A stretch of 64,000 nt of DNA from Halothiobacillaceae bacterium (GCA_028696185.1 JAQVHL010000005.1:1-64000); one strand, 5' to 3'; counted from the first letter of the stretch, positions 1 to 64,000 are shown. Translations and numbers: made by a program. Notes: a model not told the origin generated them from the letters alone.

Positions 1-3000
1 GCGAGGCAAGCCCTGTGATCAGGGCCGCCAGCAGGGCCAGCAAGCCAAGTGGCAGCAGCGGTACGGGTGCGCCACTGACACTGGGGCCACCCGGATCGGA
101 CAGACGGCCGTTGCCTGCCACACCGTCCGCATCGAACGGTCCGCCTTCAAGCAGATCAAAGCTGTAGGCTGTGGCCGTGCCAATCACTGCGGCACTGCCG
201 CCCGGCGCGGCATAGCTGCCCGTAGCGGTACGCTTAAGGTAGCTTGATGCGGCATCGGCATACCCGTGGGCGATGACCCGTACTGGCACGCTTTGCCCTG
301 CGGCAAGCCCGGTGATGTCGAAGCCGACCAGCCCGCAGGGGAAACTTGCGCCCTGCGGCGCGTCGCCCGGCGCCGCCAGGGCCCGGACCGACTGCAAGGT
401 CAGCCCCGCCGCCACTTCCACGGTGAAATAGCATCCACCGACCAGTCCAGGCAGGGACGCCACATGGGGCTGTTCACGATCGGGGATGCCGTCGCCGTTG
501 CCATCGCCGGGAGCACTGCCATTGAGGCCCGGCACGCCATTTTCGATACTGTCTTCCAGGTTGTCGCCGTCGATATACGGGAAACTGGCGGTAACCCATT
601 CGCTGCGGAACTTGCGCTGGGTGGCATTGGCCAGATCCTTGGCCGCCGTGCCGTCGGCATACCAATCGGTGTCGCCGTTATCTACGATCAACTGGATACT
701 GGCGGTGCCGCCATTCATGGACGGTACCTCGACGATCCCTTCGAAACTCCCCTGCGAGGCAAGTCCGGTCAGGTCGGCATCCACGGCCTGGGGCGCCTCG
801 TCGGCCTGGCCGCTCCAGGCATACAGGCGGAAATCGGCGGGCGGCACGCCTGTGGTACTGGCGGCAGGACCGGCCAGAATCAGGTAATACCCACTCCCAT
901 TGCGAGCGATGTCGCGTATGGCACGACCGCCAAGATCAAGAAAAATCGGCGCACCAAAACTCGCAGAGCCGGCCACCCGCGAACCCGCAGCGTTGCCATC
1001 GTCGACCAGGGTATCCAGTGCCTGCACCGGGACGATCAGGGCATGGTTGCGTGCAATGCTGTCCTGAAGCGGTGCACGGAAGGCAATATAGCCACTGCTG
1101 TTGTCGGGGGCGATGACGAAACCTTCGATATTGAAACCCGAACCATCGGCGGCCTCGGGAGCGAGCCCCGTGGCGCTGCTGGCTGCCAGCCCAAGTGCGT
1201 TGGCCCCCAGCCCATGACCATTGCCTGCATCCCAGGCGATAAGGTCATCACGCAGGTAGTCGTAGCGATCCACATACCCCAGCGTTGCGGCGGCACCGTT
1301 GCCGGTGAGATCAGTAGCAAACAGGCGGCGACGATTCGGGGCCGCCTCCCCGTCCTTGTTATTGGAGTGCGAACCCAGCCAGAAGAGTCGGTTACCCAGC
1401 CGTGCCACGCCTTCGATATCCACTTCACGCAATTTTCCGCTACCGGAGGCATCGGTGAGCCCGAGCGGCCCCGTGTCGGGTGTGGTTTCACTGCTGAAGG
1501 GACTGCACGCTTGCGGATCGCCCGATACATGACGCGGGTACAGACGAAGCACCTGGTCCTCGTCATTGGCGATCAGCATCCAGTCCGAATCCACCGCCAC
1601 CGCTGCGCTGGCATCCGCCGCGTCGGTGTGAAAGCGGGTGGTTGCCGGGTTCACGGATGCGACGGACACGCGGTAGTCGATGACATAGGCCGCCGTGTGC
1701 GTCCCGTCACTGACCGTCACGGTAAGCGTGCTTGCACCGACGGCGGACGGTGTGATGTGCAGGGTTCGCGTTCCGTCACTGCCACCCAGCACCAGACCGG
1801 CCGGGGCAACCACGGCGACATTGCTGCTTGTAGCGCTCACGTTCAGTGAGGACAGCGGTGTGTCGGGGTCGGTGAGCGTGAATACCACACCCTCCACCCG
1901 GGCCGGATCGGTAGGATCGCCTAGCGCCGCGCCAATCGCGCCGGCGCCGGCGCCCAGGCTCAGCCGGGGGGTCGTGGTCGCGTCGATAGCGATGGATGGC
2001 GCACCGGCAGGCACCCCGCAGACATCATAGGCCGAAGGCACGCGCGCGCTACGCCCTGGGCTGCCGAGGTTGCCCCCCACCGAACTGATGCTGGCTTCCG
2101 CATCCGCCAGCGTCGATTTGGTCCAGGCCATGGGATCGTTACTTCCCACCCCTGCGGCACTCACCCAGGCGCTAGCCCCCTGGGTGCGAACACTGCCTGC
2201 AAAGGTTTGATCCCCGTAGCTCAGGCGATCCGCCAGCGCATCTGTGGCATCGAAAAGGTTGATCTCGTCGTTGCGCCCCAGGCCTGCGCTGGAGCCGCCG
2301 ATTATTTTCTGATTGGCACACAGCCCCCAGGCCGTACGGAAATCACTGGCGGCTGCATCGGTCAGAATGACCGACTCACCGACCTGCACGGTACCGAAAG
2401 CGGAGAGGCTCACGGTACCGGCCAGCCGACTGTCGTCGTCGAAACTCCAGCCATTCATGTCGAGCGGCAGGGGGCCGAGATTGGTGAACTCCACGAACTC
2501 ACCATCCACCCCGTCGTACATGTATTCGGTAATGCGCAATCCACAGGGGTTGGCATTGGCACCATGCACCGTACGACCGGGACTCCCGATATTGCCCGAG
2601 CCATTGCTCCAGCTGCCTTCGCCATCGCTTACGCTGGACAGCAGCCATTCGGAAATCGCATTGGTTCCCAGACCCGCCACGCTGACCTTGCCACTGATAT
2701 CCTGAGTACGGATCGTGCCTGGGTAGGTCTGATCGCCAAACGTCAGTCGATCGATCAGTGTGCTGCCGGCATCGTAGAGATTGATTTCATCCCCCCGTCC
2801 GAGATTCTGGTCGAGGCCACCAATGACCTTTACCCGGTCACACAGCACCCAGGCGGCACGAAAGTCCGTCGCGCTGGCCTCGGTCAGGATCACCGATTCC
2901 CCCGGCTGAACGACACCGAAGCCCGAGAGGGAAAACGATCCGGCAACACGGCTGCTGTCGTCGAAACTCCAGCCGGTCATGTCGATGGGCGTAGCCCCGG

Positions 3001-3139
3001 TATTGGTGAACTCGATGAACTCACCCGGCGTGCCCGAATAAAGGTATTCGGTAATGCGCATATTCGCGGAAGCCGCCCCCGAAACCACGCATAGCCCCAA
3101 CACAATCAGTGATCGCCCGCCCCGTCGCACCCTGCGCAT
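1..3139 (-). CDS. Large secreted lamin-tail / DUF3616 / choice-of-anchor U protein (3' end beyond window)
   Basis: The reading frame stays open from an ATG at 3139 to the left edge of the window, about 1046 codons, so the C-terminus is missing. Residues 1-25 look like a signal peptide. Two lamin-tail domains follow (about 25-125 and 196-300), each opening with the near-identical phrase RITEYxYxG. Then come an Ig/cadherin-like linker, a DUF3616 region (about 496-800, with DWMLIANDEDQVLRLYPR), a region resembling the choice-of-anchor U family (about 810-1000) and a hydrophobic helix at about 1022-1043 that is probably the cell-envelope sorting signal. An AAAGGGG ribosome site precedes the start. 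It shares its strand with the polysaccharide operon but is separated from it by 158 bp. I infer an exported, surface-attached protein; substrate and activity cannot be told from sequence. Confidence 0.8.
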   Translation of the reverse strand, partial: MRRVRRGGRSLIVLGLCVVSGAASANMRITEYLYSGTPGEFIEFTNTGATPIDMTGWSFDDSSRVAGSFSLSGFGVVQPGESVILTEASATDFRAAWVLCDRVKVIGGLDQNLGRGDEINLYDAGSTLIDRLTFGDQTYPGTIRTQDISGKVSVAGLGTNAISEWLLSSVSDGEGSWSNGSGNIGSPGRTVHGANANPCGLRITEYMYDGVDGEFVEFTNLGPLPLDMNGWSFDDDSRLAGTVSLSAFGTVQVGESVILTDAAASDFRTAWGLCANQKIIGGSSAGLGRNDEINLFDATDALADRLSYGDQTFAGSVRTQGASAWVSAAGVGSNDPMAWTKSTLADAEASISSVGGNLGSPGRSARVPSAYDVCGVPAGAPSIAIDATTTPRLSLGAGAGAIGAALGDPTDPARVEGVVFTLTDPDTPLSSLNVSATSSNVAVVAPAGLVLGGSDGTRTLHITPSAVGASTLTVTVSDGTHTAAYVIDYRVSVASVNPATTRFHTDAADASAAVAVDSDWMLIANDEDQVLRLYPRHVSGDPQACSPFSSETTPDTGPLGLTDASGSGKLREVDIEGVARLGNRLFWLGSHSNNKDGEAAPNRRRLFATDLTGNGAAATLGYVDRYDYLRDDLIAWDAGNGHGLGANALGLAASSATGLAPEAADGSGFNIEGFVIAPDNSSGYIAFRAPLQDSIARNHALIVPVQALDTLVDDGNAAGSRVAGSASFGAPIFLDLGGRAIRDIARNGSGYYLILAGPAASTTGVPPADFRLYAWSGQADEAPQAVDADLTGLASQGSFEGIVEVPSMNGGTASIQLIVDNGDTDWYADGTAAKDLANATQRKFRSEWVTASFPYIDGDNLEDSIENGVPGLNGSAPGDGNGDGIPDREQPHVASLPGLVGGCYFTVEVAAGLTLQSVRALAAPGDAPQGASFPCGLVGFDITGLAAGQSVPVRVIAHGYADAASSYLKRTATGSYAAPGGSAAVIGTATAYSFDLLEGGPFDADGVAGNGRLSDPGGPSVSGAPVPLLPLGLLALLAALITGLAS

Positions 3140-3297
3140 TACCGACCCCTTTGCGGAATATTTAAAGTGCGCAACGCTAGCTCAGGACCATGACACCCGG
3201 ATGACGCCATTGTGGCAATACACGGCGAAGCCTCTGGCTTGGCGGACTCACCACTCAACGCCATTGAGCGAGAAAATTAGGCGGGAAAAATCATCCT

Positions 3298-4473
3298 TCA
3301 GACAGCACGCTCCCGCTGGCGAGCTTCACGCACCGAGCGGACAAAAACGCGCAGAAAGGCAAACAGAATGCCAAACAGCCCCCCCATCATCCCGCCCAGA
3401 AACAGCATCTGCGCCATCCCGGGGACGCTCGCTTTTCCAACCACCGGCTCGCCCATCATCCGTGAAGGCTGTGCCTGCTGCGATGCAGCTTGCAGGGCAT
3501 CGATGCGGGACTGCAACACCGCCTCCTCCCGCTGAAGTGTGATTTCGTCGTTCTCCAGGCGCAGGCGGGCCGCCGCAATGTCCGTGTCCAGCACGGCCAG
3601 GCGTGCCTGTTGCTCTGCCATATCCCTCTGAAGTGTCAGACGCTGCTGGGGCAGCTCGATCAGGAGTGCGGCCTGCATGTCGGTCAAAGCCGCCAGGGTA
3701 CGCTGGATTTCTGCATCGACCAGCAAGACGGTGGTGACTTTTTCTGCATCGCGCACCTGCCGTGCGGAGACTTCACGCGAGGCTTCCATTCGTTTGACGG
3801 ATGCCTCGTACAGCTCAATCTGCTTACGAAGGAATGCCTCATGTTCGCCAAGCAATTGCTGGCGTTTTTCGGCATCCTGCAAACGCTGCTCCAGTTGCGT
3901 TTTTTCCGAGATACGGCTGGTCAGTTGCTTTTCCAGTTCCTTTCGCCTCAAATCGACCTGTACGGGATCGGTGAGTTTTTGCAACTCAAGCTCCGCCTGA
4001 CGCAAGGGGTCTGTTTTCTGCTGTCGCCAGTTATCCAATAACTGTTCGTGACGGCTCAACACGGACGCCACAATCTCGTTGGTTATCGTCTGCAAACGCG
4101 CCTGCTCTACCTTCCTGCCCGTCAATTCCAGCACAACAAGCGAGGTCTGCTTGGGTTGATTGGCCTTCGCCTCAACCGATTCATTGAGCGCCATACGGAT
4201 CAAGGTTTGCGGGATACCGCCTTGATTCAGCCCAGCCACGATATCCGCTGGCGCCTCCAACCAGTCCCGCTGCCCCGAAGCGCCGATGACGTAGCCCGGC
4301 TCAAGCACAGCGCGGTAGGTCACCTCCGAGGGGCGCAGCAGCGCGTAGCCTCCCGCAATCACAATGCCGACAAGCAGGGTGAAGAGGATGGTCCATTTCT
4401 GCTCCAACAGCAGAAGGGCGAGATCGACCAGGCTGATTTCATCAGGAGCGTGTTCATCACGTGGGGTTTGCAT
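3298..4473 (-). CDS. Wzz-like polysaccharide chain-length / co-polymerase membrane protein
   Basis: 391 aa. The architecture is that of the Wzz/PCP family: a short cytoplasmic N-terminus, a transmembrane helix (about residues 27-47, WTILFTLLVGIVIAGGYALL), a long charged periplasmic coiled-coil region rich in Gln, Glu and Arg, and a C-terminal helix (about 355-380, MLFLGGMMGGLFGILFAFL) before a basic tail. The family sets the chain length of O-antigen or exopolysaccharide. I chose the ATG at 4473, because an upstream in-frame start at 4548 would overlap the preceding gene by 92 bp, whereas 4473 gives a 17-bp overlap and has GGAGAAA upstream. It is the last gene of the polysaccharide operon. 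No kinase domain is fused to it. Confidence 0.75.
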   Translation of the reverse strand: MQTPRDEHAPDEISLVDLALLLLEQKWTILFTLLVGIVIAGGYALLRPSEVTYRAVLEPGYVIGASGQRDWLEAPADIVAGLNQGGIPQTLIRMALNESVEAKANQPKQTSLVVLELTGRKVEQARLQTITNEIVASVLSRHEQLLDNWRQQKTDPLRQAELELQKLTDPVQVDLRRKELEKQLTSRISEKTQLEQRLQDAEKRQQLLGEHEAFLRKQIELYEASVKRMEASREVSARQVRDAEKVTTVLLVDAEIQRTLAALTDMQAALLIELPQQRLTLQRDMAEQQARLAVLDTDIAAARLRLENDEITLQREEAVLQSRIDALQAASQQAQPSRMMGEPVVGKASVPGMAQMLFLGGMMGGLFGILFAFLRVFVRSVREARQRERAV

Positions 4474-5950
4474 GCCCAGCTGTTTCTCCGTGTAGAGGGG
4501 GAGTAGAAACGCTTGAACACAGGGGGGCACATGCTCGCGCGGATACAAACGTCATGAAAGAGCGTACCACCAGAATGACCATGAAGCTGGCCATCGGCAG
4601 GATGTACAGCAAGCCGCGATTGGTCACTGTCATGTTCTGGATATTGCGGAACATGTAACTGCCGCTGTAGCTGCCCAGCACGACAAGCAGAAACACCAGG
4701 ACCACCACCGCCGCCAGACGCGCGGGGGCGCCGCCCCCCCGCCCCACCCACGCCAGCGGCAACATAAGCAGCAACAGCCACCACCAGACGCCCCAGCCAT
4801 CCTGAACCAGAAGCATGATGTGCAACAAATCAAGTGTCGGCAGCAGCTCTTGAAACGGCACGCCCACCCCAGGAATACTCAGCCCCCCCGCCTTGGTCAG
4901 CCAATGCCCCTGAAGGTAAAACCCAAGCACCACGCCAACCAAAACCAGCGAGAGGCCCAGCGCCCCCCCCGCCAGGACACGACGACGCCCCTGCCACAAG
5001 GACAGCCCTCCGTACAGCACGATGGGCAGCAGACTCACCACGAGAATGGGCGTGGGGCGCAACTTGATCGACAACATGATGGGCAACAGCAGCACGACCC
5101 AGACCCATTGCCCACGATCCGCCCCGGTCACGGCAAGCAACAGGGCGATCCCAAGCAAGCCGAACACCGCTGTGACCCACACATCGGCATACCCGGCCAG
5201 GGCAACATGCGTGGCCAGCATCGGCACGGAAGAGAGCAACCAGGCCCCCCCGACAGCCAGTGGCCACGACGCCCCGGCGGCTCTTGCCTGCGCCATGAAC
5301 CCCATCAGCAGGGCGACAAACGCCCCCCACCACGGCAGGTTGATGAGCGCCGCATCCCATTGCCCCATCAAGCTGGCCTGACTGGTCTGCAGCAATGGAA
5401 TGAACGGCGGATAGTGCCCCGAAGGAACGGCATAGCCCTCGCCGCCAAACCAGTTCAGCACCGTCAAATCTGTTGGAACACGACTACCGGTTTCAAACCA
5501 GACGCGCGCCTTTTGCGACCAGGTCTGCCAGGCATCCCAGGGCAAGAGCGGAAGATGGGAAACTTCAATCCACAACCCGACCAGACGCAGCAGGATCAGC
5601 CCCAGGAACAAGGCGAGCAAAGCACGCTCCACACGACTCATGTGTGGAGCCACTGCACCGACACCGGGGGCGAACCTCGAAACAAAGCGCCTGTCCACCC
5701 CGAGCGCCACGGCGCCCAATATCACCCATCCGCCCATGACCGCCAGCACCGAGCCGCGCGTATACGTCACGCCCAGCTGATCGAGCAGCAACAAACCCAG
5801 CACAAGTAAGAAATATCCAACAAAGAAACCATATCCGGCCGCCATCAACCATGGACTGGCGTGACGACGCGCCCAAGGCCACACGAGCAAAGCGCCGCTC
5901 CCCCAGGGCAAGAGCAAACCGGTCAGCGCCCAGACCGACAAGCTACTCAT
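4457..5950 (-). CDS. Polytopic membrane protein, glycosyltransferase-like, unknown function
   Basis: 497 aa with about 11-12 predicted hydrophobic segments. A large loop after the third or fourth helix carries LLPWDAWQTWSQKARVWF and GEGYAVPSGHYPPFIPLL, which resembles the catalytic-loop layout of GT-C lipid-linked glycosyltransferases (an acidic residue after an early helix). I cannot place it in a named family. The start overlaps the stop of the preceding gene by 4 bp (ATGA), so translation is probably coupled. In this operon it could be a sugar transferase, a polymerase (Wzy-like) or a ligase. The C-terminal 40 residues, rich in Cys, Ser and Pro, are not membrane-like. Function is inferred from position only. 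Confidence 0.6.
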   Translation of the reverse strand: MSSLSVWALTGLLLPWGSGALLVWPWARRHASPWLMAAGYGFFVGYFLLVLGLLLLDQLGVTYTRGSVLAVMGGWVILGAVALGVDRRFVSRFAPGVGAVAPHMSRVERALLALFLGLILLRLVGLWIEVSHLPLLPWDAWQTWSQKARVWFETGSRVPTDLTVLNWFGGEGYAVPSGHYPPFIPLLQTSQASLMGQWDAALINLPWWGAFVALLMGFMAQARAAGASWPLAVGGAWLLSSVPMLATHVALAGYADVWVTAVFGLLGIALLLAVTGADRGQWVWVVLLLPIMLSIKLRPTPILVVSLLPIVLYGGLSLWQGRRRVLAGGALGLSLVLVGVVLGFYLQGHWLTKAGGLSIPGVGVPFQELLPTLDLLHIMLLVQDGWGVWWWLLLLMLPLAWVGRGGGAPARLAAVVVLVFLLVVLGSYSGSYMFRNIQNMTVTNRGLLYILPMASFMVILVVRSFMTFVSARACAPLCSSVSTPPLHGETAGHANPT

Positions 5951-7263
5951 GGACGTTTCTCCGTGTCTTGCATAATTTCCAGCAACAGCACACCGTGATC
6001 CCGCAGAACAGGGCGCGCGGACAAGGCGTGCCCCCCCGGCACGCTCAACTGACCGGTTTTTACGTCGAAGCTTATTTCCTTCGGCAGAGGACCACGGATC
6101 AGTAACAGCTCACCGGGGCGCAAGCGTTCCATACCCTTGATAGCCCCTCCCAGCGTCAGCGTGGAGTGAGGCAAAAGGTGATACTGCAGGCGCAGAAGAG
6201 GATAGCGATCCTGGGTATCCTGCATGTTCCCCAGCAGGACGATACGCCGGGGAGACGCTCCCAGCAGGGCTTTGATACGGGACGCCAAACGTAGGTTAGC
6301 CGCATCCGGACCGACGGCTTCGCGCTCAACCCCTTCCTGTCCTGCATACCGTTGTTCGGTTGCCAGGTGCCGCTGCCAGAACGTCCATTGCGTACGCGCC
6401 TCCAGCAGTAGAAGCCCCGGCAACCACAGTGCCAGCAGAAGAATCAGTCGTTCGCGGCGCCCCCGCTGCCGGGCAATCCACAAAAGCACACTTGACGCCA
6501 GCAGCAACCACAAGCCCAGAAGCGGTGCCGGTGTAGCCAACAGCGCCGTGTCCGCGCCGACGGAGCCCAGATTGATCGCACGTCCAGTCCAGCCTGGGTT
6601 CAGTCGGGCATCTTCCTGCAATTGATCCAGCAAGCGCTCCAGCGTGAGTGGCGCGGGCTCCAGACGCAATCCCTTGACGATAAGCGGTGCATCGGCGGGC
6701 GTGTCGAAAGCCAAGCCGAACTCTCGCAACTTGCCACGCCACTTCGGCAATGCGGCAAGGTCAACCACCCCTTCCGTCAAACTCTGGCGCTGCATCGTTC
6801 GCTCGCCTTCGGGCACCCAGAGCAGATAGACCGTCGGCATCGGCTTGCCTTCGAGCGTACCGGCCTCCAAAACCAAGCGTGAAAAGGTTGCTGCCTCGAC
6901 CGGTTCACCGAAGCGCAGCAAGAGAACGGCAGGCAAGCCTTTAGCTGAATGAACCTGTCGGGCGCTGGGCTGCCCCTTGACCGGCAGGGATTCCCCCTGT
7001 TGGGCCAGCAAATCGCTTCCTTGGAGTTGCACAGTCGCGATCCTCGGCCAGCGCCACTCCATCGCCCATGTGCAGAACAGTGCGGCCGCCACAGGCAGGG
7101 ACAACACAAGCGACAACAGGATCAGGGTCAGCCCACGCCTCAAGGGCAGCGGAGTTGCCCCTTGTGCGGGAGCGACATCCATGCCGCCTCCATTTCCCGG
7201 GCCTGAAGACGGTATCGTTGACACCGCCAGCCGTTCCGGGGGTTCTCTATCCTGCCTAATCAT
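5947..7263 (-). CDS. Membrane protein of unknown function in the polysaccharide operon
   Basis: 438 aa. A soluble Pro/Gly-rich N-terminus is followed by a transmembrane helix near residues 44-64, a periplasmic domain of about 180 residues rich in beta-type sequence, two adjacent helices near 230-285, and a C-terminal soluble domain. I recognise no catalytic motif. The start at 7263 forms an ATGA overlap with the stop of rfbB; a longer in-frame start at 7284 is less likely because it lacks this coupling. Its stop forms another ATGA overlap with the next gene. The strict coupling to rfbB and to the next membrane protein suggests that these two act together in assembling or exporting a rhamnose-containing glycan. 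That is inference. Confidence 0.55.
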   Translation of the reverse strand: MIRQDREPPERLAVSTIPSSGPGNGGGMDVAPAQGATPLPLRRGLTLILLSLVLSLPVAAALFCTWAMEWRWPRIATVQLQGSDLLAQQGESLPVKGQPSARQVHSAKGLPAVLLLRFGEPVEAATFSRLVLEAGTLEGKPMPTVYLLWVPEGERTMQRQSLTEGVVDLAALPKWRGKLREFGLAFDTPADAPLIVKGLRLEPAPLTLERLLDQLQEDARLNPGWTGRAINLGSVGADTALLATPAPLLGLWLLLASSVLLWIARQRGRRERLILLLALWLPGLLLLEARTQWTFWQRHLATEQRYAGQEGVEREAVGPDAANLRLASRIKALLGASPRRIVLLGNMQDTQDRYPLLRLQYHLLPHSTLTLGGAIKGMERLRPGELLLIRGPLPKEISFDVKTGQLSVPGGHALSARPVLRDHGVLLLEIMQDTEKRP

Positions 7264-8333
7264 GCCTGTAGCAAGGGCTCCCACCAGTCCCGTCGATCAA
7301 GATACCACGCGAGCGTGCGCTGCAAACCCTGTTCGAAGTCCACGGCCGGCAGATAGCCGATTTCATCGCGCGCCTTTCGGGCATCGATGGCATAACGGCG
7401 ATCATGGCCGGGACGGTCCGTGACGAAACGGATGAGTTCCTCGCTGCGACCGCCACGCGCCGGAGGGGCGTCGGGATAACGGGCCGCCAGTTGCGGCTGG
7501 GCGGCAAAGGCGGCATCGAGCTGGGCGCAGAGCAGACGGATGATGTCGATATTCGCCCATTCATTGTGGCCGCCGATATTGTAGGTTTCCCCGATACGCC
7601 CGTGTTCGAGCACGCAGGCAATACCCCGGCAATGATCCTCGACGTACAACCAGTCGCGGATATTGCGCCCATCGCCGTAGATGGGCAGGGGGCGTCCGCG
7701 AAGCAGGTTGGTAATGCACAGGGGGATCAGTTTTTCCGGGTAGTGATAGGGGCCGTAGTTGTTCGAGCAGTTGCTGGTCGTGGTCTTGAGGCCATAGGTG
7801 TGATGGTAGGCACGCACCAGATGGTCCGATGCGGCCTTGCTGGCCGAATAGGGGGAGTTGGGTGCATAGGGGGTGGTTTCACTGAACGGCGGATCGTCGG
7901 CTTCCAGTGATCCATACACCTCATCGGTCGAAACATGGTGGAAGCGGTGTTCGGCGCGCCGGGTGCGTGCATCGTCCAGCCAGACCTGGCGCGCGGCCTT
8001 GAGCAAGCTGTGCGTGCCGATGACATTGGTTTCGATGAAGGCATCCGGGCCGCTGATGGAGCGGTCGACATGGCTTTCAGCCGCGAAATGCACCAGGGTG
8101 TCGACCGCATGCTCACTCAGCAACCGCTCGACCAATGCCTGATCGCGAATGTCGCCTTGCACGAAGGAAAATCGCGCATCGTTCCGCACCGGATCGAGAT
8201 TGGCCGGGTTTCCGGCATAGGTGAGCGCATCCAGAACCAGCACGCGGTCCTGGGGGTACCGGGCCAGCCAGTAATGAACGAAGTTGGCGCCGATGAATCC
8301 GGCGCCTCCGGTAACGAGCAGTGAGCGGGTCAT
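7260..8333 (-). CDS. rfbB: dTDP-glucose 4,6-dehydratase
   Basis: 357 aa, usual family length. It converts dTDP-D-glucose to dTDP-4-keto-6-deoxy-D-glucose, the second step of dTDP-L-rhamnose synthesis in the cytoplasm. The N-terminal NAD site is TGGAGFIGANFV, followed by VHFAAESHVDRS and the catalytic Tyr/Lys pair in SPYSASKAASDHL (YxxxK). The Thr-Asp-Glu of STDEVYGSL, typical of the dehydratase branch, is present. The ATG at 8333 is preferred over an in-frame TTG two codons upstream. It follows rfbD with a 77-bp gap, the largest spacing among the rhamnose genes. Gene order is rfbA-rfbC-rfbD-rfbB, with rfbB last rather than first. Confidence 0.96.
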   Translation of the reverse strand: MTRSLLVTGGAGFIGANFVHYWLARYPQDRVLVLDALTYAGNPANLDPVRNDARFSFVQGDIRDQALVERLLSEHAVDTLVHFAAESHVDRSISGPDAFIETNVIGTHSLLKAARQVWLDDARTRRAEHRFHHVSTDEVYGSLEADDPPFSETTPYAPNSPYSASKAASDHLVRAYHHTYGLKTTTSNCSNNYGPYHYPEKLIPLCITNLLRGRPLPIYGDGRNIRDWLYVEDHCRGIACVLEHGRIGETYNIGGHNEWANIDIIRLLCAQLDAAFAAQPQLAARYPDAPPARGGRSEELIRFVTDRPGHDRRYAIDARKARDEIGYLPAVDFEQGLQRTLAWYLDRRDWWEPLLQA

Positions 8334-8410
8334 GAACAACTCGACAGACTAAACAAAGTGGACAGTGTAAGACGTTCGCCGTTCCCTGGTGGAACAGCAG
8401 GTCGCAGACC

Positions 8411-9295
8411 TCAAGCCAACTGCGCCAGCATGGCGCGCAATGATTCTCGCCAATGGACGGGGGTCACGCCCAGTGCGGCCCAGGTGGCGGTTTTATCCAG
8501 CACGCTATAGGACGGACGCCGGGCGGGCGTCGGGTAGTCTTCGGTACGCAGGGGATGGACCGGAATGGACCGTTCGAGCAGACCCCGCGCCAGCGCCTCA
8601 TCACGGATCGCCAGCGCGAAGTCGTACCAGCTCGCCACACCGGCATCGGTCCAGTGGTGCCGCCCGGAAAGCTTGAGCGCAACGGCCTGCCACAAGGCCT
8701 GCGCCAGTCCCCTGGCCCAGGTGGGCGTACCGACCTGATCGGCCACCACGCCCAAGTGTTCCCGCTCGCTCATCAGGCGCAGCATGGTCTTGACGAAATT
8801 CTGTCCGTACTGCGAGTAAACCCAGGCCGTGCGGACGATCAGGGCCTGTTCGCCCAGGATATCCAGGGCCGCACACTCACCCTCGTACTTGGTCTGCCCA
8901 TACACGCCCAGCGGGGCGGCGGCATCTTCTGGACGATACGGTCTGCCCTGCTGTCCATCGAAGACAAAATCCGTGGACACCTGCACAAGACGGGCGCCTT
9001 CGACATACGCGGCCTGGGCCAGATGCGCGACCGCCTCGGCATTGACCGCCTGCGCACGCTCGGCATCACTCTGTGCCTTATCCACGGCCGTGTAGGCCGC
9101 CGCGTTGATAATCACCTCCGGTGCAAAACGACCGACGGCGCGCGCGACCGCCTCGGCGTCGGTGATGTCCAGGGTGTCGATATCGTGAACGCACAGCCTC
9201 ACCCCTTCAGGGCAGGTGGCCGAAAGTTCCCGCCCCAGCTGCCCGTGAGCGCCTGTAACAAGCACTCGTCCGCTAAACGCTGGCGTGGCAATCAT
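8411..9295 (-). CDS. rfbD: dTDP-4-dehydrorhamnose reductase
   Basis: 294 aa. It catalyses the final NAD(P)H-dependent reduction to dTDP-L-rhamnose. The Rossmann motif VLVTGAHGQLGREL is near the N-terminus, NAAAYTAVDKAQSDAE is the family signature, and the catalytic YxxxK is YGQTKYEGE. The start codon overlaps the rfbC stop as ATGA (9292-9295), so the two are translationally coupled. It acts directly after RfbC on the same intermediate. Confidence 0.96.
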   Translation of the reverse strand: MIATPAFSGRVLVTGAHGQLGRELSATCPEGVRLCVHDIDTLDITDAEAVARAVGRFAPEVIINAAAYTAVDKAQSDAERAQAVNAEAVAHLAQAAYVEGARLVQVSTDFVFDGQQGRPYRPEDAAAPLGVYGQTKYEGECAALDILGEQALIVRTAWVYSQYGQNFVKTMLRLMSEREHLGVVADQVGTPTWARGLAQALWQAVALKLSGRHHWTDAGVASWYDFALAIRDEALARGLLERSIPVHPLRTEDYPTPARRPSYSVLDKTATWAALGVTPVHWRESLRAMLAQLA

Positions 9296-9840
9296 TCGAA
9301 CACCTCGGCATCCGCCAGAGAAAGGCCCACGGCATCCTTTGCGGAGAGCGTGGGCGCACGGCCCTCGATCAGCGGCCAGTCGATGCCGATCTGCGGGTCG
9401 TCCCAGCGGATGCAGCGTTCATGCTCGGGCGCGTAATACGCCGTGCACTTGTAGAGGAAATCCGCGCTCTGCGAACGGACATAAAAGCCGTGGGCAAAAC
9501 CGGGCGGCACCCAGAGCATGCGATGATTTTCCGCACTCAGGGTGACGCCGACCCAGCGGCCGAAATGCGGCGAGTGGCGACGCACATCCACGGCCACGTC
9601 GAACACCTCGCCCTGGGTAACACGCACGAGCTTGCCCTGGGGCTGGTGCAACTGGTAGTGCAACCCGCGCAGAATGCCCTGGGCCGAACGGCTGTGGTTG
9701 TCCTGCACGAAATCCAGGTCCAGCCCCGCGTGGGCGAAGCCCGCCCTGTTCCAGCTTTCCAGGAAGAAACCGCGATGGTCGCCGAAGACGCGCGGTTCGA
9801 TGATGAGTACGCCCGGCAGGGCCGTTTCGATGATGTTCAT
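9292..9840 (-). CDS. rfbC: dTDP-4-dehydrorhamnose 3,5-epimerase
   Basis: 182 aa, the normal size of the cupin-fold epimerase. It inverts C3 and C5 of dTDP-4-keto-6-deoxyglucose. The signature [17 protein letters not shown] contains the catalytic His, and [22 protein letters not shown] is the conserved cupin strand. It is coupled to rfbA upstream and rfbD downstream by ATGA overlaps. Confidence 0.96.
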
Positions 9841-10721
9841 GAAAGCACCGGATGATTGAGCACACGCAGCAGATAGTCGCCATAACCGCTCTTGCGCAGC
9901 GGCTGGGCCAGTTCCGCAAGCGCCGCATCGTCGATGAACCCCATACGCCAGGCGATTTCCTCGGGGCAGGCGATCTTCAGCCCCTGCCGCGCCTCGACCA
10001 CCTTGACGAACAGCGCGGCGTCGAGCAGTGAATCATGCGTGCCGGTGTCCAGCCAGGCGGCGCCACGCCCAAGCGTGTGCACGCGCAGACACCCGGCGCG
10101 CAGGTATTCGCGGTTCACGTCGGTAATTTCCAGCTCCCCGCGCGACGAAGGGCGGATGGCGCGGGCGATGTCGATCACGGTGTTATCGTAGAAATACAAG
10201 CCCGTGACAGCGTAGTTCGAACGCGGTGCGGCGGGTTTTTCCTCGATGTCCACCGCGCAGCCCTGCGCATCGAAACTTACCACGCCATAACGTTCGGGAT
10301 CCTGCACGTAGTAGGCAAAGACGCTAGCCCCGTGCGTCTCGCACGCCGCCTGCTGCAACTGGTCGGAGAGCCCTTCGCCGTAGAAGATATTGTCCCCCAG
10401 CACCAGTGTCACGGGATCGTGCCCTATAAACTCAGCCCCGATCAGAAAAGCCTGGGCCAGTCCGTCCGGGCTGGGCTGCACCGCGTACTGGAGGTTGATC
10501 CCCCACTGCGCCCCGTCACCGAGCAGACGCTGGAAGGCGGCGCTGTCCGCCGGTGTGGTAATGATCAGGATGTCGCGAATCCCCGCCAGCAACAGGGTCG
10601 CAAGCGGGTAATAGATCATCGGCTTGTCATAGACCGGCATGAGCTGCTTGCTCGCGGCCTGGGTCAGCGGGTAGAGCCGGGTGCCGGAACCTCCGGCGAG
10701 GATGATGCCCTTGCGTGTCAT
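9837..10721 (-). CDS. rfbA: Glucose-1-phosphate thymidylyltransferase
   Basis: 294 aa. It makes dTDP-glucose from dTTP and glucose-1-phosphate, the committing step of dTDP-rhamnose synthesis. The nucleotide-binding signature [17 protein letters not shown] is at the N-terminus, with [10 protein letters not shown] and [20 protein letters not shown] further on, all typical of RmlA. The start overlaps the stop of a 55-codon ORF (ATGA, 10718-10721). Confidence 0.96.
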
Positions 10722-10885
10722 TGTTCGTTCCAGAGACTATCCACTTCAATACGGGCCGACACACAGCCGCCTTCAAAGCCTTCGCCAGTGCCGTAGGGCT
10801 CGATGCGCCAGCCTTCGCTGTCACGGCCCTCGCAACGACACGCCTCCAGGCGCAGCGTTTTGTGATCGACGATGAGGTATTCCAT
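10718..10885 (-). CDS. Small uncharacterised protein, 55 aa, coupled to rfbA
   Basis: A short frame from ATG 10885 to a TGA that overlaps the rfbA start by 4 bp (ATGA), the same coupling used by the rhamnose genes downstream. The product is acidic ([16 protein letters not shown] at the N-terminus, ending DSLWNEQ), has two cysteines near residues 16-18 and one near 41, and no signal peptide or transmembrane helix. It fills the 189-bp gap between the epimerase and rfbA, which is otherwise unexplained. The ribosome site is weak. Function unknown; it may be only a coupling leader. Confidence 0.45.
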
Positions 10886-10910
10886 CAGGCGGAGCAGCGA
10901 GCGCTGCGCG

Positions 10911-11918
10911 TCACACGCCGTAATAATCCCGATACCAGGCCACGAAGCGGCGCACGCCTTCCTCGACCGGGGTGGCGGGGTGGTAACCCACGTCGCGGCG
11001 CAGGTCATCCACATCGGCGAAGGTGTCGGGTACATCGCCCGGCTGCAGCGGCAGCAGGTGTTTTTCCGCCTTGCGTCCGATGCATTCTTCGATGACTTCG
11101 ATGTAGCGTAGCAGCTCGACCGGCGCATGGTTGCCGATATTGTAGACCCGCCAGGGTGCGCGACTGGTGCCGGGGTCAGGGTCGGAGCCACTCCACGCCG
11201 GGTTACCGGTCGCCACCTGATCGAGCGTGCGCAGGATGCCTTCGACGATGTCGTCGATGTAGGTGAAGTCGCGCCGATGCCGCCCGTGGTTGAACACCTC
11301 GATCGGCCGGCCTTCGAGAATGGCACGGGTGAATTTGAACAGCGCCATGTCCGGTCGGCCCCAGGGGCCGTACACGGTGAAGAAACGCAGCCCGGTGGTT
11401 GGCAGGCCATAGAGATGGGAATAGGTGTGGGCCATCAGCTCATTGGCCTTCTTGGTGGCCGCGTAGAGACTGAGCGGATGGTCGACGTTGTCATGCACCG
11501 AAAAGGGCAGTGTTTCGTTGGCGCCGTACACCGAGCTTGAGGAGGCGTAGACCAGGTGAGCGACACCGGCATGGCGGCAGCCTTCGAGGATGTTGCAGAA
11601 GCCGACCAGATTGCTGTCGATATAGGCCTGCGGGTTTTCGATGGAGTACCGCACGCCGGCCTGCGCGGCCAGATGTACCACCCGGTCGAAGCCCTCGGCG
11701 GCGAACAGCGCGGCGATGCCTTCGCGGTCGGCCACGTCCATGCGCACGAAGCGGAACGCCGGCGCGTTGGCAAGCGGGGCAAGGCGGGCCTCCTTGAGGC
11801 TCACCTCGTAGTAGTCGTTGAGGTTATCGAGCCCTACCACCTCGTCACCGCGATCAAGCAGGCGACGGGCCACGTGGGAGCCGATGAATCCGGCCGCGCC
11901 GGTCACGAGGATTTTCAT
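10911..11918 (-). CDS. NAD-dependent epimerase, probably UDP-glucuronate 4-epimerase
   Basis: 335 aa short-chain dehydrogenase/epimerase. Motifs are [19 protein letters not shown] (NAD site), [13 protein letters not shown] and the catalytic YAATKKANE. The phrase [18 protein letters not shown] is typical of the UDP-glucuronate epimerase group (CapI/LspL/WbnF type). That fits the gene just upstream, UDP-glucose dehydrogenase, which makes its substrate; the product would be UDP-galacturonate. The ATG at 11918 lies 6 bp after the ugd stop and has AAGGCTGA upstream. Confidence 0.88.
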
Positions 11919-11924
11919 GTTCGA

Positions 11925-13271
11925 TCAGCCTTTGCGCACGCTCTCGCCACGTCCGATGCCGTAGTAGGTGAAGCCACGCGCCTTGAGACGCACCGGGTCG
12001 TACACATTGCGCCCGTCGAAGATCAGCGGCTCGCGCAGCGTGGCGGCCACGGCATCGAAATCCGGCGCGCGGAATGTTTTCCACTCGGTACAAACCACCA
12101 GCGCATCGGCCTCACGCAAAGCGCCTTCCTTGGTGCCCGTCAGCGCCAGATCGTCGCGGGCGCCATAGAGACGCTGGGTTTCCTCCATGGCCTCGGGGTC
12201 GAAAGCCTGCACGCGCGCGCCACAGGCCCACAACGTCTCCATCAGCGTGCGACTCGGGGCCTCGCGCATGTCGTCGGTATTGGGCTTGAACGCCAGCCCC
12301 CACAGGGCGAAGGTTTTCCCGCGCAGCGCCGCACGACCGCCGTAATGCCGCTCGATCAGGGAGAACAGCTTGTCCTTCTGCCGATGGTTGACCGACTCGA
12401 CCGCCTGCAGCAACTCAGCCCGGTACCCCACTTCCTCCGCCGTGCGCGACAAGGCCTGTACGTCCTTGGGAAAGCAGGAGCCGCCATAGCCGCAGCCGGG
12501 ATAGATGAAGTGATAACCGATACGCGGGTCGGAACCGATGCCCAGGCGCACCTGCTCGATATCCGCCCCCAGACGTTCGGCCAGGTTCGCCAGTTCGTTC
12601 ATGAAGCTGATCTTGGTCGCCAGCATCGCGTTCGCCGCGTACTTGGTCAGCTCCGCCGAACGGATGTCCATCACGATCATGCGGTCGTGGTTGCGGTTGA
12701 ATGGCGCGTACAACTCACGCATTGCCCGTTCGACCTCGGCGTTGTCGGTACCGACAATGATCCGGTCGGGCTTCATGAAGTCGTTGACTGCCGCACCTTC
12801 CTTGAGGAATTCAGGATTGGAGACCACATCGAAACGATGCCCGACACCGCGCTCAGCCAGAACGCCGGCGATACGCGCCCGCACCCGGTCGGCCGTTCCT
12901 ACCGGCACGGTGGATTTGTCCACCACGATGCGGGGGGCGTTCATGTGGCGACCAATACTCTCGGCCACCGCCAGCACATACTGCAGATCGGCCGATCCAT
13001 CCTCGTCCGGCGGCGTCCCCACGGCAATGAACTGGAATTCACCAAAGGCAACACCCTCTTCGGCGCTCGTGGTGAAGGCCAGCCGCCCCTCGGCATGATT
13101 GTCGCGCACGATGGACTCAAGCCCCGGCTCGTAGATCGGCAGGATGCCCTGCTTCAGGCGTTCGATCTTGCCCGCGTCGATATCGACACACAGCACCTGA
13201 TGCCCGACGTCCGCCAGGCACGCGCCCGTGACCAGACCGACATAGCCGGTGCCGAAAATGGTGACCTTCAT
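11925..13271 (-). CDS. ugd: UDP-glucose 6-dehydrogenase
   Basis: 448 aa. It oxidises UDP-glucose to UDP-glucuronate with two NAD+. Seen are the N-terminal [34 protein letters not shown], and the catalytic cysteine loop [12 protein letters not shown]. The start is the ATG at 13271 just before the nucleotide-binding strand, with GGGGA upstream; a longer in-frame start at 13352 adds 27 residues not found in the family. It is the first gene of the polysaccharide operon, so its promoter lies in 13272-13517, shared with the divergent regulator. Confidence 0.95.
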
Positions 13272-13517
13272 GGAAAACCGTCCCCGTTGCGGATATTCTG
13301 GAGTCAAACCCCGGGATGATAGCAGCGGCCCTCCCAGCGAGCCAGCGTACACCCGCCGCTGCCGAATCCTCCCCCGACCCTTGCTGAAAATACAGTCAAT
13401 TGCGCAATCATGCCCCTCGGCAAATCTATCCGAGCGGATTACACGGGATATTTCGCGCTATCATTGCGCCATTGGGATATGCAGAAAGGACGTCACGCCC
13501 ATGCGGCAGAGAGCATC

Positions 13518-14099
13518 ATGAACAACGCCATGCTGACTACCCGGGAGGCCGCCGAACGGCTGGGCGTCTCGGTCCGAACCGTACAACTGTGGGTCGAACA
13601 GGGCTTGCTGGCTGCCTGGAAGACAGCAGGCGGCCATCGCCGCATCCCTCACGAGGATGTTGACCGCCTGCTCAAGCGCTGGAACACCCCCAACCCACCC
13701 AACCAACCGCAGGTCTTCCGTCTACTCATCGTGGAAGACGATCTTGGCATGCGCAAGATATACCGCAGCCTGATCGGTGAATGGGGTTTTGACATCGAAA
13801 TCATCGAGGCCGAGGACGGCTTCGAAGGCCTGATCCGCCTGGGCGACTGCCCGCCGGACCTGCTAATTACCGACCTGGCCATGCCCAACCTCGACGGTTT
13901 TGCACTGATCCGCTCGGTACGGCGTACACTTCCGACCGACAAGCCGCACATCCTGGTCGTGACCGCCCTCTCCCCCGAGGAGATCGAAGAAAACGGAGGG
14001 CTGCCCGAAGACATTCCAGTCCTGCAAAAGCCGCTCGAACCCAAAAAACTGCGCCAGCACATCGAGGAGCGACTGGGCGAGCATGCAGCAACACGCTGA
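13518..14099 (+). CDS. Excisionase/MerR-type HTH fused to response-regulator receiver domain
   Basis: 193 aa. Residues 5-55 form a winged-helix DNA-binding domain of the excisionase/MerR type (LTTREAAERLGVSVRTVQLW, then TAGGHRRIPHEDVDRLL). Residues 67-185 are a CheY-like receiver with VEDD, phospho-acceptor D119 in LLITDLAMP, a Thr in VVTALS and a conserved Lys in LQKPL. DNA binding at the N-terminus and receiver at the C-terminus is the reverse of OmpR or NarL regulators. The ATG at 13518 has GAGAG upstream; earlier in-frame starts add unrelated sequence. It diverges from the polysaccharide operon and may control it. No partner kinase is in the window. Confidence 0.8.
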   Translation: MNNAMLTTREAAERLGVSVRTVQLWVEQGLLAAWKTAGGHRRIPHEDVDRLLKRWNTPNPPNQPQVFRLLIVEDDLGMRKIYRSLIGEWGFDIEIIEAEDGFEGLIRLGDCPPDLLITDLAMPNLDGFALIRSVRRTLPTDKPHILVVTALSPEEIEENGGLPEDIPVLQKPLEPKKLRQHIEERLGEHAATR

Positions 14100-14189
14100 A
14101 CCGACACGTCTGGCGCGCCACCGAAACACCTGACAGGTGTCTCTCACCTGGGCCGCGCCGTAGCGCTTCAACCCCCAAGGGAGGCCCCC

Positions 14190-14867
14190 ATGCCACGCAA
14201 GCCACTCCTCATTCCGGCCCTGTTGTGCCTGAGCGCCACGTTCGCGCCCGCTCAGGCCGACCCCACGCTGCTGAGCTTCACCGAGCGCGCGCAAAAGAGC
14301 GTCACACCGGACACGGTGGATGTGCAACTGCGCTATGAGGCGCGCGGCCGGGATCCGGCCAGCGTACAGCTGCAACTCAACGAAAACATCGGACGCTTGA
14401 GCAAGGAATTGCACAAGCAAGGCATCGCGCACGCCACGGGCGCCTACAGCGTCTATCCGGAATACCAGCAGGATCGTCGCACCGGATGGATCGGCAGCCA
14501 GCAGATCACCCTGACGGGGCGCGAAAGCGCGCCCCTGCTGGAGATCGCCGGTCAATGGCAGGAAAAGGGCTTCATCCTGGGTGGCGTGAACTTCGGCATC
14601 AGCCCGGCGCTGCGTCAAAGCGTGCGCCGGGAGTTGATCGGCGAGGCCGTCAAGGCCATCAATGAAACGGCCGGAACCACGGCCCGCGCCCTGGGCATGC
14701 AGGTCAAGGGGATCGCGCGGCTGTCACTGGATGCCCCGCTCGCCCCGCAACACGTCATGGCGCCCGCTGCCGGGGCCCTGCGTGCTCCCGCCTTTGCCAC
14801 CCCAGTCGCCGAACCCGGCACCCTGGATGTCGATGTCAGCCTGCAAGCCGAAGTACTGATGGAATAA
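14190..14867 (+). CDS. SIMPL-domain (DUF541) periplasmic protein
   Basis: 225 aa. A signal peptide (about residues 1-23, ending APAQA) precedes a SIMPL/DUF541 domain: VTPDTVDVQLRYEARG, a Gln-rich helix, GAYSVYPEYQQDRRTGWIG and a C-terminal beta stretch. Family members such as BP26 and YggE are periplasmic or outer-membrane associated and are linked to stress tolerance, with no enzymatic role known. A strong AGGGAGG ribosome site precedes the start. It is followed by an intrinsic terminator and stands alone. Confidence 0.85.
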   Translation: MPRKPLLIPALLCLSATFAPAQADPTLLSFTERAQKSVTPDTVDVQLRYEARGRDPASVQLQLNENIGRLSKELHKQGIAHATGAYSVYPEYQQDRRTGWIGSQQITLTGRESAPLLEIAGQWQEKGFILGGVNFGISPALRQSVRRELIGEAVKAINETAGTTARALGMQVKGIARLSLDAPLAPQHVMAPAAGALRAPAFATPVAEPGTLDVDVSLQAEVLME

Positions 14868-14893
14868 GCACAAGGCCGGCGCAGCCTCAAATA

Positions 14894-14918
14894 AAAAGCC
14901 CGCATGAAGCGGGCTTTT
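14894..14918. terminator. Bidirectional intrinsic terminator
   Basis: A perfect 10-bp stem AAAAGCCCGC / GCGGGCTTTT around the loop ATGAA. It ends the SIMPL gene on the plus strand. Because the arms begin with A and end with T runs, it can equally end the tRNA-Gln transcript on the minus strand. Confidence 0.85.
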
Positions 14919-14923
14919 GGTGT

Positions 14924-14997
14924 TGGCTGGGGGACAAGGATTCGAACCTTGGTTGGCGGAGTCAGAATCCGCAGTCCTGCCTCTAGACGATCCCCCA
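14924..14997 (-). tRNA. tRNA-Gln (anticodon CTG)
   Basis: 74 nt including an encoded CCA. The 7-bp acceptor stem TGGGGGA/TCCCCCA has the U1-A72 pair typical of tRNA-Gln. The anticodon stem is GCGGA/TCCGC with loop TTCTGAA, giving anticodon CTG (reads CAG). The T-arm contains GGTTCGAATCC. It lies downstream of rpsI on the same strand. Confidence 0.95.
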
Positions 14998-15008
14998 ATA
15001 ATCGAGAA

Positions 15009-15401
15009 TCAACGCTTGGAGAACTGTACGGCGCGGCGGGCCTTGCGCAGACCAACCTTCTTACGCTCGACTTCACGCGCATCGCGGGTCACGAAACCGG
15101 CCTTGCGCAGTTCGGGGCGCAGCGTGTCGTCGTAATCCATCAGGGCACGGGTAAGGCCGTGGCGGATGGCGCCGGCCTGACCGTTGATGCCACCGCCCTC
15201 GACGGTAACGAACACATCGAAACGATCGTTCATACCAACGAGCTCCAGCGGCTGACGAACGATCATGCGCGAGGTTTCGCGACCGAAGAATTCGGCGATG
15301 TCACGACCGTTGATGGTGATCGCACCGCTACCCGGGCGCAGAAAAACACGCGCGGAAGAGGTCTTGCGACGACCGGTACCGTAGTTCTGGTTCATAGCCA
15401 T
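15009..15401 (-). CDS. rpsI: 30S ribosomal protein S9
   Basis: 130 aa, the same length as E. coli S9. Diagnostic regions are [19 protein letters not shown] near the N-terminus and the basic tail ending QFSKR. It lies 16 bp after rplM, the usual rplM-rpsI pair, and is cotranscribed with it. The ATG at 15401 is used; a second ATG two codons later is possible. Confidence 0.97.
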
Positions 15402-15417
15402 TTACCGTCTGCTCCCA

Positions 15418-15846
15418 TCAAACTTCGAGGGGCTGCGGCTGCTGGGCCGCATGGTTGTGCGTCGGGCCAGCATACACCTTGAGCTTGGTGTACATCTGAC
15501 GACCCAGCGGGTTCTTGGGCAGCATGCCCTTCACGGCGAGCTCGATCACACGCTCGGGGGAGCGCTCGATCATTTTCTCGAAGCTGAAGTGACGCATGTT
15601 GCCGATATAGCCGGTATGACGATGGTACATCTTGTCCATCGCCTTGTTACCGGTTACTTGAACCTTCTCGGCGTTGACAATGATGATGTAATCGCCGGTA
15701 TCGACGTGCGGAGTGTACTCGGCCTTGTGCTTGCCACGCAGACGACGGGCGACTTCGGTGGCCAGGCGACCGAGGGTCTTGCCGGCGGCATCGACGACGA
15801 ACCAGTCACGCTTGACTTCGGCCGGCTTGGCGGAAAAGGTTTTCAT
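15418..15846 (-). CDS. rplM: 50S ribosomal protein L13
   Basis: 142 aa, identical in length to E. coli L13. It begins [20 protein letters not shown] and contains [22 protein letters not shown] and the conserved [10 protein letters not shown]. The ATG at 15846 is the family start; an in-frame upstream start at 15879 lies in the leader. The leader carries a terminator-like hairpin (15925-15961), described separately. Confidence 0.97.
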
Positions 15847-15924
15847 TACGCTGTGCTCCAGAAAGAAGCGGCATTCCATAAAATGAGGCCGCGCATGTTA
15901 CAACAGCCCTCCCCCCTCGGCAAG

Positions 15925-15961
15925 AAAAAAAACGCACGGCTCGTTTGACGGATGCCGTGCG
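15925..15961 (-). promoter_or_regulatory. Terminator-like hairpin in the rplM leader (candidate attenuator)
   Basis: Read on the minus strand, CGCACGGC, a 13-nt loop and GCCGTGCG are followed immediately by eight T residues, a textbook intrinsic terminator. It sits about 80 nt upstream of the rplM start and downstream of the best promoter candidate (15994-16021). No minus-strand gene lies upstream that would need ending, so it may attenuate rplM-rpsI. In E. coli, L13 represses its own mRNA; a premature terminator would be a different mechanism. Confidence 0.55.
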
Positions 15962-15993
15962 ATAAAAACCACCTTAGGAGGGTATCGCGGGCA

Positions 15994-16021
15994 AGAATAT
16001 CAGAACATTCGAATACTTCAA
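15994..16021 (-). promoter_or_regulatory. Candidate sigma70 promoter for rplM-rpsI
   Basis: On the minus strand, TTGAAG is followed after 16 nt by TATTCT, with TG one base before the -10 element (an extended -10). A second, weaker candidate (TTGTAA then TATGGA, 17-nt spacer) lies nearer the gene, downstream of the hairpin. Confidence 0.4.
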
Positions 16022-16097
16022 GCCTCTCGGCCATCACGGCCCATCAAGGCCCATCACGACGTTTGTCGATGCGAAAGCGCACTGTTAGCCTGTAGCG

Positions 16098-17309
16098 ATG
16101 AGTCAGTCCACCCCATCCCCGTTCGAGCAGGCCCGCCAGTGCGTCATGTGCGGGCTGTGCGTTCCCCACTGCCCCACCTATGCCGTCCACGGCACGGAGG
16201 CCGACTCGCCGCGCGGGCGGCTGAGCATGATGCTCGGCCTTGCCACGGGCGAACTGCCTCTGGATGCGCAGGTGGCCTCGCACCTGGACGCCTGCCTGGG
16301 TTGCCGCGCCTGCGAACGCGCCTGCCCATCCAAGGTGCCCTACGGTGCCCTGATCGACGAAGCCCGCGCCTTCCTGGCCGCGCGCGAAGCACCCATGCCT
16401 TCTGCCACGACCGCCCTGCGGGCCTTGCGTGACCATGTGCTGCCGTACCGCGAGCGTCTCGGCATGGCATCGACCATCGGCGGAACGCTGAGCGGGCTGC
16501 GGCGGGCCCTGCCCGAAGCGGGCTTGAGCCAGCGCCTGCTGACGCTCGCGCCTCAGCCTCGTCCGGCGCGCTTCAATGCGTTTGGGGTACACGAACCCAC
16601 GGCCCCCTGCACGGGAGAAGTCGCCCTGTTCACCGGATGCACGGCACATACCGATGCGGACAGCCTGCGCGCCGCCCTGCGCCTGCTGCGCGCCTGGGGG
16701 TTGCGCGTGCATGTGCCACGCGAGCAATCTTGCTGCGGTGCCCTGCACCGTCACGCGGGCGATCCTCAACGGGCCGATCGCTTTGCCCTGGACAATCGCG
16801 AGGTTTTCGGCGCGCTGGGCGAGATGCCGCTGACAGGCGTATCCACCGGGTGCCTGGCCGAACTGCAAGGCAACACGACCACGCCGCTTGCGGTCGAGGA
16901 GATCGCGCGATTGCTGCTTTCCCGCCTCCCCTCCCCGGCGCCTCGCTTTCGCCCGCTCAGGGCCCGCGTCGCCCTGCATACCCCCTGCTCCTTGCGTAAT
17001 GTCCTGCGCGGCGCCGACGAGGTAGCCACGCTGCTTGGGCATGTCCCTGAGCTGGACGTCATCCCGCTGCCGGACGGAGGTCGCTGCTGCGGCGCAGGCG
17101 GCACGCACACGCTCTCACACCCGGAACAGGCCGATCGCCTTGCGGGCATGGCGCTGGATGCCCTGGCGGAAACCGGAGCGACCCACTTGCTGACATCGAA
17201 CATCGGCTGCGCGCTGCATCTGGCCCAGGCGGCACGGCAGCGCGGGCTGGCCCTCACCGTGGAGCATCCGCTTGGCCTGCTGGCCCGTCAGCTCGACGCG
17301 CCAGGCTGA
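16098..17309 (+). CDS. GlcF-like iron-sulfur (heterodisulfide-reductase-type) subunit
   Basis: 403 aa, soluble. The N-terminal half has two ferredoxin-type 4Fe-4S motifs, CVMCGLCVPHCP and CLGCRACERACP. The C-terminal half has two CCG domains, with CCGALHRH and CCGAGGTH. This is the layout of GlcF, the Fe-S subunit of glycolate oxidase, and related lactate-oxidase or heterodisulfide-reductase subunits. The flavin subunits GlcD and GlcE are not adjacent, so the partner and substrate are not settled. In an autotroph, glycolate from photorespiration-like Rubisco oxygenation is a plausible substrate (inference). It converges with speD. Confidence 0.82.
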   Translation: MSQSTPSPFEQARQCVMCGLCVPHCPTYAVHGTEADSPRGRLSMMLGLATGELPLDAQVASHLDACLGCRACERACPSKVPYGALIDEARAFLAAREAPMPSATTALRALRDHVLPYRERLGMASTIGGTLSGLRRALPEAGLSQRLLTLAPQPRPARFNAFGVHEPTAPCTGEVALFTGCTAHTDADSLRAALRLLRAWGLRVHVPREQSCCGALHRHAGDPQRADRFALDNREVFGALGEMPLTGVSTGCLAELQGNTTTPLAVEEIARLLLSRLPSPAPRFRPLRARVALHTPCSLRNVLRGADEVATLLGHVPELDVIPLPDGGRCCGAGGTHTLSHPEQADRLAGMALDALAETGATHLLTSNIGCALHLAQAARQRGLALTVEHPLGLLARQLDAPG

Positions 17310-17333
17310 CAGGCACTGCAGCGCCCTGGCGGA

Positions 17334-18140
17334 TCAGACGTTGGGCATGTTGCGCCCGTAGAAAATCTCGTACATTTCCTTGCGCAGCGACTGTTCGATA
17401 TTGCCGCGCACCGTCGGGCTGTAGTCACTGGATTCGTGCCCGAACAGGTAGTTGTCCAGGTCGAACTCCTTGAGCAGCATCTTGGTGTGGAATACGTTCT
17501 CCTGATAGACGTTCACGTCGATCATCTGGTAGCGCTCGCGCGTGTCCTCAGAGAGGTAGTTCTGGATCGAGTTGATCTTGTGGTCGATGAAATGTTTCTT
17601 GCCATGCACGTCGCGGGTGAAGCCGCGCACGCGATAATCCAGCGTCACGATGTCCGAGTCGAACGAGTGGATGATGTAGTTCAGGGCCTTGAGCGGTGAA
17701 ATGCGCCCGCAGGTGGAAATATCGATGTCGGCACGGAAGGTACTGATGCCGTTCTCCGGGTGACTCTCCGGATAGGTGTGCACCGTGATGTGGCTCTTGT
17801 CCAGATGCGCCACCACGCTGTCCTTCTTCGGCAGCGGCCCCGGCTCCTCGGTATTGGAGAGGCTCTCGGCCGCCACCGGCTCTTCGGAAATGAGGATGGT
17901 CACGCTCGCACCCTGGGGATCGTAGTCCTGCCGGGCGATGTTGAGGATGTTCGCACCGATGATGTTGGTGACATCGGTGAGGATCTGCGTCAGGCGCGCG
18001 GCATTGTACACATCGTCGATATAGGCGATGTACTCGTCGACCTGCTGGCGCGTCTTGGCGTAGCAAATGTCGTAGATCGACAGACTGAGCGTCTTGCTCA
18101 GATTGTTGAAGCCATGCAGCTTGACCTGTGGCTCGAACAT
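17334..18140 (-). CDS. speD: S-adenosylmethionine decarboxylase proenzyme
   Basis: 268 aa, matching the class 1A enterobacterial-type enzyme (about 264 aa). It makes decarboxylated SAM, the aminopropyl donor for spermidine. Self-cleavage at Lys-Ser in [16 protein letters not shown] creates the pyruvoyl group. [25 protein letters not shown] is also family-typical. The N-terminus [19 protein letters not shown] fits the family start. No speE lies next to it. Confidence 0.95.
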
Positions 18141-18232
18141 CGGGCCTTCTCCCCTTGCGATACAGTCAGTACGCCAGCGCGGCGAAAGGGGGCGAATTCT
18201 AGGGCAATCCCTCGCCGCATCAAAGAATTAAT

Positions 18233-18676
18233 TCACGCAGGCTCCGCTTGGGACGCTTCGTCGCCGCGCAAAAGCACATGCTCGTGAGTGATTTCCGCGC
18301 TCTTGTTGAGCATGTGCGAGACCGAGCAGTATTTTTCCGCCGACAATTTGACCGCACGCTCGACCTGCTTGGGATCGAGCGCCCCCCCCTTGACCACATA
18401 GCGCAGGTGGATGCGGGTGAAGACTTTGGGCACGCTGTCCGCGCGCTCGGCTTCGATCTCGATCCAGCAGTCTTCGACCGGCTGGCGCGCCTTTTTCAGG
18501 ATGAAGATCACATCGATGGCGGTACACCCACCCAACCCCAGCAGCACCATTTCCGTAGGGCGTGGACCGAGATTGCGCCCGCCGATATCCGCCGCACCAT
18601 CCATGATCAGCGCATGACCGCTTTCGGTCTCCCCCATGAAGGCCATGCCATCAACCCATTTCACACGTGCTTTCAT
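18233..18676 (-). CDS. OsmC/YhfA-family protein
   Basis: 147 aa. The OsmC fold is seen from VLLGLGGCTAIDVIFIL (redox-active Cys) and the second Cys in AEKYCSVSHMLNKSAEI. The family reduces organic hydroperoxides; the YhfA branch is less characterised. The ATG at 18676 has GGAGA upstream and lies 29 bp after trpC, so it may be cotranscribed with the trp genes. Confidence 0.88.
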   Translation of the reverse strand: MKARVKWVDGMAFMGETESGHALIMDGAADIGGRNLGPRPTEMVLLGLGGCTAIDVIFILKKARQPVEDCWIEIEAERADSVPKVFTRIHLRYVVKGGALDPKQVERAVKLSAEKYCSVSHMLNKSAEITHEHVLLRGDEASQAEPA

Positions 18677-18705
18677 CGCGTACTCTCCAGCGCCGTCACG
18701 CGGCT

Positions 18706-19515
18706 TCACAGGGAAGGGGAAAAGAACAGCTCATGCAGGCGGGCGCCGGGGTCGTCCGCCCGCATGAAGGCTTCACCAACCAGAAAGGCATGCACACCGC
18801 GCGAGCGCATGAGCGCCACATCCGCCGGCGTATGAATGCCGCTTTCGGTAACCAGCCAGCGCCCCTCGGGCAGGCCGTCGAGCAAGCCCAGCGTGTTATC
18901 GAGCGAAACCTCGAAACTGCGCAGATTGCGATTGTTGACGCCGATGATCTGCGCATCCATCGCCAGAGCACGCTCCAGCTCTTCGGCGTCATGCACTTCG
19001 ACCAGCACATCCATGCCCAGCGCACGAGCCCGCGCATGCAGGGCAATCAGGTCTGGATCATCCAGGGCGGAAACGATCAGCAGGATGCAATCGGCCCCGA
19101 TGGCCCGCGCCTCCACAACCTGGTAAGGATCCACGATGAAATCCTTGCGGATCACCGGCAAGGGGCAGGCGGCTCGCGCCTCGCGCAGGTAGGCTTCATC
19201 CCCCTGGAAGAAATCGCGATCGGTGAGCACCGACAGGCAGGCGGCCCCGCCCGCCGCGTAGGAACGCGCGATCTCCGCCGGGCGGAAATCCTCGCGCAGC
19301 AGGCCCTTGCTGGGACTGGCGCGCTTGATCTCGGCAATCACGGCCGCCTCGCCAGCCGCCATGCGCCGCTCCAGCGCCGCCTTGAAGCCGCGCACCGGAT
19401 CGGCCTGGGCCGCTTGTCGCTCAAGCTCGGACTCGGACACACGCCCACGGCGTTCCGCCACCTCCTCGCGCTTGCGTGCCAGGATACGCGCCAACACGTC
19501 GGGAATACCGCTCAT
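18706..19515 (-). CDS. trpC: Indole-3-glycerol phosphate synthase
   Basis: 269 aa, monofunctional (not fused to TrpF). A TIM barrel with [19 protein letters not shown] (catalytic Lys), [28 protein letters not shown]-like strand and [12 protein letters not shown]. The start overlaps the trpD stop as ATGA. It catalyses ring closure in tryptophan synthesis. Confidence 0.96.
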
Positions 19516-20543
19516 GCCGCGCCCTCCGTGCAGCGATGGGTTCGCTCGACGAGGGCCGACAAGCGCCCCGCCACTGCCCCGCTGCGCAGCAACTCACCGG
19601 CACGGGCCACCCCTTCGATGAGCGAGGTGCACAGACCGGCCGCATACAGGGCGGCGCCCGCATTCAGGGCAAGGATGTCCCCGGCCGGCCCCGGCGTACC
19701 GGCAAACGCGGCCCGGATCAGCGCCAGGCTGTCTTCTGCCCCGGATACGCGCAGACCGTCCAGCGGCGCGCGCGGCAGGCCGAAATCTTCCGGCGCGACG
19801 CGATAGGAATACACCTCACCATCGCGCAACTCGGCGATGGACGTCGGCGCTGCGATGCTGATCTCATCCAGACCATCGTCCGAATGCACCACCAGGACAT
19901 GCCTGCTGCCCAGCTCGCGCATAACTTCAGCCATCGGCACCAACCAGGCCGGGTCGTAGACACCCAGCACCATGTTCGGCGCCCCGGCAGGATTGGTCAG
20001 CGGCCCCAGCAGATTGAACACCGTGCGCACCCCCATTTCACGGCGAGGGCCAATGGCATGCTTCATGGAACCATGATGGCGCGGCGCAAACATGAAGCCC
20101 ACGCCCAGTTCGCGGATACACTGCGCCACGCAGGCCGGAGAGACATCCAGCACCACCCCCGCCGCTTCGAGCAGATCGGCGCTCCCGGAACGGCTGGTCA
20201 CCGAGCGATTGCCATGCTTGGCCACATGCCCGCCCGCTTCGGCCACCACAAAGCAGCTCGCGGTGGACACATTGAACAGGCTGGAACCGTCCCCTCCGGT
20301 GCCCACGATATCGACCATATGCGGCACGCTCACATCCACCGGGGTGGACAACGAACGCATCACACGCGCGGCGGCGGCAATCTCGGCGACCGTTTCGCCC
20401 TTCATGGTCAGACCGACCAGAAATCCGCCGATCTGCGCTGGCGTTGCCTCGCCCTGCATTATCAGGCGCATGACGTCCTCCATCTCATCGCGCGACAAAT
20501 CCCGACGGGCGATCATCGCCCGGATGGCGGAAGGCATATCCAT
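19512..20543 (-). CDS. trpD: Anthranilate phosphoribosyltransferase
   Basis: 343 aa, usual length. The phosphoribosyl-pyrophosphate site [19 protein letters not shown] and the anthranilate-binding [19 protein letters not shown] are intact. The ATG at 20543 has GGAG nine bases upstream; an in-frame start at 20564 is possible. An MFS gene separates it from trpG, an unusual insertion in the trpG-trpD-trpC order. Confidence 0.96.
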
Positions 20544-20607
20544 GGAGAACTCCGGAAAAAGCACGGAAAAACCAGGCGCCCGATTCTGCGGGCAGCTCGC
20601 GGACAGG

Positions 20608-21810
20608 TCAACTGGCGACCGTCGCTCGCGAGAAGCTCGCCCACCCCAGCCACAAAGCGAGGGCCAGGGCCGTCAGCACGAACATGCCCAGCGCCAGCGC
20701 ATCCACATTCGCGGAAAGGCGCGCGACCAGAAAGCTTGAGATCAGCCCGTTGGAAACCATCTGTGCAAACCCCATCAGCGCCGAGGCCATACCACGCCGC
20801 GCCGGGAAGCAATCCAGCGCCATCAGGGTCAACGCGGGCATGGCCAAGGCCATGCCCAGCGCATACACCGCCACCGGCGCAATCACGAACAAGAGCTGCG
20901 GCTCGGTCAGAACCGCAAGCCATAGATTGACCAGACTCGCCCCGCCCATCACCGCGAATCCTAGCCATACGGTCTGACGGGAGCTCAAACGTCCGGCCAG
21001 ACGTCCGGCCAGGGCGCTCCCCAGCACGATTCCCGAAACCACCGGCAGGAACAGGCGCCAGAAATCGTTCGCCCCACCGCCCAGATGCGTGTAAACCAGC
21101 TCGGGCGAGGCGGCGATATACAGGAACAAGCCGCCGAAGTTGAGCCCGAAGGTCAATGTCAGCAGCATGAATGGCCCGTGTCCGAGCGCACGAACATACG
21201 CCTTGCCAATCGACAGGGGGGCCAGACTCTGGCGCGCCGCGCGCGGCAGGGATTCCGGCATGGCCAGCACGCAAAGCAGGAGTATCGTCAGCCCCAGCAC
21301 AGCCAGAAAAAAGAACACCGAGCGCCAACCACCGAAATCCGCCAGCAATCCTCCCAAAACCGGGGCCAGCGCCGGGGCCACCGCAAAGAACAGCATCACA
21401 TTCGACATCACCCGCTGCGCCTGCGGCCCCTCGTACAAGTCGCGCACAACCGCACGACCGATCACCAGCCCCGCACCGGCAGCCAGCCCCTGCCCCACAC
21501 GCATCAGGATCAGCCCCTCGATGCTATCCACCAGAGCGCAACCCAACGAGGCCAGCGCGTAACCGACCAGCGCCAGGAGCACCACCGGCCGCCGCCCCAG
21601 ACTGTCCGACAACGGGCCATAGACCAGCATCATCAGACCGAAGGCAAACAGATAATAAGAAAGCGTTCCCTGCATCGCCTCGGGCGAGGCAGACAGCTCG
21701 GACGCGATGGCAGGAAAGGACGGCAGGTAGGTATCGAGAGTGAACGGCGCCAGCATGGACAGCGCCGCCACCACCAGTGCAACGCGCAAGGCCGAGGGAG
21801 ACGAATTCAC
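20608..21810 (-). CDS. Bcr/CflA-type MFS drug-efflux transporter
   Basis: About 400 aa with 12 transmembrane segments. The signatures are PFTLDTYLPSFPAIASELSA in the first helix/loop, YGPLSDSLGRRPVVLL (motif A) and VGQGLAAGAGLVIGRAVVRDL. Bcr/CflA members export bicyclomycin, sulfonamides or cysteine in other bacteria. The start is uncertain: a GTG at 21810 gives the usual short N-terminus, while a GTG at 21849 would overlap trpG by 26 bp; neither has a clear ribosome site. It lies between trpG and trpD on the same strand and is probably in the same transcript. Confidence 0.85.
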   Translation of the reverse strand: MNSSPSALRVALVVAALSMLAPFTLDTYLPSFPAIASELSASPEAMQGTLSYYLFAFGLMMLVYGPLSDSLGRRPVVLLALVGYALASLGCALVDSIEGLILMRVGQGLAAGAGLVIGRAVVRDLYEGPQAQRVMSNVMLFFAVAPALAPVLGGLLADFGGWRSVFFFLAVLGLTILLLCVLAMPESLPRAARQSLAPLSIGKAYVRALGHGPFMLLTLTFGLNFGGLFLYIAASPELVYTHLGGGANDFWRLFLPVVSGIVLGSALAGRLAGRLSSRQTVWLGFAVMGGASLVNLWLAVLTEPQLLFVIAPVAVYALGMALAMPALTLMALDCFPARRGMASALMGFAQMVSNGLISSFLVARLSANVDALALGMFVLTALALALWLGWASFSRATVAS

Positions 21811-21823
21811 TCCAGGCAGCCGG

Positions 21824-22426
21824 TCAACCGGCCTGACGCCGGCCACCACGCTGAGCCAGGAAATTGGCCAGCAGCGTGTGACCGTGCTCGGTCAGGATGG
21901 ACTCGGGATGGAACTGCACCCCCTCCACCATGAACTCGCGATGGCGCAAGCCCATGATCTCATCGACCGAGCCATCGGGATGGGCGGTCCAGGCAGTGAT
22001 TTCCAGGCAATCCGGCAAGGACGCACGCTCCACGACCAGCGAATGATACCGCGTCGCATCGAAGGGATTGGGCAAACCGGCGAACACCCCCACGCCCGTG
22101 TGGAAAATGGGCGAGGTCTTGCCGTGCATCACCTCACGCGCATGCACCACCTTGCCGCCAAAGGCCTGCCCCAGGGCCTGATGGCCCAGACAAACACCAA
22201 AAATCGGCAGGCGGCCAGCAAAATGCCGCAGCACATCCAGCGAAATCCCCGCCTCGTTGGGCGAACAGGGGCCGGGCGAGATCATCAGATGATCCGGCGC
22301 CATGGCCTCGATCGCATCGAGCGTCAGCGCATCGTTGCGCTCCACCCGCACCTCGGCGCCCAGTTCCCCGAGATATTGCACGAGGTTGTAGGTAAAGCTG
22401 TCATAGTTGTCGATCATCAGGAGCAT
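21824..22426 (-). CDS. trpG: Anthranilate synthase glutamine amidotransferase subunit (TrpG/PabA)
   Basis: 200 aa class I glutamine amidotransferase. It begins [19 protein letters not shown]. The nucleophile Cys is in [18 protein letters not shown], and the His/Glu of the triad are in [14 protein letters not shown]. It feeds ammonia to TrpE (or PabB). The ATG at 22426 has GAGG upstream; longer in-frame starts add non-family sequence. TrpE is absent from the window. Confidence 0.94.
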
Positions 22427-22554
22427 GGAAAATACAACCTCGCGATTGGACCCGCCGGGTTTCACACCCAGCAAGGCATCGATTATCCGCGTCCCCCGCA
22501 CGCATTGCCAGCGCGAGGGCACCCGGCCCGCCGGCCGGGCAGGCAGGCTTCGGC

Positions 22555-24204
22555 TCAGGCCGGGATATCCGGAATCAAGCCCAGTTTCTCCAGACGATAA
22601 CGGAACTGGCGGGCCGTCAATCCAAGCAGCAGCGCCGCGCGGGTCTTATTGCCCCCGGTGCGGCGCAGGGCGTCGAGCAAGGCATCGGCTTCGTCCTCGC
22701 GCACCCAGCGATACCCACGCAAACCTTCGGGCAACCCCAGCTGCGACGGCGCAGAAGCGGGCGCAGGGGGCGTCTCGTGCAGGGTGCTGCGCGAGGTGCC
22801 GGCTTCAAGGTGGGTTTCAATATTGGCTTCGTGATGCAGAATCAGCTCGATATCCTCGACGCGGATCTCCCCATCCTGCGCGATGAGCACCGCTCGCTTG
22901 ACCACGTTTTCCAGCTGCCGGATGTTTCCGGGCCAGTTGTACCGTTCCAGCCGCTCCAGCACGCCGGCACCAAAGTTGGTGTTGCGGTCATACTCATGAC
23001 AGGCCACCAGCAGGAAATGCCGGGCCAGCCGCCGTACATCACCCGCCCGGTCGCGCAAGGGCGGCAGGTGGATGGGGAAAACGTTCAGGCGATAGAACAG
23101 GTCGATGCGGAAACGCCCCTCATTGACCGCTTTTTGCAGATTCTTATGCGTGGCGGCGACGATGCGCACATCCACCGGGATGTCCCGCGTGCCACCGACC
23201 CGCTTGATGAGCTGCTTTTCCAGCACATGCAAGAGCTTGGATTGCAGATCGAGGGCCAGATCACCTATCTCGTCAAGAAACAGCGTACCGCCGCTGGCCA
23301 GCTCGACGATCCCCTTCTTGGTCTGTACCGCACCGGTGAAGGCGCCTTTTTCATGCCCGAAAAGCTCCGATTCCAGCAGGTGCTCGGGAATGGCCGCACA
23401 GTTGATGGCCATGAAGGGGCCTTCGCCACGCAGGCTGGACAGATGCACCATGCGCGCGAATTTTTCCTTGCCGGTTCCCGACTCACCCGTCAGCAGGACG
23501 GTCGCCTGAGTGGGCGCCACATGCAGGGCCTGACGCAGGGCCTGACGCAGGGCCGGGCTTTCGCCCAGAATGCCATGCGCCCCTTCCACCTGCTGATCCA
23601 GCGCCTGCTTAAGGGCACGGTTCTCATCCGCGAGCAGGGCGGTACGCTCCTCGATCAGCGCATTCAGACGCAGAATCTGCGCAATGAACGTCGCCATGAC
23701 CCGCAGCAGGACGATATCGCGACTGAACGGCCGGTTGCGACGGCGCAGACGATGCGCACCCAGCACCCCCAGGGTGACCTGATCGTGCTGGATCGGCACG
23801 GCAAGAAACGACACGGTCTCCTGGGGCAGAGTGCTGCGCTGCACGGCACGGGTCAGGTACATCGGCTCATCATCGACATCCTGCACCACCGCCGCCTGGC
23901 CGCTGCGCATCACCTGGCCGGTGATTCCCTCACTGGGCCCGTACCGTCCGCGCGCACGTTCCTCGGGCGTCAGGCCATAGGCATAGCGGATATGCAAGGC
24001 GCCACTGACCGGATCCTCCAGCACGACGCGCCCCCGGTTCAGCCCCACCATCTGCGACATGAGACGCAGGATGCCCGTCACGGCGATGTCAGGCGTCGTG
24101 GCATGGGCCAGCAATCGCGCGGCCTCGTGGATAACGAGCAGATCGGCCTCCTTTTCTTCCTCCTGCGCTACGGAAGGCATATTGGGCAGAATCAGATCGT
24201 TCAT
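22555..24204 (-). CDS. Sigma54-dependent activator, GAF-AAA+-HTH (NifA-like)
   Basis: 549 aa. An N-terminal GAF domain (about residues 25-190) is followed by a AAA+ domain with Walker [13 protein letters not shown], the sigma54-contacting GAFTGA motif in [13 protein letters not shown], Walker [11 protein letters not shown] and the arginine-finger region. A Fis-type HTH at the C-terminus (about 515-545) contains [20 protein letters not shown]. The layout matches NifA and related activators, but no nif genes are present. It diverges from the nitrate-type ABC transporter, whose promoter is of the -24/-12 class, so regulating that operon is the simplest role. The ATG at 24204 has CGGGGTT upstream. 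Confidence 0.9.
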
Positions 24205-24341
24205 GGCGAACCCCGGCAACAAGTAACGAATACAGCCACCAAAGCAAGAAACAAGCCGCCTTTGTTTAACATTGTCCAGCAATGCCGTGCGTCATCGGCA
24301 AGGTTCGCTGCCCATTCACCGCGCACTGTCCATGTCCGTCA

Positions 24342-24358
24342 TGCACCAAGATGATGCA
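24342..24358. promoter_or_regulatory. NtrC-like activator palindrome upstream of nrtA
   Basis: TGCACCAAGATGATGCA differs from the consensus NtrC site (TGCACCA-N3-TGGTGCA) by one base. It lies about 75 bp upstream of the -24/-12 promoter, a normal enhancer distance. A second dyad, TGCCG-N8-CGGCA at 24283-24300, is also in this interval. Which protein binds (NtrC or the adjacent GAF-AAA+ activator) is not known. Confidence 0.55.
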
Positions 24359-24432
24359 GCACCCGGCTTGCCGCCGGACAGCCCAGCGCCGCACACGCCC
24401 GAATCACGCACCACGACGCGCTTTCAGCCAAC

Positions 24433-24448
24433 TGGCACGGCCTCTGCA
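24433..24448 (+). promoter_or_regulatory. Sigma54 (-24/-12) promoter of the nrtABC operon
   Basis: TGGCACGGCCTCTGCA. The -24 element TGGCAC is perfect, the spacing GG-N10-GC is exact, and the -12 element is CTGCA (consensus TTGCA). The predicted transcript would begin near 24459, giving a leader of about 36 nt with AGGAG before the nrtA ATG. The divergent gene encodes a sigma54 activator. Confidence 0.75.
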
Positions 24449-24494
24449 TTCTCCCAACCCGACGTCCCCACCGTGGAAGACCAGGAGAAACGCC

Positions 24495-25868
24495 ATGTCC
24501 GCCTTCAAGAATCCCTTCGACTTCAGCCTCCGCCTCAAAGGGGGCTGCACCTGCGGCAAACACCACAGCCAGGCCGAGCATGACGCCGAACAGGCACGCC
24601 TGAATGAGCCCAAGGAAGAGGAAGCCGCGCTGAATCGTGTCATCGAATCGGCCGTCGTCCGCGCCCTGTTCCCGCACGACGAGACCCGCCGCGCCTTTCT
24701 CAAGGCCGTTGGCGCCGGCACCGCCATGGCGGCGCTCTCCAGCCTGTTCCCGATGGGCGCCGCCCAGGCACTGGCCGCCGAAGGCGGACCGCTGGAAAAG
24801 AAAAACCTCAAGGTCGGCTTCGTGCCCATCACCTGCGCCACACCCATCATCATGGCCAAACCCATGGGGTTTTATGAGCGCGAAGGGCTGGATGTCGAAG
24901 TCATCAAGACGGCCGGCTGGGCCCTGGTGCGCGACAAAGTGCTGAATGCCGAATACGACGCTTCGCACATGCTCTCCCCCATGCCGATTGCCGCCAGCAT
25001 GGGTCTGGGCGCCACCCCGAACCCGACGATGGTCGCCACCATCCAGAACATCAACGGCCAGGCGATCACGATGCACGTCAAGCACAAGGACAATCGCGAT
25101 CCGAAAAACTGGAAGGGCATGAAGTTCGGCATCCCGTTCGAATACTCCATGCACAACCTGCTCTTGCGCTACTACCTGGCCGAACACGGCATCGACCCGG
25201 ACAAGGACGTGCAACTGACCGTGATCGCACCGCCGGAGATGGTCGCGAACCTGCGCGCCGGCAACATCGACGGCTTCCTCGGCCCGGAACCCTTCAATCA
25301 ACGTGCCGTATTCGAGGGCGCAGGCTTCATCCAGGTGCTGTCCAAGGATCTCTGGGAGGGGCACCCCTGCTGCGCCTTCGGCGTGACCGAGAAGTTCGTC
25401 AAGGAAGCCCCGAACACCTTCTCCGCACTCTTCCGTGCCATCGCCAACGCCACGGTCTACGCACACAAGCCGGAGAACCGCCCGGCCATCATCGAAGCCA
25501 TCGCCCCGGCCAACTACCTGAACCAGCCCATCCCGGTACTGCAGCAGGTCATGACCGGCAAGTTCGCCGACGGACTGGGCCATGTACAGAACGTACCGGA
25601 TCGCGCGGACTTCGACCCCTTCCCCTGGCAGTCGATGGGCGTGTGGATCCTCACCCAGCTCAAGCGCTGGGGCTACATCAAGCAGGACATCGACTACAAG
25701 CAGATCGCCGAACAGATCTTCCTTGCCACCGACGCGCGCGCACGCCTGAAAGACATGGGCCTGGACGCACCGGCAGAGAACTACAAGACGCACACCATCA
25801 TGGGCAAGGTGTTCGACCCCATGCAACCGAAGGCCTACGTGGAATCCTTCGCCATCCGGAGAAGCTGA
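24495..25868 (+). CDS. nrtA: Nitrate/nitrite ABC transporter substrate-binding protein (CmpA/NrtA family)
   Basis: 457 aa. It is a periplasmic binding protein of the NrtA/CmpA type: KVGFVPITCATPIIMAKPMGFYEREGLDVEV, AGWALVRDKVL and a C-terminal half with FDPFPWQSMGVWIL. A Tat signal (RRAFLKAVGAGTAMAAL) begins only at residue 65. The unusually long N-region holds a cysteine/histidine cluster, GCTCGKHHSQAEH (C18, C20, H23, H24). The ATG at 24495 has AGGAG upstream. Family members bind nitrate, nitrite, cyanate or bicarbonate, so the substrate is not fixed by sequence; the sigma54/NtrC-type promoter favours a nitrogen compound. Confidence 0.88.
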   Translation: MSAFKNPFDFSLRLKGGCTCGKHHSQAEHDAEQARLNEPKEEEAALNRVIESAVVRALFPHDETRRAFLKAVGAGTAMAALSSLFPMGAAQALAAEGGPLEKKNLKVGFVPITCATPIIMAKPMGFYEREGLDVEVIKTAGWALVRDKVLNAEYDASHMLSPMPIAASMGLGATPNPTMVATIQNINGQAITMHVKHKDNRDPKNWKGMKFGIPFEYSMHNLLLRYYLAEHGIDPDKDVQLTVIAPPEMVANLRAGNIDGFLGPEPFNQRAVFEGAGFIQVLSKDLWEGHPCCAFGVTEKFVKEAPNTFSALFRAIANATVYAHKPENRPAIIEAIAPANYLNQPIPVLQQVMTGKFADGLGHVQNVPDRADFDPFPWQSMGVWILTQLKRWGYIKQDIDYKQIAEQIFLATDARARLKDMGLDAPAENYKTHTIMGKVFDPMQPKAYVESFAIRRS

Positions 25869-25869
25869 C

Positions 25870-26715
25870 ATGGCGCGCTCACTCACCCTGCGCGCGTGGA
25901 TCGTTTCCACCGCGCTGCTTCTTGTATTCATCGGCATCTGGCAGATCGGCACCCTGCCCAAGACCGGCAGCGGTGCAACCGCTTATGCCGATCCGGAGTA
26001 CGCTGCCCTGATGGGGGGGGCCTCGACGCAAAGCGCGGGCCTGCCCACACCGGCCGCCGTGGGCCAGACCTTTGTACAGATGCTGTCCAACCCGTTCTAC
26101 GACAACGGCCCCAATGACAAGGGGATCGGCATTCAGCTGGGCTGGTCGCTGGCCCGTGTGCTGGCGGGCTTCTTCCTCGCCGCACTGGTTGCCGTTCCAC
26201 TTGGGTTCGTTATCGGCATGTCGCCCCTGATGTACAAGGCACTGAACCCGTACATCCAGCTCTTGAAGCCAATCTCGCCGCTCGCCTGGATGCCGCTTGC
26301 GCTGTACACCATCAAGGATGCGGGCACCTCCTCGATCTTCGTGATCTTCATCTGCTCGATCTGGCCGATGATGATCAACACCGCGCATGGCGTGGCCTCG
26401 GTCAAGAAAGACTGGTTGAACGTGGCCCGCACCCTGGAGGTCAACCCGCTGAAAACGGCCTTCCTTGTCATCCTGCCGGCCGCCGCACCGACCATTCTGA
26501 CCGGCATGCGCATCTCCATGGGCATTGCCTGGCTCGTGATCGTCGCAGCGGAAATGCTCGTAGGCGGCACAGGTATCGGTTACTTCGTGTGGAACGAGTG
26601 GAACAACCTCAATCTCTCCAACGTGATCTTCGCCATCCTCATGATCGGCGCGGTCGGCATGCTGCTCGACATGATCTTCGGCTGGCTGACCCGCTTCGTT
26701 ACCTACCAGGAGTAA
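25870..26715 (+). CDS. nrtB: Nitrate-type ABC transporter permease
   Basis: 281 aa, with about six transmembrane helices and the BPD-transport inner-membrane loop: VARTLEVNPLKTAFLVILPAAAPTILTGMRI (EAA-type motif split here in the middle). The ATG lies one base after the nrtA stop. NAYxxTxWxxD-like insertion sequences in the N-terminal loop (residues 35-85) are typical of NrtB. Confidence 0.9.
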   Translation: MARSLTLRAWIVSTALLLVFIGIWQIGTLPKTGSGATAYADPEYAALMGGASTQSAGLPTPAAVGQTFVQMLSNPFYDNGPNDKGIGIQLGWSLARVLAGFFLAALVAVPLGFVIGMSPLMYKALNPYIQLLKPISPLAWMPLALYTIKDAGTSSIFVIFICSIWPMMINTAHGVASVKKDWLNVARTLEVNPLKTAFLVILPAAAPTILTGMRISMGIAWLVIVAAEMLVGGTGIGYFVWNEWNNLNLSNVIFAILMIGAVGMLLDMIFGWLTRFVTYQE

Positions 26716-26720
26716 GCGCC

Positions 26721-27584
26721 ATGACCCAACCCTTCCTCAAGGTCGAAGGCCTGAAAAAAATCTTCCCCGGCCTCGGCGGCGCAGCGCCCGTCACGGTCTT
26801 CGACCACATTCACTTCGGCATCGAGAAAGGCGATTTTGCCTGCATCATAGGCCACTCCGGCTGCGGCAAGAGCACCATCCTCAATGTGCTCGCCGGACTG
26901 GACGAGGCCAGCGACGGCGTGGTGCTGATGGACGGGCGCGAAGTCGCCGGCCCAAGCCTCGACCGGGGCGTTGTGTTCCAGAGCCACGCCCTGATGCCCT
27001 GGCTTACCGTCAGCGAGAATGTCGGTTTTGCCGTCAAGTCGCGCTGGCCGGAGTGGTCCCGCGAACAGGTGCGCGAACACGCCCGCAAATACATCGAGAT
27101 GGTCGGCCTGGGGCACGCGATGGACAAAAAGCCGCACCAGCTCTCAGGCGGCATGAAACAGCGCGTCGGCATCGCCCGCGCCTTCTCCATCGAACCGAAA
27201 ATGCTGCTCATGGACGAGCCCTTTGGCGCGCTGGATGCGCTCACCCGCGGGGTGATTCAGGACGAGCTGGTAAAAATCTGTGCGGCCACGCAACAAACCG
27301 TGTTCATGATCACCCACGACGTGGACGAGGCCATCCTGCTCGCCGACAAGATTCTGCTGATGTCCAACGGCCCGCAGGCCAAAATCGCGGAAATCGTTGA
27401 AAACACACTGCCTCGCCCGCGCAGTCGGGTGGAAATGCACCACAACCCAAACTTCTACGCGCTGCGCAACCACTTGGTCGATTTTCTCGTCAGCCGCTCG
27501 AAGAAAATCGCCGAAGGCGAGCTACCGAAGGACTACAGCCCGGAGCATCCGCCCATCATCCGCCCTATGGCGAAAGCCGCCTGA
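26721..27584 (+). CDS. nrtC: Nitrate-type ABC transporter ATP-binding protein
   Basis: 287 aa single-domain ATPase (NrtD-like, without the extra substrate-binding domain of cyanobacterial NrtC). Walker A is GHSGCGKSTILNVLAG, the signature is LSGGMKQRVGIARAF, and Walker B is MLLMDEPFGALDALTR, followed by the His switch ITHDVDEAI. The C-terminus carries a 40-residue extension (YALRNHLVDFLVSRSKKIAE). It is the last gene of the operon and is followed by a strong terminator. The symbol could equally be nrtD. Confidence 0.9.
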   Translation: MTQPFLKVEGLKKIFPGLGGAAPVTVFDHIHFGIEKGDFACIIGHSGCGKSTILNVLAGLDEASDGVVLMDGREVAGPSLDRGVVFQSHALMPWLTVSENVGFAVKSRWPEWSREQVREHARKYIEMVGLGHAMDKKPHQLSGGMKQRVGIARAFSIEPKMLLMDEPFGALDALTRGVIQDELVKICAATQQTVFMITHDVDEAILLADKILLMSNGPQAKIAEIVENTLPRPRSRVEMHHNPNFYALRNHLVDFLVSRSKKIAEGELPKDYSPEHPPIIRPMAKAA

Positions 27585-27599
27585 CCACACAAAATCAAC

Positions 27600-27642
27600 C
27601 GAGGCATTTCACGCACCAATGCGTGAAATGCCTCGTTTTTTT
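27600..27642 (+). terminator. Intrinsic terminator of nrtABC
   Basis: A 16-bp perfect stem (CGAGGCATTTCACGCA and its complement) with loop CCAA, followed by seven T residues. Confidence 0.95.
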
Positions 27643-27688
27643 ATCAAGACCCGCCGCTTTGTTCCCACACACATCAACGGCTTATTCC

Positions 27689-27704
27689 TGGCACACAAAC
27701 TGCG
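27689..27704 (+). promoter_or_regulatory. Candidate sigma54 promoter upstream of the bd-like oxidase
   Basis: TGGCACACAAACTGCG has a perfect -24 hexamer and exact GG-N10-GC spacing, with CTGC at -12 as in the nrtA promoter. The last base of the -12 element is off consensus. It lies about 210 bp before the start codon, so it may also be a chance match. Confidence 0.4.
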
Positions 27705-27821
27705 ATTTCATAATCTACGCTTATGGTTCATGAAGGCGCCATCGCCGAATGCAAAACTGAGCTGTCCGCTCAGTTGCATGGCCCTCTGCATGCGCGCATA
27801 ATTGATATGCACTAAAAATTT

Positions 27822-27854
27822 CTTATGCCTTCGGGGCCGTCCCGAAGGCATAAG
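27822..27854. repeat. 14-bp perfect inverted repeat in the oxidase leader
   Basis: CTTATGCCTTCGGG, a 5-nt loop GCCGT, then CCCGAAGGCATAAG. There is no T run, so it is not a terminator. In RNA it would form a very stable hairpin ending about 46 nt before the ribosome site. In DNA it could be an operator. Confidence 0.7.
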
Positions 27855-27912
27855 ACCGAACAGCCGGCGCAAGCCGGGTTTGTGTCCCTGCCAACCTCAC
27901 AGGAGGATCCTT

Positions 27913-29322
27913 ATGGACATGATCGGTCTGTACCCCACATGGTACGAACCGGGCATCGGCAGCGGGTGGGTAATCGGCATCATCGCCACCATCCACGTGC
28001 TGTTCTCCCACGTTTCCGTGGGCGCCGCCCTTTTCTTCGCCTGGCTTGCCACCGTGGCCTATCAGCAAAACAAGCCCGAACTTCTCGAATTCATCAAGAA
28101 GTACGGGCTTTTTCTGTTGATCTTCTCTTACGTACTTGGTTCCATCACCGGACCCGGTATCTGGTACTCCACCACCGTTGGCAGCCCGCGCGGCATCTCG
28201 GCGCTGATCCACAGCTTCGTGTGGAAATGGGCGACCGAATGGGTCTTCTTCGTGATCGAGGTGATCGGTATCTACCTGATCGTCTACCTCGTTGGCCGGG
28301 TCGATCAACGCACTCACCTGCGCATCGCCTACATCTTCGGCCTGTCCTCGCTGACCACCATGCTCATCATCGTCGGCATCCTGTCGTTCATGATGTGGCC
28401 GGGTAAAGAAGCGTGGTTTGTCGATGGCGGCTATCTGAACGGCTTCTACGGTCCCAACACCTTTGCCCAGCTTGCCATGCGCTTCGCGTTCATGTTCTCC
28501 ATGACCGCCGTGGTCGGGGGTATTGTCGCGGCCGGCATGAAGGACTATGCGCTCAAGGCCTACATCACCCGCCGTCTGGCCATCCTCGGTATCGTGGCGA
28601 CGCTCGCCGGCGCCGCCATGTTCCAGTGGTACCTCTCCACGCTGCCCGAGCATGCGGCCCTGATCATGGAAAACCGCCTGCCCGCGTGGTTCAACACCGG
28701 CATCCTCTCCATCCTGGCGGGTACCCTTGCCTACTTCGTCGTCACGCTGATCCAGCCACGCGTCCTTGTGACCTCCCTGGCCAGCGTCATGACCGTTGCC
28801 ATCGTGGTATTCGGTCTGTGGCCCGAGGAAGTGGCGCGCGAATCCATCCGCAAGCCCTATGTCGCCGGTCAGTACATTTACTCGAACCAGGTGATCTCCC
28901 GCGACGTGCCCGGCATGGGTATCAAGAGCGAGATTCCGGTGCTTGAAGAACATGGCTTCCTGAAAACCATGGCCTTCCTGCCGGACAGTCAGCGCACCGT
29001 CACCCCGCAGAATGCACATGAAGTCGGTCGCTCACTGGCCATCACGGCCTGCTCGAATTGCCACTCGCTCAGCGAAACCGGCATTCGCCCGATGAAGAAC
29101 TACTTCGGCGGCAACACCGATGTCGCGATGATCCGCAGCTACCTGCTTGGGGCACTCGCAACCGGCAACACGCTGTACATGCCGAAAATCCCGCTCAAGC
29201 CGGATGAGGCCGAAGCCCTGGCCGTGTACCTCGCCAGCCTGTCCGACCCCACTGTGGCCGAACGCTATGCGCGCGAAAAAAGCGCCGTTGCCGCCGTCGC
29301 CCCCGCAGCTGTAAAGGAGTAA
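27913..29322 (+). CDS. Cytochrome bd superfamily oxidase subunit I with fused c-type cytochrome domain
   Basis: 469 aa. Residues 15-350 are a CydA-like membrane region with about nine helices: ATIHVLFSHVSVG (H28 aligns with the conserved first-helix heme-ligand His of CydA), IFSYVLGSITGPGIWYSTT, and TEWVFFVIEVIGIYLIVY with the conserved Glu. After the last helix, residues 375-455 form a periplasmic c-type cytochrome domain with CSNCH (C380, C383, H384) and a Met-Pro near YMPKIPL. No His occurs in the helices where CydA has its b558 ligand, and the quinol loop is not recognisable. This fits the cytochrome-c-bearing branch of the bd superfamily, not a quinol oxidase. The ATG at 27913 has AGGAGG upstream. 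Confidence 0.8.
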   Translation: MDMIGLYPTWYEPGIGSGWVIGIIATIHVLFSHVSVGAALFFAWLATVAYQQNKPELLEFIKKYGLFLLIFSYVLGSITGPGIWYSTTVGSPRGISALIHSFVWKWATEWVFFVIEVIGIYLIVYLVGRVDQRTHLRIAYIFGLSSLTTMLIIVGILSFMMWPGKEAWFVDGGYLNGFYGPNTFAQLAMRFAFMFSMTAVVGGIVAAGMKDYALKAYITRRLAILGIVATLAGAAMFQWYLSTLPEHAALIMENRLPAWFNTGILSILAGTLAYFVVTLIQPRVLVTSLASVMTVAIVVFGLWPEEVARESIRKPYVAGQYIYSNQVISRDVPGMGIKSEIPVLEEHGFLKTMAFLPDSQRTVTPQNAHEVGRSLAITACSNCHSLSETGIRPMKNYFGGNTDVAMIRSYLLGALATGNTLYMPKIPLKPDEAEALAVYLASLSDPTVAERYAREKSAVAAVAPAAVKE

Positions 29323-29326
29323 GCCG

Positions 29327-30559
29327 ATGGATGCATCCACGCTCTATGCCCTGAGGGACGCCGCAGGCGTTCCCTCCCACCCGGTGATCTTCCTGATCCT
29401 CGGCGTGGCCACCTGGGCGCTGCACATTGCCGCCGTCCACGTCATGCTTGGCGCCTCGGCGCTCACGCTGTGGGGCGCATTCTCCAAGGATGATCTCAAG
29501 CGCCGCCTGGCGGCCACCATGCTCAACACGGCCAAGGTGTCGGTGTCGATCGCGATTGTGATCGGCGTGGCCCCCCTGCTGTTCGTGCAGGTCATCTACG
29601 ACCCGTTTTGGTACGCCTCCAACGTACTGTCCGCCTGGTGGGTCATCGGCTTCATCGTCATTCTGATCCTGGGCTATCTGGCGATGTACGTCTTCTACTA
29701 CGCCAACAAGGACCTGACCGCGAAGAAAGGTGTCACCTGCCCCGGTTCGATGGTGATCTCCATCGCGCTCCTGCTGGTTGTAGGCTTCATCATGCATGTA
29801 CTGACCCAGCAGATGCTCTCACCGGAGAAGTGGGTTGAATGGTATGCGCCGAATGGCGTGATCAATGCCAGCGGCCAGAAAATCCACGACTACAACATCT
29901 GGCGCTTCCTGTTCTTCATCTCCCTGTCCGCCCCGGTCACCGGTGCCTGGCTGCTCGCCATGCGCCGCTACCTGCAGGGCAAGGAAGCCGGTGAAGATGC
30001 CAACTACCTCGCCCTGCTCGGCTCGCTGGCTCAGAAGCTGGCCATCATCGGCGGCTTGGTTGTGGTCGTGTTCGGTGCACTGTGGATGGCGACCCTGCCG
30101 GAAAAAGCCGCAGGTTTCGCCCTCTCCCCGTGGGTCATCGTCACCGCCGTCGCCCTGATCGGCACCGTGCTGCTGCCGACCCTGCTGGGCAAAAAGCTCG
30201 ACACTGGGTTCTGGGGCTTTGCTCCGTTCGCGGTGGGCGCGGTTGCGCTGATTATCCTCGGCACCGCCCGTGAAGCCCTGCGTTTCACCATCCTCTACGG
30301 TGTTCACGGGTACAACCCGCTGGACTACAAAATCGTAATGGACTGGTACAGCACCATCCTGTTCTTCGGCACCTTCGCCATCATCGGCGGCGCCGCCTTG
30401 GCCTACATGCTGACTGTCGCCTGGCAGGTCGGCCAGAGCAAGGAAAAGGTCTACACCCCCTCGCCTGCGGTAGACAAGATTGGCACGGTCGCCATCTGGC
30501 TGATCGTCGCCTGGATGGTGCAGTTCTTCGCCATCGGCTTCTACGTCTGGGTCCGTTGA
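29327..30559 (+). CDS. Second membrane subunit of the bd-like oxidase
   Basis: 410 aa with about ten transmembrane helices. It begins only 4 bp after subunit I. An early helix has WALHIAAVHVMLGASALTLWGAF, a histidine arrangement like the first helix of the CydA fold; later come FIMHVLTQQMLSPEKW, SAPVTGAWLLAMRRYLQG and ALRFTILYGVHGYNPLDYKIVMDWYSTILFF split over the last helices. It lacks a c-type heme motif. It is CydA/CydB-like and presumably forms the heterodimer with subunit I. Its own heme content cannot be settled from sequence. Confidence 0.7.
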   Translation: MDASTLYALRDAAGVPSHPVIFLILGVATWALHIAAVHVMLGASALTLWGAFSKDDLKRRLAATMLNTAKVSVSIAIVIGVAPLLFVQVIYDPFWYASNVLSAWWVIGFIVILILGYLAMYVFYYANKDLTAKKGVTCPGSMVISIALLLVVGFIMHVLTQQMLSPEKWVEWYAPNGVINASGQKIHDYNIWRFLFFISLSAPVTGAWLLAMRRYLQGKEAGEDANYLALLGSLAQKLAIIGGLVVVVFGALWMATLPEKAAGFALSPWVIVTAVALIGTVLLPTLLGKKLDTGFWGFAPFAVGAVALIILGTAREALRFTILYGVHGYNPLDYKIVMDWYSTILFFGTFAIIGGAALAYMLTVAWQVGQSKEKVYTPSPAVDKIGTVAIWLIVAWMVQFFAIGFYVWVR

Positions 30560-30567
30560 CCCTGTAA

Positions 30568-30592
30568 CCCCCGCCAACGGCGGGGGTTTTTT
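30568..30592 (+). terminator. Intrinsic terminator after the bd-like oxidase genes
   Basis: Stem CCCCCGCC/GGCGGGGG with loop AAC, then six T residues. It separates the oxidase transcript from the fcc genes, although read-through is possible. Confidence 0.9.
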
Positions 30593-30600
30593 CATTAAAA

Positions 30601-30638
30601 TGACGCATAACCCATAAAATGCACTGGTTATGGTGTCA
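30601..30638. promoter_or_regulatory. Imperfect dyad in the fccA promoter region
   Basis: TGACGCATAACC, a 13-nt spacer, and GGTTATGGTGTCA. The inner arms CATAACC/GGTTATG are perfect, and the outer TGAC/GTCA match with a one-base bulge. It is followed by TAAG and six T residues, so it could be a regulator site or an RNA hairpin. TAGAAT at 30648-30653 is a possible -10. Confidence 0.4.
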
Positions 30639-30706
30639 TAAGTTTTTTAGAATTATCCGACGGGCGCCGCCCTTCACTCATACAAACTCAAAATGAGGTG
30701 TCGACC

Positions 30707-31015
30707 ATGCTGTCCAGACCCCTTCTTGCGCTCGCAGGCGCGCTTGCCCTTGTCGTGGGAACCGCAAGCGCCGCTCCGATCGCCACCGGCGAAATGCTCG
30801 CCAACTCCTGCGCCGGCTGCCACGGCACGAACGGCCGTATCAGCAACTCTGCTTTCATGCCACTCGCCGGTATGCCCCAGGAGCAGTTCGTACGCACCAT
30901 GACCGACTTCCGTGAAGGGCGACGCTCCTCCACGCTGATGGGACATGTGGCCAAAGGCTATTCCGATGAAGAACTCAAAGCCATGGCGGCTTTCTTCGCC
31001 AGCGTCAAACCCTGA
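30707..31015 (+). CDS. fccA: Flavocytochrome c sulfide dehydrogenase, monoheme cytochrome subunit
   Basis: 102 aa. A signal peptide (about 1-22, ending TASA) precedes a class I c-type cytochrome with one heme site CAGCH (C35, C38, H39) and Met residues in FMPLAGMPQEQF. It is the heme partner of the FAD subunit that follows 14 bp later. The ATG at 30707 has GAGGTG upstream; an in-frame GTG three codons earlier is less likely. FccA in Allochromatium carries two hemes, so this is the shorter one-heme type. Confidence 0.9.
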   Translation: MLSRPLLALAGALALVVGTASAAPIATGEMLANSCAGCHGTNGRISNSAFMPLAGMPQEQFVRTMTDFREGRRSSTLMGHVAKGYSDEELKAMAAFFASVKP

Positions 31016-31029
31016 GGGAGGAGCCCAGC

Positions 31030-32424
31030 ATGAATCGTCGTGAATTTCTCAAGTTTGCCGGCGCCACCTCCCTGGCCGCTGCCTTCCCGGTCCGCTCGGC
31101 ATTCGCCGGAGCTCAGCCGCATGTTGTTGTTGTTGGCGGGGGCGTGGGTGGTGCCACTTTCGCCAAATACCTGAAAATGGCGGACAAGAACATCAAGGTC
31201 ACCCTCATCGAGAAAAATCCGGTCTATATCCGTCCGTACGGCTCATCCGAGGTGCTCACCGGCCATATCCAGATGAAAGACCTGGATGTGACCTACGATG
31301 CACTCAAATCCCGCTATGGGGTTGAGATGCTGATCGATACCGTCGTTGGTTTCGACCCGGACAAGAAAACCGTCAGCACCGCCGGCGGCAAGTCGCTGGC
31401 CTATGATCGCCTGATTGTATCCCCCGGCATCGAGCTCAAGTACGAAGCCATTGAAGGCTATTCGGAAGCCATTGCCAACACCAAGGTCCCCTCGGGATGG
31501 ATTCCCGGCGCGCAGACTCAGTTGCTGGCTGACCAAATCAAGAGCATTCCCAAGGGGGGCACCTTCCTGCTGGTCGCTCCGCCGAACCCCTACCGTTGCC
31601 CGCCGGGCCCATATGAGCGTTCCGCCCTCGTAGCGGAGTGGTTCAAGAAGCACAACCCGACCGCCAAGGTGCTGATTCTCGATCCGAAGGATGCCTTCGT
31701 GACCGACACCACCATGCAGCAGGGCTGGAACCGTCTGTACGGTTACAAGATGCCCAAGTCCTTTGAAGAGAAGTTCGTTGAAGAGCTTCGCAAGTTCAAG
31801 GTCTTCTCCGCGCAGGAAGGCGTGGACGCGCTGTATGCCAAGGGCATTCTCAAGCGCAACAGCGGCCCCAGCATGATCAGCTGGGTTACCGGCAAGGAAG
31901 GCGGGCGTGTACTTAAACTCGATGCGGCCAACATGACCGTCGAGGCTGAGAACGGCGTTCATAAAGCCGATGTAATCAACATCGTCCCGCCGATGGTGGC
32001 TGGCACCATTGCGCAGAAGATGGGGCTGACCGATAAATCCGGCTGGTGCCCGATCAAGCGCGAAAGCTTCGAATCGACAGTACATAAGGACGTTCACGTC
32101 CTCGGTGACTCGTCCATCGCCGACGCCATGCCCAAGTCCGGCTTTTCCGCCAACACCCAGGCTAAAGTTGCCGCATTGGCTGTCGCGGCTTCCCTCAAGG
32201 GCCAGCAGCCGGGCATTCCCTCCTGGGAAAACACCTGCTACGCCCTCGCCGGTTCCGACTACGGTTTCTTCGTGGCCGATGTCTTCGCACTCAAGGAAGG
32301 CAAGATCACCAACGTTTCGGGCCATCGCTACCTGCCGCTCAACGCCAGCGAGGCGCAAATCCGCCTCGGCGCCGTCTATCAGCAGGCCTGGATGAAATCG
32401 TTCACCGACGACTGCTTCGCGTGA
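31030..32424 (+). CDS. fccB: Flavocytochrome c sulfide dehydrogenase, FAD subunit
   Basis: 464 aa. A Tat signal (RREFLKFAGATSLAAAF) is followed by the FAD Rossmann motif HVVVVGGGVGGATFAKYL. The redox-active disulfide is C190 in YRCPPGPYER and C403 in ENTCYA, matching the catalytic pair of Allochromatium FccB. FESTVHKDVHVLGDSSIADAMPKSGFSAN is the conserved C-terminal FAD region (given here split by motif: VHVLGDSSIA, MPKSGFSAN). The Cys that normally binds FAD covalently is replaced by Pro (NPVYIRPYGSSEV), and there is no Cys at all before residue 190. It oxidises sulfide in the periplasm and passes electrons to FccA. Confidence 0.93.
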   Translation: MNRREFLKFAGATSLAAAFPVRSAFAGAQPHVVVVGGGVGGATFAKYLKMADKNIKVTLIEKNPVYIRPYGSSEVLTGHIQMKDLDVTYDALKSRYGVEMLIDTVVGFDPDKKTVSTAGGKSLAYDRLIVSPGIELKYEAIEGYSEAIANTKVPSGWIPGAQTQLLADQIKSIPKGGTFLLVAPPNPYRCPPGPYERSALVAEWFKKHNPTAKVLILDPKDAFVTDTTMQQGWNRLYGYKMPKSFEEKFVEELRKFKVFSAQEGVDALYAKGILKRNSGPSMISWVTGKEGGRVLKLDAANMTVEAENGVHKADVINIVPPMVAGTIAQKMGLTDKSGWCPIKRESFESTVHKDVHVLGDSSIADAMPKSGFSANTQAKVAALAVAASLKGQQPGIPSWENTCYALAGSDYGFFVADVFALKEGKITNVSGHRYLPLNASEAQIRLGAVYQQAWMKSFTDDCFA

Positions 32425-32435
32425 GGAACCCCGAG

Positions 32436-33152
32436 ATGAAAAAGACTCTGACCCTGATTGTCGGCGGCTTGCTGGCCGCCTCCCTCGGTGTCGCGCAGGC
32501 GGCCGATCATGCTGCAGCGAAAGCCGAAGCATGGACGCCTGGCGCACTGCAAAAAGCGCTGGCCGGCATGCCCAAGGGCGATGCCACCCGCGGCAAGACC
32601 CTCAATACCCAGCTGATGTGTGCCTCCTGCCACGGGGACGTGGGTCTGGCCCCGACCCACAACTGGCCGCACACAGCGGGCCAGCGCGCCGAGTACACCT
32701 ACAAGATGCTGCTGGACTACAAGAGTGGTCTGCGCAACGACGGTGAGCGCGCCAGGCTCATGAACACGGTGGCCGCCATAATGAGCGAGCAGGACATGGC
32801 CGATGTAGCGGCCTACTATGCCGCCCAGCCGCTGCCGGCCCCCCTGCCGCAAAGCCTGCCTGCTGATGTGTATGCCAAGACCGACGCACTGGTACGCCAG
32901 GGTGACCCGACCCGATTGATCACCCCCTGCGCTGCCTGCCACGGTCTGCATGGACAGGGCGGGTTCAATGAAACCCCGGCCCTGGCTGGCCAGAACCCCC
33001 AAGCCTTCATCCGCACCATGCAGGCTTACAAGGACGGTAGCCGCCATAACGACACCAACAAGGGCATGGCCCAGTTCGCCGAGCGCCTCACCAATGAGGA
33101 AATCGAGCATCTGGCCGCCTATTACGCTTCTCAGGTCGCTCCCGCGAAGTGA
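32436..33152 (+). CDS. Diheme cytochrome c4-type protein
   Basis: 238 aa. A signal peptide (1-22, ending VAQA) is followed by two tandem class I cytochrome domains with CASCH and CAACH, and repeated terminal helices ending AAYYAAQ and AAYYASQ. This is the c4 two-domain layout. It is 11 bp after fccB, so it is probably the electron acceptor of FccAB or the link to an oxidase. The ATG at 32436 is used; a GTG at 32421 overlaps the fccB stop. Confidence 0.9.
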   Translation: MKKTLTLIVGGLLAASLGVAQAADHAAAKAEAWTPGALQKALAGMPKGDATRGKTLNTQLMCASCHGDVGLAPTHNWPHTAGQRAEYTYKMLLDYKSGLRNDGERARLMNTVAAIMSEQDMADVAAYYAAQPLPAPLPQSLPADVYAKTDALVRQGDPTRLITPCAACHGLHGQGGFNETPALAGQNPQAFIRTMQAYKDGSRHNDTNKGMAQFAERLTNEEIEHLAAYYASQVAPAK

Positions 33153-33197
33153 GGCAGGCCGGCGCAGGATGCGCCCCTGCCCGCTCGTTCGACGCTT

Positions 33198-33223
33198 GCC
33201 CGGCTCCCCGCCGGGCTTTTTTT
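33198..33223 (+). terminator. Intrinsic terminator after the fcc cluster
   Basis: Stem GCCCGGC/GCCGGGC with loop TCCCC, then seven T residues. Confidence 0.92.
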
Positions 33224-33229
33224 GTCCAT

Positions 33230-33255
33230 AAAAAAACCCCGCAGGCTTGCGGGGC
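33230..33255 (-). terminator. Intrinsic terminator of the MBL-fold hydrolase gene
   Basis: On the minus strand, CCCCGCA and TGCGGGG pair around a 4-nt loop, followed by seven T residues. It lies back to back with the fcc terminator. Confidence 0.92.
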
Positions 33256-33280
33256 TAGTTCCATGCCGGGAAGCTCCGGC

Positions 33281-34318
33281 TCAGAACGCCGACTGCTCCG
33301 CCTCCAGATACGCAAGACTTGTGTAACTACCGATATTCTCGTTGAAGCCCTTGGTAACGGGAGCCCACTTTTTCACGCGCGGATCGGCCAGCACCATGGA
33401 CTTGGCCTCTTCAAACGACTTCATTTCCTTCACCGCCTGTACGCAGCTCTGGAAGATGCCATCGAACAGCTCACGATTGTGCTTGATGACATCCGGGCCC
33501 GGCTCGCCATGCCCTGGCAGCCAGAGGCTGCCCGGTACGTTTTTCTCCAGTGCATCGAAGGTCTTGAAAGTCCCCAGATAGGAGCCGTCCTCCATGAAGG
33601 CAATGCGCCGATCCATGGCGACATCCCCCACATGCACCACCTTGTCCTCGACCACTTCCATGCAGATGTCCGCCGGGGTGTGCGCCGTTCCGTAATGGTG
33701 GATGCGAAGGGTCACATCGCCGAACTTGAGTTCCGATCCATGATCGACCTCCTTGTTCGGTGCGGTGACGATGGTACCGATGCTGGCGTTGTCCGTGGCG
33801 CGCTCCATCAGGTTTTTCCAGTGGTCGCCCTGGCCGCCCTGACGAATCGCTGCGATGGTCTTCGGATGCGCATAGATGGGGATGTCCGGATAGGCATTGA
33901 CGAACGCATGGTTACCCAACCAGTGGTCGCCGTGATAATGACTATTGATGACGGCGATGACGGGCTTGTCCGTGATTTTTTTAAGCTGGCGCAAAGCCAT
34001 TTCACCGATCTGCAGGGAGGCACCCGAGTCGAGCACCACCACGCCCTCCTTGGTAAGAACGAAGGTGATGTTGCTCATCATTCCCTGGTTCTGCGGATTG
34101 GCGAACCCATCCGGGGAAATGATGACCCACACATGCCCGGAAATTTGAGTGGCAGGAATATCCTTCACAGGCGGCCCTTTGATGACCATTTCCGCCTCTT
34201 TGGCAAAGGCGCGCATCGGCAACAGGGCCGGAGTGACGGCGGCCAGGGCCGCAAGCCCGGAAAGCTTGCGCAGGAACTGGCGACGCCCGGCATCGCCCAG
34301 GTTGTTTTCAAACGGCAT
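33281..34318 (-). CDS. Tat-exported metallo-beta-lactamase-fold hydrolase (SoxH-like)
   Basis: 345 aa. A twin-arginine signal (RRQFLRKLSGLAALAAV) is followed by an MBL fold with the zinc motif SHYHGDHW (H127, H129, D131, H132), further His in GTAHTPADI, Asp in HVGDVAMDRR and His in LPGHGEPG. It resembles SoxH and the quinoprotein-relay metallohydrolases, which have been implicated in sulfur or alcohol metabolism without a settled reaction. It converges with the fcc cluster and is monocistronic. Confidence 0.82.
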   Translation of the reverse strand: MPFENNLGDAGRRQFLRKLSGLAALAAVTPALLPMRAFAKEAEMVIKGPPVKDIPATQISGHVWVIISPDGFANPQNQGMMSNITFVLTKEGVVVLDSGASLQIGEMALRQLKKITDKPVIAVINSHYHGDHWLGNHAFVNAYPDIPIYAHPKTIAAIRQGGQGDHWKNLMERATDNASIGTIVTAPNKEVDHGSELKFGDVTLRIHHYGTAHTPADICMEVVEDKVVHVGDVAMDRRIAFMEDGSYLGTFKTFDALEKNVPGSLWLPGHGEPGPDVIKHNRELFDGIFQSCVQAVKEMKSFEEAKSMVLADPRVKKWAPVTKGFNENIGSYTSLAYLEAEQSAF

Positions 34319-34403
34319 GGTCCGTCTCCTCCCCTTGTATTAGTAGCCTGTTAATTGTTAGGCAGTTAAAGCTTGGGGGCAATAGCCGACACCCGAGAGA
34401 ATC

Positions 34404-34449
34404 TTGATACTCGATTCAGCCTCGTTATAATCCTACGTTATAAAGTAAC
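34404..34449 (+). promoter_or_regulatory. Promoter and Zur-type operator of the zinc operon
   Basis: A strong promoter, TTGATA (34404-34409), 16 nt, TATAAT (34426-34431), is overlaid by CGTTATAA repeated directly at 34423 and 34436. The palindrome GTTA-N5-TAAC (34437-34449) falls at the expected transcription start. GTTATAnTATAAC-like sites are the gammaproteobacterial Zur box, and the operon ends with a zur gene. Confidence 0.7.
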
Positions 34450-34468
34450 AATAGAACGAGACCAGCTC

Positions 34469-35821
34469 ATGAAGCGCGCCGCCCTGCTCCTGCTCCCCCT
34501 CTTCTCTCCCCTCGCCCTGGCCGAATTCCAGTTCCAGCCCTCGGTATTTCTGGATGGCGCCTGGTATGGCGACAGTGTTCACGGTGAAGGCAACAACATG
34601 ATCCTCAACAGCCCCGGCCTGCAGAACACCCACGCCCACGGCGGCGATGAGCACGATCACGCCGGCGGCGGTCACAATCATGGCACCGACGTGCGCGAAG
34701 GGCTCAATCTACGCTATGCGGAAACGACACTTTACGGACTGCTGCCTGGCGTATTCGACACCCGAACCAACATCACGTTCAGCCCCCGCGCGGGCGAGGT
34801 CAGTGTCGAGGAGTTCTGGTTTCGCAGCCTGGGGCTGCCCGCCGGACTGCAGGTGAAGGCCGGCAAGTTCCTCTCCGACATCGGCTATCTGAACAACCAG
34901 CACCCGCACCAATGGGACATGGCCGACGCGCCGCTGGCCTATCAACTCCTGCTGGGTGGTGCGCTCAACCAGACCGGCGTTCAGCTCAACTGGACGCCTC
35001 CCCTGCCCTGGTACACCCGCCTGGGTATGGAAATCTCGCAGGGCGAGAACAGCGGCTACGCCAGCGTAATGGGGCCGGCGACCCTGCACCACGAGCATGA
35101 GGAAGAAGAGCAAGGCGAGGAAGAGCCCGCCGTGCAAGTCCCCTTCGACAGTCGCTACAACGGCGCCCGCATGGTGACCGCCTTTGTGAAGATCGCCCCG
35201 GAAATCGGTGATGACCATGCCCTGCAGTTGGGCGCGTTCTGGTCACGTTCCCGCCAGCATCAGGAGCTCCACGAACCGCACCCTGGCGTCAATGCCGCAC
35301 TGCACGGCATGCAAGGCAGCGCCTGGATAGCCGGTGCGGACGTGGTATACAAATACGACGCTCCCCAGGCTTACGGCGTGGGCGATCTCAAGATTCAGGC
35401 GGAATACATCTACCAGAACAAGGATCTGCGCCTGACCTACCACGAACTGCAGCCCGGTCTGGTCGGCCAGCCGCGCGAACTGCGTCAGGACGGTTTCTAC
35501 GTCCAGGCCCAGTACGGCATCCTGCCACGCTTTACCCTGGGGGCACGCTACGACATGACCGGCCTCACCCACGAAGCACTCCGCGCCGGCTCGACACGCG
35601 GCCCGACCACGCCCTCCTATTTTGAAGACATGAAGCGCGTCACGGCGGCCCTCACCTGGCATATCACCGAAACCCAGAAGCTGCGCTTCCAGGTCGCACG
35701 CACCAATGCACCGGTCGGTGTGGATGACGGCGCCGCAGGCCGTGTCGAACGTCAAAGCTTCAATCAGTACTACATCCAGTACCAGATTGGCTTCGGCGCG
35801 CATGCCGCCCACGGTTTCTGA
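34469..35821 (+). CDS. Histidine-rich outer-membrane barrel protein of the zinc operon
   Basis: 450 aa. A signal peptide (1-17, ending ALA) precedes a porin-like beta-barrel ending in Phe (HAAHGF), typical of outer-membrane proteins. Two metal-rich loops stand out: residues about 48-70 (HAHGGDEHDHAGGGHNHG) and about 211-224 (HHEHEEEEQGEEEP). No TonB box or plug domain is present, so this is not a TonB-dependent receptor. It lies 9 bp before znuA and is controlled by the same operator, so zinc capture or passage across the outer membrane is a fair inference. The ATG at 34469 is the start that gives a signal peptide. Confidence 0.75.
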   Translation: MKRAALLLLPLFSPLALAEFQFQPSVFLDGAWYGDSVHGEGNNMILNSPGLQNTHAHGGDEHDHAGGGHNHGTDVREGLNLRYAETTLYGLLPGVFDTRTNITFSPRAGEVSVEEFWFRSLGLPAGLQVKAGKFLSDIGYLNNQHPHQWDMADAPLAYQLLLGGALNQTGVQLNWTPPLPWYTRLGMEISQGENSGYASVMGPATLHHEHEEEEQGEEEPAVQVPFDSRYNGARMVTAFVKIAPEIGDDHALQLGAFWSRSRQHQELHEPHPGVNAALHGMQGSAWIAGADVVYKYDAPQAYGVGDLKIQAEYIYQNKDLRLTYHELQPGLVGQPRELRQDGFYVQAQYGILPRFTLGARYDMTGLTHEALRAGSTRGPTTPSYFEDMKRVTAALTWHITETQKLRFQVARTNAPVGVDDGAAGRVERQSFNQYYIQYQIGFGAHAAHGF

Positions 35822-35830
35822 GGAGCCCCC

Positions 35831-36718
35831 ATGAAACGATTCCTCCTCGCGGCCCTGTTGCTCCTGTGTCAATCCGGAGCGCAGGCCGCACTCAAGGTCG
35901 TCACCACGACCCCCGCGATGGCCGCCCTGACGCGCGCCGTGGGTGGAGAGCATGTCCAGGTGAGCACGCTGGTAGGCAACGACCGCGACGCCCACATGCT
36001 CCAGGTCAAGCCCAGCATGATGCGCGCGGTCCGCGATGCCGACCTGGTCGTCGCCGTGGGCGCCGACCTCGAAGCCGGCTGGCTGCCCGAGGTGCTGGCC
36101 AGCGCCGGCAATCCGCGCGTTCAGACCGGCCGACCGGGCCATTTCGAAGCCGCCATGCAGGTCGAGCGGCTCCCCGACCCGCCCAGCAGCGGCTTTTCCG
36201 CTCACCTGCACCGCTACGGCAACCCGCATATCAATCTTGATCCGCTACGCATGGCCCAGGCAGGCGAATCCCTGGCCCGTACCCTTGCCGGGCTCGACAC
36301 CGCCCACGCCGATGACTTTCACCGTCAGGCCGCGGCCTTTCGTGCCGCCGTCGAAGCCCGCCTGCCTGTGTGGCGCGAAAGCCTGAAAGGGGCACAAGGA
36401 GCGGTGCTTTACCATCGCGACGCGGTCTACCTGCTGGACCGCTTCGGCCTGAAGCTGCTCGGCACCCTGGAACCCGTACCCGGCGTTCCCCCCACGGCGA
36501 ATCATCTGCGCGAACTGGCCGCTCAGTTGCAAGGGCAGAAAGGTGTCATCGTCCAGGCGCCCTGGCATGCGCCCGATGGACCGCGCCAGCTCTCAGAACT
36601 GACCGGGCTGCCGATACGCATCCTGCCGCTGGACCCACCCGCCGATGCCGACGGGCAAGCCTACCTGCGCCTGATCGACGCCTGGGTAGAGGCACTGGCC
36701 GCCGGCGGCACGCCATGA
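35831..36718 (+). CDS. znuA: Zinc ABC transporter substrate-binding protein
   Basis: 295 aa. A signal peptide (1-19) is followed by a cluster A-I metal-binding protein. Candidate metal ligands are the His in DRDAHMLQVKPSM, the His in YGNPHINLDPLRMAQ and a His/Asp pair in the C-terminal half. The charged His-rich loop usual in ZnuA is short here. It precedes znuC with an ATGA overlap. Confidence 0.88.
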   Translation: MKRFLLAALLLLCQSGAQAALKVVTTTPAMAALTRAVGGEHVQVSTLVGNDRDAHMLQVKPSMMRAVRDADLVVAVGADLEAGWLPEVLASAGNPRVQTGRPGHFEAAMQVERLPDPPSSGFSAHLHRYGNPHINLDPLRMAQAGESLARTLAGLDTAHADDFHRQAAAFRAAVEARLPVWRESLKGAQGAVLYHRDAVYLLDRFGLKLLGTLEPVPGVPPTANHLRELAAQLQGQKGVIVQAPWHAPDGPRQLSELTGLPIRILPLDPPADADGQAYLRLIDAWVEALAAGGTP

Positions 36719-37275
36719 CGCTGCTGGTCGCCCGGCAACTGCAGGCCGGCCACGAGCGGGCGCTCTGCGCGCCGCTCGACTTTGAACTGGCTCCCGGCGA
36801 AACCCTCGGCCTGCGCGGCCCTAATGGCGCCGGCAAGACCACCTTGCTGCGCACGCTCACCGGGCAAATACCGCCCTTTGCCGGCAGCGTGACCCGGCGC
36901 CCCGGTCTACGCTTCGCCGTGCAGGCACAGCACCCGCATCGCCCGCGCGATTTACCGCTCAGCGCACGCGACTACCTGGCGCTGCTCGGCACGCCCGCCG
37001 AAGCCCCGGCCGACATCGCCGCGCTGTTCAGCAAACGCATTGATCGCTTAAGCGGCGGCCAGTTTCAGCTTCTGCACCTCTGGGCGCTGCTCTCCACACC
37101 CGGCGACATCCTGGCGCTGGACGAGCCAACCAACAACCTTGATCCTCAGCGCATCGACCGCCTTCTCGAACTGCTTGCCCAACGGCGCCCCGGCGTTGCC
37201 GCCCTTGTCGTCAGCCACGACGCCGACTTTCTCGAACGCACCGGCGCGCGCGTACTCACCCTGGAGCCCTCATGA
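36715..37275 (+). CDS. znuC: Zinc ABC transporter ATP-binding protein
   Basis: 186 aa, short for the family (usually about 230-260). Walker A is GPNGAGKTTLLRTLTG, signature LSGGQFQLLHLW, Walker B ILALDEPTNNLD, and His switch VVSHDADFL. The region between Walker A and the signature is shortened. Starts and stops overlap znuA and znuB by 4 bp each. Confidence 0.88.
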   Translation: MTLLVARQLQAGHERALCAPLDFELAPGETLGLRGPNGAGKTTLLRTLTGQIPPFAGSVTRRPGLRFAVQAQHPHRPRDLPLSARDYLALLGTPAEAPADIAALFSKRIDRLSGGQFQLLHLWALLSTPGDILALDEPTNNLDPQRIDRLLELLAQRRPGVAALVVSHDADFLERTGARVLTLEPS

Positions 37276-38093
37276 GCGCCCTGGATGTGTTCGCCCTGCC
37301 CTTCCTCAATGGCCTGCTGGCCAGCCTGCTTCTGGGCGGGATCGGTCTTTTGTTGTTTGCACGTCGCGACTGGCTGGCAGCACTGGGTATTTCTCAAATC
37401 GCCGCCGCAGGCGCGCTCATCGGTACCGCCAGCGGCATCCCCGCCCTGCTGGCCGCCCCCGCCACGGCGCTGGTGGCCGCCGACCTCAAGCGCCGCCTCC
37501 AGCTGGGTGCGCTGGGCTATGGCGTGATGATCCTCGCGGGCTGGTCCACGGTAATGCTTCTGGCGGCCAACACCCCCCTGGGGGACGCCCTTGCCCACGC
37601 ACTGGTCGACGGCCAACTCTACTTCACCCGCGTGGAACACCTGGCGGCCCTGCTCCCCCTGGCTGTGGCCCTGCCCCTACTCTGGAAGCGCCTGAGCCGC
37701 GCCCTGCTGCGCGCGCGCCTTTTTCCCGAGCACGAACAGGCCAACGGCCAACCCGACCGCCGCCTGCAAGCCTTATTCGAATGGCTGGCCGCCCTGCTGC
37801 TGGCGCTGGGCACCCTGACCCTGGGTGTCATGGCCAGCTTCGCCCTCGTCCTGCTGCCGGCCTGGACGGCGTCACGGCTCGCGCCCAACCTGCGTCTTGC
37901 CGTTCTGCTCTGTCTGTCCCTGGCCCTGGGAGCCTACCTGATCGCCTTTGAACTGGCCCTGCGGCTTGACCAACCCTTCGGCCCGGTACTGGTTGCCAGC
38001 GCACTTATCTTGTGTGCCCTGACCCGCGCCGGGCATACTGCCGCGATGAAACTGACACACGAGCGCACCGGTACCCCCCATGACCGCGCATGA
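37272..38093 (+). CDS. znuB: Zinc ABC transporter permease
   Basis: 273 aa, about eight transmembrane helices of the ABC-3 family: FLNGLLASLLLGGIGLLLF at the N-terminus and LGTLTLGVMASFALVLLPAWTASRL-like late helices. The ATGA overlap with znuC shows coupling, and the stop lies inside zur. Confidence 0.88.
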   Translation: MSALDVFALPFLNGLLASLLLGGIGLLLFARRDWLAALGISQIAAAGALIGTASGIPALLAAPATALVAADLKRRLQLGALGYGVMILAGWSTVMLLAANTPLGDALAHALVDGQLYFTRVEHLAALLPLAVALPLLWKRLSRALLRARLFPEHEQANGQPDRRLQALFEWLAALLLALGTLTLGVMASFALVLLPAWTASRLAPNLRLAVLLCLSLALGAYLIAFELALRLDQPFGPVLVASALILCALTRAGHTAAMKLTHERTGTPHDRA

Positions 38094-38577
38094 CCACGCC
38101 AACTGCATCGACCGGGCGCTGGCAGAAGCCGAACGGATCTGCTCACAACGCGGCGCGCGACTGACCCCACTGCGCCGGCAGGTGCTCGAAGAAATCTGGC
38201 GCAACCATGAAGCGGTCAAAGCCTACGACCTCATCCACCGTCTCAGCGGCTCGGAGCACACCACCAAGCCCCCCACGGTCTACCGCGCCCTGGATTTCCT
38301 GCTCGAACACGGGCTGATACACCGCATCGAAAGTCTGAACGCCTACGTCGGCTGCGATCATCCCGAGGCCCATCATGACCCGGTATTGTTTCTCTGCGAG
38401 CGCTGCGGTGACGTGCGCGAGGCCCGTCATGCCGGACTCATCGCCATTCTGGATGAAATGGCCGCCACACAGGGCTTTACCATCGCGCACCGCACCCTGG
38501 AGCTGCGCGGCCGCTGCACCCGCTGCCAGAGCCCCGACGACAAGGACCATGCGCGCCCCCCGGCCGATCTGCCATAA
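38080..38577 (+). CDS. zur: Zinc uptake regulator, Fur family
   Basis: 165 aa. A winged helix (residues 25-95; LTPLRRQVLEEIWRNHEAVKAYDLI, here quoted as two halves: LTPLRRQVLEEIW and HEAVKAYDLI) is followed by a dimerisation domain. Structural zinc cysteines are in LFLCERCGDVRE and GRCTRCQSP. The regulatory His-rich part is CDHPEAHHDPV. It overlaps znuB by 14 bp, so the operon encodes its own repressor. Confidence 0.9.
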   Translation: MTAHDHANCIDRALAEAERICSQRGARLTPLRRQVLEEIWRNHEAVKAYDLIHRLSGSEHTTKPPTVYRALDFLLEHGLIHRIESLNAYVGCDHPEAHHDPVLFLCERCGDVREARHAGLIAILDEMAATQGFTIAHRTLELRGRCTRCQSPDDKDHARPPADLP

Positions 38578-38608
38578 TCCCGCCCTTGCCCTTAAGCGGA
38601 ACCTCGCC

Positions 38609-39190
38609 ATGAACCGTGCCCAAGTCGACGCTTTTCGTCAGGACATCACCCTCAGCACCGATGTGCGCGGCGTGCCCCTGAACCTTCATTCCACCTGGGG
38701 ACTGTTCTCGCCCCGCGAGCTGGACGACGGCTCACGGCTCCTGCTGGAACACATCGAAGTCCATCCACAAGACGATTGTCTGGACCTGGGCTGCGGCTAT
38801 GGCCCCATCGGCCTGACGCTCGCCCGACTGGCCCCGCAAGGGCAGACACTGATGGTCGACAAGGATTTTGTCGCGGTCGACTACGCCGCGCGCAACGCCC
38901 GCCTCAACCGCATCGACAACGCCCAGGCGCTGCTGAGCAACGGGTTTTCCGCTGTCGGCAACCGCCAGTTTGACCTGATCGTGTCCAATATCCCCGCCAA
39001 AGTCGGCAAGGAAATGCTGTACATCTTTCTTTACGATGCGCTGGATCGCCTCAAGCCGGGCGGACGACTGTACTTCGTCAGCATCAACGGCCTGCGCGAG
39101 TTCTTCAAGCGCACCATGAACGAGGTCTTCGGCAATTACGAGAAGGTCAAGCAAGGCAAGGATTACACCGTCTCGCTCGCCCGCCGCTGA
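38609..39190 (+). CDS. Class I SAM-dependent methyltransferase (RsmC-like fold)
   Basis: 193 aa. SAM motif I is CLDLGCGYGPIGLTLARL, the adenine loop acid is in MVDKDFVAVDYA, and the catalytic-motif position reads IVSNIPAKVG instead of the NPPF/Y typical of rRNA N-methyltransferases. The C-terminus has LKPGGRLYFVSINGLREF. It resembles the C-terminal half of RsmC without the N-terminal domain. The target is not known. It is 31 bp after zur and may be cotranscribed. Confidence 0.8.
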   Translation: MNRAQVDAFRQDITLSTDVRGVPLNLHSTWGLFSPRELDDGSRLLLEHIEVHPQDDCLDLGCGYGPIGLTLARLAPQGQTLMVDKDFVAVDYAARNARLNRIDNAQALLSNGFSAVGNRQFDLIVSNIPAKVGKEMLYIFLYDALDRLKPGGRLYFVSINGLREFFKRTMNEVFGNYEKVKQGKDYTVSLARR

Positions 39191-39217
39191 TCGCGCGTGA
39201 ACCGGCCCTGACACGAC

Positions 39218-39925
39218 TCACTCGCGCAGGACGATCACCAGCTCCCCGTCCTCCACCCGCAGCGATTCCACCCCGTCGGCCAGAGCCTTCCAGAATCCGT
39301 GCTCGCCGCCGAAGGTAGCCACCAGATCCAGATTCTTCAGCCCTCCCAGCCAGGCGCCCGGCAGCGGCACGCCCATCAGACTGACCCCGCGCAACACGAC
39401 CACCGGCTTGCCCGCTGTGTACTCCAGCCCCAGCCCCGAGGCCACCCGCAGGGTCTGCCCGCCGAATACCGGAAAATCCGGGTCTAGCGGAATCCTCGCG
39501 CGAACGCTCATCTGTCCAGGAGCGAGGTGAATCGCCAGCCGCCCGGACAGATCCGGGTTGCGCGCGATCAATGCATTAAGCTCGCGCTGGGTGAAACGCA
39601 AGGTGCGTCGCTCGGCATCCTCACGGTAGGGTTCCGCCACGGGCGGCTCGCTTACGGACGTGCCGGGCGGGCGCAGCGGGATCGGGGCGGCCACCCCGGT
39701 CAGCTGCTCCAGCCGTGCGAACTTGGCGTCCAGGGCACGCGACTCCGCCGGATTCAGGCTCACCGGCGTGAACGAGGATGGAAACAGGTAGTAGCGCACG
39801 GCCACAAAGGTGAGAACCACCGTCACCAGCACCGTGACCAGCACAATAAAGGCGGTTCGCCAGGAATTTTCCGGCACCGCCGCCGGTGGCGGCGTCGGCG
39901 CAACGGGAGGAGGAGTATCGCTCAT
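39218..39925 (-). CDS. Single-pass membrane protein of unknown function
   Basis: 235 aa. A proline-rich cytoplasmic N-terminus precedes one transmembrane helix (about residues 21-46) and a periplasmic domain of about 185 residues with LRFTQRELNALIARNPDLSGRLAIHLAPG. The periplasmic part has a repetitive beta character. The ATG at 39925 has GAGG upstream. No enzymatic motif is seen. It is monocistronic and convergent with the methyltransferase. Confidence 0.6.
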   Translation of the reverse strand: MSDTPPPVAPTPPPAAVPENSWRTAFIVLVTVLVTVVLTFVAVRYYLFPSSFTPVSLNPAESRALDAKFARLEQLTGVAAPIPLRPPGTSVSEPPVAEPYREDAERRTLRFTQRELNALIARNPDLSGRLAIHLAPGQMSVRARIPLDPDFPVFGGQTLRVASGLGLEYTAGKPVVVLRGVSLMGVPLPGAWLGGLKNLDLVATFGGEHGFWKALADGVESLRVEDGELVIVLRE

Positions 39926-39988
39926 GCTGGCCTCACGAAATGCAGTATGCTTTGCGAGCATACATTCTTGATCTCAAGGAGCGTACCG

Positions 39989-40219
39989 ATGAACAGCAAC
40001 TTCCACCCCTTGAGCGAACTGTTTGCCCAGCTGGGCCTGCCCGACAACGAAGAGGCCATCGAGCGTTTTATCGAAACCCATCGCCCCCTGCCGCACAACA
40101 TGCTGCTTTCGGACGCCCCGTTCTGGCGGCCGGCTCAGGCCGCCTTCCTGCGTGAAGCCGTGGCCGACGACGGCGATTGGGCTGAGATTGCCGACCAGTT
40201 CGACGCACGCCTGCGCTGA
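39989..40219 (+). CDS. DUF2789 family protein
   Basis: 76 aa. It begins MNSNFHPLSELFAQLGLPDN and contains HRPLPHNMLLSDAPFWRPAQ, the conserved core of DUF2789, a small helical family common in gammaproteobacteria with no known role. AAGGAG precedes the ATG. Confidence 0.85.
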   Translation: MNSNFHPLSELFAQLGLPDNEEAIERFIETHRPLPHNMLLSDAPFWRPAQAAFLREAVADDGDWAEIADQFDARLR

Positions 40220-40273
40220 ACGCACGACACAACCGCTTTTGCGCAAGGGCGGTTCCGCCGCCCTTCAAGGCAG

Positions 40274-41569
40274 TCAAGGCGTGTTCTCGATCAAACCATC
40301 CACGACCTGCCGTACCTCGTCGGTATCCCACGCAATGGCGCTGTTCACGCTGTAACGAATGCGCCCCTGCGCATCGACCAGGAAGGAACTGGGAAAGGCA
40401 AACACCTTCCATTGACGTGCCGCCTGCCCCTGCGGGTCCAGCAGCACGGGAAAGTCCACCGCCACCTTCTTGAGGAAGCCGCGCATGTGCTCGGCGTCCT
40501 CCTTGAAATTGATCGAGACGATCTCGAAACGCCCCGGATCGTATTCCGCCGCCAGACGGTTCATGGACGGAATTTCATGCACGCAGGGCGGGCACCAGGT
40601 CGCCCAGAAGTTCACCAGCAACACCTTGCCCCGGTAGTCCTCAAGCCGCAGACGCCTGTTCCGGGTATCGATCAGATCAAAACCCGGCGCCTCGACAGGG
40701 GCCTTGCGCATCACAAGGCCGCTCGTCGCCCCCTTGGCCTTGTCGGCCGCCCCATCCAGCGGTGCCGGCACGCTCGGGTGCGGCGCGGCGGCAAGCAGGC
40801 GGGCCGCCGTAAACAGGCGCTGGGGAATCTGCGTGGTCATCTGCTCTTCGGAGGGCGTCGGCTGTTCGAAATGCAGATAGAAGAAATCACGCACCTGCGG
40901 CAGGAACCAACCCCAGGCCGCGCTGCCTCCCGCATGCAGCGCATCGAGCAACTCAGCGAAACGCCAGCGTTGCGTGCCCAGCTCGGGCTGCATGACAAAC
41001 ACCGGCATGTTGGTCGCCCGCGCGATACCGATAAGCTCAGGGTCCTCACCGGCCACGGGATTGCCCCGGTAGAGATTAGGAAAAAACAGTACCGCCCCGG
41101 CCAGACGGGAGGACGCCACGCCGCGCGCCTGCCACAGCCGCATGCCACGCAGCGCAGGCGCGGCCATGCGGTCACAGGCCACCAGAACCACAGGCCGGGA
41201 CGTCCCCTCCACCGCGCGCTGTGCCGCCTCGATCAGGGCCAGCACGGGCTCCCCCTCCAGATTGCGCACATTGTCGCTGGTGCGCTCCATCAACAGGGAA
41301 TCCAGCAGATCGACCAGCCACACTTCCGCGCCCCGCAAAACAAGCGCAGCGCCGATAGCGCGCGGCTCCTCCGCATGGCCGTATTGCGAGATCAGCCAGA
41401 TGAACAACGGCCCCTTGCCCTCCTCCCCCAGCACCTCGGCCTCCAGCACATTGCCTTGCCCATCGCGCAGCTCCAGGGCCGACACCGCCGGCACGAACAA
41501 ACTCAGGCAAAGGGCGAAAACCACCCGACAAACGGACAAACAGACTCGAAACATCGAAGCAACCGACAT
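40274..41569 (-). CDS. Alpha/beta-hydrolase-like domain fused to TlpA-type thioredoxin
   Basis: 431 aa. A signal peptide (about 1-31) leads into a periplasmic domain (about 32-250) with an alpha/beta-hydrolase-like beta core resembling DUF3530: PLFIWLISQYG, RPVVLVACDRMAAPALRG and PVFVMQPELGTQ. A linker (about 250-290) joins it to a TlpA/ResA thioredoxin with VLLVNFWATWCPPCVHEIPS (redox pair Cys-Pro-Pro-Cys) and a cis-Pro in KVFAFPSSFLVD. The C-terminal half should act in disulfide reduction, for example in heme c maturation. The role of the N-terminal half is unknown. Confidence 0.75.
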   Translation of the reverse strand: MSVASMFRVCLSVCRVVFALCLSLFVPAVSALELRDGQGNVLEAEVLGEEGKGPLFIWLISQYGHAEEPRAIGAALVLRGAEVWLVDLLDSLLMERTSDNVRNLEGEPVLALIEAAQRAVEGTSRPVVLVACDRMAAPALRGMRLWQARGVASSRLAGAVLFFPNLYRGNPVAGEDPELIGIARATNMPVFVMQPELGTQRWRFAELLDALHAGGSAAWGWFLPQVRDFFYLHFEQPTPSEEQMTTQIPQRLFTAARLLAAAPHPSVPAPLDGAADKAKGATSGLVMRKAPVEAPGFDLIDTRNRRLRLEDYRGKVLLVNFWATWCPPCVHEIPSMNRLAAEYDPGRFEIVSINFKEDAEHMRGFLKKVAVDFPVLLDPQGQAARQWKVFAFPSSFLVDAQGRIRYSVNSAIAWDTDEVRQVVDGLIENTP

Positions 41570-41650
41570 GGCGGGGAAAACCGGCAGGCTATAGAATAAC
41601 GCTCACTTCAAGCAACCCCCACGCCGCGCGACCGCGCGACCGAGATCGCC

Positions 41651-42544
41651 ATGCCCAGCACCGATGCCCTGCTCGACTCGCACCTTAGCTGCCTTCCCCT
41701 CATCCATCGCGGCAAGGTGCGCGACATCTACGACATCGACGCGCACCACCTCCTGATCGTCACCACCGACCGGCTGTCCGCCTTCGACGTCATCCTGCCG
41801 ACCCCGATTCCGGACAAGGGCCGCGTACTTACCGCCATCTCCAGGTTCTGGTTCGAACGTACCCGGCACATCGTCCCCAACCATCTGGCCGACGACCTGC
41901 GCCTTGAGGATGCGGTGCCCGATGCCGCCGAACGCGCCCCGCTGGAAGGACGCAGCATGGTAGTGAAAAAACTGCGCGCCCTGCCGGTCGAAGCCATCGT
42001 ACGCGGCTACCTGATCGGCTCGGGCTGGAAGGATTACCAGAAGACCGGCGCCGTCTGCGGCATCGCCCTGCCCGAAGGGCTGCGCCTGGCCGACCGCCTG
42101 CCGGAGCCGACCTACACCCCCAGCTCCAAGGCCGCCGTCGGCGAACACGACGAGAACATCGACTACGCCGCCACCGTGCGCCTGCTCGGCGAATCCCTCG
42201 CCCGACAGGTGCGCGATACCAGCCTGCGCCTGTACCGCGAAGCCGCCGAATACGCCCTCTCACGCGGCATCATCATCGCCGACACCAAGTTCGAATTCGG
42301 TGTCGACGAGGCCGGTGCTCTGCACCTGATCGACGAAGCGCTCACCCCGGACTCCTCGCGCTTCTGGCCCGCCGACACCTACGCGCCGGGCATCAGCCCG
42401 CCCTCCTTCGACAAGCAGTACGTGCGTGACTGGCTGGAAACCCTCGACTGGAACAAAACCCCGCCGGGCCCGGAACTGCCGCCGGAGATCGCCGCGCGCA
42501 CCGCCGACAAATACCGCGAAGCCCTGCGCCGCCTGACCACCTGA
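41651..42544 (+). CDS. purC: Phosphoribosylaminoimidazole-succinocarboxamide synthase
   Basis: 297 aa, the longer type of SAICAR synthase (E. coli form about 237). Seen are [21 protein letters not shown] (as [12 protein letters not shown] and [15 protein letters not shown]), [21 protein letters not shown] (split: [21 protein letters not shown]) and [11 protein letters not shown] with [10 protein letters not shown]. It catalyses the ATP-dependent addition of aspartate in purine synthesis. The ATG at 41651 fits the family. Confidence 0.95.
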
Positions 42545-42563
42545 CCGACCGGAAGACTGAACC

Positions 42564-43229
42564 ATGTGCGAAAACAGCCCCCCGATCGACAAGCTCGTCA
42601 ACGGCTTCCGCCGCTTCCATGACGAACGCTTCGCCCAACGCGACGCCTATTTTCAGGCCCTGGTGCGCGAAGGTCAGTGCCCGCGGGTGCTTTTCCTGGC
42701 CTGCTCCGACTCACGCGTTGACCCCGCCATCGTCTTCGGCACGGACCCAGGCGACCTGTTCATCATCCGCAACGTCGCCAACATCGTCCCGCCCTACGAG
42801 ACCAACACCGGTCAGCACGGCGTCAGCGCCGCCATCGAATACGCGGTCGACGTCCTGGAAGTCGAGCACATCATCATCAACGGCCACTCCCAGTGCGGCG
42901 GCATCCGCGCGCTATGCGAGAACCCCGGCGAAGCCCACATCGACAGCCCCAGCCTCGTCTACCGCTGGCTCGCCCTTGCCCGTCCCGCCTACGACCGCGC
43001 CCGCGCCGACTACCCCCAGGCACCGGTCGACGAACTGGCCCGCGAATGCGAGAAAGACTCCATCCTCGCCTCGCTGGACAACCTCATGACCTTCCCCATG
43101 GTCGAACGCCGCGTCCGCGAAGGCCGGCTGCAACTGCACGGCTGGTACTTCGACATGGCCGCCGGCAAGCTCCACGGCTATGATCGCAACACCGGGCGTT
43201 TCGAACCGCTGGGACAAACCGCCCCCTGA
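42564..43229 (+). CDS. can: Beta-class carbonic anhydrase
   Basis: 221 aa. Zinc ligands are C47 in LACSDSRVDP, and the His/Cys pair in NGHSQCGGIRAL; the Asp-Arg dyad is D49-R51. It interconverts CO2 and bicarbonate in the cytoplasm, useful for CO2 fixation or for carboxylases. It follows purC by 19 bp and precedes bioD by 8 bp. Confidence 0.94.
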   Translation: MCENSPPIDKLVNGFRRFHDERFAQRDAYFQALVREGQCPRVLFLACSDSRVDPAIVFGTDPGDLFIIRNVANIVPPYETNTGQHGVSAAIEYAVDVLEVEHIIINGHSQCGGIRALCENPGEAHIDSPSLVYRWLALARPAYDRARADYPQAPVDELARECEKDSILASLDNLMTFPMVERRVREGRLQLHGWYFDMAAGKLHGYDRNTGRFEPLGQTAP

Positions 43230-43237
43230 AGCGGGTC

Positions 43238-43900
43238 ATGCGCGGCCTGTTCATCGCCGGCACCGACACCGGCGTCGGCAAAACCCATGTCGCCACCGCG
43301 CTTGCCCGGACACTCGCGGCGCGGGGCCTGAACGTCGTTCCGCGCAAACCGGCCGAATCCGGTTGCGAGGAGCGCAACGGACAACTCTTTCCCGCCGATG
43401 CCGCCGCCCTGCGTGAGGCCAGCGGCTGGTCCGGGCCACTGCAGCAGGTTTGCCCCTACAGGCTGCGCGCCCCACTGGCCCCGCCCCGTGCCGCACAATT
43501 GCAGGGAGAGCGCCTGAGCCTCCGTGACCTTCAGGCCGCCTGCGCGGACGAAACCGACGGCTTCCTGCTGGTCGAAGGCGCAGGCGGCTTGTACTCACCG
43601 CTCGCCGAAGACGCACTCAATATCGATCTTGCCCAGGCCCTGAACCTGCCCGTGCTGCTGGTCTGCGAAGACCGGCTCGGCACCCTGAGCCCCACCCTTC
43701 TCGCGGTTGAAGCCCTCTACCGGCGGGGCCTGACACTGGCCGCCGTGGTTCTCAACCGCATCACCCCACAACCCGATACACTCGACAACCGCAGCGATCT
43801 GGCCGAATGGTTGCCTCGCCTTGGCCCGGCGCCCCCTCTCCTCCATAACCTGGAAATCGCAGCCTGGGCCATCAGCATTCACAAGGGAATTGAGAAATAA
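43238..43900 (+). CDS. bioD: Dethiobiotin synthetase
   Basis: 220 aa. The P-loop GLFIAGTDTGVGKTHVA is at the N-terminus, with RKPAESGCEE (catalytic Lys), LLVEGAGGLYSPL and VVLNRI later. It closes the ureido ring using CO2 and ATP. The last 25 residues are less conserved. Carbonic anhydrase immediately upstream could supply CO2/bicarbonate, though the link may be accidental. Confidence 0.92.
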   Translation: MRGLFIAGTDTGVGKTHVATALARTLAARGLNVVPRKPAESGCEERNGQLFPADAAALREASGWSGPLQQVCPYRLRAPLAPPRAAQLQGERLSLRDLQAACADETDGFLLVEGAGGLYSPLAEDALNIDLAQALNLPVLLVCEDRLGTLSPTLLAVEALYRRGLTLAAVVLNRITPQPDTLDNRSDLAEWLPRLGPAPPLLHNLEIAAWAISIHKGIEK

Positions 43901-44155
43901 TCTGCAGAAGGCCCCAAAATGAAAGCTCGCGTGTCCTTGCTGCACAGCGGGCATGCAAAAAAGAGGCAGGAGACCGGGTTCTCAAAGACCAGAAACAGGA
44001 AATCCCCACAGCAGAAATGCCGCAAGGACTTCGTAGGGGGAGCTGCCGGGCTGAAAAAGGGTGAGCTACTTTTTTCAGCACTCAGATAAACACATCAACC
44101 ATACTGGTAACTGGAAAGACTCCCCATACACATCCGGAAGGCGCTGCGGGACAAT

Positions 44156-44860
44156 TCATGCCAGCTGTGACAGCCCGCCTCCCACTTCACTCTGCCGTCC
44201 CAACCCATAGGCTTCAGACAAGCGCATGATCTGAAGCAGGACACGCGCGGTCGTTCCGCCTTCACCCGTCGAGTCGCCCGCATCCGAAATGGCAGAGCCT
44301 TCATTGCTGCTACTCCCAGTGCTGGCCTGTGCCGACTCCTGGTAAGCCATAGCCTCTTTGAGGCTTACCTTACCGTCTCCGTCTGTATCGGCCGCATCGA
44401 AGTTCGAGACGATACTGGAAATAAGTGCCGAACGCGCGCTATCGGTTTCACCGATTTCCTCAAGCTGCGAACTCAATTCTTCCTGGGTAAACCCCTCATC
44501 CTCTTCAGGCGGAGGGGGCGGAGGCATCATGCCCTCCATCGGCCCACCGCCCTTCATCCTCAAACTTTGAAATTGACTCTCCAGTTCGCTCAGGGCCTGA
44601 GCCATTTCATCCTGTGTCACTTTGCCATCACTATCCCCATCCAGCGATGAAAAGACTTCACTCGCGCTGGCGACTGTTGAAGAGCTCATCTCTCCAAATG
44701 CCGTTTCCAGATCGCTGACTTCCAGATAGCCCTTTGAGCTGCTATCAAGCTTCGAAAAAAGGTCCTCCGCAATCCGGGACGTATCGGGGCGCTGAGAACG
44801 CCCCATAGCGGAAGCCATCGTCGAAATATAGCCCGCACTACCACTGATAGAACTGACCAT
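44156..44860 (-). CDS. EF-hand calcium-binding-type protein of the Cpx-like locus
   Basis: 234 aa, no signal peptide or membrane helix. Two canonical EF-hand loops are DGDSDGKVTQDE and DTDGDGKVSLKE, and a degenerate one lies at LDSSSKGYLEVSDLE. A proline run (MMPPPPPPEEDE) sits between the EF-hand pairs, and both ends are low-complexity Ser/Gly. The ATG at 44860 has AAGGAG upstream. The upstream region carries a near-match to the CpxR box (44956-44970). Calcium-binding is predicted; localisation is not clear, and it could be secreted by a non-Sec route. Confidence 0.8.
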   Translation of the reverse strand: MVSSISGSAGYISTMASAMGRSQRPDTSRIAEDLFSKLDSSSKGYLEVSDLETAFGEMSSSTVASASEVFSSLDGDSDGKVTQDEMAQALSELESQFQSLRMKGGGPMEGMMPPPPPPEEDEGFTQEELSSQLEEIGETDSARSALISSIVSNFDAADTDGDGKVSLKEAMAYQESAQASTGSSSNEGSAISDAGDSTGEGGTTARVLLQIMRLSEAYGLGRQSEVGGGLSQLA

Positions 44861-44955
44861 AATGCACTCCTTAAAAACGTACATGGGTGACACCGATGTG
44901 CATAGGCGTCAGCTTCAGTATGTTCCTTTGCCTTGTTTGCTGGCATCACACCTAG

Positions 44956-44970
44956 GTAAAAGCGTGAAAA
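44956..44970. promoter_or_regulatory. Near-match CpxR box upstream of the EF-hand gene
   Basis: GTAAA-AGCGT-GAAAA, one base from GTAAA-N5-GTAAA. Its flanks (AGG before, ATCCGG after) match those of the perfect box at 45669-45683, which argues against chance. Confidence 0.5.
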
Positions 44971-45047
44971 ATCCGGTTAACCCATCGTTAAGAAATCACG
45001 AATCTCCCGCAGGACGACGAGTAGGTGGGTCAAACCCACGTGAAATA

Positions 45048-45581
45048 TCAAGGCTGTACCGCAGAGTGCCAGAACAGACTATCGATGCCAGGGAACTCTC
45101 CCTCCCGCGGCCCTCTTTGGTGCTTGAGCATCACCGCGCGCTGCTCCTGCGTCAGCAGCTGCATGAGCGCCATACGCGTACGAAGGGGCTTGACCCGCAT
45201 ACCGGCAAGCGCCGTGCCCAGGCGACGGCTTATCTCTTCCATTTGCGCCTCGGTCACGCCATCCTGCTTTTCCATTTTGTATAGATCACGCTCCAGTTCG
45301 TGCACCGTCCGGGCATACGCTTTCATATCGCGTTGCTGATCGCGCAAGAGACGATGGATTTTCAGCGTCTGCTCGTCGCTCAACTCTACCTCATTCAACA
45401 AAAACTCAAGAGGAGGCGGCCCGGCGCATTCGGAACGAGGCAGCGGGGCGACAAGGGGAGGCGGTGGTTCTTTGGATAGGGGGTCCGGCTGTGGCTGTGC
45501 CCGAACCAATAGAGGCAGAAACAATGACACACCGATCAGCAGGGGCATGACCACCCTTTTTGCTGGATTTAAATTGAACAT
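45048..45581 (-). CDS. CpxP/Spy-like periplasmic protein
   Basis: 177 aa. A signal peptide (about 1-28) is followed by a proline-rich spacer and a helical domain with LSDEQTLKIHRLLRDQQRDM and LLTQEQRAVMLKHQR. The latter is an LTxxQ-like motif, the hallmark of CpxP and Spy chaperones. CpxP in E. coli restrains the CpxA sensor and binds misfolded proteins. It diverges from the response regulator and shares the CpxR box. The degree of similarity to CpxP is modest. Confidence 0.78.
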   Translation of the reverse strand: MFNLNPAKRVVMPLLIGVSLFLPLLVRAQPQPDPLSKEPPPPLVAPLPRSECAGPPPLEFLLNEVELSDEQTLKIHRLLRDQQRDMKAYARTVHELERDLYKMEKQDGVTEAQMEEISRRLGTALAGMRVKPLRTRMALMQLLTQEQRAVMLKHQRGPREGEFPGIDSLFWHSAVQP

Positions 45582-45668
45582 GAAACCCTCTTCGCAAAAC
45601 GCATCTCACCGGGACATTCCGGCCCAAAAAGTGTGCGCCGAGCCGACGTTAACAGGGGAAGACGCCAG

Positions 45669-45683
45669 GTAAAATCAAGTAAA
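45669..45683. promoter_or_regulatory. Perfect CpxR box in the divergent cpxP-cpxR-like promoter
   Basis: GTAAA-ATCAA-GTAAA matches the E. coli CpxR consensus (GTAAA-N5-GTAAA) exactly. It lies between the CpxP-like gene and the response regulator, 80 bp before the latter, as expected for autoregulation. Confidence 0.7.
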
Positions 45684-45762
45684 TCCGGCCCGGCATGGCG
45701 GAGATTCCTGTTCGGATTCCGTATCATATCGTCATGATTCTCACCCTCTTTCCTGAAGACCG

Positions 45763-46452
45763 ATGAGCAAACTCCTGTTGGTAGATGACGATATGGAGCT
45801 TAGCGGGCTGCTGAGCGACTATCTAAGCCGGGAAGGCTACAGCGTAAGCACGGCATGTAATGGCGAGGATGGCGTCCGGGAAGCCCTGAGTGGCAACTAC
45901 GACCTGATCGTTCTCGACATCATGATGCCCGGAATGAACGGAATCGATGCCCTTCGCGCCATCCGCGCAGCGAGCGCCCTGCCCGTGCTGATGTTGACAG
46001 CGCGTGGCGATGATATTGATCGAATTGTCGGCTTTGAACTGGGCGCCGACGACTATGTCCCCAAACCTTTCAACCCAAGGGAACTGGCTGCCCGTATCCG
46101 GGCCATCCTGCGTCGCATCCGGAGCGCATCCGCTGAAGCGGCCTCTGCCGCCCCTTTGCAGGCCGGTCCATTGGAGCTTTGGCCTGAACGGCGCCTCGCC
46201 AGTTGGGCTGGTCAGACACTGAAGCTGACCAGCACTGAATTCAATCTGCTGGAAGTCCTGATTCGACATGCGGGACGTCCCGTAGGAAAACCGGAGCTTT
46301 CCGAACAAGGCTTGGGACGGCCGCTGGCGCGGTATGACCGCAGTATCGATGTACACATGAGTAGCCTGCGCCACAAGCTCGGGAGCTTCGCGGACGGACG
46401 CTCCTGTATCCAGACCGTACGCGGAATGGGATACCAACTGCTCAAGGCATGA
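45763..46452 (+). CDS. cpxR: CpxR-like OmpR-family response regulator
   Basis: 229 aa. The receiver (1-115) has DDDMELS, phospho-acceptor in LIVLDIMMPG, the Thr/Ser in MLTARGDD and Lys in YVPKPFNPREL. A winged-helix domain of the OmpR type (about 145-227) includes LTSTEFNLLEVLIRHAG and RSIDVHMSSLRHKLG. It is coupled to the sensor by an ATGA overlap. The perfect CpxR box upstream supports the cpx name. Confidence 0.88.
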   Translation: MSKLLLVDDDMELSGLLSDYLSREGYSVSTACNGEDGVREALSGNYDLIVLDIMMPGMNGIDALRAIRAASALPVLMLTARGDDIDRIVGFELGADDYVPKPFNPRELAARIRAILRRIRSASAEAASAAPLQAGPLELWPERRLASWAGQTLKLTSTEFNLLEVLIRHAGRPVGKPELSEQGLGRPLARYDRSIDVHMSSLRHKLGSFADGRSCIQTVRGMGYQLLKA

Positions 46453-47870
46453 GAATGGGTCGTTTATTCTGGAAGTTCTTTCTTGCCTTCTGGCTGGCAC
46501 TCCTGCTCGCTGCCGCAGGCACCGGAACTGGAGTTTGGCTGCACAAGCGCAGCCTTGAACAGGAAAAAGAGCTCCCTCTGGCGAAGATGGACGAGGCCCT
46601 CTGGTTACGCACAGCCGCATTGGCATTCCAGCATGGAGGAAATGAAGCGGTACGCCATTTACTGTCTGAACAGCAACGAACGGGGCAAGCCCAGCTCCTG
46701 GCTGTGGATGCCCAAGGACATGAGCTTTTGGGACGTCCGCTTCCCCCGCATCTGCTCGAACACGTACCCCAAGGACAAGACAGCACAAACCGGATGCTGA
46801 TAACGGACCGAAACGGTCAACAGCTCCTTCTGCTCCTGGACAGGCCGAATACACGGACGCCCCCTCCCCCGGCGCCACGGGAACACGCCACCAAGCCCCC
46901 TCCGCCCCCCTTCCCCCACCAACCCGGTTCAGAACCGCCCAAACCCCCGGCCGGTTTATTGCTCGCCTTCGGCCTGCTCGCCAGTTTAGCCTTTAGTGCC
47001 TTGGCGGCCTGGTATCTCTCCCGTCCGATTCGCAATCTGCGCTGGGCACTGCGTCAGGTCGAGGAGGGGCGCCTGGATACCCGAGTACACCCCCTGATGG
47101 GGCGGCATAACGATGAGATCGGGGACCTTGGTGCTGATTTCGACCGTATGGCCCACCAGTTGGAAACTCTCGTCAACGCACAGAAACGCCTGCTGCATGA
47201 TGTTTCCCATGAACTGCGCTCTCCTCTGGCCAGACTGCGTATCGCGGTCGAACTGGCACGTCAGCAACCCGGCCAAATTGCAACCCACCTTGACCGTATC
47301 GAGCATGAATCCGCTCGCCTGGATCGTCTGGTTGGCGAGGTGCTCACCCTGGCGCGCCTTGAGTCCGGGATGACGCATACCCCCGGAGAGCGTTTTTCCC
47401 TGGGCGCACTGCTTGCCGATGTTGTGGAAGACGCCCGCTTCGAGGCTACCGAAAGCGGATGCCATGTCGAGCTGAGCGATCTCGCGATGGGAAAGGATCA
47501 ACTCTTCGGAGAACCCGAGTTGCTGCACCGGGCGCTCGACAACATCATTCGCAATGCATTGCAACATAGCCCCGCTCATGGGCAGGTCGCCATACACTTG
47601 AGCAATCGTGACGGCAAGCTGGTTTTGAGCATCGCCGATAACGGTCCAGGCGTTCCTGAAAATGAATTACACAGCATTTTCGAACCATTTCACCGGGGGC
47701 GCCATGCCAGAAAAGGCTCAGGATATGGACTGGGTCTCGCCATTGCTCGCCGCGCGATCGAGCGCCATGCCGGTTCAATCGCCGCAAGCAATCGCCCGGA
47801 AGGGGGACTGTGCATCACTATTGAATGGCCGCGAGATGAAGTCAGAGAAACAGCCCGTGTGAGTGCATGA
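46449..47870 (+). CDS. cpxA: CpxA-like sensor histidine kinase
   Basis: 473 aa. A first helix (about 8-29), a periplasmic sensor region, a second helix (about 177-198), a HAMP domain (ARYLSRPIRNLRWALR-type, here WYLSRPIRNLRWALRQ), the H-box LLHDVSHELRSPLARL, and the ATPase domain with NAL, DNGPGVP and GSGYGLGLAIARR. The periplasmic part is short and, next to the second helix, proline-rich (PPPPAPREH, PPPPPFPHQ). It responds presumably to envelope or metal/calcium stress (inferred from the CpxP-like and EF-hand neighbours). Confidence 0.88.
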   Translation: MRMGRLFWKFFLAFWLALLLAAAGTGTGVWLHKRSLEQEKELPLAKMDEALWLRTAALAFQHGGNEAVRHLLSEQQRTGQAQLLAVDAQGHELLGRPLPPHLLEHVPQGQDSTNRMLITDRNGQQLLLLLDRPNTRTPPPPAPREHATKPPPPPFPHQPGSEPPKPPAGLLLAFGLLASLAFSALAAWYLSRPIRNLRWALRQVEEGRLDTRVHPLMGRHNDEIGDLGADFDRMAHQLETLVNAQKRLLHDVSHELRSPLARLRIAVELARQQPGQIATHLDRIEHESARLDRLVGEVLTLARLESGMTHTPGERFSLGALLADVVEDARFEATESGCHVELSDLAMGKDQLFGEPELLHRALDNIIRNALQHSPAHGQVAIHLSNRDGKLVLSIADNGPGVPENELHSIFEPFHRGRHARKGSGYGLGLAIARRAIERHAGSIAASNRPEGGLCITIEWPRDEVRETARVSA

Positions 47871-48021
47871 GGGGCTTCCCTTCAATACGCCATACAAAGC
47901 ACCCGCCTTTTGCTTCGTCGAGCCGCCCGGCCGCGACGGACTTTTGAACGGCATGTACTTGCCGTACTTGATGTTCGCGTACCAAACCACTTTTAAAACC
48001 GGTTTATGGATTTGTCGTGAC

Positions 48022-48049
48022 AAAAAAGGGCGCCTGGGCGCCCTTTTTG
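48022..48049. terminator. Bidirectional terminator between cpxA and ilvC
   Basis: AAAAAAGGGCGCC, TG, GGCGCCCTTTTTG: a GC stem flanked by A and T runs, so it can end both convergent transcripts. The 150 bp between this and the cpxA stop holds no gene that I can support. Confidence 0.85.
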
Positions 48050-48069
48050 TAATCCGCAGATTGATGCGA

Positions 48070-49155
<1,086 letters not shown>

Positions 49156-49647
49156 TCAGACGGTCATGCCGCGTGGACCACGACTGATGCCCAGCGCGCC
49201 GGAACGCACCACCTCAATGACAGGGATGCGCCCCAGGGCCTCGATAAAGGCATCGAGCTTCTCGCCGGGGCCGACGAGCTGCGCGGTGTAGCTGGTTTCG
49301 GTGACGTCGATGATATTGCCCCGGAAGATTTCGCACAGACGCATGACTTCATCGCGGTCGGCACCCGCCGCCTGCAGCTTGATGAGCATCAGCTCGCGCT
49401 CGATGTGCGGGGCATCCTCGATGTCCTGCACCTTGACCACTTCGATGAGCTTGTTCAGTTGCTTCAATATCTGTTCGATGATCTGGTCATCGCCGCGGGT
49501 GACCAGCGTCAGGCGCGAGAGGGTATCGTCCTGGGTAGGCGCCACGCACAGCGACTCGATGTTGTAGCCGCGCGCCGAGAACAGACCGGCAACGCGCGAC
49601 AGCGCGCCCGCCTCGTTTTCCATGAGGATGGAGATGATGTGCCGCAT
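49156..49647 (-). CDS. ilvH: Acetolactate synthase small (regulatory) subunit
   Basis: 163 aa with an N-terminal ACT domain (ISILMENEAGALSRVAGLFS) and the C-terminal ALS_ss_C domain (YTAQLVGPGEKLDAFIEAL). It binds valine for feedback control of IlvB. It lies 3 bp after the ilvB stop. Confidence 0.96.
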   Translation of the reverse strand: MRHIISILMENEAGALSRVAGLFSARGYNIESLCVAPTQDDTLSRLTLVTRGDDQIIEQILKQLNKLIEVVKVQDIEDAPHIERELMLIKLQAAGADRDEVMRLCEIFRGNIIDVTETSYTAQLVGPGEKLDAFIEALGRIPVIEVVRSGALGISRGPRGMTV

Positions 49648-49650
49648 CGC

Positions 49651-51351
49651 TTATACCAGAATCATTTCGTTGAGGCCGGCGCCGGCCGGAACCATCGGGT
49701 AGACGTTTTCCGTGGGATCGGTCTGGAAATCCATGAACACCAGACGGTCCTTGAGGGCAAAGGCTTCGCGCAGGGCGCCTTCGACATCGCCCGGTTTCTC
49801 GATACGCATGCCGACATGACCGTAGGCTTCCGCGAGCTTGACGAAATCCGGCAGGGCTTCCATGTAGCTCATCGCGTAGCGACCGGAATAGAAAAACTCC
49901 TGCCACTGACGGACCATGCCCAGATAGCGGTTATTGAGACTCACCACCTTGACCGGCAGATAGTACTGCAGGGCGGTGGACAGCTCCTGGATGTTCATCT
50001 GGATGCTGCCTTCGCCGGTAATGCAGACCACTTCCGCCTCCGGAAAAGCCGTTTTCACCCCCAACGCCGCAGGCAGGCCGAACCCCATGGTGCCCAGCCC
50101 ACCGGAATTGATCCAGCGGTTGGGTTTGTCGAAGCGGTAGTACTGCGCGGCCCACATCTGGTGCTGACCCACATCGGAGGTGACATAGGCATCGCCACCG
50201 GTGATTTCCCACAGCTTTTCGACGACGTACTGCGGCTTGATGACCTCGTCGCTCATCCGGTAGCGCAGGCAGTTCATGCCGCGCCATTCCTCGATCTGCG
50301 CCCACCAGGCCTTGAGCGCCTCGCCGTCCGGCTGGCCACCTTCGTGTTCGAGCAGGCGGATCATCTCCTGCAGAACCGTGTCGACCTCGCCGACGATGGG
50401 TACATCGACCTTCACGTTCTTGGAAATAGAAGCCGGATCGACATCGATGTGGACGATCTTCGCCGTCGGGCAGAACTTGGCCAGATTCCCGGTGACGCGA
50501 TCATCGAAGCGGGCGCCGATGGCAATCAGCACATCGCAATGGTGCATCGCCATATTGGCTTCATAGGTGCCGTGCATGCCCAGCATGCCGACGAACTGGC
50601 GGTCACTGGCCGGATAGCCGCCCAGCCCCATCAGGGTGTTGGTGATGGGAAAGCCCAGCTGGCGCGTCAGACGGGTCAGCGGTTCGGCCGCGCGCCCAAG
50701 GATGACGCCGCCTCCGCTGTAGATCATCGGGCGCTTCGCGGCGAGCATCATTTCCACCGCACGACGGATCTGCCCCGGATGTCCTTTGACGGTCGGGTTG
50801 TAGGACCGCATGCGGATCTGATCGGGGTAGACGAACGGCACCTTGACCTTGGGGTCGGTCACATCCTTGGGAATATCCACCAGCACCGGCCCCGGACGGC
50901 CCGTGCTGGCGATATAGAAGGCTTTCTTGATGGTCTCGGCAATGTCGTTGACATCCTTGACCAGGAAGTTGTGCTTCACGCAGGGGCGGGTGATGCCAAC
51001 GTTGTCGACTTCCTGAAAGGCATCGTTACCAATCAGCGAGGTAGGCACCTGCCCGGTCAGAACGACCAGCGGGATGGAATCCATATAGGCCGTGGCGATG
51101 CCCGTGACTGCATTGGTCGCGCCCGGCCCCGAGGTGACGAGCACCACCCCGGTGCGGCCGGTGGCGCGGGCATAACCGTCAGCGGCATGTACGGCCCCCT
51201 GTTCGTGGCGCACCAGCACATGCTTCACCTGATCCTGCTGAAAAAGCGCATCATAAATGTGCAGCACCGCGCCACCGGGATAGCCGAAGACGTGCTCGAC
51301 GCCTTCTTCCTGCAGACAGCGGACCAGAATTTCAGCTCCGGACAGGTTCAC
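49651..51351 (-). CDS. ilvB: Acetolactate synthase large (catalytic) subunit
   Basis: 566 aa, thiamin-diphosphate dependent. It contains [19 protein letters not shown] (catalytic Glu later in [16 protein letters not shown]), the FAD region and the ThDP motif [18 protein letters not shown] (GDGS-N24 type, with GEGS). The GTG at 51351 is chosen as start: it follows AGGAGAG at the right distance, and no ATG occurs in the first part of the family region. A start at 51444 adds 31 non-family residues. Confidence 0.95.
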
Positions 51352-51477
51352 CAGCTCTCTCCTCGCGAGCTCGCCGCCCCTGGGCGACGGGCAACCATAG
51401 TTAGGGGAACCGGCGATTTTAATGAAACCCAGCCGGAATATCACTCACTAATCACGGGCTGATCCTGTCAGGCTTGT

Positions 51478-52401
51478 TCACTGTGCCCATACGGGCGCAT
51501 CCAAATTTGCGGCCAGCCGGCCGCCGGAGGCGGTGCGCAGTACGGACTGAACCGCATCCGGCGAGTCGCGCAGGCTCATGAAATTCGGCCCGTTTCCTGT
51601 CATGCGTATACCAGGAAAAAACAGCGCCAGGCGGTAGCGCAGGTGCAGCGCCTCCGCCTTGTTACCCCGCACGAGGATTTCATAAGGCAGCCAGGCCCAA
51701 CGGCGCTGCTGCCCGTCATCGATCCTGCCCAACAGCCAGTTCTCGTTGGCCTCATGAGGGTTTTCCGGGTGCAGACTGACACCGAACACGGTCTGCTGCG
51801 TCCCCGGAATATCAACGCGATACACTTTTCCGACACCGCCGGCCTGTCGGGCCAGATTGGCCTCAATGGCCCTCACGGCCGCTTCGTGGCTTGGATAATC
51901 GCCCAGATCATAGGACTCGCCAAAGGTTTCCATCCCGAATCCGTAGCGATAGCCGGCCAGATCCTTTTCCTGAAACCCTTCGGCACCGAACGGCTGCCCA
52001 CCGCCCATTGCCCTGTCAAAAGCGTCGGAAAGCCCCCCCAATGCACTGCCCATACGGTAGGCCACCGCCTGATACGTCAGCGAAGTCCACACGGGTACCA
52101 CCCCAGAGGGGGTAGCCGTGAGCCCCACCCGCACCACAGCCCCATAGCCACCTCGCGGCGTCATCGCCGCCTGCCTTTTCAGCTCCGGATGGGTGAAGGC
52201 CAGAACCAGCGCATCCGGCCCCGGCGCCAGGCGCCCCACGAGTTCGAAACCCGCGCCGGACGCGGCAATATCCAGTTGCGCGGCCACTTCCTCCAGCGAG
52301 CCCGCGCGTGGCACTCCCGCGACGAAAGGCTTGAGCGCGGCCTGAGCCGCCGTTACACCCAACACCCCGAACAACACAACGACTGCCCAGAATTTATTCA
52401 T
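51478..52401 (-). CDS. Periplasmic protein of unknown function
   Basis: 307 aa. A signal peptide (about 1-22, ending TAAQA) is followed by a soluble domain with ALVLAFTHPELKRQAAMTPRGGYGAVVRVG and a central Tyr/Gly-rich part (DLAGYRYGFGMETFGESYDLGDYP). Quotes are split; no catalytic motif is recognised. The ATG at 52401 has GGAG upstream. It is followed on the same strand by no gene for 126 bp (ilvB starts at 51351) and probably shares a transcript with the FadL-type gene upstream only by read-through. Confidence 0.55.
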   Translation of the reverse strand: MNKFWAVVVLFGVLGVTAAQAALKPFVAGVPRAGSLEEVAAQLDIAASGAGFELVGRLAPGPDALVLAFTHPELKRQAAMTPRGGYGAVVRVGLTATPSGVVPVWTSLTYQAVAYRMGSALGGLSDAFDRAMGGGQPFGAEGFQEKDLAGYRYGFGMETFGESYDLGDYPSHEAAVRAIEANLARQAGGVGKVYRVDIPGTQQTVFGVSLHPENPHEANENWLLGRIDDGQQRRWAWLPYEILVRGNKAEALHLRYRLALFFPGIRMTGNGPNFMSLRDSPDAVQSVLRTASGGRLAANLDAPVWAQ

Positions 52402-52469
52402 GATAGTGAACTCCAGTACGCCTCCCTTCCTGCGCCGGACGCCGGCAAACCCACGGTCAGACCCTCGTA

Positions 52470-52496
52470 AACGAGAAAGGGGCGCCAAGGCGCCCC
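52470..52496 (-). terminator. Terminator after the FadL-type porin gene
   Basis: On the minus strand GGGGCGCC-TT-GGCGCCCC is followed by TTTCTCGTTT. The T run is interrupted, so termination may be partial. Confidence 0.6.
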
Positions 52497-52527
52497 ATGC
52501 TCACGCGGGCAAAGCCGAAGCCACCCT

Positions 52528-53976
52528 TCAGAACGTGTAGTTGTAGTTGATGCGCCAGTTGGTCTGGCTGTGCGAGGACGTAATGCCATTCTCGGAGTTG
52601 GTCTGCTGCACGCGCGGCGCGTAGGACACCGCCGCCGCCAGGGAGTGGGCCTTGTTGAAGCGATAACCCAGACCCAAAGTCATGTGATTCTTGGTGATCG
52701 CCGGGAACAGTGGGTTCAGCGTGCTGTCCGGAATCGGATTGTCGGTCAGGCTGAAGCCGGCGCGCAGCGCCAGGTTGTCCATCAGCTTGTACTCGCCGCC
52801 AAAGGCGAAAACGGTCTGGTCATCCCAGTTTTGTGCCATCGACGCGGTCATCGAGGTGCCGCCGAAGCCGGCCGCCATCGGATTGCCCTGTGCCGCATCC
52901 GCCGTGAAGCCCAGAACGAAGTTTTCCATGGTCTTCGACCACTTCAGCTGCTTGATGTCGGCCACCAGCATCAGGCGGTCGGTGGCCTGGAAGGCCACAC
53001 CCACGCCATAGGTTTCCGGCCACTGGAAGTCGATCACCTTCACGGTACCGGTAACCGGAATGGCCATGGCGCCCATCGGCGTATCCACCCCCATGGTCAC
53101 GGTCGAACCACCCGCTTCCAGATCGCCCAGCTTGGTCTTGCTGTGATAGGTCGCACCGATACTGATACGGTCGCTTGCCTTGAACACCAGGCCCAGTTTT
53201 CCCGCAAACCCGGTGTTGTTCGCCTTGCCCGTGAAGTCGCTGCTGTCGGAGAAGTCAAAGCGCGCGTAATTCACATCGCGCACCATACCCTGCTGCATCG
53301 CGCCCTGAAAGGCATTGACCATCGAGCCCGAAGCGCGACCGCTCTGCACCATGCTGCCAAAGCTGCGCCCGTCCATATCCATCTTCAGGTCAAGCCCCGC
53401 CCAGACGAAGTCAAGCTGCGCGGCAACCGACAGACGATCATTCACCTTGTACGCCAAGGGGAACATCAGTCGCCCCACGCTCAGCTCGGAACGGACTTCC
53501 TCGCCCGAGAGCATCGCCATCTTGCCCATCATCGACATCCCGCCGGCGAACAGGCTGGAGCCCGCCCCGTACTCAGTCCCCATACCGCCCTGGGCATTCA
53601 TCGCCGCACCGAAGGAAAAGCGATCCTGCGTGCGGATGAAGGAAATGGACGGCATGTAGTAATTCGTGCCGGAAGAACCGACCGAGCCCGCCATCGGGTG
53701 ATAGGAGCTGACGCGCGGGGAAAGCACGCTCAGGCCGACGCCGAGGTCATTACGGGTGCCCTCACGCAGGCCCAGCGTAGCGGGGTTGTTCATGACGGCC
53801 GAGTTGCCGGAGTCATAGGCGAAAGACGCACCGCCCATACCACCGGCGCGAGCGCCGTAGGCATCCAGGTTCATGCCGTGCGTGGCCCAGGCGCTTCCCG
53901 CGCACAGACCAAGACCGACGGACAAAGCCAGCGCCGAACGGCGGGCGATACGGGAAGAATAACGTTGGGTGGACAT
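52528..53976 (-). CDS. FadL/OmpP1/TodX-family outer-membrane porin
   Basis: 482 aa. A signal peptide (about 1-31, ending GSAWA) is followed by the family N-terminus THGMNLDAYGARAGGMGGASFAYDSGN (split: THGMNLDAYGARAGGMGG, ASFAYDSGNSAVMNNPATLG), with the NPA motif of FadL hatch domains. The C-terminus ends in Phe (NYNYTF), as in outer-membrane barrels. FadL-type channels take up long-chain fatty acids or hydrophobic compounds; in sulfur oxidisers homologues have been proposed to handle hydrophobic sulfur. The substrate is not known here. Confidence 0.9.
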   Translation of the reverse strand: MSTQRYSSRIARRSALALSVGLGLCAGSAWATHGMNLDAYGARAGGMGGASFAYDSGNSAVMNNPATLGLREGTRNDLGVGLSVLSPRVSSYHPMAGSVGSSGTNYYMPSISFIRTQDRFSFGAAMNAQGGMGTEYGAGSSLFAGGMSMMGKMAMLSGEEVRSELSVGRLMFPLAYKVNDRLSVAAQLDFVWAGLDLKMDMDGRSFGSMVQSGRASGSMVNAFQGAMQQGMVRDVNYARFDFSDSSDFTGKANNTGFAGKLGLVFKASDRISIGATYHSKTKLGDLEAGGSTVTMGVDTPMGAMAIPVTGTVKVIDFQWPETYGVGVAFQATDRLMLVADIKQLKWSKTMENFVLGFTADAAQGNPMAAGFGGTSMTASMAQNWDDQTVFAFGGEYKLMDNLALRAGFSLTDNPIPDSTLNPLFPAITKNHMTLGLGYRFNKAHSLAAAVSYAPRVQQTNSENGITSSHSQTNWRINYNYTF

Positions 53977-54497
53977 TATGGGGTCAGCTCCTCACTGTTA
54001 CCGGGCTTGGGCACCCCGAAGACCGGGGGGCTCGGGCACCACGCCCCATCCGAGGGCGGTGTGCTGTTTTTTTGAGCACGCAAAGATTCGTCACCCACCG
54101 CACAACTGTCAAATCCTCCCCGGCTCGCGCCAGTCGGGTTAGAAAAAGCTAATATTCACAAACGAACATCGACCTCATCGCACTGAAGCCGGAATACCTC
54201 TTGAAAAATGCAAAACAACAGCAAAAAACAACACAAAACAAGAAAAAACATCAATCCGAACAAAAATGTGCGCCGACCGAAGATATTCTAATATTTTTTC
54301 ATACCACATAAGACAAACCCCAGTCAGTCACTCGGAACAGGCAGGGCACGCGAAAAAAGGGGAGGCACAGGGGTAGAACAGCGCACAGACCTGGGCGGGA
54401 CGCCGCCCGACACTTACGACAAGCGGGCCATTGCGGCCCGCCTGAAAAACAGACGCCGCCTACGGCCACGTGCCGGAGGCGATCGGAAGGAGGCTCC
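53977..54497. other. 521-bp intergenic region with A-rich low-complexity tract
   Basis: No gene seen. Positions 54190-54310 are very A/C-rich on the plus strand with repeated AAAACAA and ACAAAACAAG-like words, in strong contrast to the surrounding GC. It lies between the FadL start and the tusA stop, both on the minus strand, so it should contain the FadL promoter. A GC-rich run without hairpin character occupies 54311-54497. Confidence 0.6.
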
Positions 54498-54737
54498 TCA
54501 GTTCCGCCGGGAAAGCAAAAGAATCCACTCCCCGGCTTCCGCCTGGACCTCCAGCAATTGATGCCCGCTATCGCGGCAATACGCCTCAAAATCCGCCGGC
54601 GCCTGCGGATCGCTCACCCGAACACGCAAAAGCGCCCCCGCACCCAGCCCCGCCAGTGCCTTGCGGGCACGCAACAAGGGCATGGGGCAGGACAATCCGC
54701 GCACATCCAGCTCCAGCGGAACGCTTTCGTCGATCAT
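54498..54737 (-). CDS. tusA: TusA-family sulfurtransferase
   Basis: 79 aa. The N-terminal CPxP motif (VRGLSCPMPLLRARKAL, persulfide Cys C17) is intact. TusA proteins carry sulfane sulfur between rhodanese-type donors and acceptors. Its start overlaps the rhodanese stop by 4 bp, so the two are coupled, consistent with a donor-carrier pair. Confidence 0.92.
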   Translation of the reverse strand: MIDESVPLELDVRGLSCPMPLLRARKALAGLGAGALLRVRVSDPQAPADFEAYCRDSGHQLLEVQAEAGEWILLLSRRN

Positions 54738-55084
54738 GTCGGCAACAAGGCGCTGGCGGCGCCAGGCCGCTCTACGGGCAAACCGCTGCCCATCCAGGAA
54801 ATCATGCCTCCGCCCAAGTTATACACGCTGGAAATCCCCTGCTGAGCGAGGAAATAACAGGCCTGGGCGGAACGCGCGCCACTATGGCAGCAGACGACAA
54901 TGCGCGGCGCACCGCGAAACGCCTCCACATTCATGGGCACCAGATGCAAAGGCAGCAGACGCGCCCCTGGAATAATGCCCTGCGCCGTTTCCGCAGGCGT
55001 GCGCACATCGACGAGCAGCATAGGCTCCCCCACCTGCATCCACGCATCAACCTGACGCGCATCCACCGTATCAATACCGTACAT
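54734..55084 (-). CDS. Single-domain rhodanese sulfurtransferase
   Basis: 116 aa. Rhodanese fold with LLVDVRTPAETAQGIIPGA and the active-site loop VVCCHSGARSAQA (catalytic Cys before HSGARS). The ATG at 55084 has GGGAGAG upstream; an in-frame start at 55219 would overlap the divergent protease gene. It is coupled to tusA. Confidence 0.88.
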   Translation of the reverse strand: MYGIDTVDARQVDAWMQVGEPMLLVDVRTPAETAQGIIPGARLLPLHLVPMNVEAFRGAPRIVVCCHSGARSAQACYFLAQQGISSVYNLGGGMISWMGSGLPVERPGAASALLPT

Positions 55085-55166
55085 TCTTGCGAACTCTCCC
55101 GCTTTGAAACACTCTGAAGAGCCGGAAGCTTTTTTCCCGATTCCCTGGCCGCCCCGGCGAAAAGAC

Positions 55167-56612
55167 ATGAATATTGCCACAGTTGCCCTTCTCTCCGCAG
55201 TCCTGACCGCCGGCGGCACGGTGCACGCTCACGAAGGGCACACCCTGCCCGACATGGGGGAGGCGGTGGACAGCACCCTCTCGCCCGCGGCAGAACAGCT
55301 ACTGGGCTCACGATTCATGCAGGAACTGCGCCAGAGAGCCCTGTTCCTTGATGATCCGCTGATTGAGTACTACCTCAACTCGCTGGGCACGCGACTGGTC
55401 ACTGCCTCGGGCGAAACCCTGTTCCCCTTCCACTTCCAGATCATCCGCGACCCGCAGATCAACGCCTTCGCCGTCCCCGGCGGCTATGTCACCGTCTTCT
55501 CCGGGCTGTTCCTGCACACCCGCAACGAAAGCGAACTGGCGGGCGTGCTTGCCCACGAAATCGCCCACGGCACCCAGCGGCATATCGCGCGCATGCTGGC
55601 TGGACAAGGCCGCATGACACTACCGGCGCTGGCTGGCTTCGCCGCCGCCCTGCTGCTTGGCGCCGCCAGCCCACAGGCGGCGGCCGCTGCCGCGGCGCTG
55701 GGCATGGCCGGAACGGCGCAGCAGCAACTCAACTTCACCCGCGACAACGAATACGAAGCCGACCGCATCGGCATCCAGATCCTGACCCGCTCGGGCATCG
55801 ACCCTCGCGGCATGGTCAGCTTCTTTGAAAAACTTCAGCGCCAGGAAGGCAGCAACCCGATTGCCGCCAACGAGTACCTGCGCACCCACCCGGTGACCGG
55901 CAATCGCGTTGCCGAAGCCTACAACCGCATCGAAGCGACGCCGATGCCCTTCCGCCCCGCAAGCGACAGTCTGGATTACGGCCTGGCACGCGCCCGCCTG
56001 GAAGTACTGGTCGAAAGCCAGCCGCAACGGCTGCTCGACCGCCTGGAACGCAATCCACACAGTGAACGTGAAATCGGCGAATACCAGAAAGCCCTCTGCC
56101 TGCTGCGCCTCAACCGCCCGACGCAGGCGCGTGAGCGTCTGCAGGCACTCACGCGCATGAAGCCCGGCAACATCTGGTATGCCATGGCCCTGGCCGACGC
56201 CGAGGAGGCCAGCGGCCAGCCCGGAGCCGCCCTGAAGACACTGCGAGAACTGGACCGCCTCTACCCCGACAACGCGGCCCTCATCAGCGCCCTGGGACGG
56301 CTTCAGCTACGCAACGACCCGGCGGCGGCCCATACCCTGCTGCGCGAAGCCTATCGCCGCCACCCCGATAACGCCCGCCTCGCCCAGGGCTGGGCGGAAG
56401 CCGCGGGCAAACTGGGGCGCGAAGGGGAATCCCACGAAGCGCTGGGCACGGCCTTCCTGCTCCAGAACCGCCTGCGTGAAGCGCATCACGAACTGGAAGC
56501 CGCCTGGTCGCGCAACGCCGCCGACCCGGTGGCACGTGCCCGCATCGACAGCCGCCTCAAGGAAATCGAGGAAAAGATACGCCTGATGGAAAGCGACAAG
56601 CCGGCGCACTGA
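55167..56612 (+). CDS. bepA: BepA-like M48 metalloprotease with TPR repeats
   Basis: 481 aa. A signal peptide (about 1-22) is followed by an M48 peptidase domain with the zinc motif LAHEIAHGTQRHIARM and the third ligand Glu in NEYEADRIGIQIL. The C-terminal half (about 265-470) contains TPR helices (YQKALCLLRLNRPTQARERL, AALISALGRLQLRNDPA). It matches BepA/YfgC, which handles outer-membrane protein assembly and degradation in the periplasm. The ATG at 55167 is preferred to 55104. Confidence 0.9.
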   Translation: MNIATVALLSAVLTAGGTVHAHEGHTLPDMGEAVDSTLSPAAEQLLGSRFMQELRQRALFLDDPLIEYYLNSLGTRLVTASGETLFPFHFQIIRDPQINAFAVPGGYVTVFSGLFLHTRNESELAGVLAHEIAHGTQRHIARMLAGQGRMTLPALAGFAAALLLGAASPQAAAAAAALGMAGTAQQQLNFTRDNEYEADRIGIQILTRSGIDPRGMVSFFEKLQRQEGSNPIAANEYLRTHPVTGNRVAEAYNRIEATPMPFRPASDSLDYGLARARLEVLVESQPQRLLDRLERNPHSEREIGEYQKALCLLRLNRPTQARERLQALTRMKPGNIWYAMALADAEEASGQPGAALKTLRELDRLYPDNAALISALGRLQLRNDPAAAHTLLREAYRRHPDNARLAQGWAEAAGKLGREGESHEALGTAFLLQNRLREAHHELEAAWSRNAADPVARARIDSRLKEIEEKIRLMESDKPAH

Positions 56613-56773
56613 AACCGCGCAGGCACAGAAATTTTTTTGAGTTAAGCCATAAATATCTTTTCTTTGTAATGCCCTGTAATCGCTTTATCCTCTGACCGGT
56701 CCTCAGGGCAATAACAACTACGGCGCCAGCGAACCCGACCGGCGCCCCGTAATGCGAACGTTTAGGAGGTATC

Positions 56774-57166
56774 ATGCGGAACATAACCGGCCTCGTCGCC
56801 ACGACGGTCTCCGCGGTCGCCCTCGCCGGCAGCCTTGCGCTGGCCACCCCCGCGATGGCGGCAGAAGCCAAAAAAGATGCAAAGCCGCTCACCCCGGCCG
56901 AAGAAGGCAAGAAAATCGCCTTTGATCGTGGACAGGGCAACTGCCTGGCCTGCCACAACATCAAGGGTGGCGAACTGCCCGGCACCATCGGCCCCCCGCT
57001 GGTTGCCATGAAGATGCGCTTCCCCGACAAGAAAGCGCTTTTCGACATCCTCTGGGATCCGCGCCCCACCCGCGGCGAAGGCACGATCATGCCCCCGCTC
57101 GGTGCCCACGGCATCCTGACCAAGGACCAGATCGAAAAGGTCGTCGAATACCTGTACACCCTGTAA
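56774..57166 (+). CDS. soxX: Sulfur-oxidation c-type cytochrome SoxX
   Basis: 130 aa. A signal peptide (about 1-30) is followed by a monoheme cytochrome with CLACH (C57, C60, H61) and a Met ligand near GTIMPPLG. With SoxA it attaches thiosulfate to SoxY. TTAGGAGG precedes the start. Confidence 0.95.
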   Translation: MRNITGLVATTVSAVALAGSLALATPAMAAEAKKDAKPLTPAEEGKKIAFDRGQGNCLACHNIKGGELPGTIGPPLVAMKMRFPDKKALFDILWDPRPTRGEGTIMPPLGAHGILTKDQIEKVVEYLYTL

Positions 57167-57232
57167 TTCAGGCACACACAGCGTTAACGGGTTCGGCTCG
57201 GCCGAGCCCCGCAATCCGTCGGGAGTCTAGCG

Positions 57233-58084
57233 ATGAAAAAATTTGTGATGAGCGCCGTGATCGCCGGCCTCGCTCTTACGGCGGGCACCGCTTTTGCCCA
57301 GCCGTCCAACCCTTCTGATCCCCAGCAGTTCACCGAGGAATTCCGCGAGTATTTCTACAAGCGCTTCCCGAACATCCCCAAGGCCGAGTACAACATGGGC
57401 GTTTACGCCATCCTCCCGGATGCGCGCGCCCAGTGGGAAGCCGCCGAGGAGTTCCCGCCGTACATGGACGCGGTGGACAAGGGCAAGAAGCTGTGGGCCG
57501 CAAAGTTTCCCAATGGCAAGAGCTTTGAGGAATGCCTGGGCCACCCGGCCAAGGGCCTGCGCGCCAAGTATCCGTTCTTTGACACCGCCGCCAACAAGGT
57601 ACGCATCCTGGAAAGCGACCTGATCGCCTGCCAGAAGGCCAATGGCGTCGAAAAACCGATGGATACCAAAAGCAAGGATCTCTCCGCCCTCTCCGCCTAC
57701 CTCTCCTATGAGTCGCGCGGCCTGAAGGTGGATGTCAGCATCCCCAACGACGCCGCCGTGGCCGCCTTCAACGACGGCAAGGCCTCCTGGTACCGCAAGA
57801 CCGGTCAGCTCAACCTCTCCTGCGCTGACTGCCACCAGTACCACTCCGGCCAGAACGCCCGCGCCGAAACCCTGAGCCCCGGCATCGGCAAGACCGTGCA
57901 CTTCCCGGTGTTCCGCGTCAGCAAGGACAACATCGTGCGCTTCCAGAACCGTCTGCTGGGCTGCATGCGCGACACGCGCGCCGTGCCATTCCCCGAGTTC
58001 AGCCCGCAGTTCGCCAACCTGGAATACTTCCTCGCCTACATCGACAACGGCCTGGAAATCAACGGCCCTGCCGTGCGCAAATAA
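57233..58084 (+). CDS. soxA: Sulfur-oxidation c-type cytochrome SoxA, monoheme type
   Basis: 283 aa. A signal peptide (about 1-22) is followed by the SoxA fold. Only one CXXCH is present, CADCH (C197, C200, H201). The position of the other heme site reads FEECLGHPAKG (C101 only), and C133 in IACQKA could form a disulfide with it. The active-site cysteine is C244 in LLGCMRDTRA. Monoheme SoxA proteins are known in several sulfur oxidisers. It is 66 bp after soxX. Confidence 0.94.
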   Translation: MKKFVMSAVIAGLALTAGTAFAQPSNPSDPQQFTEEFREYFYKRFPNIPKAEYNMGVYAILPDARAQWEAAEEFPPYMDAVDKGKKLWAAKFPNGKSFEECLGHPAKGLRAKYPFFDTAANKVRILESDLIACQKANGVEKPMDTKSKDLSALSAYLSYESRGLKVDVSIPNDAAVAAFNDGKASWYRKTGQLNLSCADCHQYHSGQNARAETLSPGIGKTVHFPVFRVSKDNIVRFQNRLLGCMRDTRAVPFPEFSPQFANLEYFLAYIDNGLEINGPAVRK

Positions 58085-58107
58085 GCCAGAAAACGCTCTG
58101 CCCCTGG

Positions 58108-58136
58108 AACCGGCCTCGTGCCGGTTTCTTTATTTT
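58108..58136 (+). terminator. Partial intrinsic terminator after soxXA
   Basis: Stem AACCGGC/GCCGGTT with loop CTCGT, followed by TCTTTATTTT. The T run is broken. It suggests that soxB has its own promoter or partial read-through. Confidence 0.65.
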
Positions 58137-58312
58137 CGCGCGACATACCCCAGCGCCCCACTGGGGCGATAAAGAATTTTTGGGAGCCCCCGCCTTGATG
58201 GTAGCGTTAGAATGCACTGTTATTCGGGCCCTACGGTTCCGGACCGGGCATCCTGACCATGACTGTTCAGGAGCGATCCAACTTTCCGTCGTTGCACTGG
58301 AGACAACACGCA

Positions 58313-60112
58313 ATGAATCTTTCCCGTCGTGAATTCATGCAGATGCTGGCGGTGGCCAGCGCCGCCGGCATCAACCTCGGCACCGCCCAGGCCGGCACCG
58401 ACCAGCAGAAAGTCGCAGGCTCGGTCAAGGCCAACAATGCCTCGGCCAACATGTATGAGATTCCGAAGTTCGGCAACGTGCACATCCTGCACATGACCGA
58501 CTGCCACGCCCAGCTCAAGCCGGTCTACTTCCGCGAGCCGTCCGTGAACCTCGGCATCGGCACCCAGAAAGGCCAGGTCCCGCACATCGTCGGCGAAAAA
58601 TTCCTCAAGCATTTCGGCCTGAAGCCCAACACCCCGGAAGCCCACGCCTTCACCTGCCTGGACTTCTCCGAAGCCGCTGCCAAGTACGGCAAGGTAGGCG
58701 GTTTTGCCCATCTGGCAACCCTGGTCAAGCACATGAAGGCCCAGCGTCCGGGCGCCCTGCTGCTCGACGGCGGTGACAACTGGCAGGGTACCGGCCTTGC
58801 GCTGTGGACCAATGCCCAGTGCATGATCGACGCCTCCAAGAAGCTCGGCGTGGACATCATGACCTCCCACTGGGAAGCCACCTACGGCAAGGACCGCATG
58901 GTCGAAGGCATCAAGGATCTCGAATCCTCCGGCATGGACTTCGTGGCCCAGAACGTATTTGAAACCGAATTCAACGAGCGCGTATTCAAGCCCTACGTCA
59001 TCCGTGAAATGAACGGCGTGAAAGTCGCCTTCATCGGCCAGGCCTTCCCGTACACCCCGATCGCCAACCCGGCCTGGATGACCGAAGGCTGGTCCTTCGG
59101 CATCAAGGACGAGGAAATGCAGGAGACCGTGAACAAGGCCCGCGCCGATGGAGCCGCCGCAGTCATCGTACTCTCGCATAACGGCATGGACGTGGACCTG
59201 AAGATGGCCACCCGCGTTTCCGGCATCGACGCCATCATGGGCGGCCACACCCACGATGCGGTTCCGTATCCGACCATCGTCGAGAACAAGGGCGGCAAGA
59301 CCCTGGTCTGCAACGCCGGCTCCAACAGCAAATTCCTCGGCGTGCTCGACCTCGACGTCAAAAATGGCAAGGTCAAGGACTTCAAGTACACCCTGCTGCC
59401 GGTGTTCTCGAACTTCATCGAGCCGGACAAGGAAATGCAGGACCTGCTGGACAAAATGCACAAGCAGACCATCAAGTTCCAGGGCAAGGAATTCGTCGCC
59501 GAAGAGCGTCTGAACAAGGTTCTGGCCAAGAACGACGTTGCGCTGTATCGCCGCGGCAACTTCTCCGGCACCTGGGACCAGCTGATCTGCGACGCACTGA
59601 CCGAAACCCAGGGCGCGGACATTTCCTTCTCGCCGGGCGTACGCTGGGGCACCTCCCTGGTTCCGGGCGCGGACATCACCTATGAAGACATGATGACCCA
59701 GTGCGCCCTGACCTACCCGAACGTGACCGTCAACGAGTTCACCGGCGAGCGCGTCAAGGAAATCCTCGAAGATGTCTGCGACAACATCTTCAACAAGGAC
59801 CCGTACTACCAGCAGGGCGGCGACATGGTTCGCGTCGGCGGGCTGAAGTACGCCGTTGAACCGAATGGGCAACCGGGCAAGCGCATCAGCGCCATGACTC
59901 TCAATGGCAAGCCGATCGACCCGAAGAAGACCTACAAGGTCGCCGGCTGGGCCTCCGTCGCCAAGCCGGGCGAAATCCCGGGCGACACCGGCAAGATGAT
60001 CTGGGACGTGCTGGAAGACTATCTCACCAGCAAAAAGCACATCACCAAGGTTGATGTTAACGAGCCGAAACTGATCGGCGTCGACAACAACCCTGGCATC
60101 ACCAAGTGCTGA
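58313..60112 (+). CDS. soxB: Thiosulfohydrolase SoxB
   Basis: 599 aa. A Tat signal (SRREFMQMLAVASAAGI) is followed by a 5'-nucleotidase-type dimanganese domain: ILHMTDCHAQLKPVY, DGGDNWQGTG, VLSHNGMDVDLK and GGHTHDAVPYP. It hydrolyses the terminal sulfone from SoxYZ-bound intermediates in the periplasm. SoxY and SoxZ, SoxCD and other sox genes are not in the window. The ATG at 58313 gives the Tat signal; a start at 58259 would add 18 residues. Confidence 0.96.
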   Translation: MNLSRREFMQMLAVASAAGINLGTAQAGTDQQKVAGSVKANNASANMYEIPKFGNVHILHMTDCHAQLKPVYFREPSVNLGIGTQKGQVPHIVGEKFLKHFGLKPNTPEAHAFTCLDFSEAAAKYGKVGGFAHLATLVKHMKAQRPGALLLDGGDNWQGTGLALWTNAQCMIDASKKLGVDIMTSHWEATYGKDRMVEGIKDLESSGMDFVAQNVFETEFNERVFKPYVIREMNGVKVAFIGQAFPYTPIANPAWMTEGWSFGIKDEEMQETVNKARADGAAAVIVLSHNGMDVDLKMATRVSGIDAIMGGHTHDAVPYPTIVENKGGKTLVCNAGSNSKFLGVLDLDVKNGKVKDFKYTLLPVFSNFIEPDKEMQDLLDKMHKQTIKFQGKEFVAEERLNKVLAKNDVALYRRGNFSGTWDQLICDALTETQGADISFSPGVRWGTSLVPGADITYEDMMTQCALTYPNVTVNEFTGERVKEILEDVCDNIFNKDPYYQQGGDMVRVGGLKYAVEPNGQPGKRISAMTLNGKPIDPKKTYKVAGWASVAKPGEIPGDTGKMIWDVLEDYLTSKKHITKVDVNEPKLIGVDNNPGITKC

Positions 60113-60138
60113 TGAGTGCCTGAAGCTCAGCTCCATCC

Positions 60139-60204
60139 GACGGACGGCTGAAGAGCATCCACAGGATCGTCTTCAGCCTCGCGCAAGCGCCCCTTCCGTC
60201 CGTC
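60139..60204 (+). repeat. Nested inverted repeats in the soxB 3' region
   Basis: Outer arms GACGGACGG (60139-60147) and CCGTCCGTC (60196-60204), inner arms GGCTGAAGA (60146-60154) and TCTTCAGCC (60170-60178). The outer and inner arms share two bases, so they would compete or stack. It precedes the soxB terminator and is probably an RNA structure. Confidence 0.6.
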
Positions 60205-60214
60205 AGATGCAACA

Positions 60215-60241
60215 AACCCGCCCCCGAGGCGGGTTTTTTTT
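60215..60241 (+). terminator. Intrinsic terminator of soxB
   Basis: Stem AACCCGCC/GGCGGGTT around CCCGA, then eight T residues. Confidence 0.94.
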
Positions 60242-60311
60242 ATCCCGCAATCTTCACTAACCGTCCCTCAAGCGCGGACACCCTCGCAATAGCAAACAAA
60301 ACACAACACTT

Positions 60312-60330
60312 ATTGATAGCGATTATCAAT
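60312..60330. promoter_or_regulatory. Fur box of the iron operon
   Basis: ATTGATA-GCGAT-TATCAAT is a 19-bp palindrome with perfect 7-bp arms, resembling the Fur consensus. AT-rich sequence (ATTATTATA) continues downstream. It is 43 bp before the porin ATG. Confidence 0.7.
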
Positions 60331-60372
60331 CCGATTATTATACGGGGAAGAAAGCAAACCCGAGCCTCCTTC

Positions 60373-61866
60373 ATGCCAAAGCCCAAACGCAAGAACACGT
60401 CCAGACTGACGTACGCCCTGGCGAGCCTGCCACTCACCTTTTCCTGTGCCATGGCGGCTGAACCACCCAAGGCCCCGCCCCCCAGTACGGCCGAACTGAT
60501 CGAGCAGATCGCGGCGATGAAAAAAACCATCGAGCGCCAGCAACAGCAGATCGACGCATTGGTCAGCCATGTCGAAGCCAGCCAGACACAAGCGGCACCG
60601 GCCCCCTCAAATTCCACGACGACCACGCTGACGTCAGGAGATGCCACGGCGGCACCGACGAGCGGTTCAGTGCCTGTCGCACACCGCTCGGCAAGTGCGT
60701 CCGGGGACGAGTTCGGCAAAGTGAAGTGGTCCGGCTACGGCGTCATCAACTACGCCTCCCAGGACTTCTACGCCAATACGCAGACCAGCACCCCGGAAAG
60801 ACGCGCCACCAGCGATCTTGAGCGTATTGTTCTGGCGCCCACCTTTTCGCTGGGCAAGGGCTACAAGTTCGTCACCGAGATCGAGTTCGAGCACGGCGGC
60901 ACCGGATCGACCATCGAATATGAACCCGAAGAAGCCGGTGAATTCGAGGCGGAAATCGAGAAAGGCGGTGAGATCGTCCTGGAGCAGGCCCATCTGGTCA
61001 TCGAACAGGCGCCTTGGCTGAACTGGCGCGTCGGCGAAGTGCTCGTGCCCTTCGGCATGATCAACATGTATCACCAACCGTCGCAGTACTTCACCATAGA
61101 ACGTCCGACGAGCGAAACGAACTTCTATCCCACCGTCTGGCACGAAACCGGTGTCGGACTGTTCGGCTCGTACGGGCAATTACGCTACGAAGCCCAAGTC
61201 ATCACGGGCCTGGATTCATCCGGTTTCTCCGGCTACGGCTTCGTATCCCATGGCATGCAGAACAAGCTGGAATACCGAAACGCCGATGCGCTTGCCCTGG
61301 TTGTCCAGGCCGACTACTCCTTCCTGCCCGGCGCCCTGGTCGGCGGATCGGTTTATTTCGGCGATACGGCCGCCAACCGCGCGCGTAACGACATGACAGA
61401 AACCGCCAATCTCTTCATGGCCAACATTTACGGCCGTTATGAGCGCGGCCCGGTCATTGTCCGCGGGCAGTTCACCCATGCGCAGTTGGAGAACTCGGAT
61501 CTCGTCACCAAAGCCAATCTGCGCAGTTTCAACGCCACAGAGCTGGGCATCTCCAAAACCCCGGTGGGCAGCGAAGCCTATTCCTTCATGGTCGAAGCGG
61601 GGTACGACGTGTTCTCTTTGTTTGACGTCAAGCAATGGGGGCGTCTGGACACCTTCGCCCGCTATGAGGAATACAACACCCACGCCGCCACCGAAGGCAC
61701 CATCACCGCCATCCCCCGCTATGAACGCACGGCGGCCACCTTCGGCCTGAACTACAAACCGCGCCCTGGTGTAGTCCTGAAGGCGGAATACTCGAACCGA
61801 AGCCATTCGGGAACGACAGCTAACAAGCAGGACTACTACGGCCTGGGCGTAGGGGTGGAGTTCTAA
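60373..61866 (+). CDS. Outer-membrane porin with N-terminal coiled coil, iron-regulated
   Basis: 497 aa. A signal peptide (about 1-28, ending AMAA) is followed by a short coiled coil (about 41-72; ELIEQIAAMKKTIERQQQQI), a low-complexity Ser/Thr/Ala linker and a 16- to 18-stranded barrel. The last residue is Phe (GVGVEF). An acidic loop (EYEPEEAGEFEAEIEKGGE) is notable. The coiled-coil-plus-barrel layout recalls phosphate-selective and other trimeric porins that clamp to peptidoglycan. It heads the Fur-box operon with imelysin and DUF1111 genes, so a role in iron is inferred. Confidence 0.75.
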   Translation: MPKPKRKNTSRLTYALASLPLTFSCAMAAEPPKAPPPSTAELIEQIAAMKKTIERQQQQIDALVSHVEASQTQAAPAPSNSTTTTLTSGDATAAPTSGSVPVAHRSASASGDEFGKVKWSGYGVINYASQDFYANTQTSTPERRATSDLERIVLAPTFSLGKGYKFVTEIEFEHGGTGSTIEYEPEEAGEFEAEIEKGGEIVLEQAHLVIEQAPWLNWRVGEVLVPFGMINMYHQPSQYFTIERPTSETNFYPTVWHETGVGLFGSYGQLRYEAQVITGLDSSGFSGYGFVSHGMQNKLEYRNADALALVVQADYSFLPGALVGGSVYFGDTAANRARNDMTETANLFMANIYGRYERGPVIVRGQFTHAQLENSDLVTKANLRSFNATELGISKTPVGSEAYSFMVEAGYDVFSLFDVKQWGRLDTFARYEEYNTHAATEGTITAIPRYERTAATFGLNYKPRPGVVLKAEYSNRSHSGTTANKQDYYGLGVGVEF

Positions 61867-61932
61867 ACCGGGGCGGATCCCCCCCACTACCGTTGACGCA
61901 CACTTTTGCGTAAAGCATCGAAGAGGCAAATC

Positions 61933-63150
61933 ATGATGAAGCGTAACCCGAAATTTTCCCTGAGCCTGCTGGCAGCCGCCCTGTTGACACTGAGCGCTTG
62001 CGGAGGTGGCGGAGGCGATTCGACCGCGAGCTCGCCGATACCAACGCCGGCACCGGGAAAAGTGAGCTTTGACGCAACAGCGCTCATCAACAACGAAGTC
62101 GATGCGGTCATCGTCCAGACCTACAAAAACCTCAACAGCCGCGCCAAAAACCTGCTCGCTTCGGTCGAAGCCTTCAAAGACGGTGTCAGCGAAGCAGAGA
62201 TGGACAGTGCTCAAACGAGCTGGAAAGCTGCCCGTGTTCCCTGGGAAACCAGTGAAGGCTTCCTTTTCGGGCCGGTGGACTCCCTGGGCATCGACCCGGC
62301 CATTGATTCCTGGCCCTTGAACACGCCGGATCTTCAGGCCTTCCTCCAGGCCCGGCCGGATGCCACGGTAGACGATATCGAAAATGCATCGGATGACCTT
62401 CGCGGCTTCCATGCCATGGAATACCTGCTGTTTGGCAACGGGATCGATAGCAACGACAAGGCCGCATCGGCAATGACCCCGTCTGAAATCAATTATCTGG
62501 TCGCCCTGGCGCAGGCTTTCCAGAACCGTACCCAGGAACTTGAAGCGGCCTGGACAGTGGATTTCAACACGAAAGGCCCCTATGCCACTGCCGTGAAAAG
62601 CGCAGGTGCTGGCAACACGCAGTACAGCTCGCACGCGGCCGTCATGGAAGAGCTCATCAACGGCCTGACCGGCATTGCCGATGAAGTGGGCAATGCCAAG
62701 ATCACCGAGCCCTTTGGCCCGTCGATCGACAAGGCGGACACCTCGCTTGTCGAATCGCAGTACAGCTGGAACTCACTGACCGATTTCCATAACAACCTGC
62801 AAAGCGTGCTTAACGTCTACACGGGCAAACTGGGCTACAACCCAAATCAGGACAGCATTTCCACCCAAATGAATGGCGTGTACGCTTTCGTGCTCAAGCA
62901 CAACGCGACGCTGGCCGACCGCGTACTGGCGGAAATCATCGATGCACAGCAAAAAATTGCCCTGATCAAAGGGGACGGCAACCCCAATACCACCGCAATC
63001 ACCGGCAACGCCAACCCCTTCCGCACCCAGATCAGCGATGCAAATGGCCGCGTGCTGATTCAAGCCGCGATTGATGCCTCGAACAAGCTGATGCAGACGC
63101 TGGATACCGAAGTCAAACCCCTGATCGCCAACACCGAGTTCGGCAAGTAA
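61933..63150 (+). CDS. Imelysin-family (peptidase M75-like) lipoprotein
   Basis: 405 aa. A lipobox LLTLSAC precedes a glycine run. The imelysin fold holds the GxHxxE motif as RGFHAMEYLLFG, and a repeat of helices typical of the two-lobe domain. Imelysins, including EfeO and IrpA, bind iron, and no proteolytic activity is firmly shown. Start: two adjacent ATGs at 61933 and 61936; GAGG precedes them. The next gene starts directly at the stop. Confidence 0.9.
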   Translation: MMKRNPKFSLSLLAAALLTLSACGGGGGDSTASSPIPTPAPGKVSFDATALINNEVDAVIVQTYKNLNSRAKNLLASVEAFKDGVSEAEMDSAQTSWKAARVPWETSEGFLFGPVDSLGIDPAIDSWPLNTPDLQAFLQARPDATVDDIENASDDLRGFHAMEYLLFGNGIDSNDKAASAMTPSEINYLVALAQAFQNRTQELEAAWTVDFNTKGPYATAVKSAGAGNTQYSSHAAVMEELINGLTGIADEVGNAKITEPFGPSIDKADTSLVESQYSWNSLTDFHNNLQSVLNVYTGKLGYNPNQDSISTQMNGVYAFVLKHNATLADRVLAEIIDAQQKIALIKGDGNPNTTAITGNANPFRTQISDANGRVLIQAAIDASNKLMQTLDTEVKPLIANTEFGK

Positions 63151-64000
63151 ATGACAAAGAAAGCCATTTCTCCCCGTCCGGCATGGACGGGGTTGATCCT
63201 GGGCAGCCTTCTGCTGCATGGCTGCGGGGGCGGCGGCGGTGAAAATATCACCGTCACCGAACCGCCCCCCCCGGTTGAGCCTTCCTGGGCGCGTATCAGC
63301 GCACTGGGCGGCGAAACCACCAACACCACCGGGAATCAATCCAGCTTTGGTTTCGACACACCAGCGGCCAACCTGCAAGGTGACGCGCTGGCGTTTCACC
63401 TTCTGGGCGATGCCGAGTTTGAAACCAAGTTCATCAAGGCCCCCAGCACGGATTTCCCGCGTCAGGATGGCCTGGGCCCCGTATTCAACAATGACGCCTG
63501 TGTGGAATGCCACACCCGGGACGGCCGAGGAAACTACACCTCCACCGCACTCAAGGCACCCTTGGGGCAATGGACCAAGCTTGGCGGGGAAGAGGCCCTT
63601 TTCCTACGCATCAGCGTGCCGCCTGAGCGCGGCACCTGCGTCGCGGAGGCACTCAATAACTACTGCGCCCCCGAAAAAGTACCCGGCTTTTCCGATCAGC
63701 TCTTTCACCGCGGCGTGCTGGGGCTACGAGCGGATTCGCCCTTCACAGGGCAAGCGGATGCCTATGTGCGGTTTGAAACCAGCGAAGTCCGCTACGCGGA
63801 TGGCGAAACAGTGACGCTTTACAAGCCGGTATTCCAGATTCGCAACCCCTACGATTCACCGGGAGAAGCACCGGGCGATTATGTACCGCCTTTAAGTCGC
63901 GTGCTGCAGGCCGATGTCATGAGCAGCCCTCGCATGGGAATGCCCATGTTCGGGCTCGGTCTGCTCGAAGCCATTCCCGAAAGCAGCATTCTTGCACTGG
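63151..64000 (+). CDS. Di-heme DUF1111 lipoprotein (3' end beyond window)
   Basis: About 283 codons to the window edge, incomplete. A lipobox LLLHGC is followed by a glycine run. A c-type heme site CVECH lies in PVFNNDACVECHTRDGRG, typical of the DUF1111/di-heme oxidoreductase family (MauG-like), with a second site expected beyond the window. The ATG follows the imelysin stop TAA without a gap. In other proteobacteria imelysin and DUF1111 genes occur together in iron-related operons. Confidence 0.85.
   Translation, partial: MTKKAISPRPAWTGLILGSLLLHGCGGGGGENITVTEPPPPVEPSWARISALGGETTNTTGNQSSFGFDTPAANLQGDALAFHLLGDAEFETKFIKAPSTDFPRQDGLGPVFNNDACVECHTRDGRGNYTSTALKAPLGQWTKLGGEEALFLRISVPPERGTCVAEALNNYCAPEKVPGFSDQLFHRGVLGLRADSPFTGQADAYVRFETSEVRYADGETVTLYKPVFQIRNPYDSPGEAPGDYVPPLSRVLQADVMSSPRMGMPMFGLGLLEAIPESSILAL

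Follow-up and report, generated by a model that had tools for sequence, protein, structure and literature searches.

A window of 64,000 nucleotides, belonging to a Halothiobacillaceae-like genome, carries at 27913-33152 five consecutive genes that encode, in order, a bd-type oxidase subunit I with a heme c domain, a second membrane subunit, the two subunits of flavocytochrome c sulfide dehydrogenase (fccA and fccB) and a cytochrome c4. The cluster is real and strongly conserved, and it is a good candidate for a dedicated electron chain from sulfide to O2. Judging from sequence comparisons and structure models, the five genes probably form one module in which electrons would pass from sulfide to FccAB, then to c4, then to a bd-type cytochrome c oxidase and finally to O2, with no participation of quinol.

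All five genes were found in the order and at the places given in a preliminary description of this DNA (Table 1). Only four bases separate the genes of subunits I and II, while the gap between subunit II and fccA is 147 nt and has a terminator inside. The terminator and the dyad that had been described between the two halves were both recovered, the former as a hairpin with a T-run and the latter as a sequence that folds into a stem-loop, being either a second terminator-like hairpin or a putative regulator site. That the two halves might be transcribed separately, as had been remarked, is reasonable for the window but does not carry over to roughly half of the relatives in which fccAB follows the oxidase: in 24 of 47 loci, subunit II and fccA overlap or lie at most 20 nt apart, which argues for one operon in such loci. 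The promoter scan of the window returned no sigma-70-like site.

Table 1. Features of the oxidase-fccAB-c4 cluster and its borders, in coordinates of the window.
Feature	Position	Strand	Description
Inverted repeat	27821..27855	.	perfect, 15 bp, 5 nt loop; 57 bases before subunit I
Subunit I	27913..29322	+	469 aa; bd-type membrane domain and C-terminal class I cytochrome c domain
Subunit II	29327..30559	+	410 aa; multi-helix membrane paralogue of subunit I, CydA'-like
Intrinsic terminator between the halves	30566..30588	+	10 bp stem, then T-run
Gapped dyad ATGACGCATAACC / GGTTATGGTGTCAT	about 30600..30639	+	stem-loop of -13.3 kcal/mol (ViennaRNA), then TTTTTT
fccA	30707..31015	+	102 aa from ATG; one-heme cytochrome subunit of flavocytochrome c sulfide dehydrogenase
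fccB	31030..32424	+	464 aa; TAT signal; FAD subunit of flavocytochrome c sulfide dehydrogenase
Cytochrome c4	32436..33152	+	238 aa; diheme; signal peptide
Terminator 3' of c4	33198..33216	+	closes the cluster

The preliminary description had proposed a search for co-occurrence of this subunit I with fccAB, and had named the lack of a conserved neighbourhood in relatives as an argument against a functional chain. We gathered 61 loci using subunit I alone as the query and found fccB adjoining it in 55; in the remaining six (L026, L028, L047, L055, L058 and L071) the contig ends before fccB, and three of these already show fccA. Therefore, all testable relatives (55/55) retain fccAB, and c4 lies beside the oxidase in nearly all of them. 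A chance neighbourhood is thus ruled out, as the arrangement recurs in every testable relative. The hosts belong to the Gamma-, Beta- and Alphaproteobacteria and are for the most part sulfur oxidisers; they include Thiothrix, Thiomonas, Thiobacillus, Rhodoferax, Thioalkalivibrio sulfidiphilus, Thiomicrorhabdus, Hydrogenovibrio, Sulfurivirga, Marinobacterium and Roseospira. The order I-II-fccA-fccB-c4 is present in 48 of the 54 loci with all four genes intact, and the other six, from relatives of Halothiobacillus and Guyparkeria, have the order fccA-fccB-I-II-c4, with fccAB moved upstream and still adjacent. A different fccAB order seen in L069 proved to be an artefact of a duplicated subunit I-subunit II pair, and this locus was recounted.

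Clustering of all flanking ORFs gave no sixth conserved partner, other than local synteny within a single genus group. When the classes were sampled evenly, the close members were linked to fccAB and three more distant members were not. Within the host's order, the oxidase itself occurs in no more than roughly every second genome. As a side observation, a table in PMC5733100 gives FCC and "CydAB", the latter labelled as ubiquinol oxidase, the same pattern of presence in four Hydrogenovibrio strains, a pattern that fits the linkage of subunit I and fccAB.

Phylogenies place this linkage in a single origin. All fccB-linked sequences fall into a single clade of the subunit I tree (support 97/92), and the branch nearest to this clade (L103) has c4 and no fccAB; further out are the paralogues from Halothiobacillaceae, accompanied by a monoheme cytochrome c, and then more distant forms, the deepest branches being long and their exact order unsure. 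The FccB tree puts the 61 linked sequences on one side and 25 of the 26 unlinked ones on the other (100/100), the exception being an FccB encoded a few kb upstream of the linked cluster in L048. Distances in subunit I correlate with those in subunit II (0.90), c4 (0.72) and fccB (0.61), with 0/2000 permutations; as no housekeeping gene was included, these values fit co-evolution and shared descent alike. Outside the linked clade the oxidase retains a cytochrome c partner without fccAB, and in distant members subunit II is fused to a diheme (L104) or a monoheme (L106, L169 and L170) cytochrome c, gene fusions that speak for cytochrome c as the electron donor. Most simply, an oxidase already fed by cytochrome c would have acquired FccAB a single time and retained it ever since.

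We asked what kind of enzyme subunit I is. It has about 8 predicted helices, followed by a C-terminal heme c motif (C380-S-N-C383-H384) with M423 as Met ligand. Its match to the Pfam bd model PF01654 is weak and under the cut-off (E 0.0024); the model is matched by 13 of 29 relatives, at best with 2.7e-6, and the paralogue of the same genome lies above the cut-off. Searching the PDB with the subunit I sequence profile returned cytochrome c domains only, and with the subunit II profile nothing useful, so that a fold search was needed. The AlphaFold model of subunit I, of moderate confidence (pLDDT 70.9), matched CydA chains in Foldseek with probability 1.00 and an E value of 1.6e-5. Together with the Pfam matches of the relatives and the CXXCH motif, this agrees with the earlier assignment of subunit I as a bd-like protein with a C-terminal c-type domain.

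The roles of the CydA residues as heme ligands or as parts of the quinol side are established for E. coli cytochrome bd-I. Over 69 subunit I homologues, H28, H33, E109, E116, R190, E306, E310, R313, K314 and P315 are invariant, as are the heme c ligands CXXCH/Met, and H100 is conserved in 68 of 69. Profile alignment with hhalign pairs H28 with CydA H19 and E116 with CydA E107. A weaker block alignment, RESIRKPYVAG against AEYGRQPWAIG, pairs E310 with E445 and R313 with R448, and E109 plausibly corresponds to E99; the mapping of E310 and E109 onto CydA comes from weak local alignments. On the quinol side, the position of CydA H186 aligns beside R190 with no His counterpart, helices 6 and 7 are not joined by a Q-loop, and a counterpart of M393 was searched for in subunit I and not found. 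Therefore, subunit I appears to have kept the O2-reducing site and lost the quinol-oxidising side. The conserved histidines H33 and H100 are extra with respect to canonical CydA.

Subunit II had been described as bd-like, which stands for its fold: the model is good (pLDDT 90.7), adopts the cytochrome bd fold (CydA/CydB), and its best TM-score is 0.65 to 5doq_A, the CydA of Geobacillus. What does not stand is any equivalence to CydB. We ruled out this identity, as subunit II gave neither an alignment nor a sequence match to CydB and is homologous to subunit I by profile comparison (hhalign, 96%, 1.5e-9). Subunits I and II are therefore closer to a CydAA' arrangement than to CydAB. Subunit II retains the His of helix 1 (H33) and an E/R pair (E316 and R319), lacks the acidic pair found in helix 3 of subunit I and, in the window, has no CXXCH; it may thus bind heme, although not form a full active site.

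The identities proposed for the remaining three genes were confirmed. The best match of fccA is 1fcd_C, the heme subunit of FCSD (6.3e-20), and a single CXXCH is present in fccA at 58/58 loci; fccB matches Pfam FCSD_central (5.8e-39) and 1fcd_A (1.9e-106). The last gene, with two CXXCH motifs in two class I domains, is best matched by cytochrome c4 (6q2u, 6.7e-25), and its product is likely the electron shuttle to the oxidase. The redox cysteines C190 and C403 of FccB are present in 87/87 aligned rows. In characterised FccB, the FAD is linked covalently via a Cys (C42 in A. vinosum), which is not required of all members. The window's FccB has P69 where this Cys would be, and the residue is absent in 33 of 61 linked FccB rows and present in all 26 unlinked ones. 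The subclade of the window's FccB also has an insertion of 19-41 residues, around 240-281. These changes may serve docking on the oxidase or may alter the flavin potential.

Putting these elements together, we propose that FccB would oxidise sulfide in the periplasm through its FAD and redox disulfide and pass the electrons to the heme of FccA, from where diheme c4 would deliver them to the C-terminal heme c domain of subunit I. In the membrane part of this subunit, the b- or d-type hemes would then reduce O2 to water, using protons from the cytoplasm, with subunit II acting as a structural, possibly heme-bearing partner and quinol taking no part. We infer that the parts react with one another in this order, that O2 is the acceptor and that energy is conserved by charge separation. 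The missing quinol-side residues fit such quinone independence, and together with the conserved fccAB and the separate FccB lineage they support, as a candidate, the quinone-independent sulfide oxidase chain first suggested for this DNA. According to PMC4815019, sulfide is a strong inhibitor of heme-copper oxidases but not of bd enzymes; a bd-type oxidase would therefore keep FccAB working at sulfide levels that block heme-copper oxidases, among them the cbb3 of this genome, and this is a likely reason for the pairing.

Three other readings were weighed, the first two of them being unlikely. According to the first, FccAB and c4 would follow the classical scheme and feed cbb3; the bd-type enzyme, co-induced with them by sulfide, would be a separate scavenger of O2 or NO. 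By family searches, the genome contains one heme-copper oxidase, of cbb3 type judging from the adjacent ccoG, a single bc1 cytochrome b and no canonical CydA; therefore, electrons from FccAB could reach cbb3 too, which keeps this reading in consideration. The same searches revealed a second, ordinary FccB, which groups in the tree with other ordinary FccB, and a second oxidase of the subunit I kind beside a monoheme cytochrome c, a paralogue that works without fccAB; in the window, moreover, the terminator separates the two halves. Mere co-regulation, however, hardly accounts for a c-type domain in every subunit I, nor for the cytochrome c fused to subunit II in distant members. It is also difficult to reconcile with an FccB lineage private to this oxidase and with the adjacency of fccAB in two different positions across three classes.

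In the second reading, to which we give a similarly low probability, electrons would flow in the reverse direction, the bd-like complex driving them uphill from FccAB and c4 into the quinone pool as an ACIII-like cytochrome c:quinone reductase, providing NADH for CO2 fixation. This idea has already been raised for Nitrospina, where a bd-like oxidase lies next to nitrite oxidoreductase (PMC3578206), there are autotrophs among the hosts, and both membrane subunits gave weaker Foldseek matches to NrfD/PsrC and to ACIII membrane subunits (2vpw_C, 6lod_F and 8k9e_C). On the contrary, the best fold matches are CydA chains, the Q-loop and the b558 ligands are absent while the ligands of the O2 site are invariant, and a bc1 complex is available for uphill flow. 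Finally, it is very unlikely that the complex uses cytochrome c to reduce NO or sulfur species instead of O2: the literature searched contained no assay of any member of this branch, and H33 and H100 depart from canonical CydA, but the hosts are mostly aerobic sulfur oxidisers and the conserved residues are those of the O2-reducing site.

The favoured reading, a chain from sulfide through FccAB and c4 to O2, may be extended further. Tentatively, and with less confidence than in the chain itself, FccAB, c4 and the bd-type oxidase might assemble into one physical complex, a sulfide:oxygen oxidoreductase free of both heme-copper and quinone, for whose docking the FccB lineage would have been reshaped by loss of the covalent flavin and insertion of a segment, so that sulfide could be respired at levels poisoning other cytochrome c oxidases.

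Non-quinol branches of the bd oxidases were named from genomes, and in the literature searched the donors of their described members are untested. Here the genome itself points to a donor, as one branch co-inherits FccAB and c4 across three classes. The question of what feeds a cytochrome-c-type bd oxidase thus becomes directly testable in cultivable bacteria, for example Thiothrix, Thiomonas, Thioalkalivibrio sulfidiphilus and Guyparkeria. If the proposal is true, there is a route from sulfide to O2 that avoids both quinone and heme-copper oxidase, and genes of sulfur oxidisers annotated as "cytochrome d ubiquinol oxidase" may be mislabelled.

One of these branches, OR-C, was reportedly defined by Murali et al. 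2021. PMC10839748, PMC11707229 and PMC13189123, which use the qOR, OR-C and OR-N classification, describe OR-C enzymes as having a bd-type core without quinol site, a presumed entry of electrons through c-type heme and a sparse distribution. Our oxidase is likened to them by this description, considering that a c-type heme is found in every full-length homologue of subunit I and that quinol-side features are absent from the bd core; what is added here are the fixed partners FccAB and c4 and a subunit II paralogous to subunit I. The OR-N or CydAA' bd-like oxidases of nitrite oxidisers (PMC3578206 and PMC12342949) also share the catalytic core without quinol site and the proposed pairing of paralogous subunits, and they are likewise tied to a periplasmic dehydrogenase (NXR) and to mono- and diheme cytochromes c. 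In our case, by contrast, the dehydrogenase is sulfide-oxidising, and subunit I has a fused heme c and about 8 helices instead of 14.

With E. coli CydAB the oxidase shares the fold and the counterparts of H19 and E107 and, tentatively, those of E99, E445 and R448, whereas the b558 ligands, the Q-loop and CydB are missing and a heme c domain is added. The dehydrogenase shares with FccAB of Allochromatium (1fcd; 5n1t) the flavoprotein and heme subunits, the redox cysteines and the TAT export of the flavoprotein; it differs in its one-heme FccA, in the separate lineage of FccB and, in the window's subclade, in the absence of the FAD-linking Cys and the presence of the 19-41 aa insert. The cytochrome c4 of bc1-cbb3 supercomplexes (6q2u and 8smr) is likewise a diheme shuttle to an oxidase, but here c4 is encoded beside a bd-type and not a heme-copper oxidase. 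No description of a linkage between fccAB and such an oxidase was found in the literature searched, though an earlier mention may exist elsewhere. Compared with these systems, what is new is not the individual parts but their fixed coupling.

We found that at one locus with a relative of the bd-type oxidase subunit I (L104), the membrane subunit II and a diheme cytochrome c are encoded as one fused gene, and the fusion points to a cytochrome c as the likely electron donor of the oxidase. The FccB of the cluster (31030-32424 in the window) carries Pro at residue 69 in place of the FAD-linking Cys and a long insertion at residues 240-281, both traits of a subclade among the FccB proteins encoded beside the oxidase.

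The window's genome also encodes a second oxidase of the same kind (L084, G000:C94), with 54% identity, whose subunits we call subI' and subII'. No fccAB lies beside it and a monoheme cytochrome c gene comes next, and this same set without fccAB also occurs in 5 other Halothiobacillaceae.

In Thiomicrorhabdus heinhorstiae (L069 2951-11268), a single fccA-fccB-c4 set lies between two subI-subII copies, which are a tandem duplication. At L048, an additional fccA-fccB-c4 set of the oxidase-linked type (1175-3531) has no subI-subII of its own and is located about 3.5 kb upstream of a complete cluster.

Homologues of the hydrolase adjoining the cluster are found near it in L045, L053, L067 and L072, and ORFs related to the predicted sigma-54 activator-like protein in L025, L029, L048 and L059. 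The inverted repeat upstream of subI showed no T-run on the plus strand. The gene set containing the ZnuA-like protein is possibly involved in zinc uptake.

Features at the cluster and at related loci
Feature	Position	Strand
SubII-diheme cytochrome c fusion (606 aa)	L104, about 6364-9546	minus
SubI'	L084 8978-10372	minus
SubII'	L084 7749-8975	minus
Monoheme cytochrome c gene after subI'-subII'	L084 near 7431-7640	minus
Sigma-54 activator-like protein (predicted by sequence inspection alone)	window 22555-24282	minus
ABC importer (NMT1-type binding protein, permease, ATPase), directly upstream of cluster	window 24489-27584	
Strong terminator, end of importer genes	window 27600-27635	
Perfect inverted repeat, 15 bp	window 27821-27855	
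SoxH/PQQ-relay-like hydrolase, metallo-beta-lactamase fold	window 33281-34318	minus
Beta-barrel with His-rich stretch, ZnuA-like protein, ATPase, membrane component	window 34472-38093
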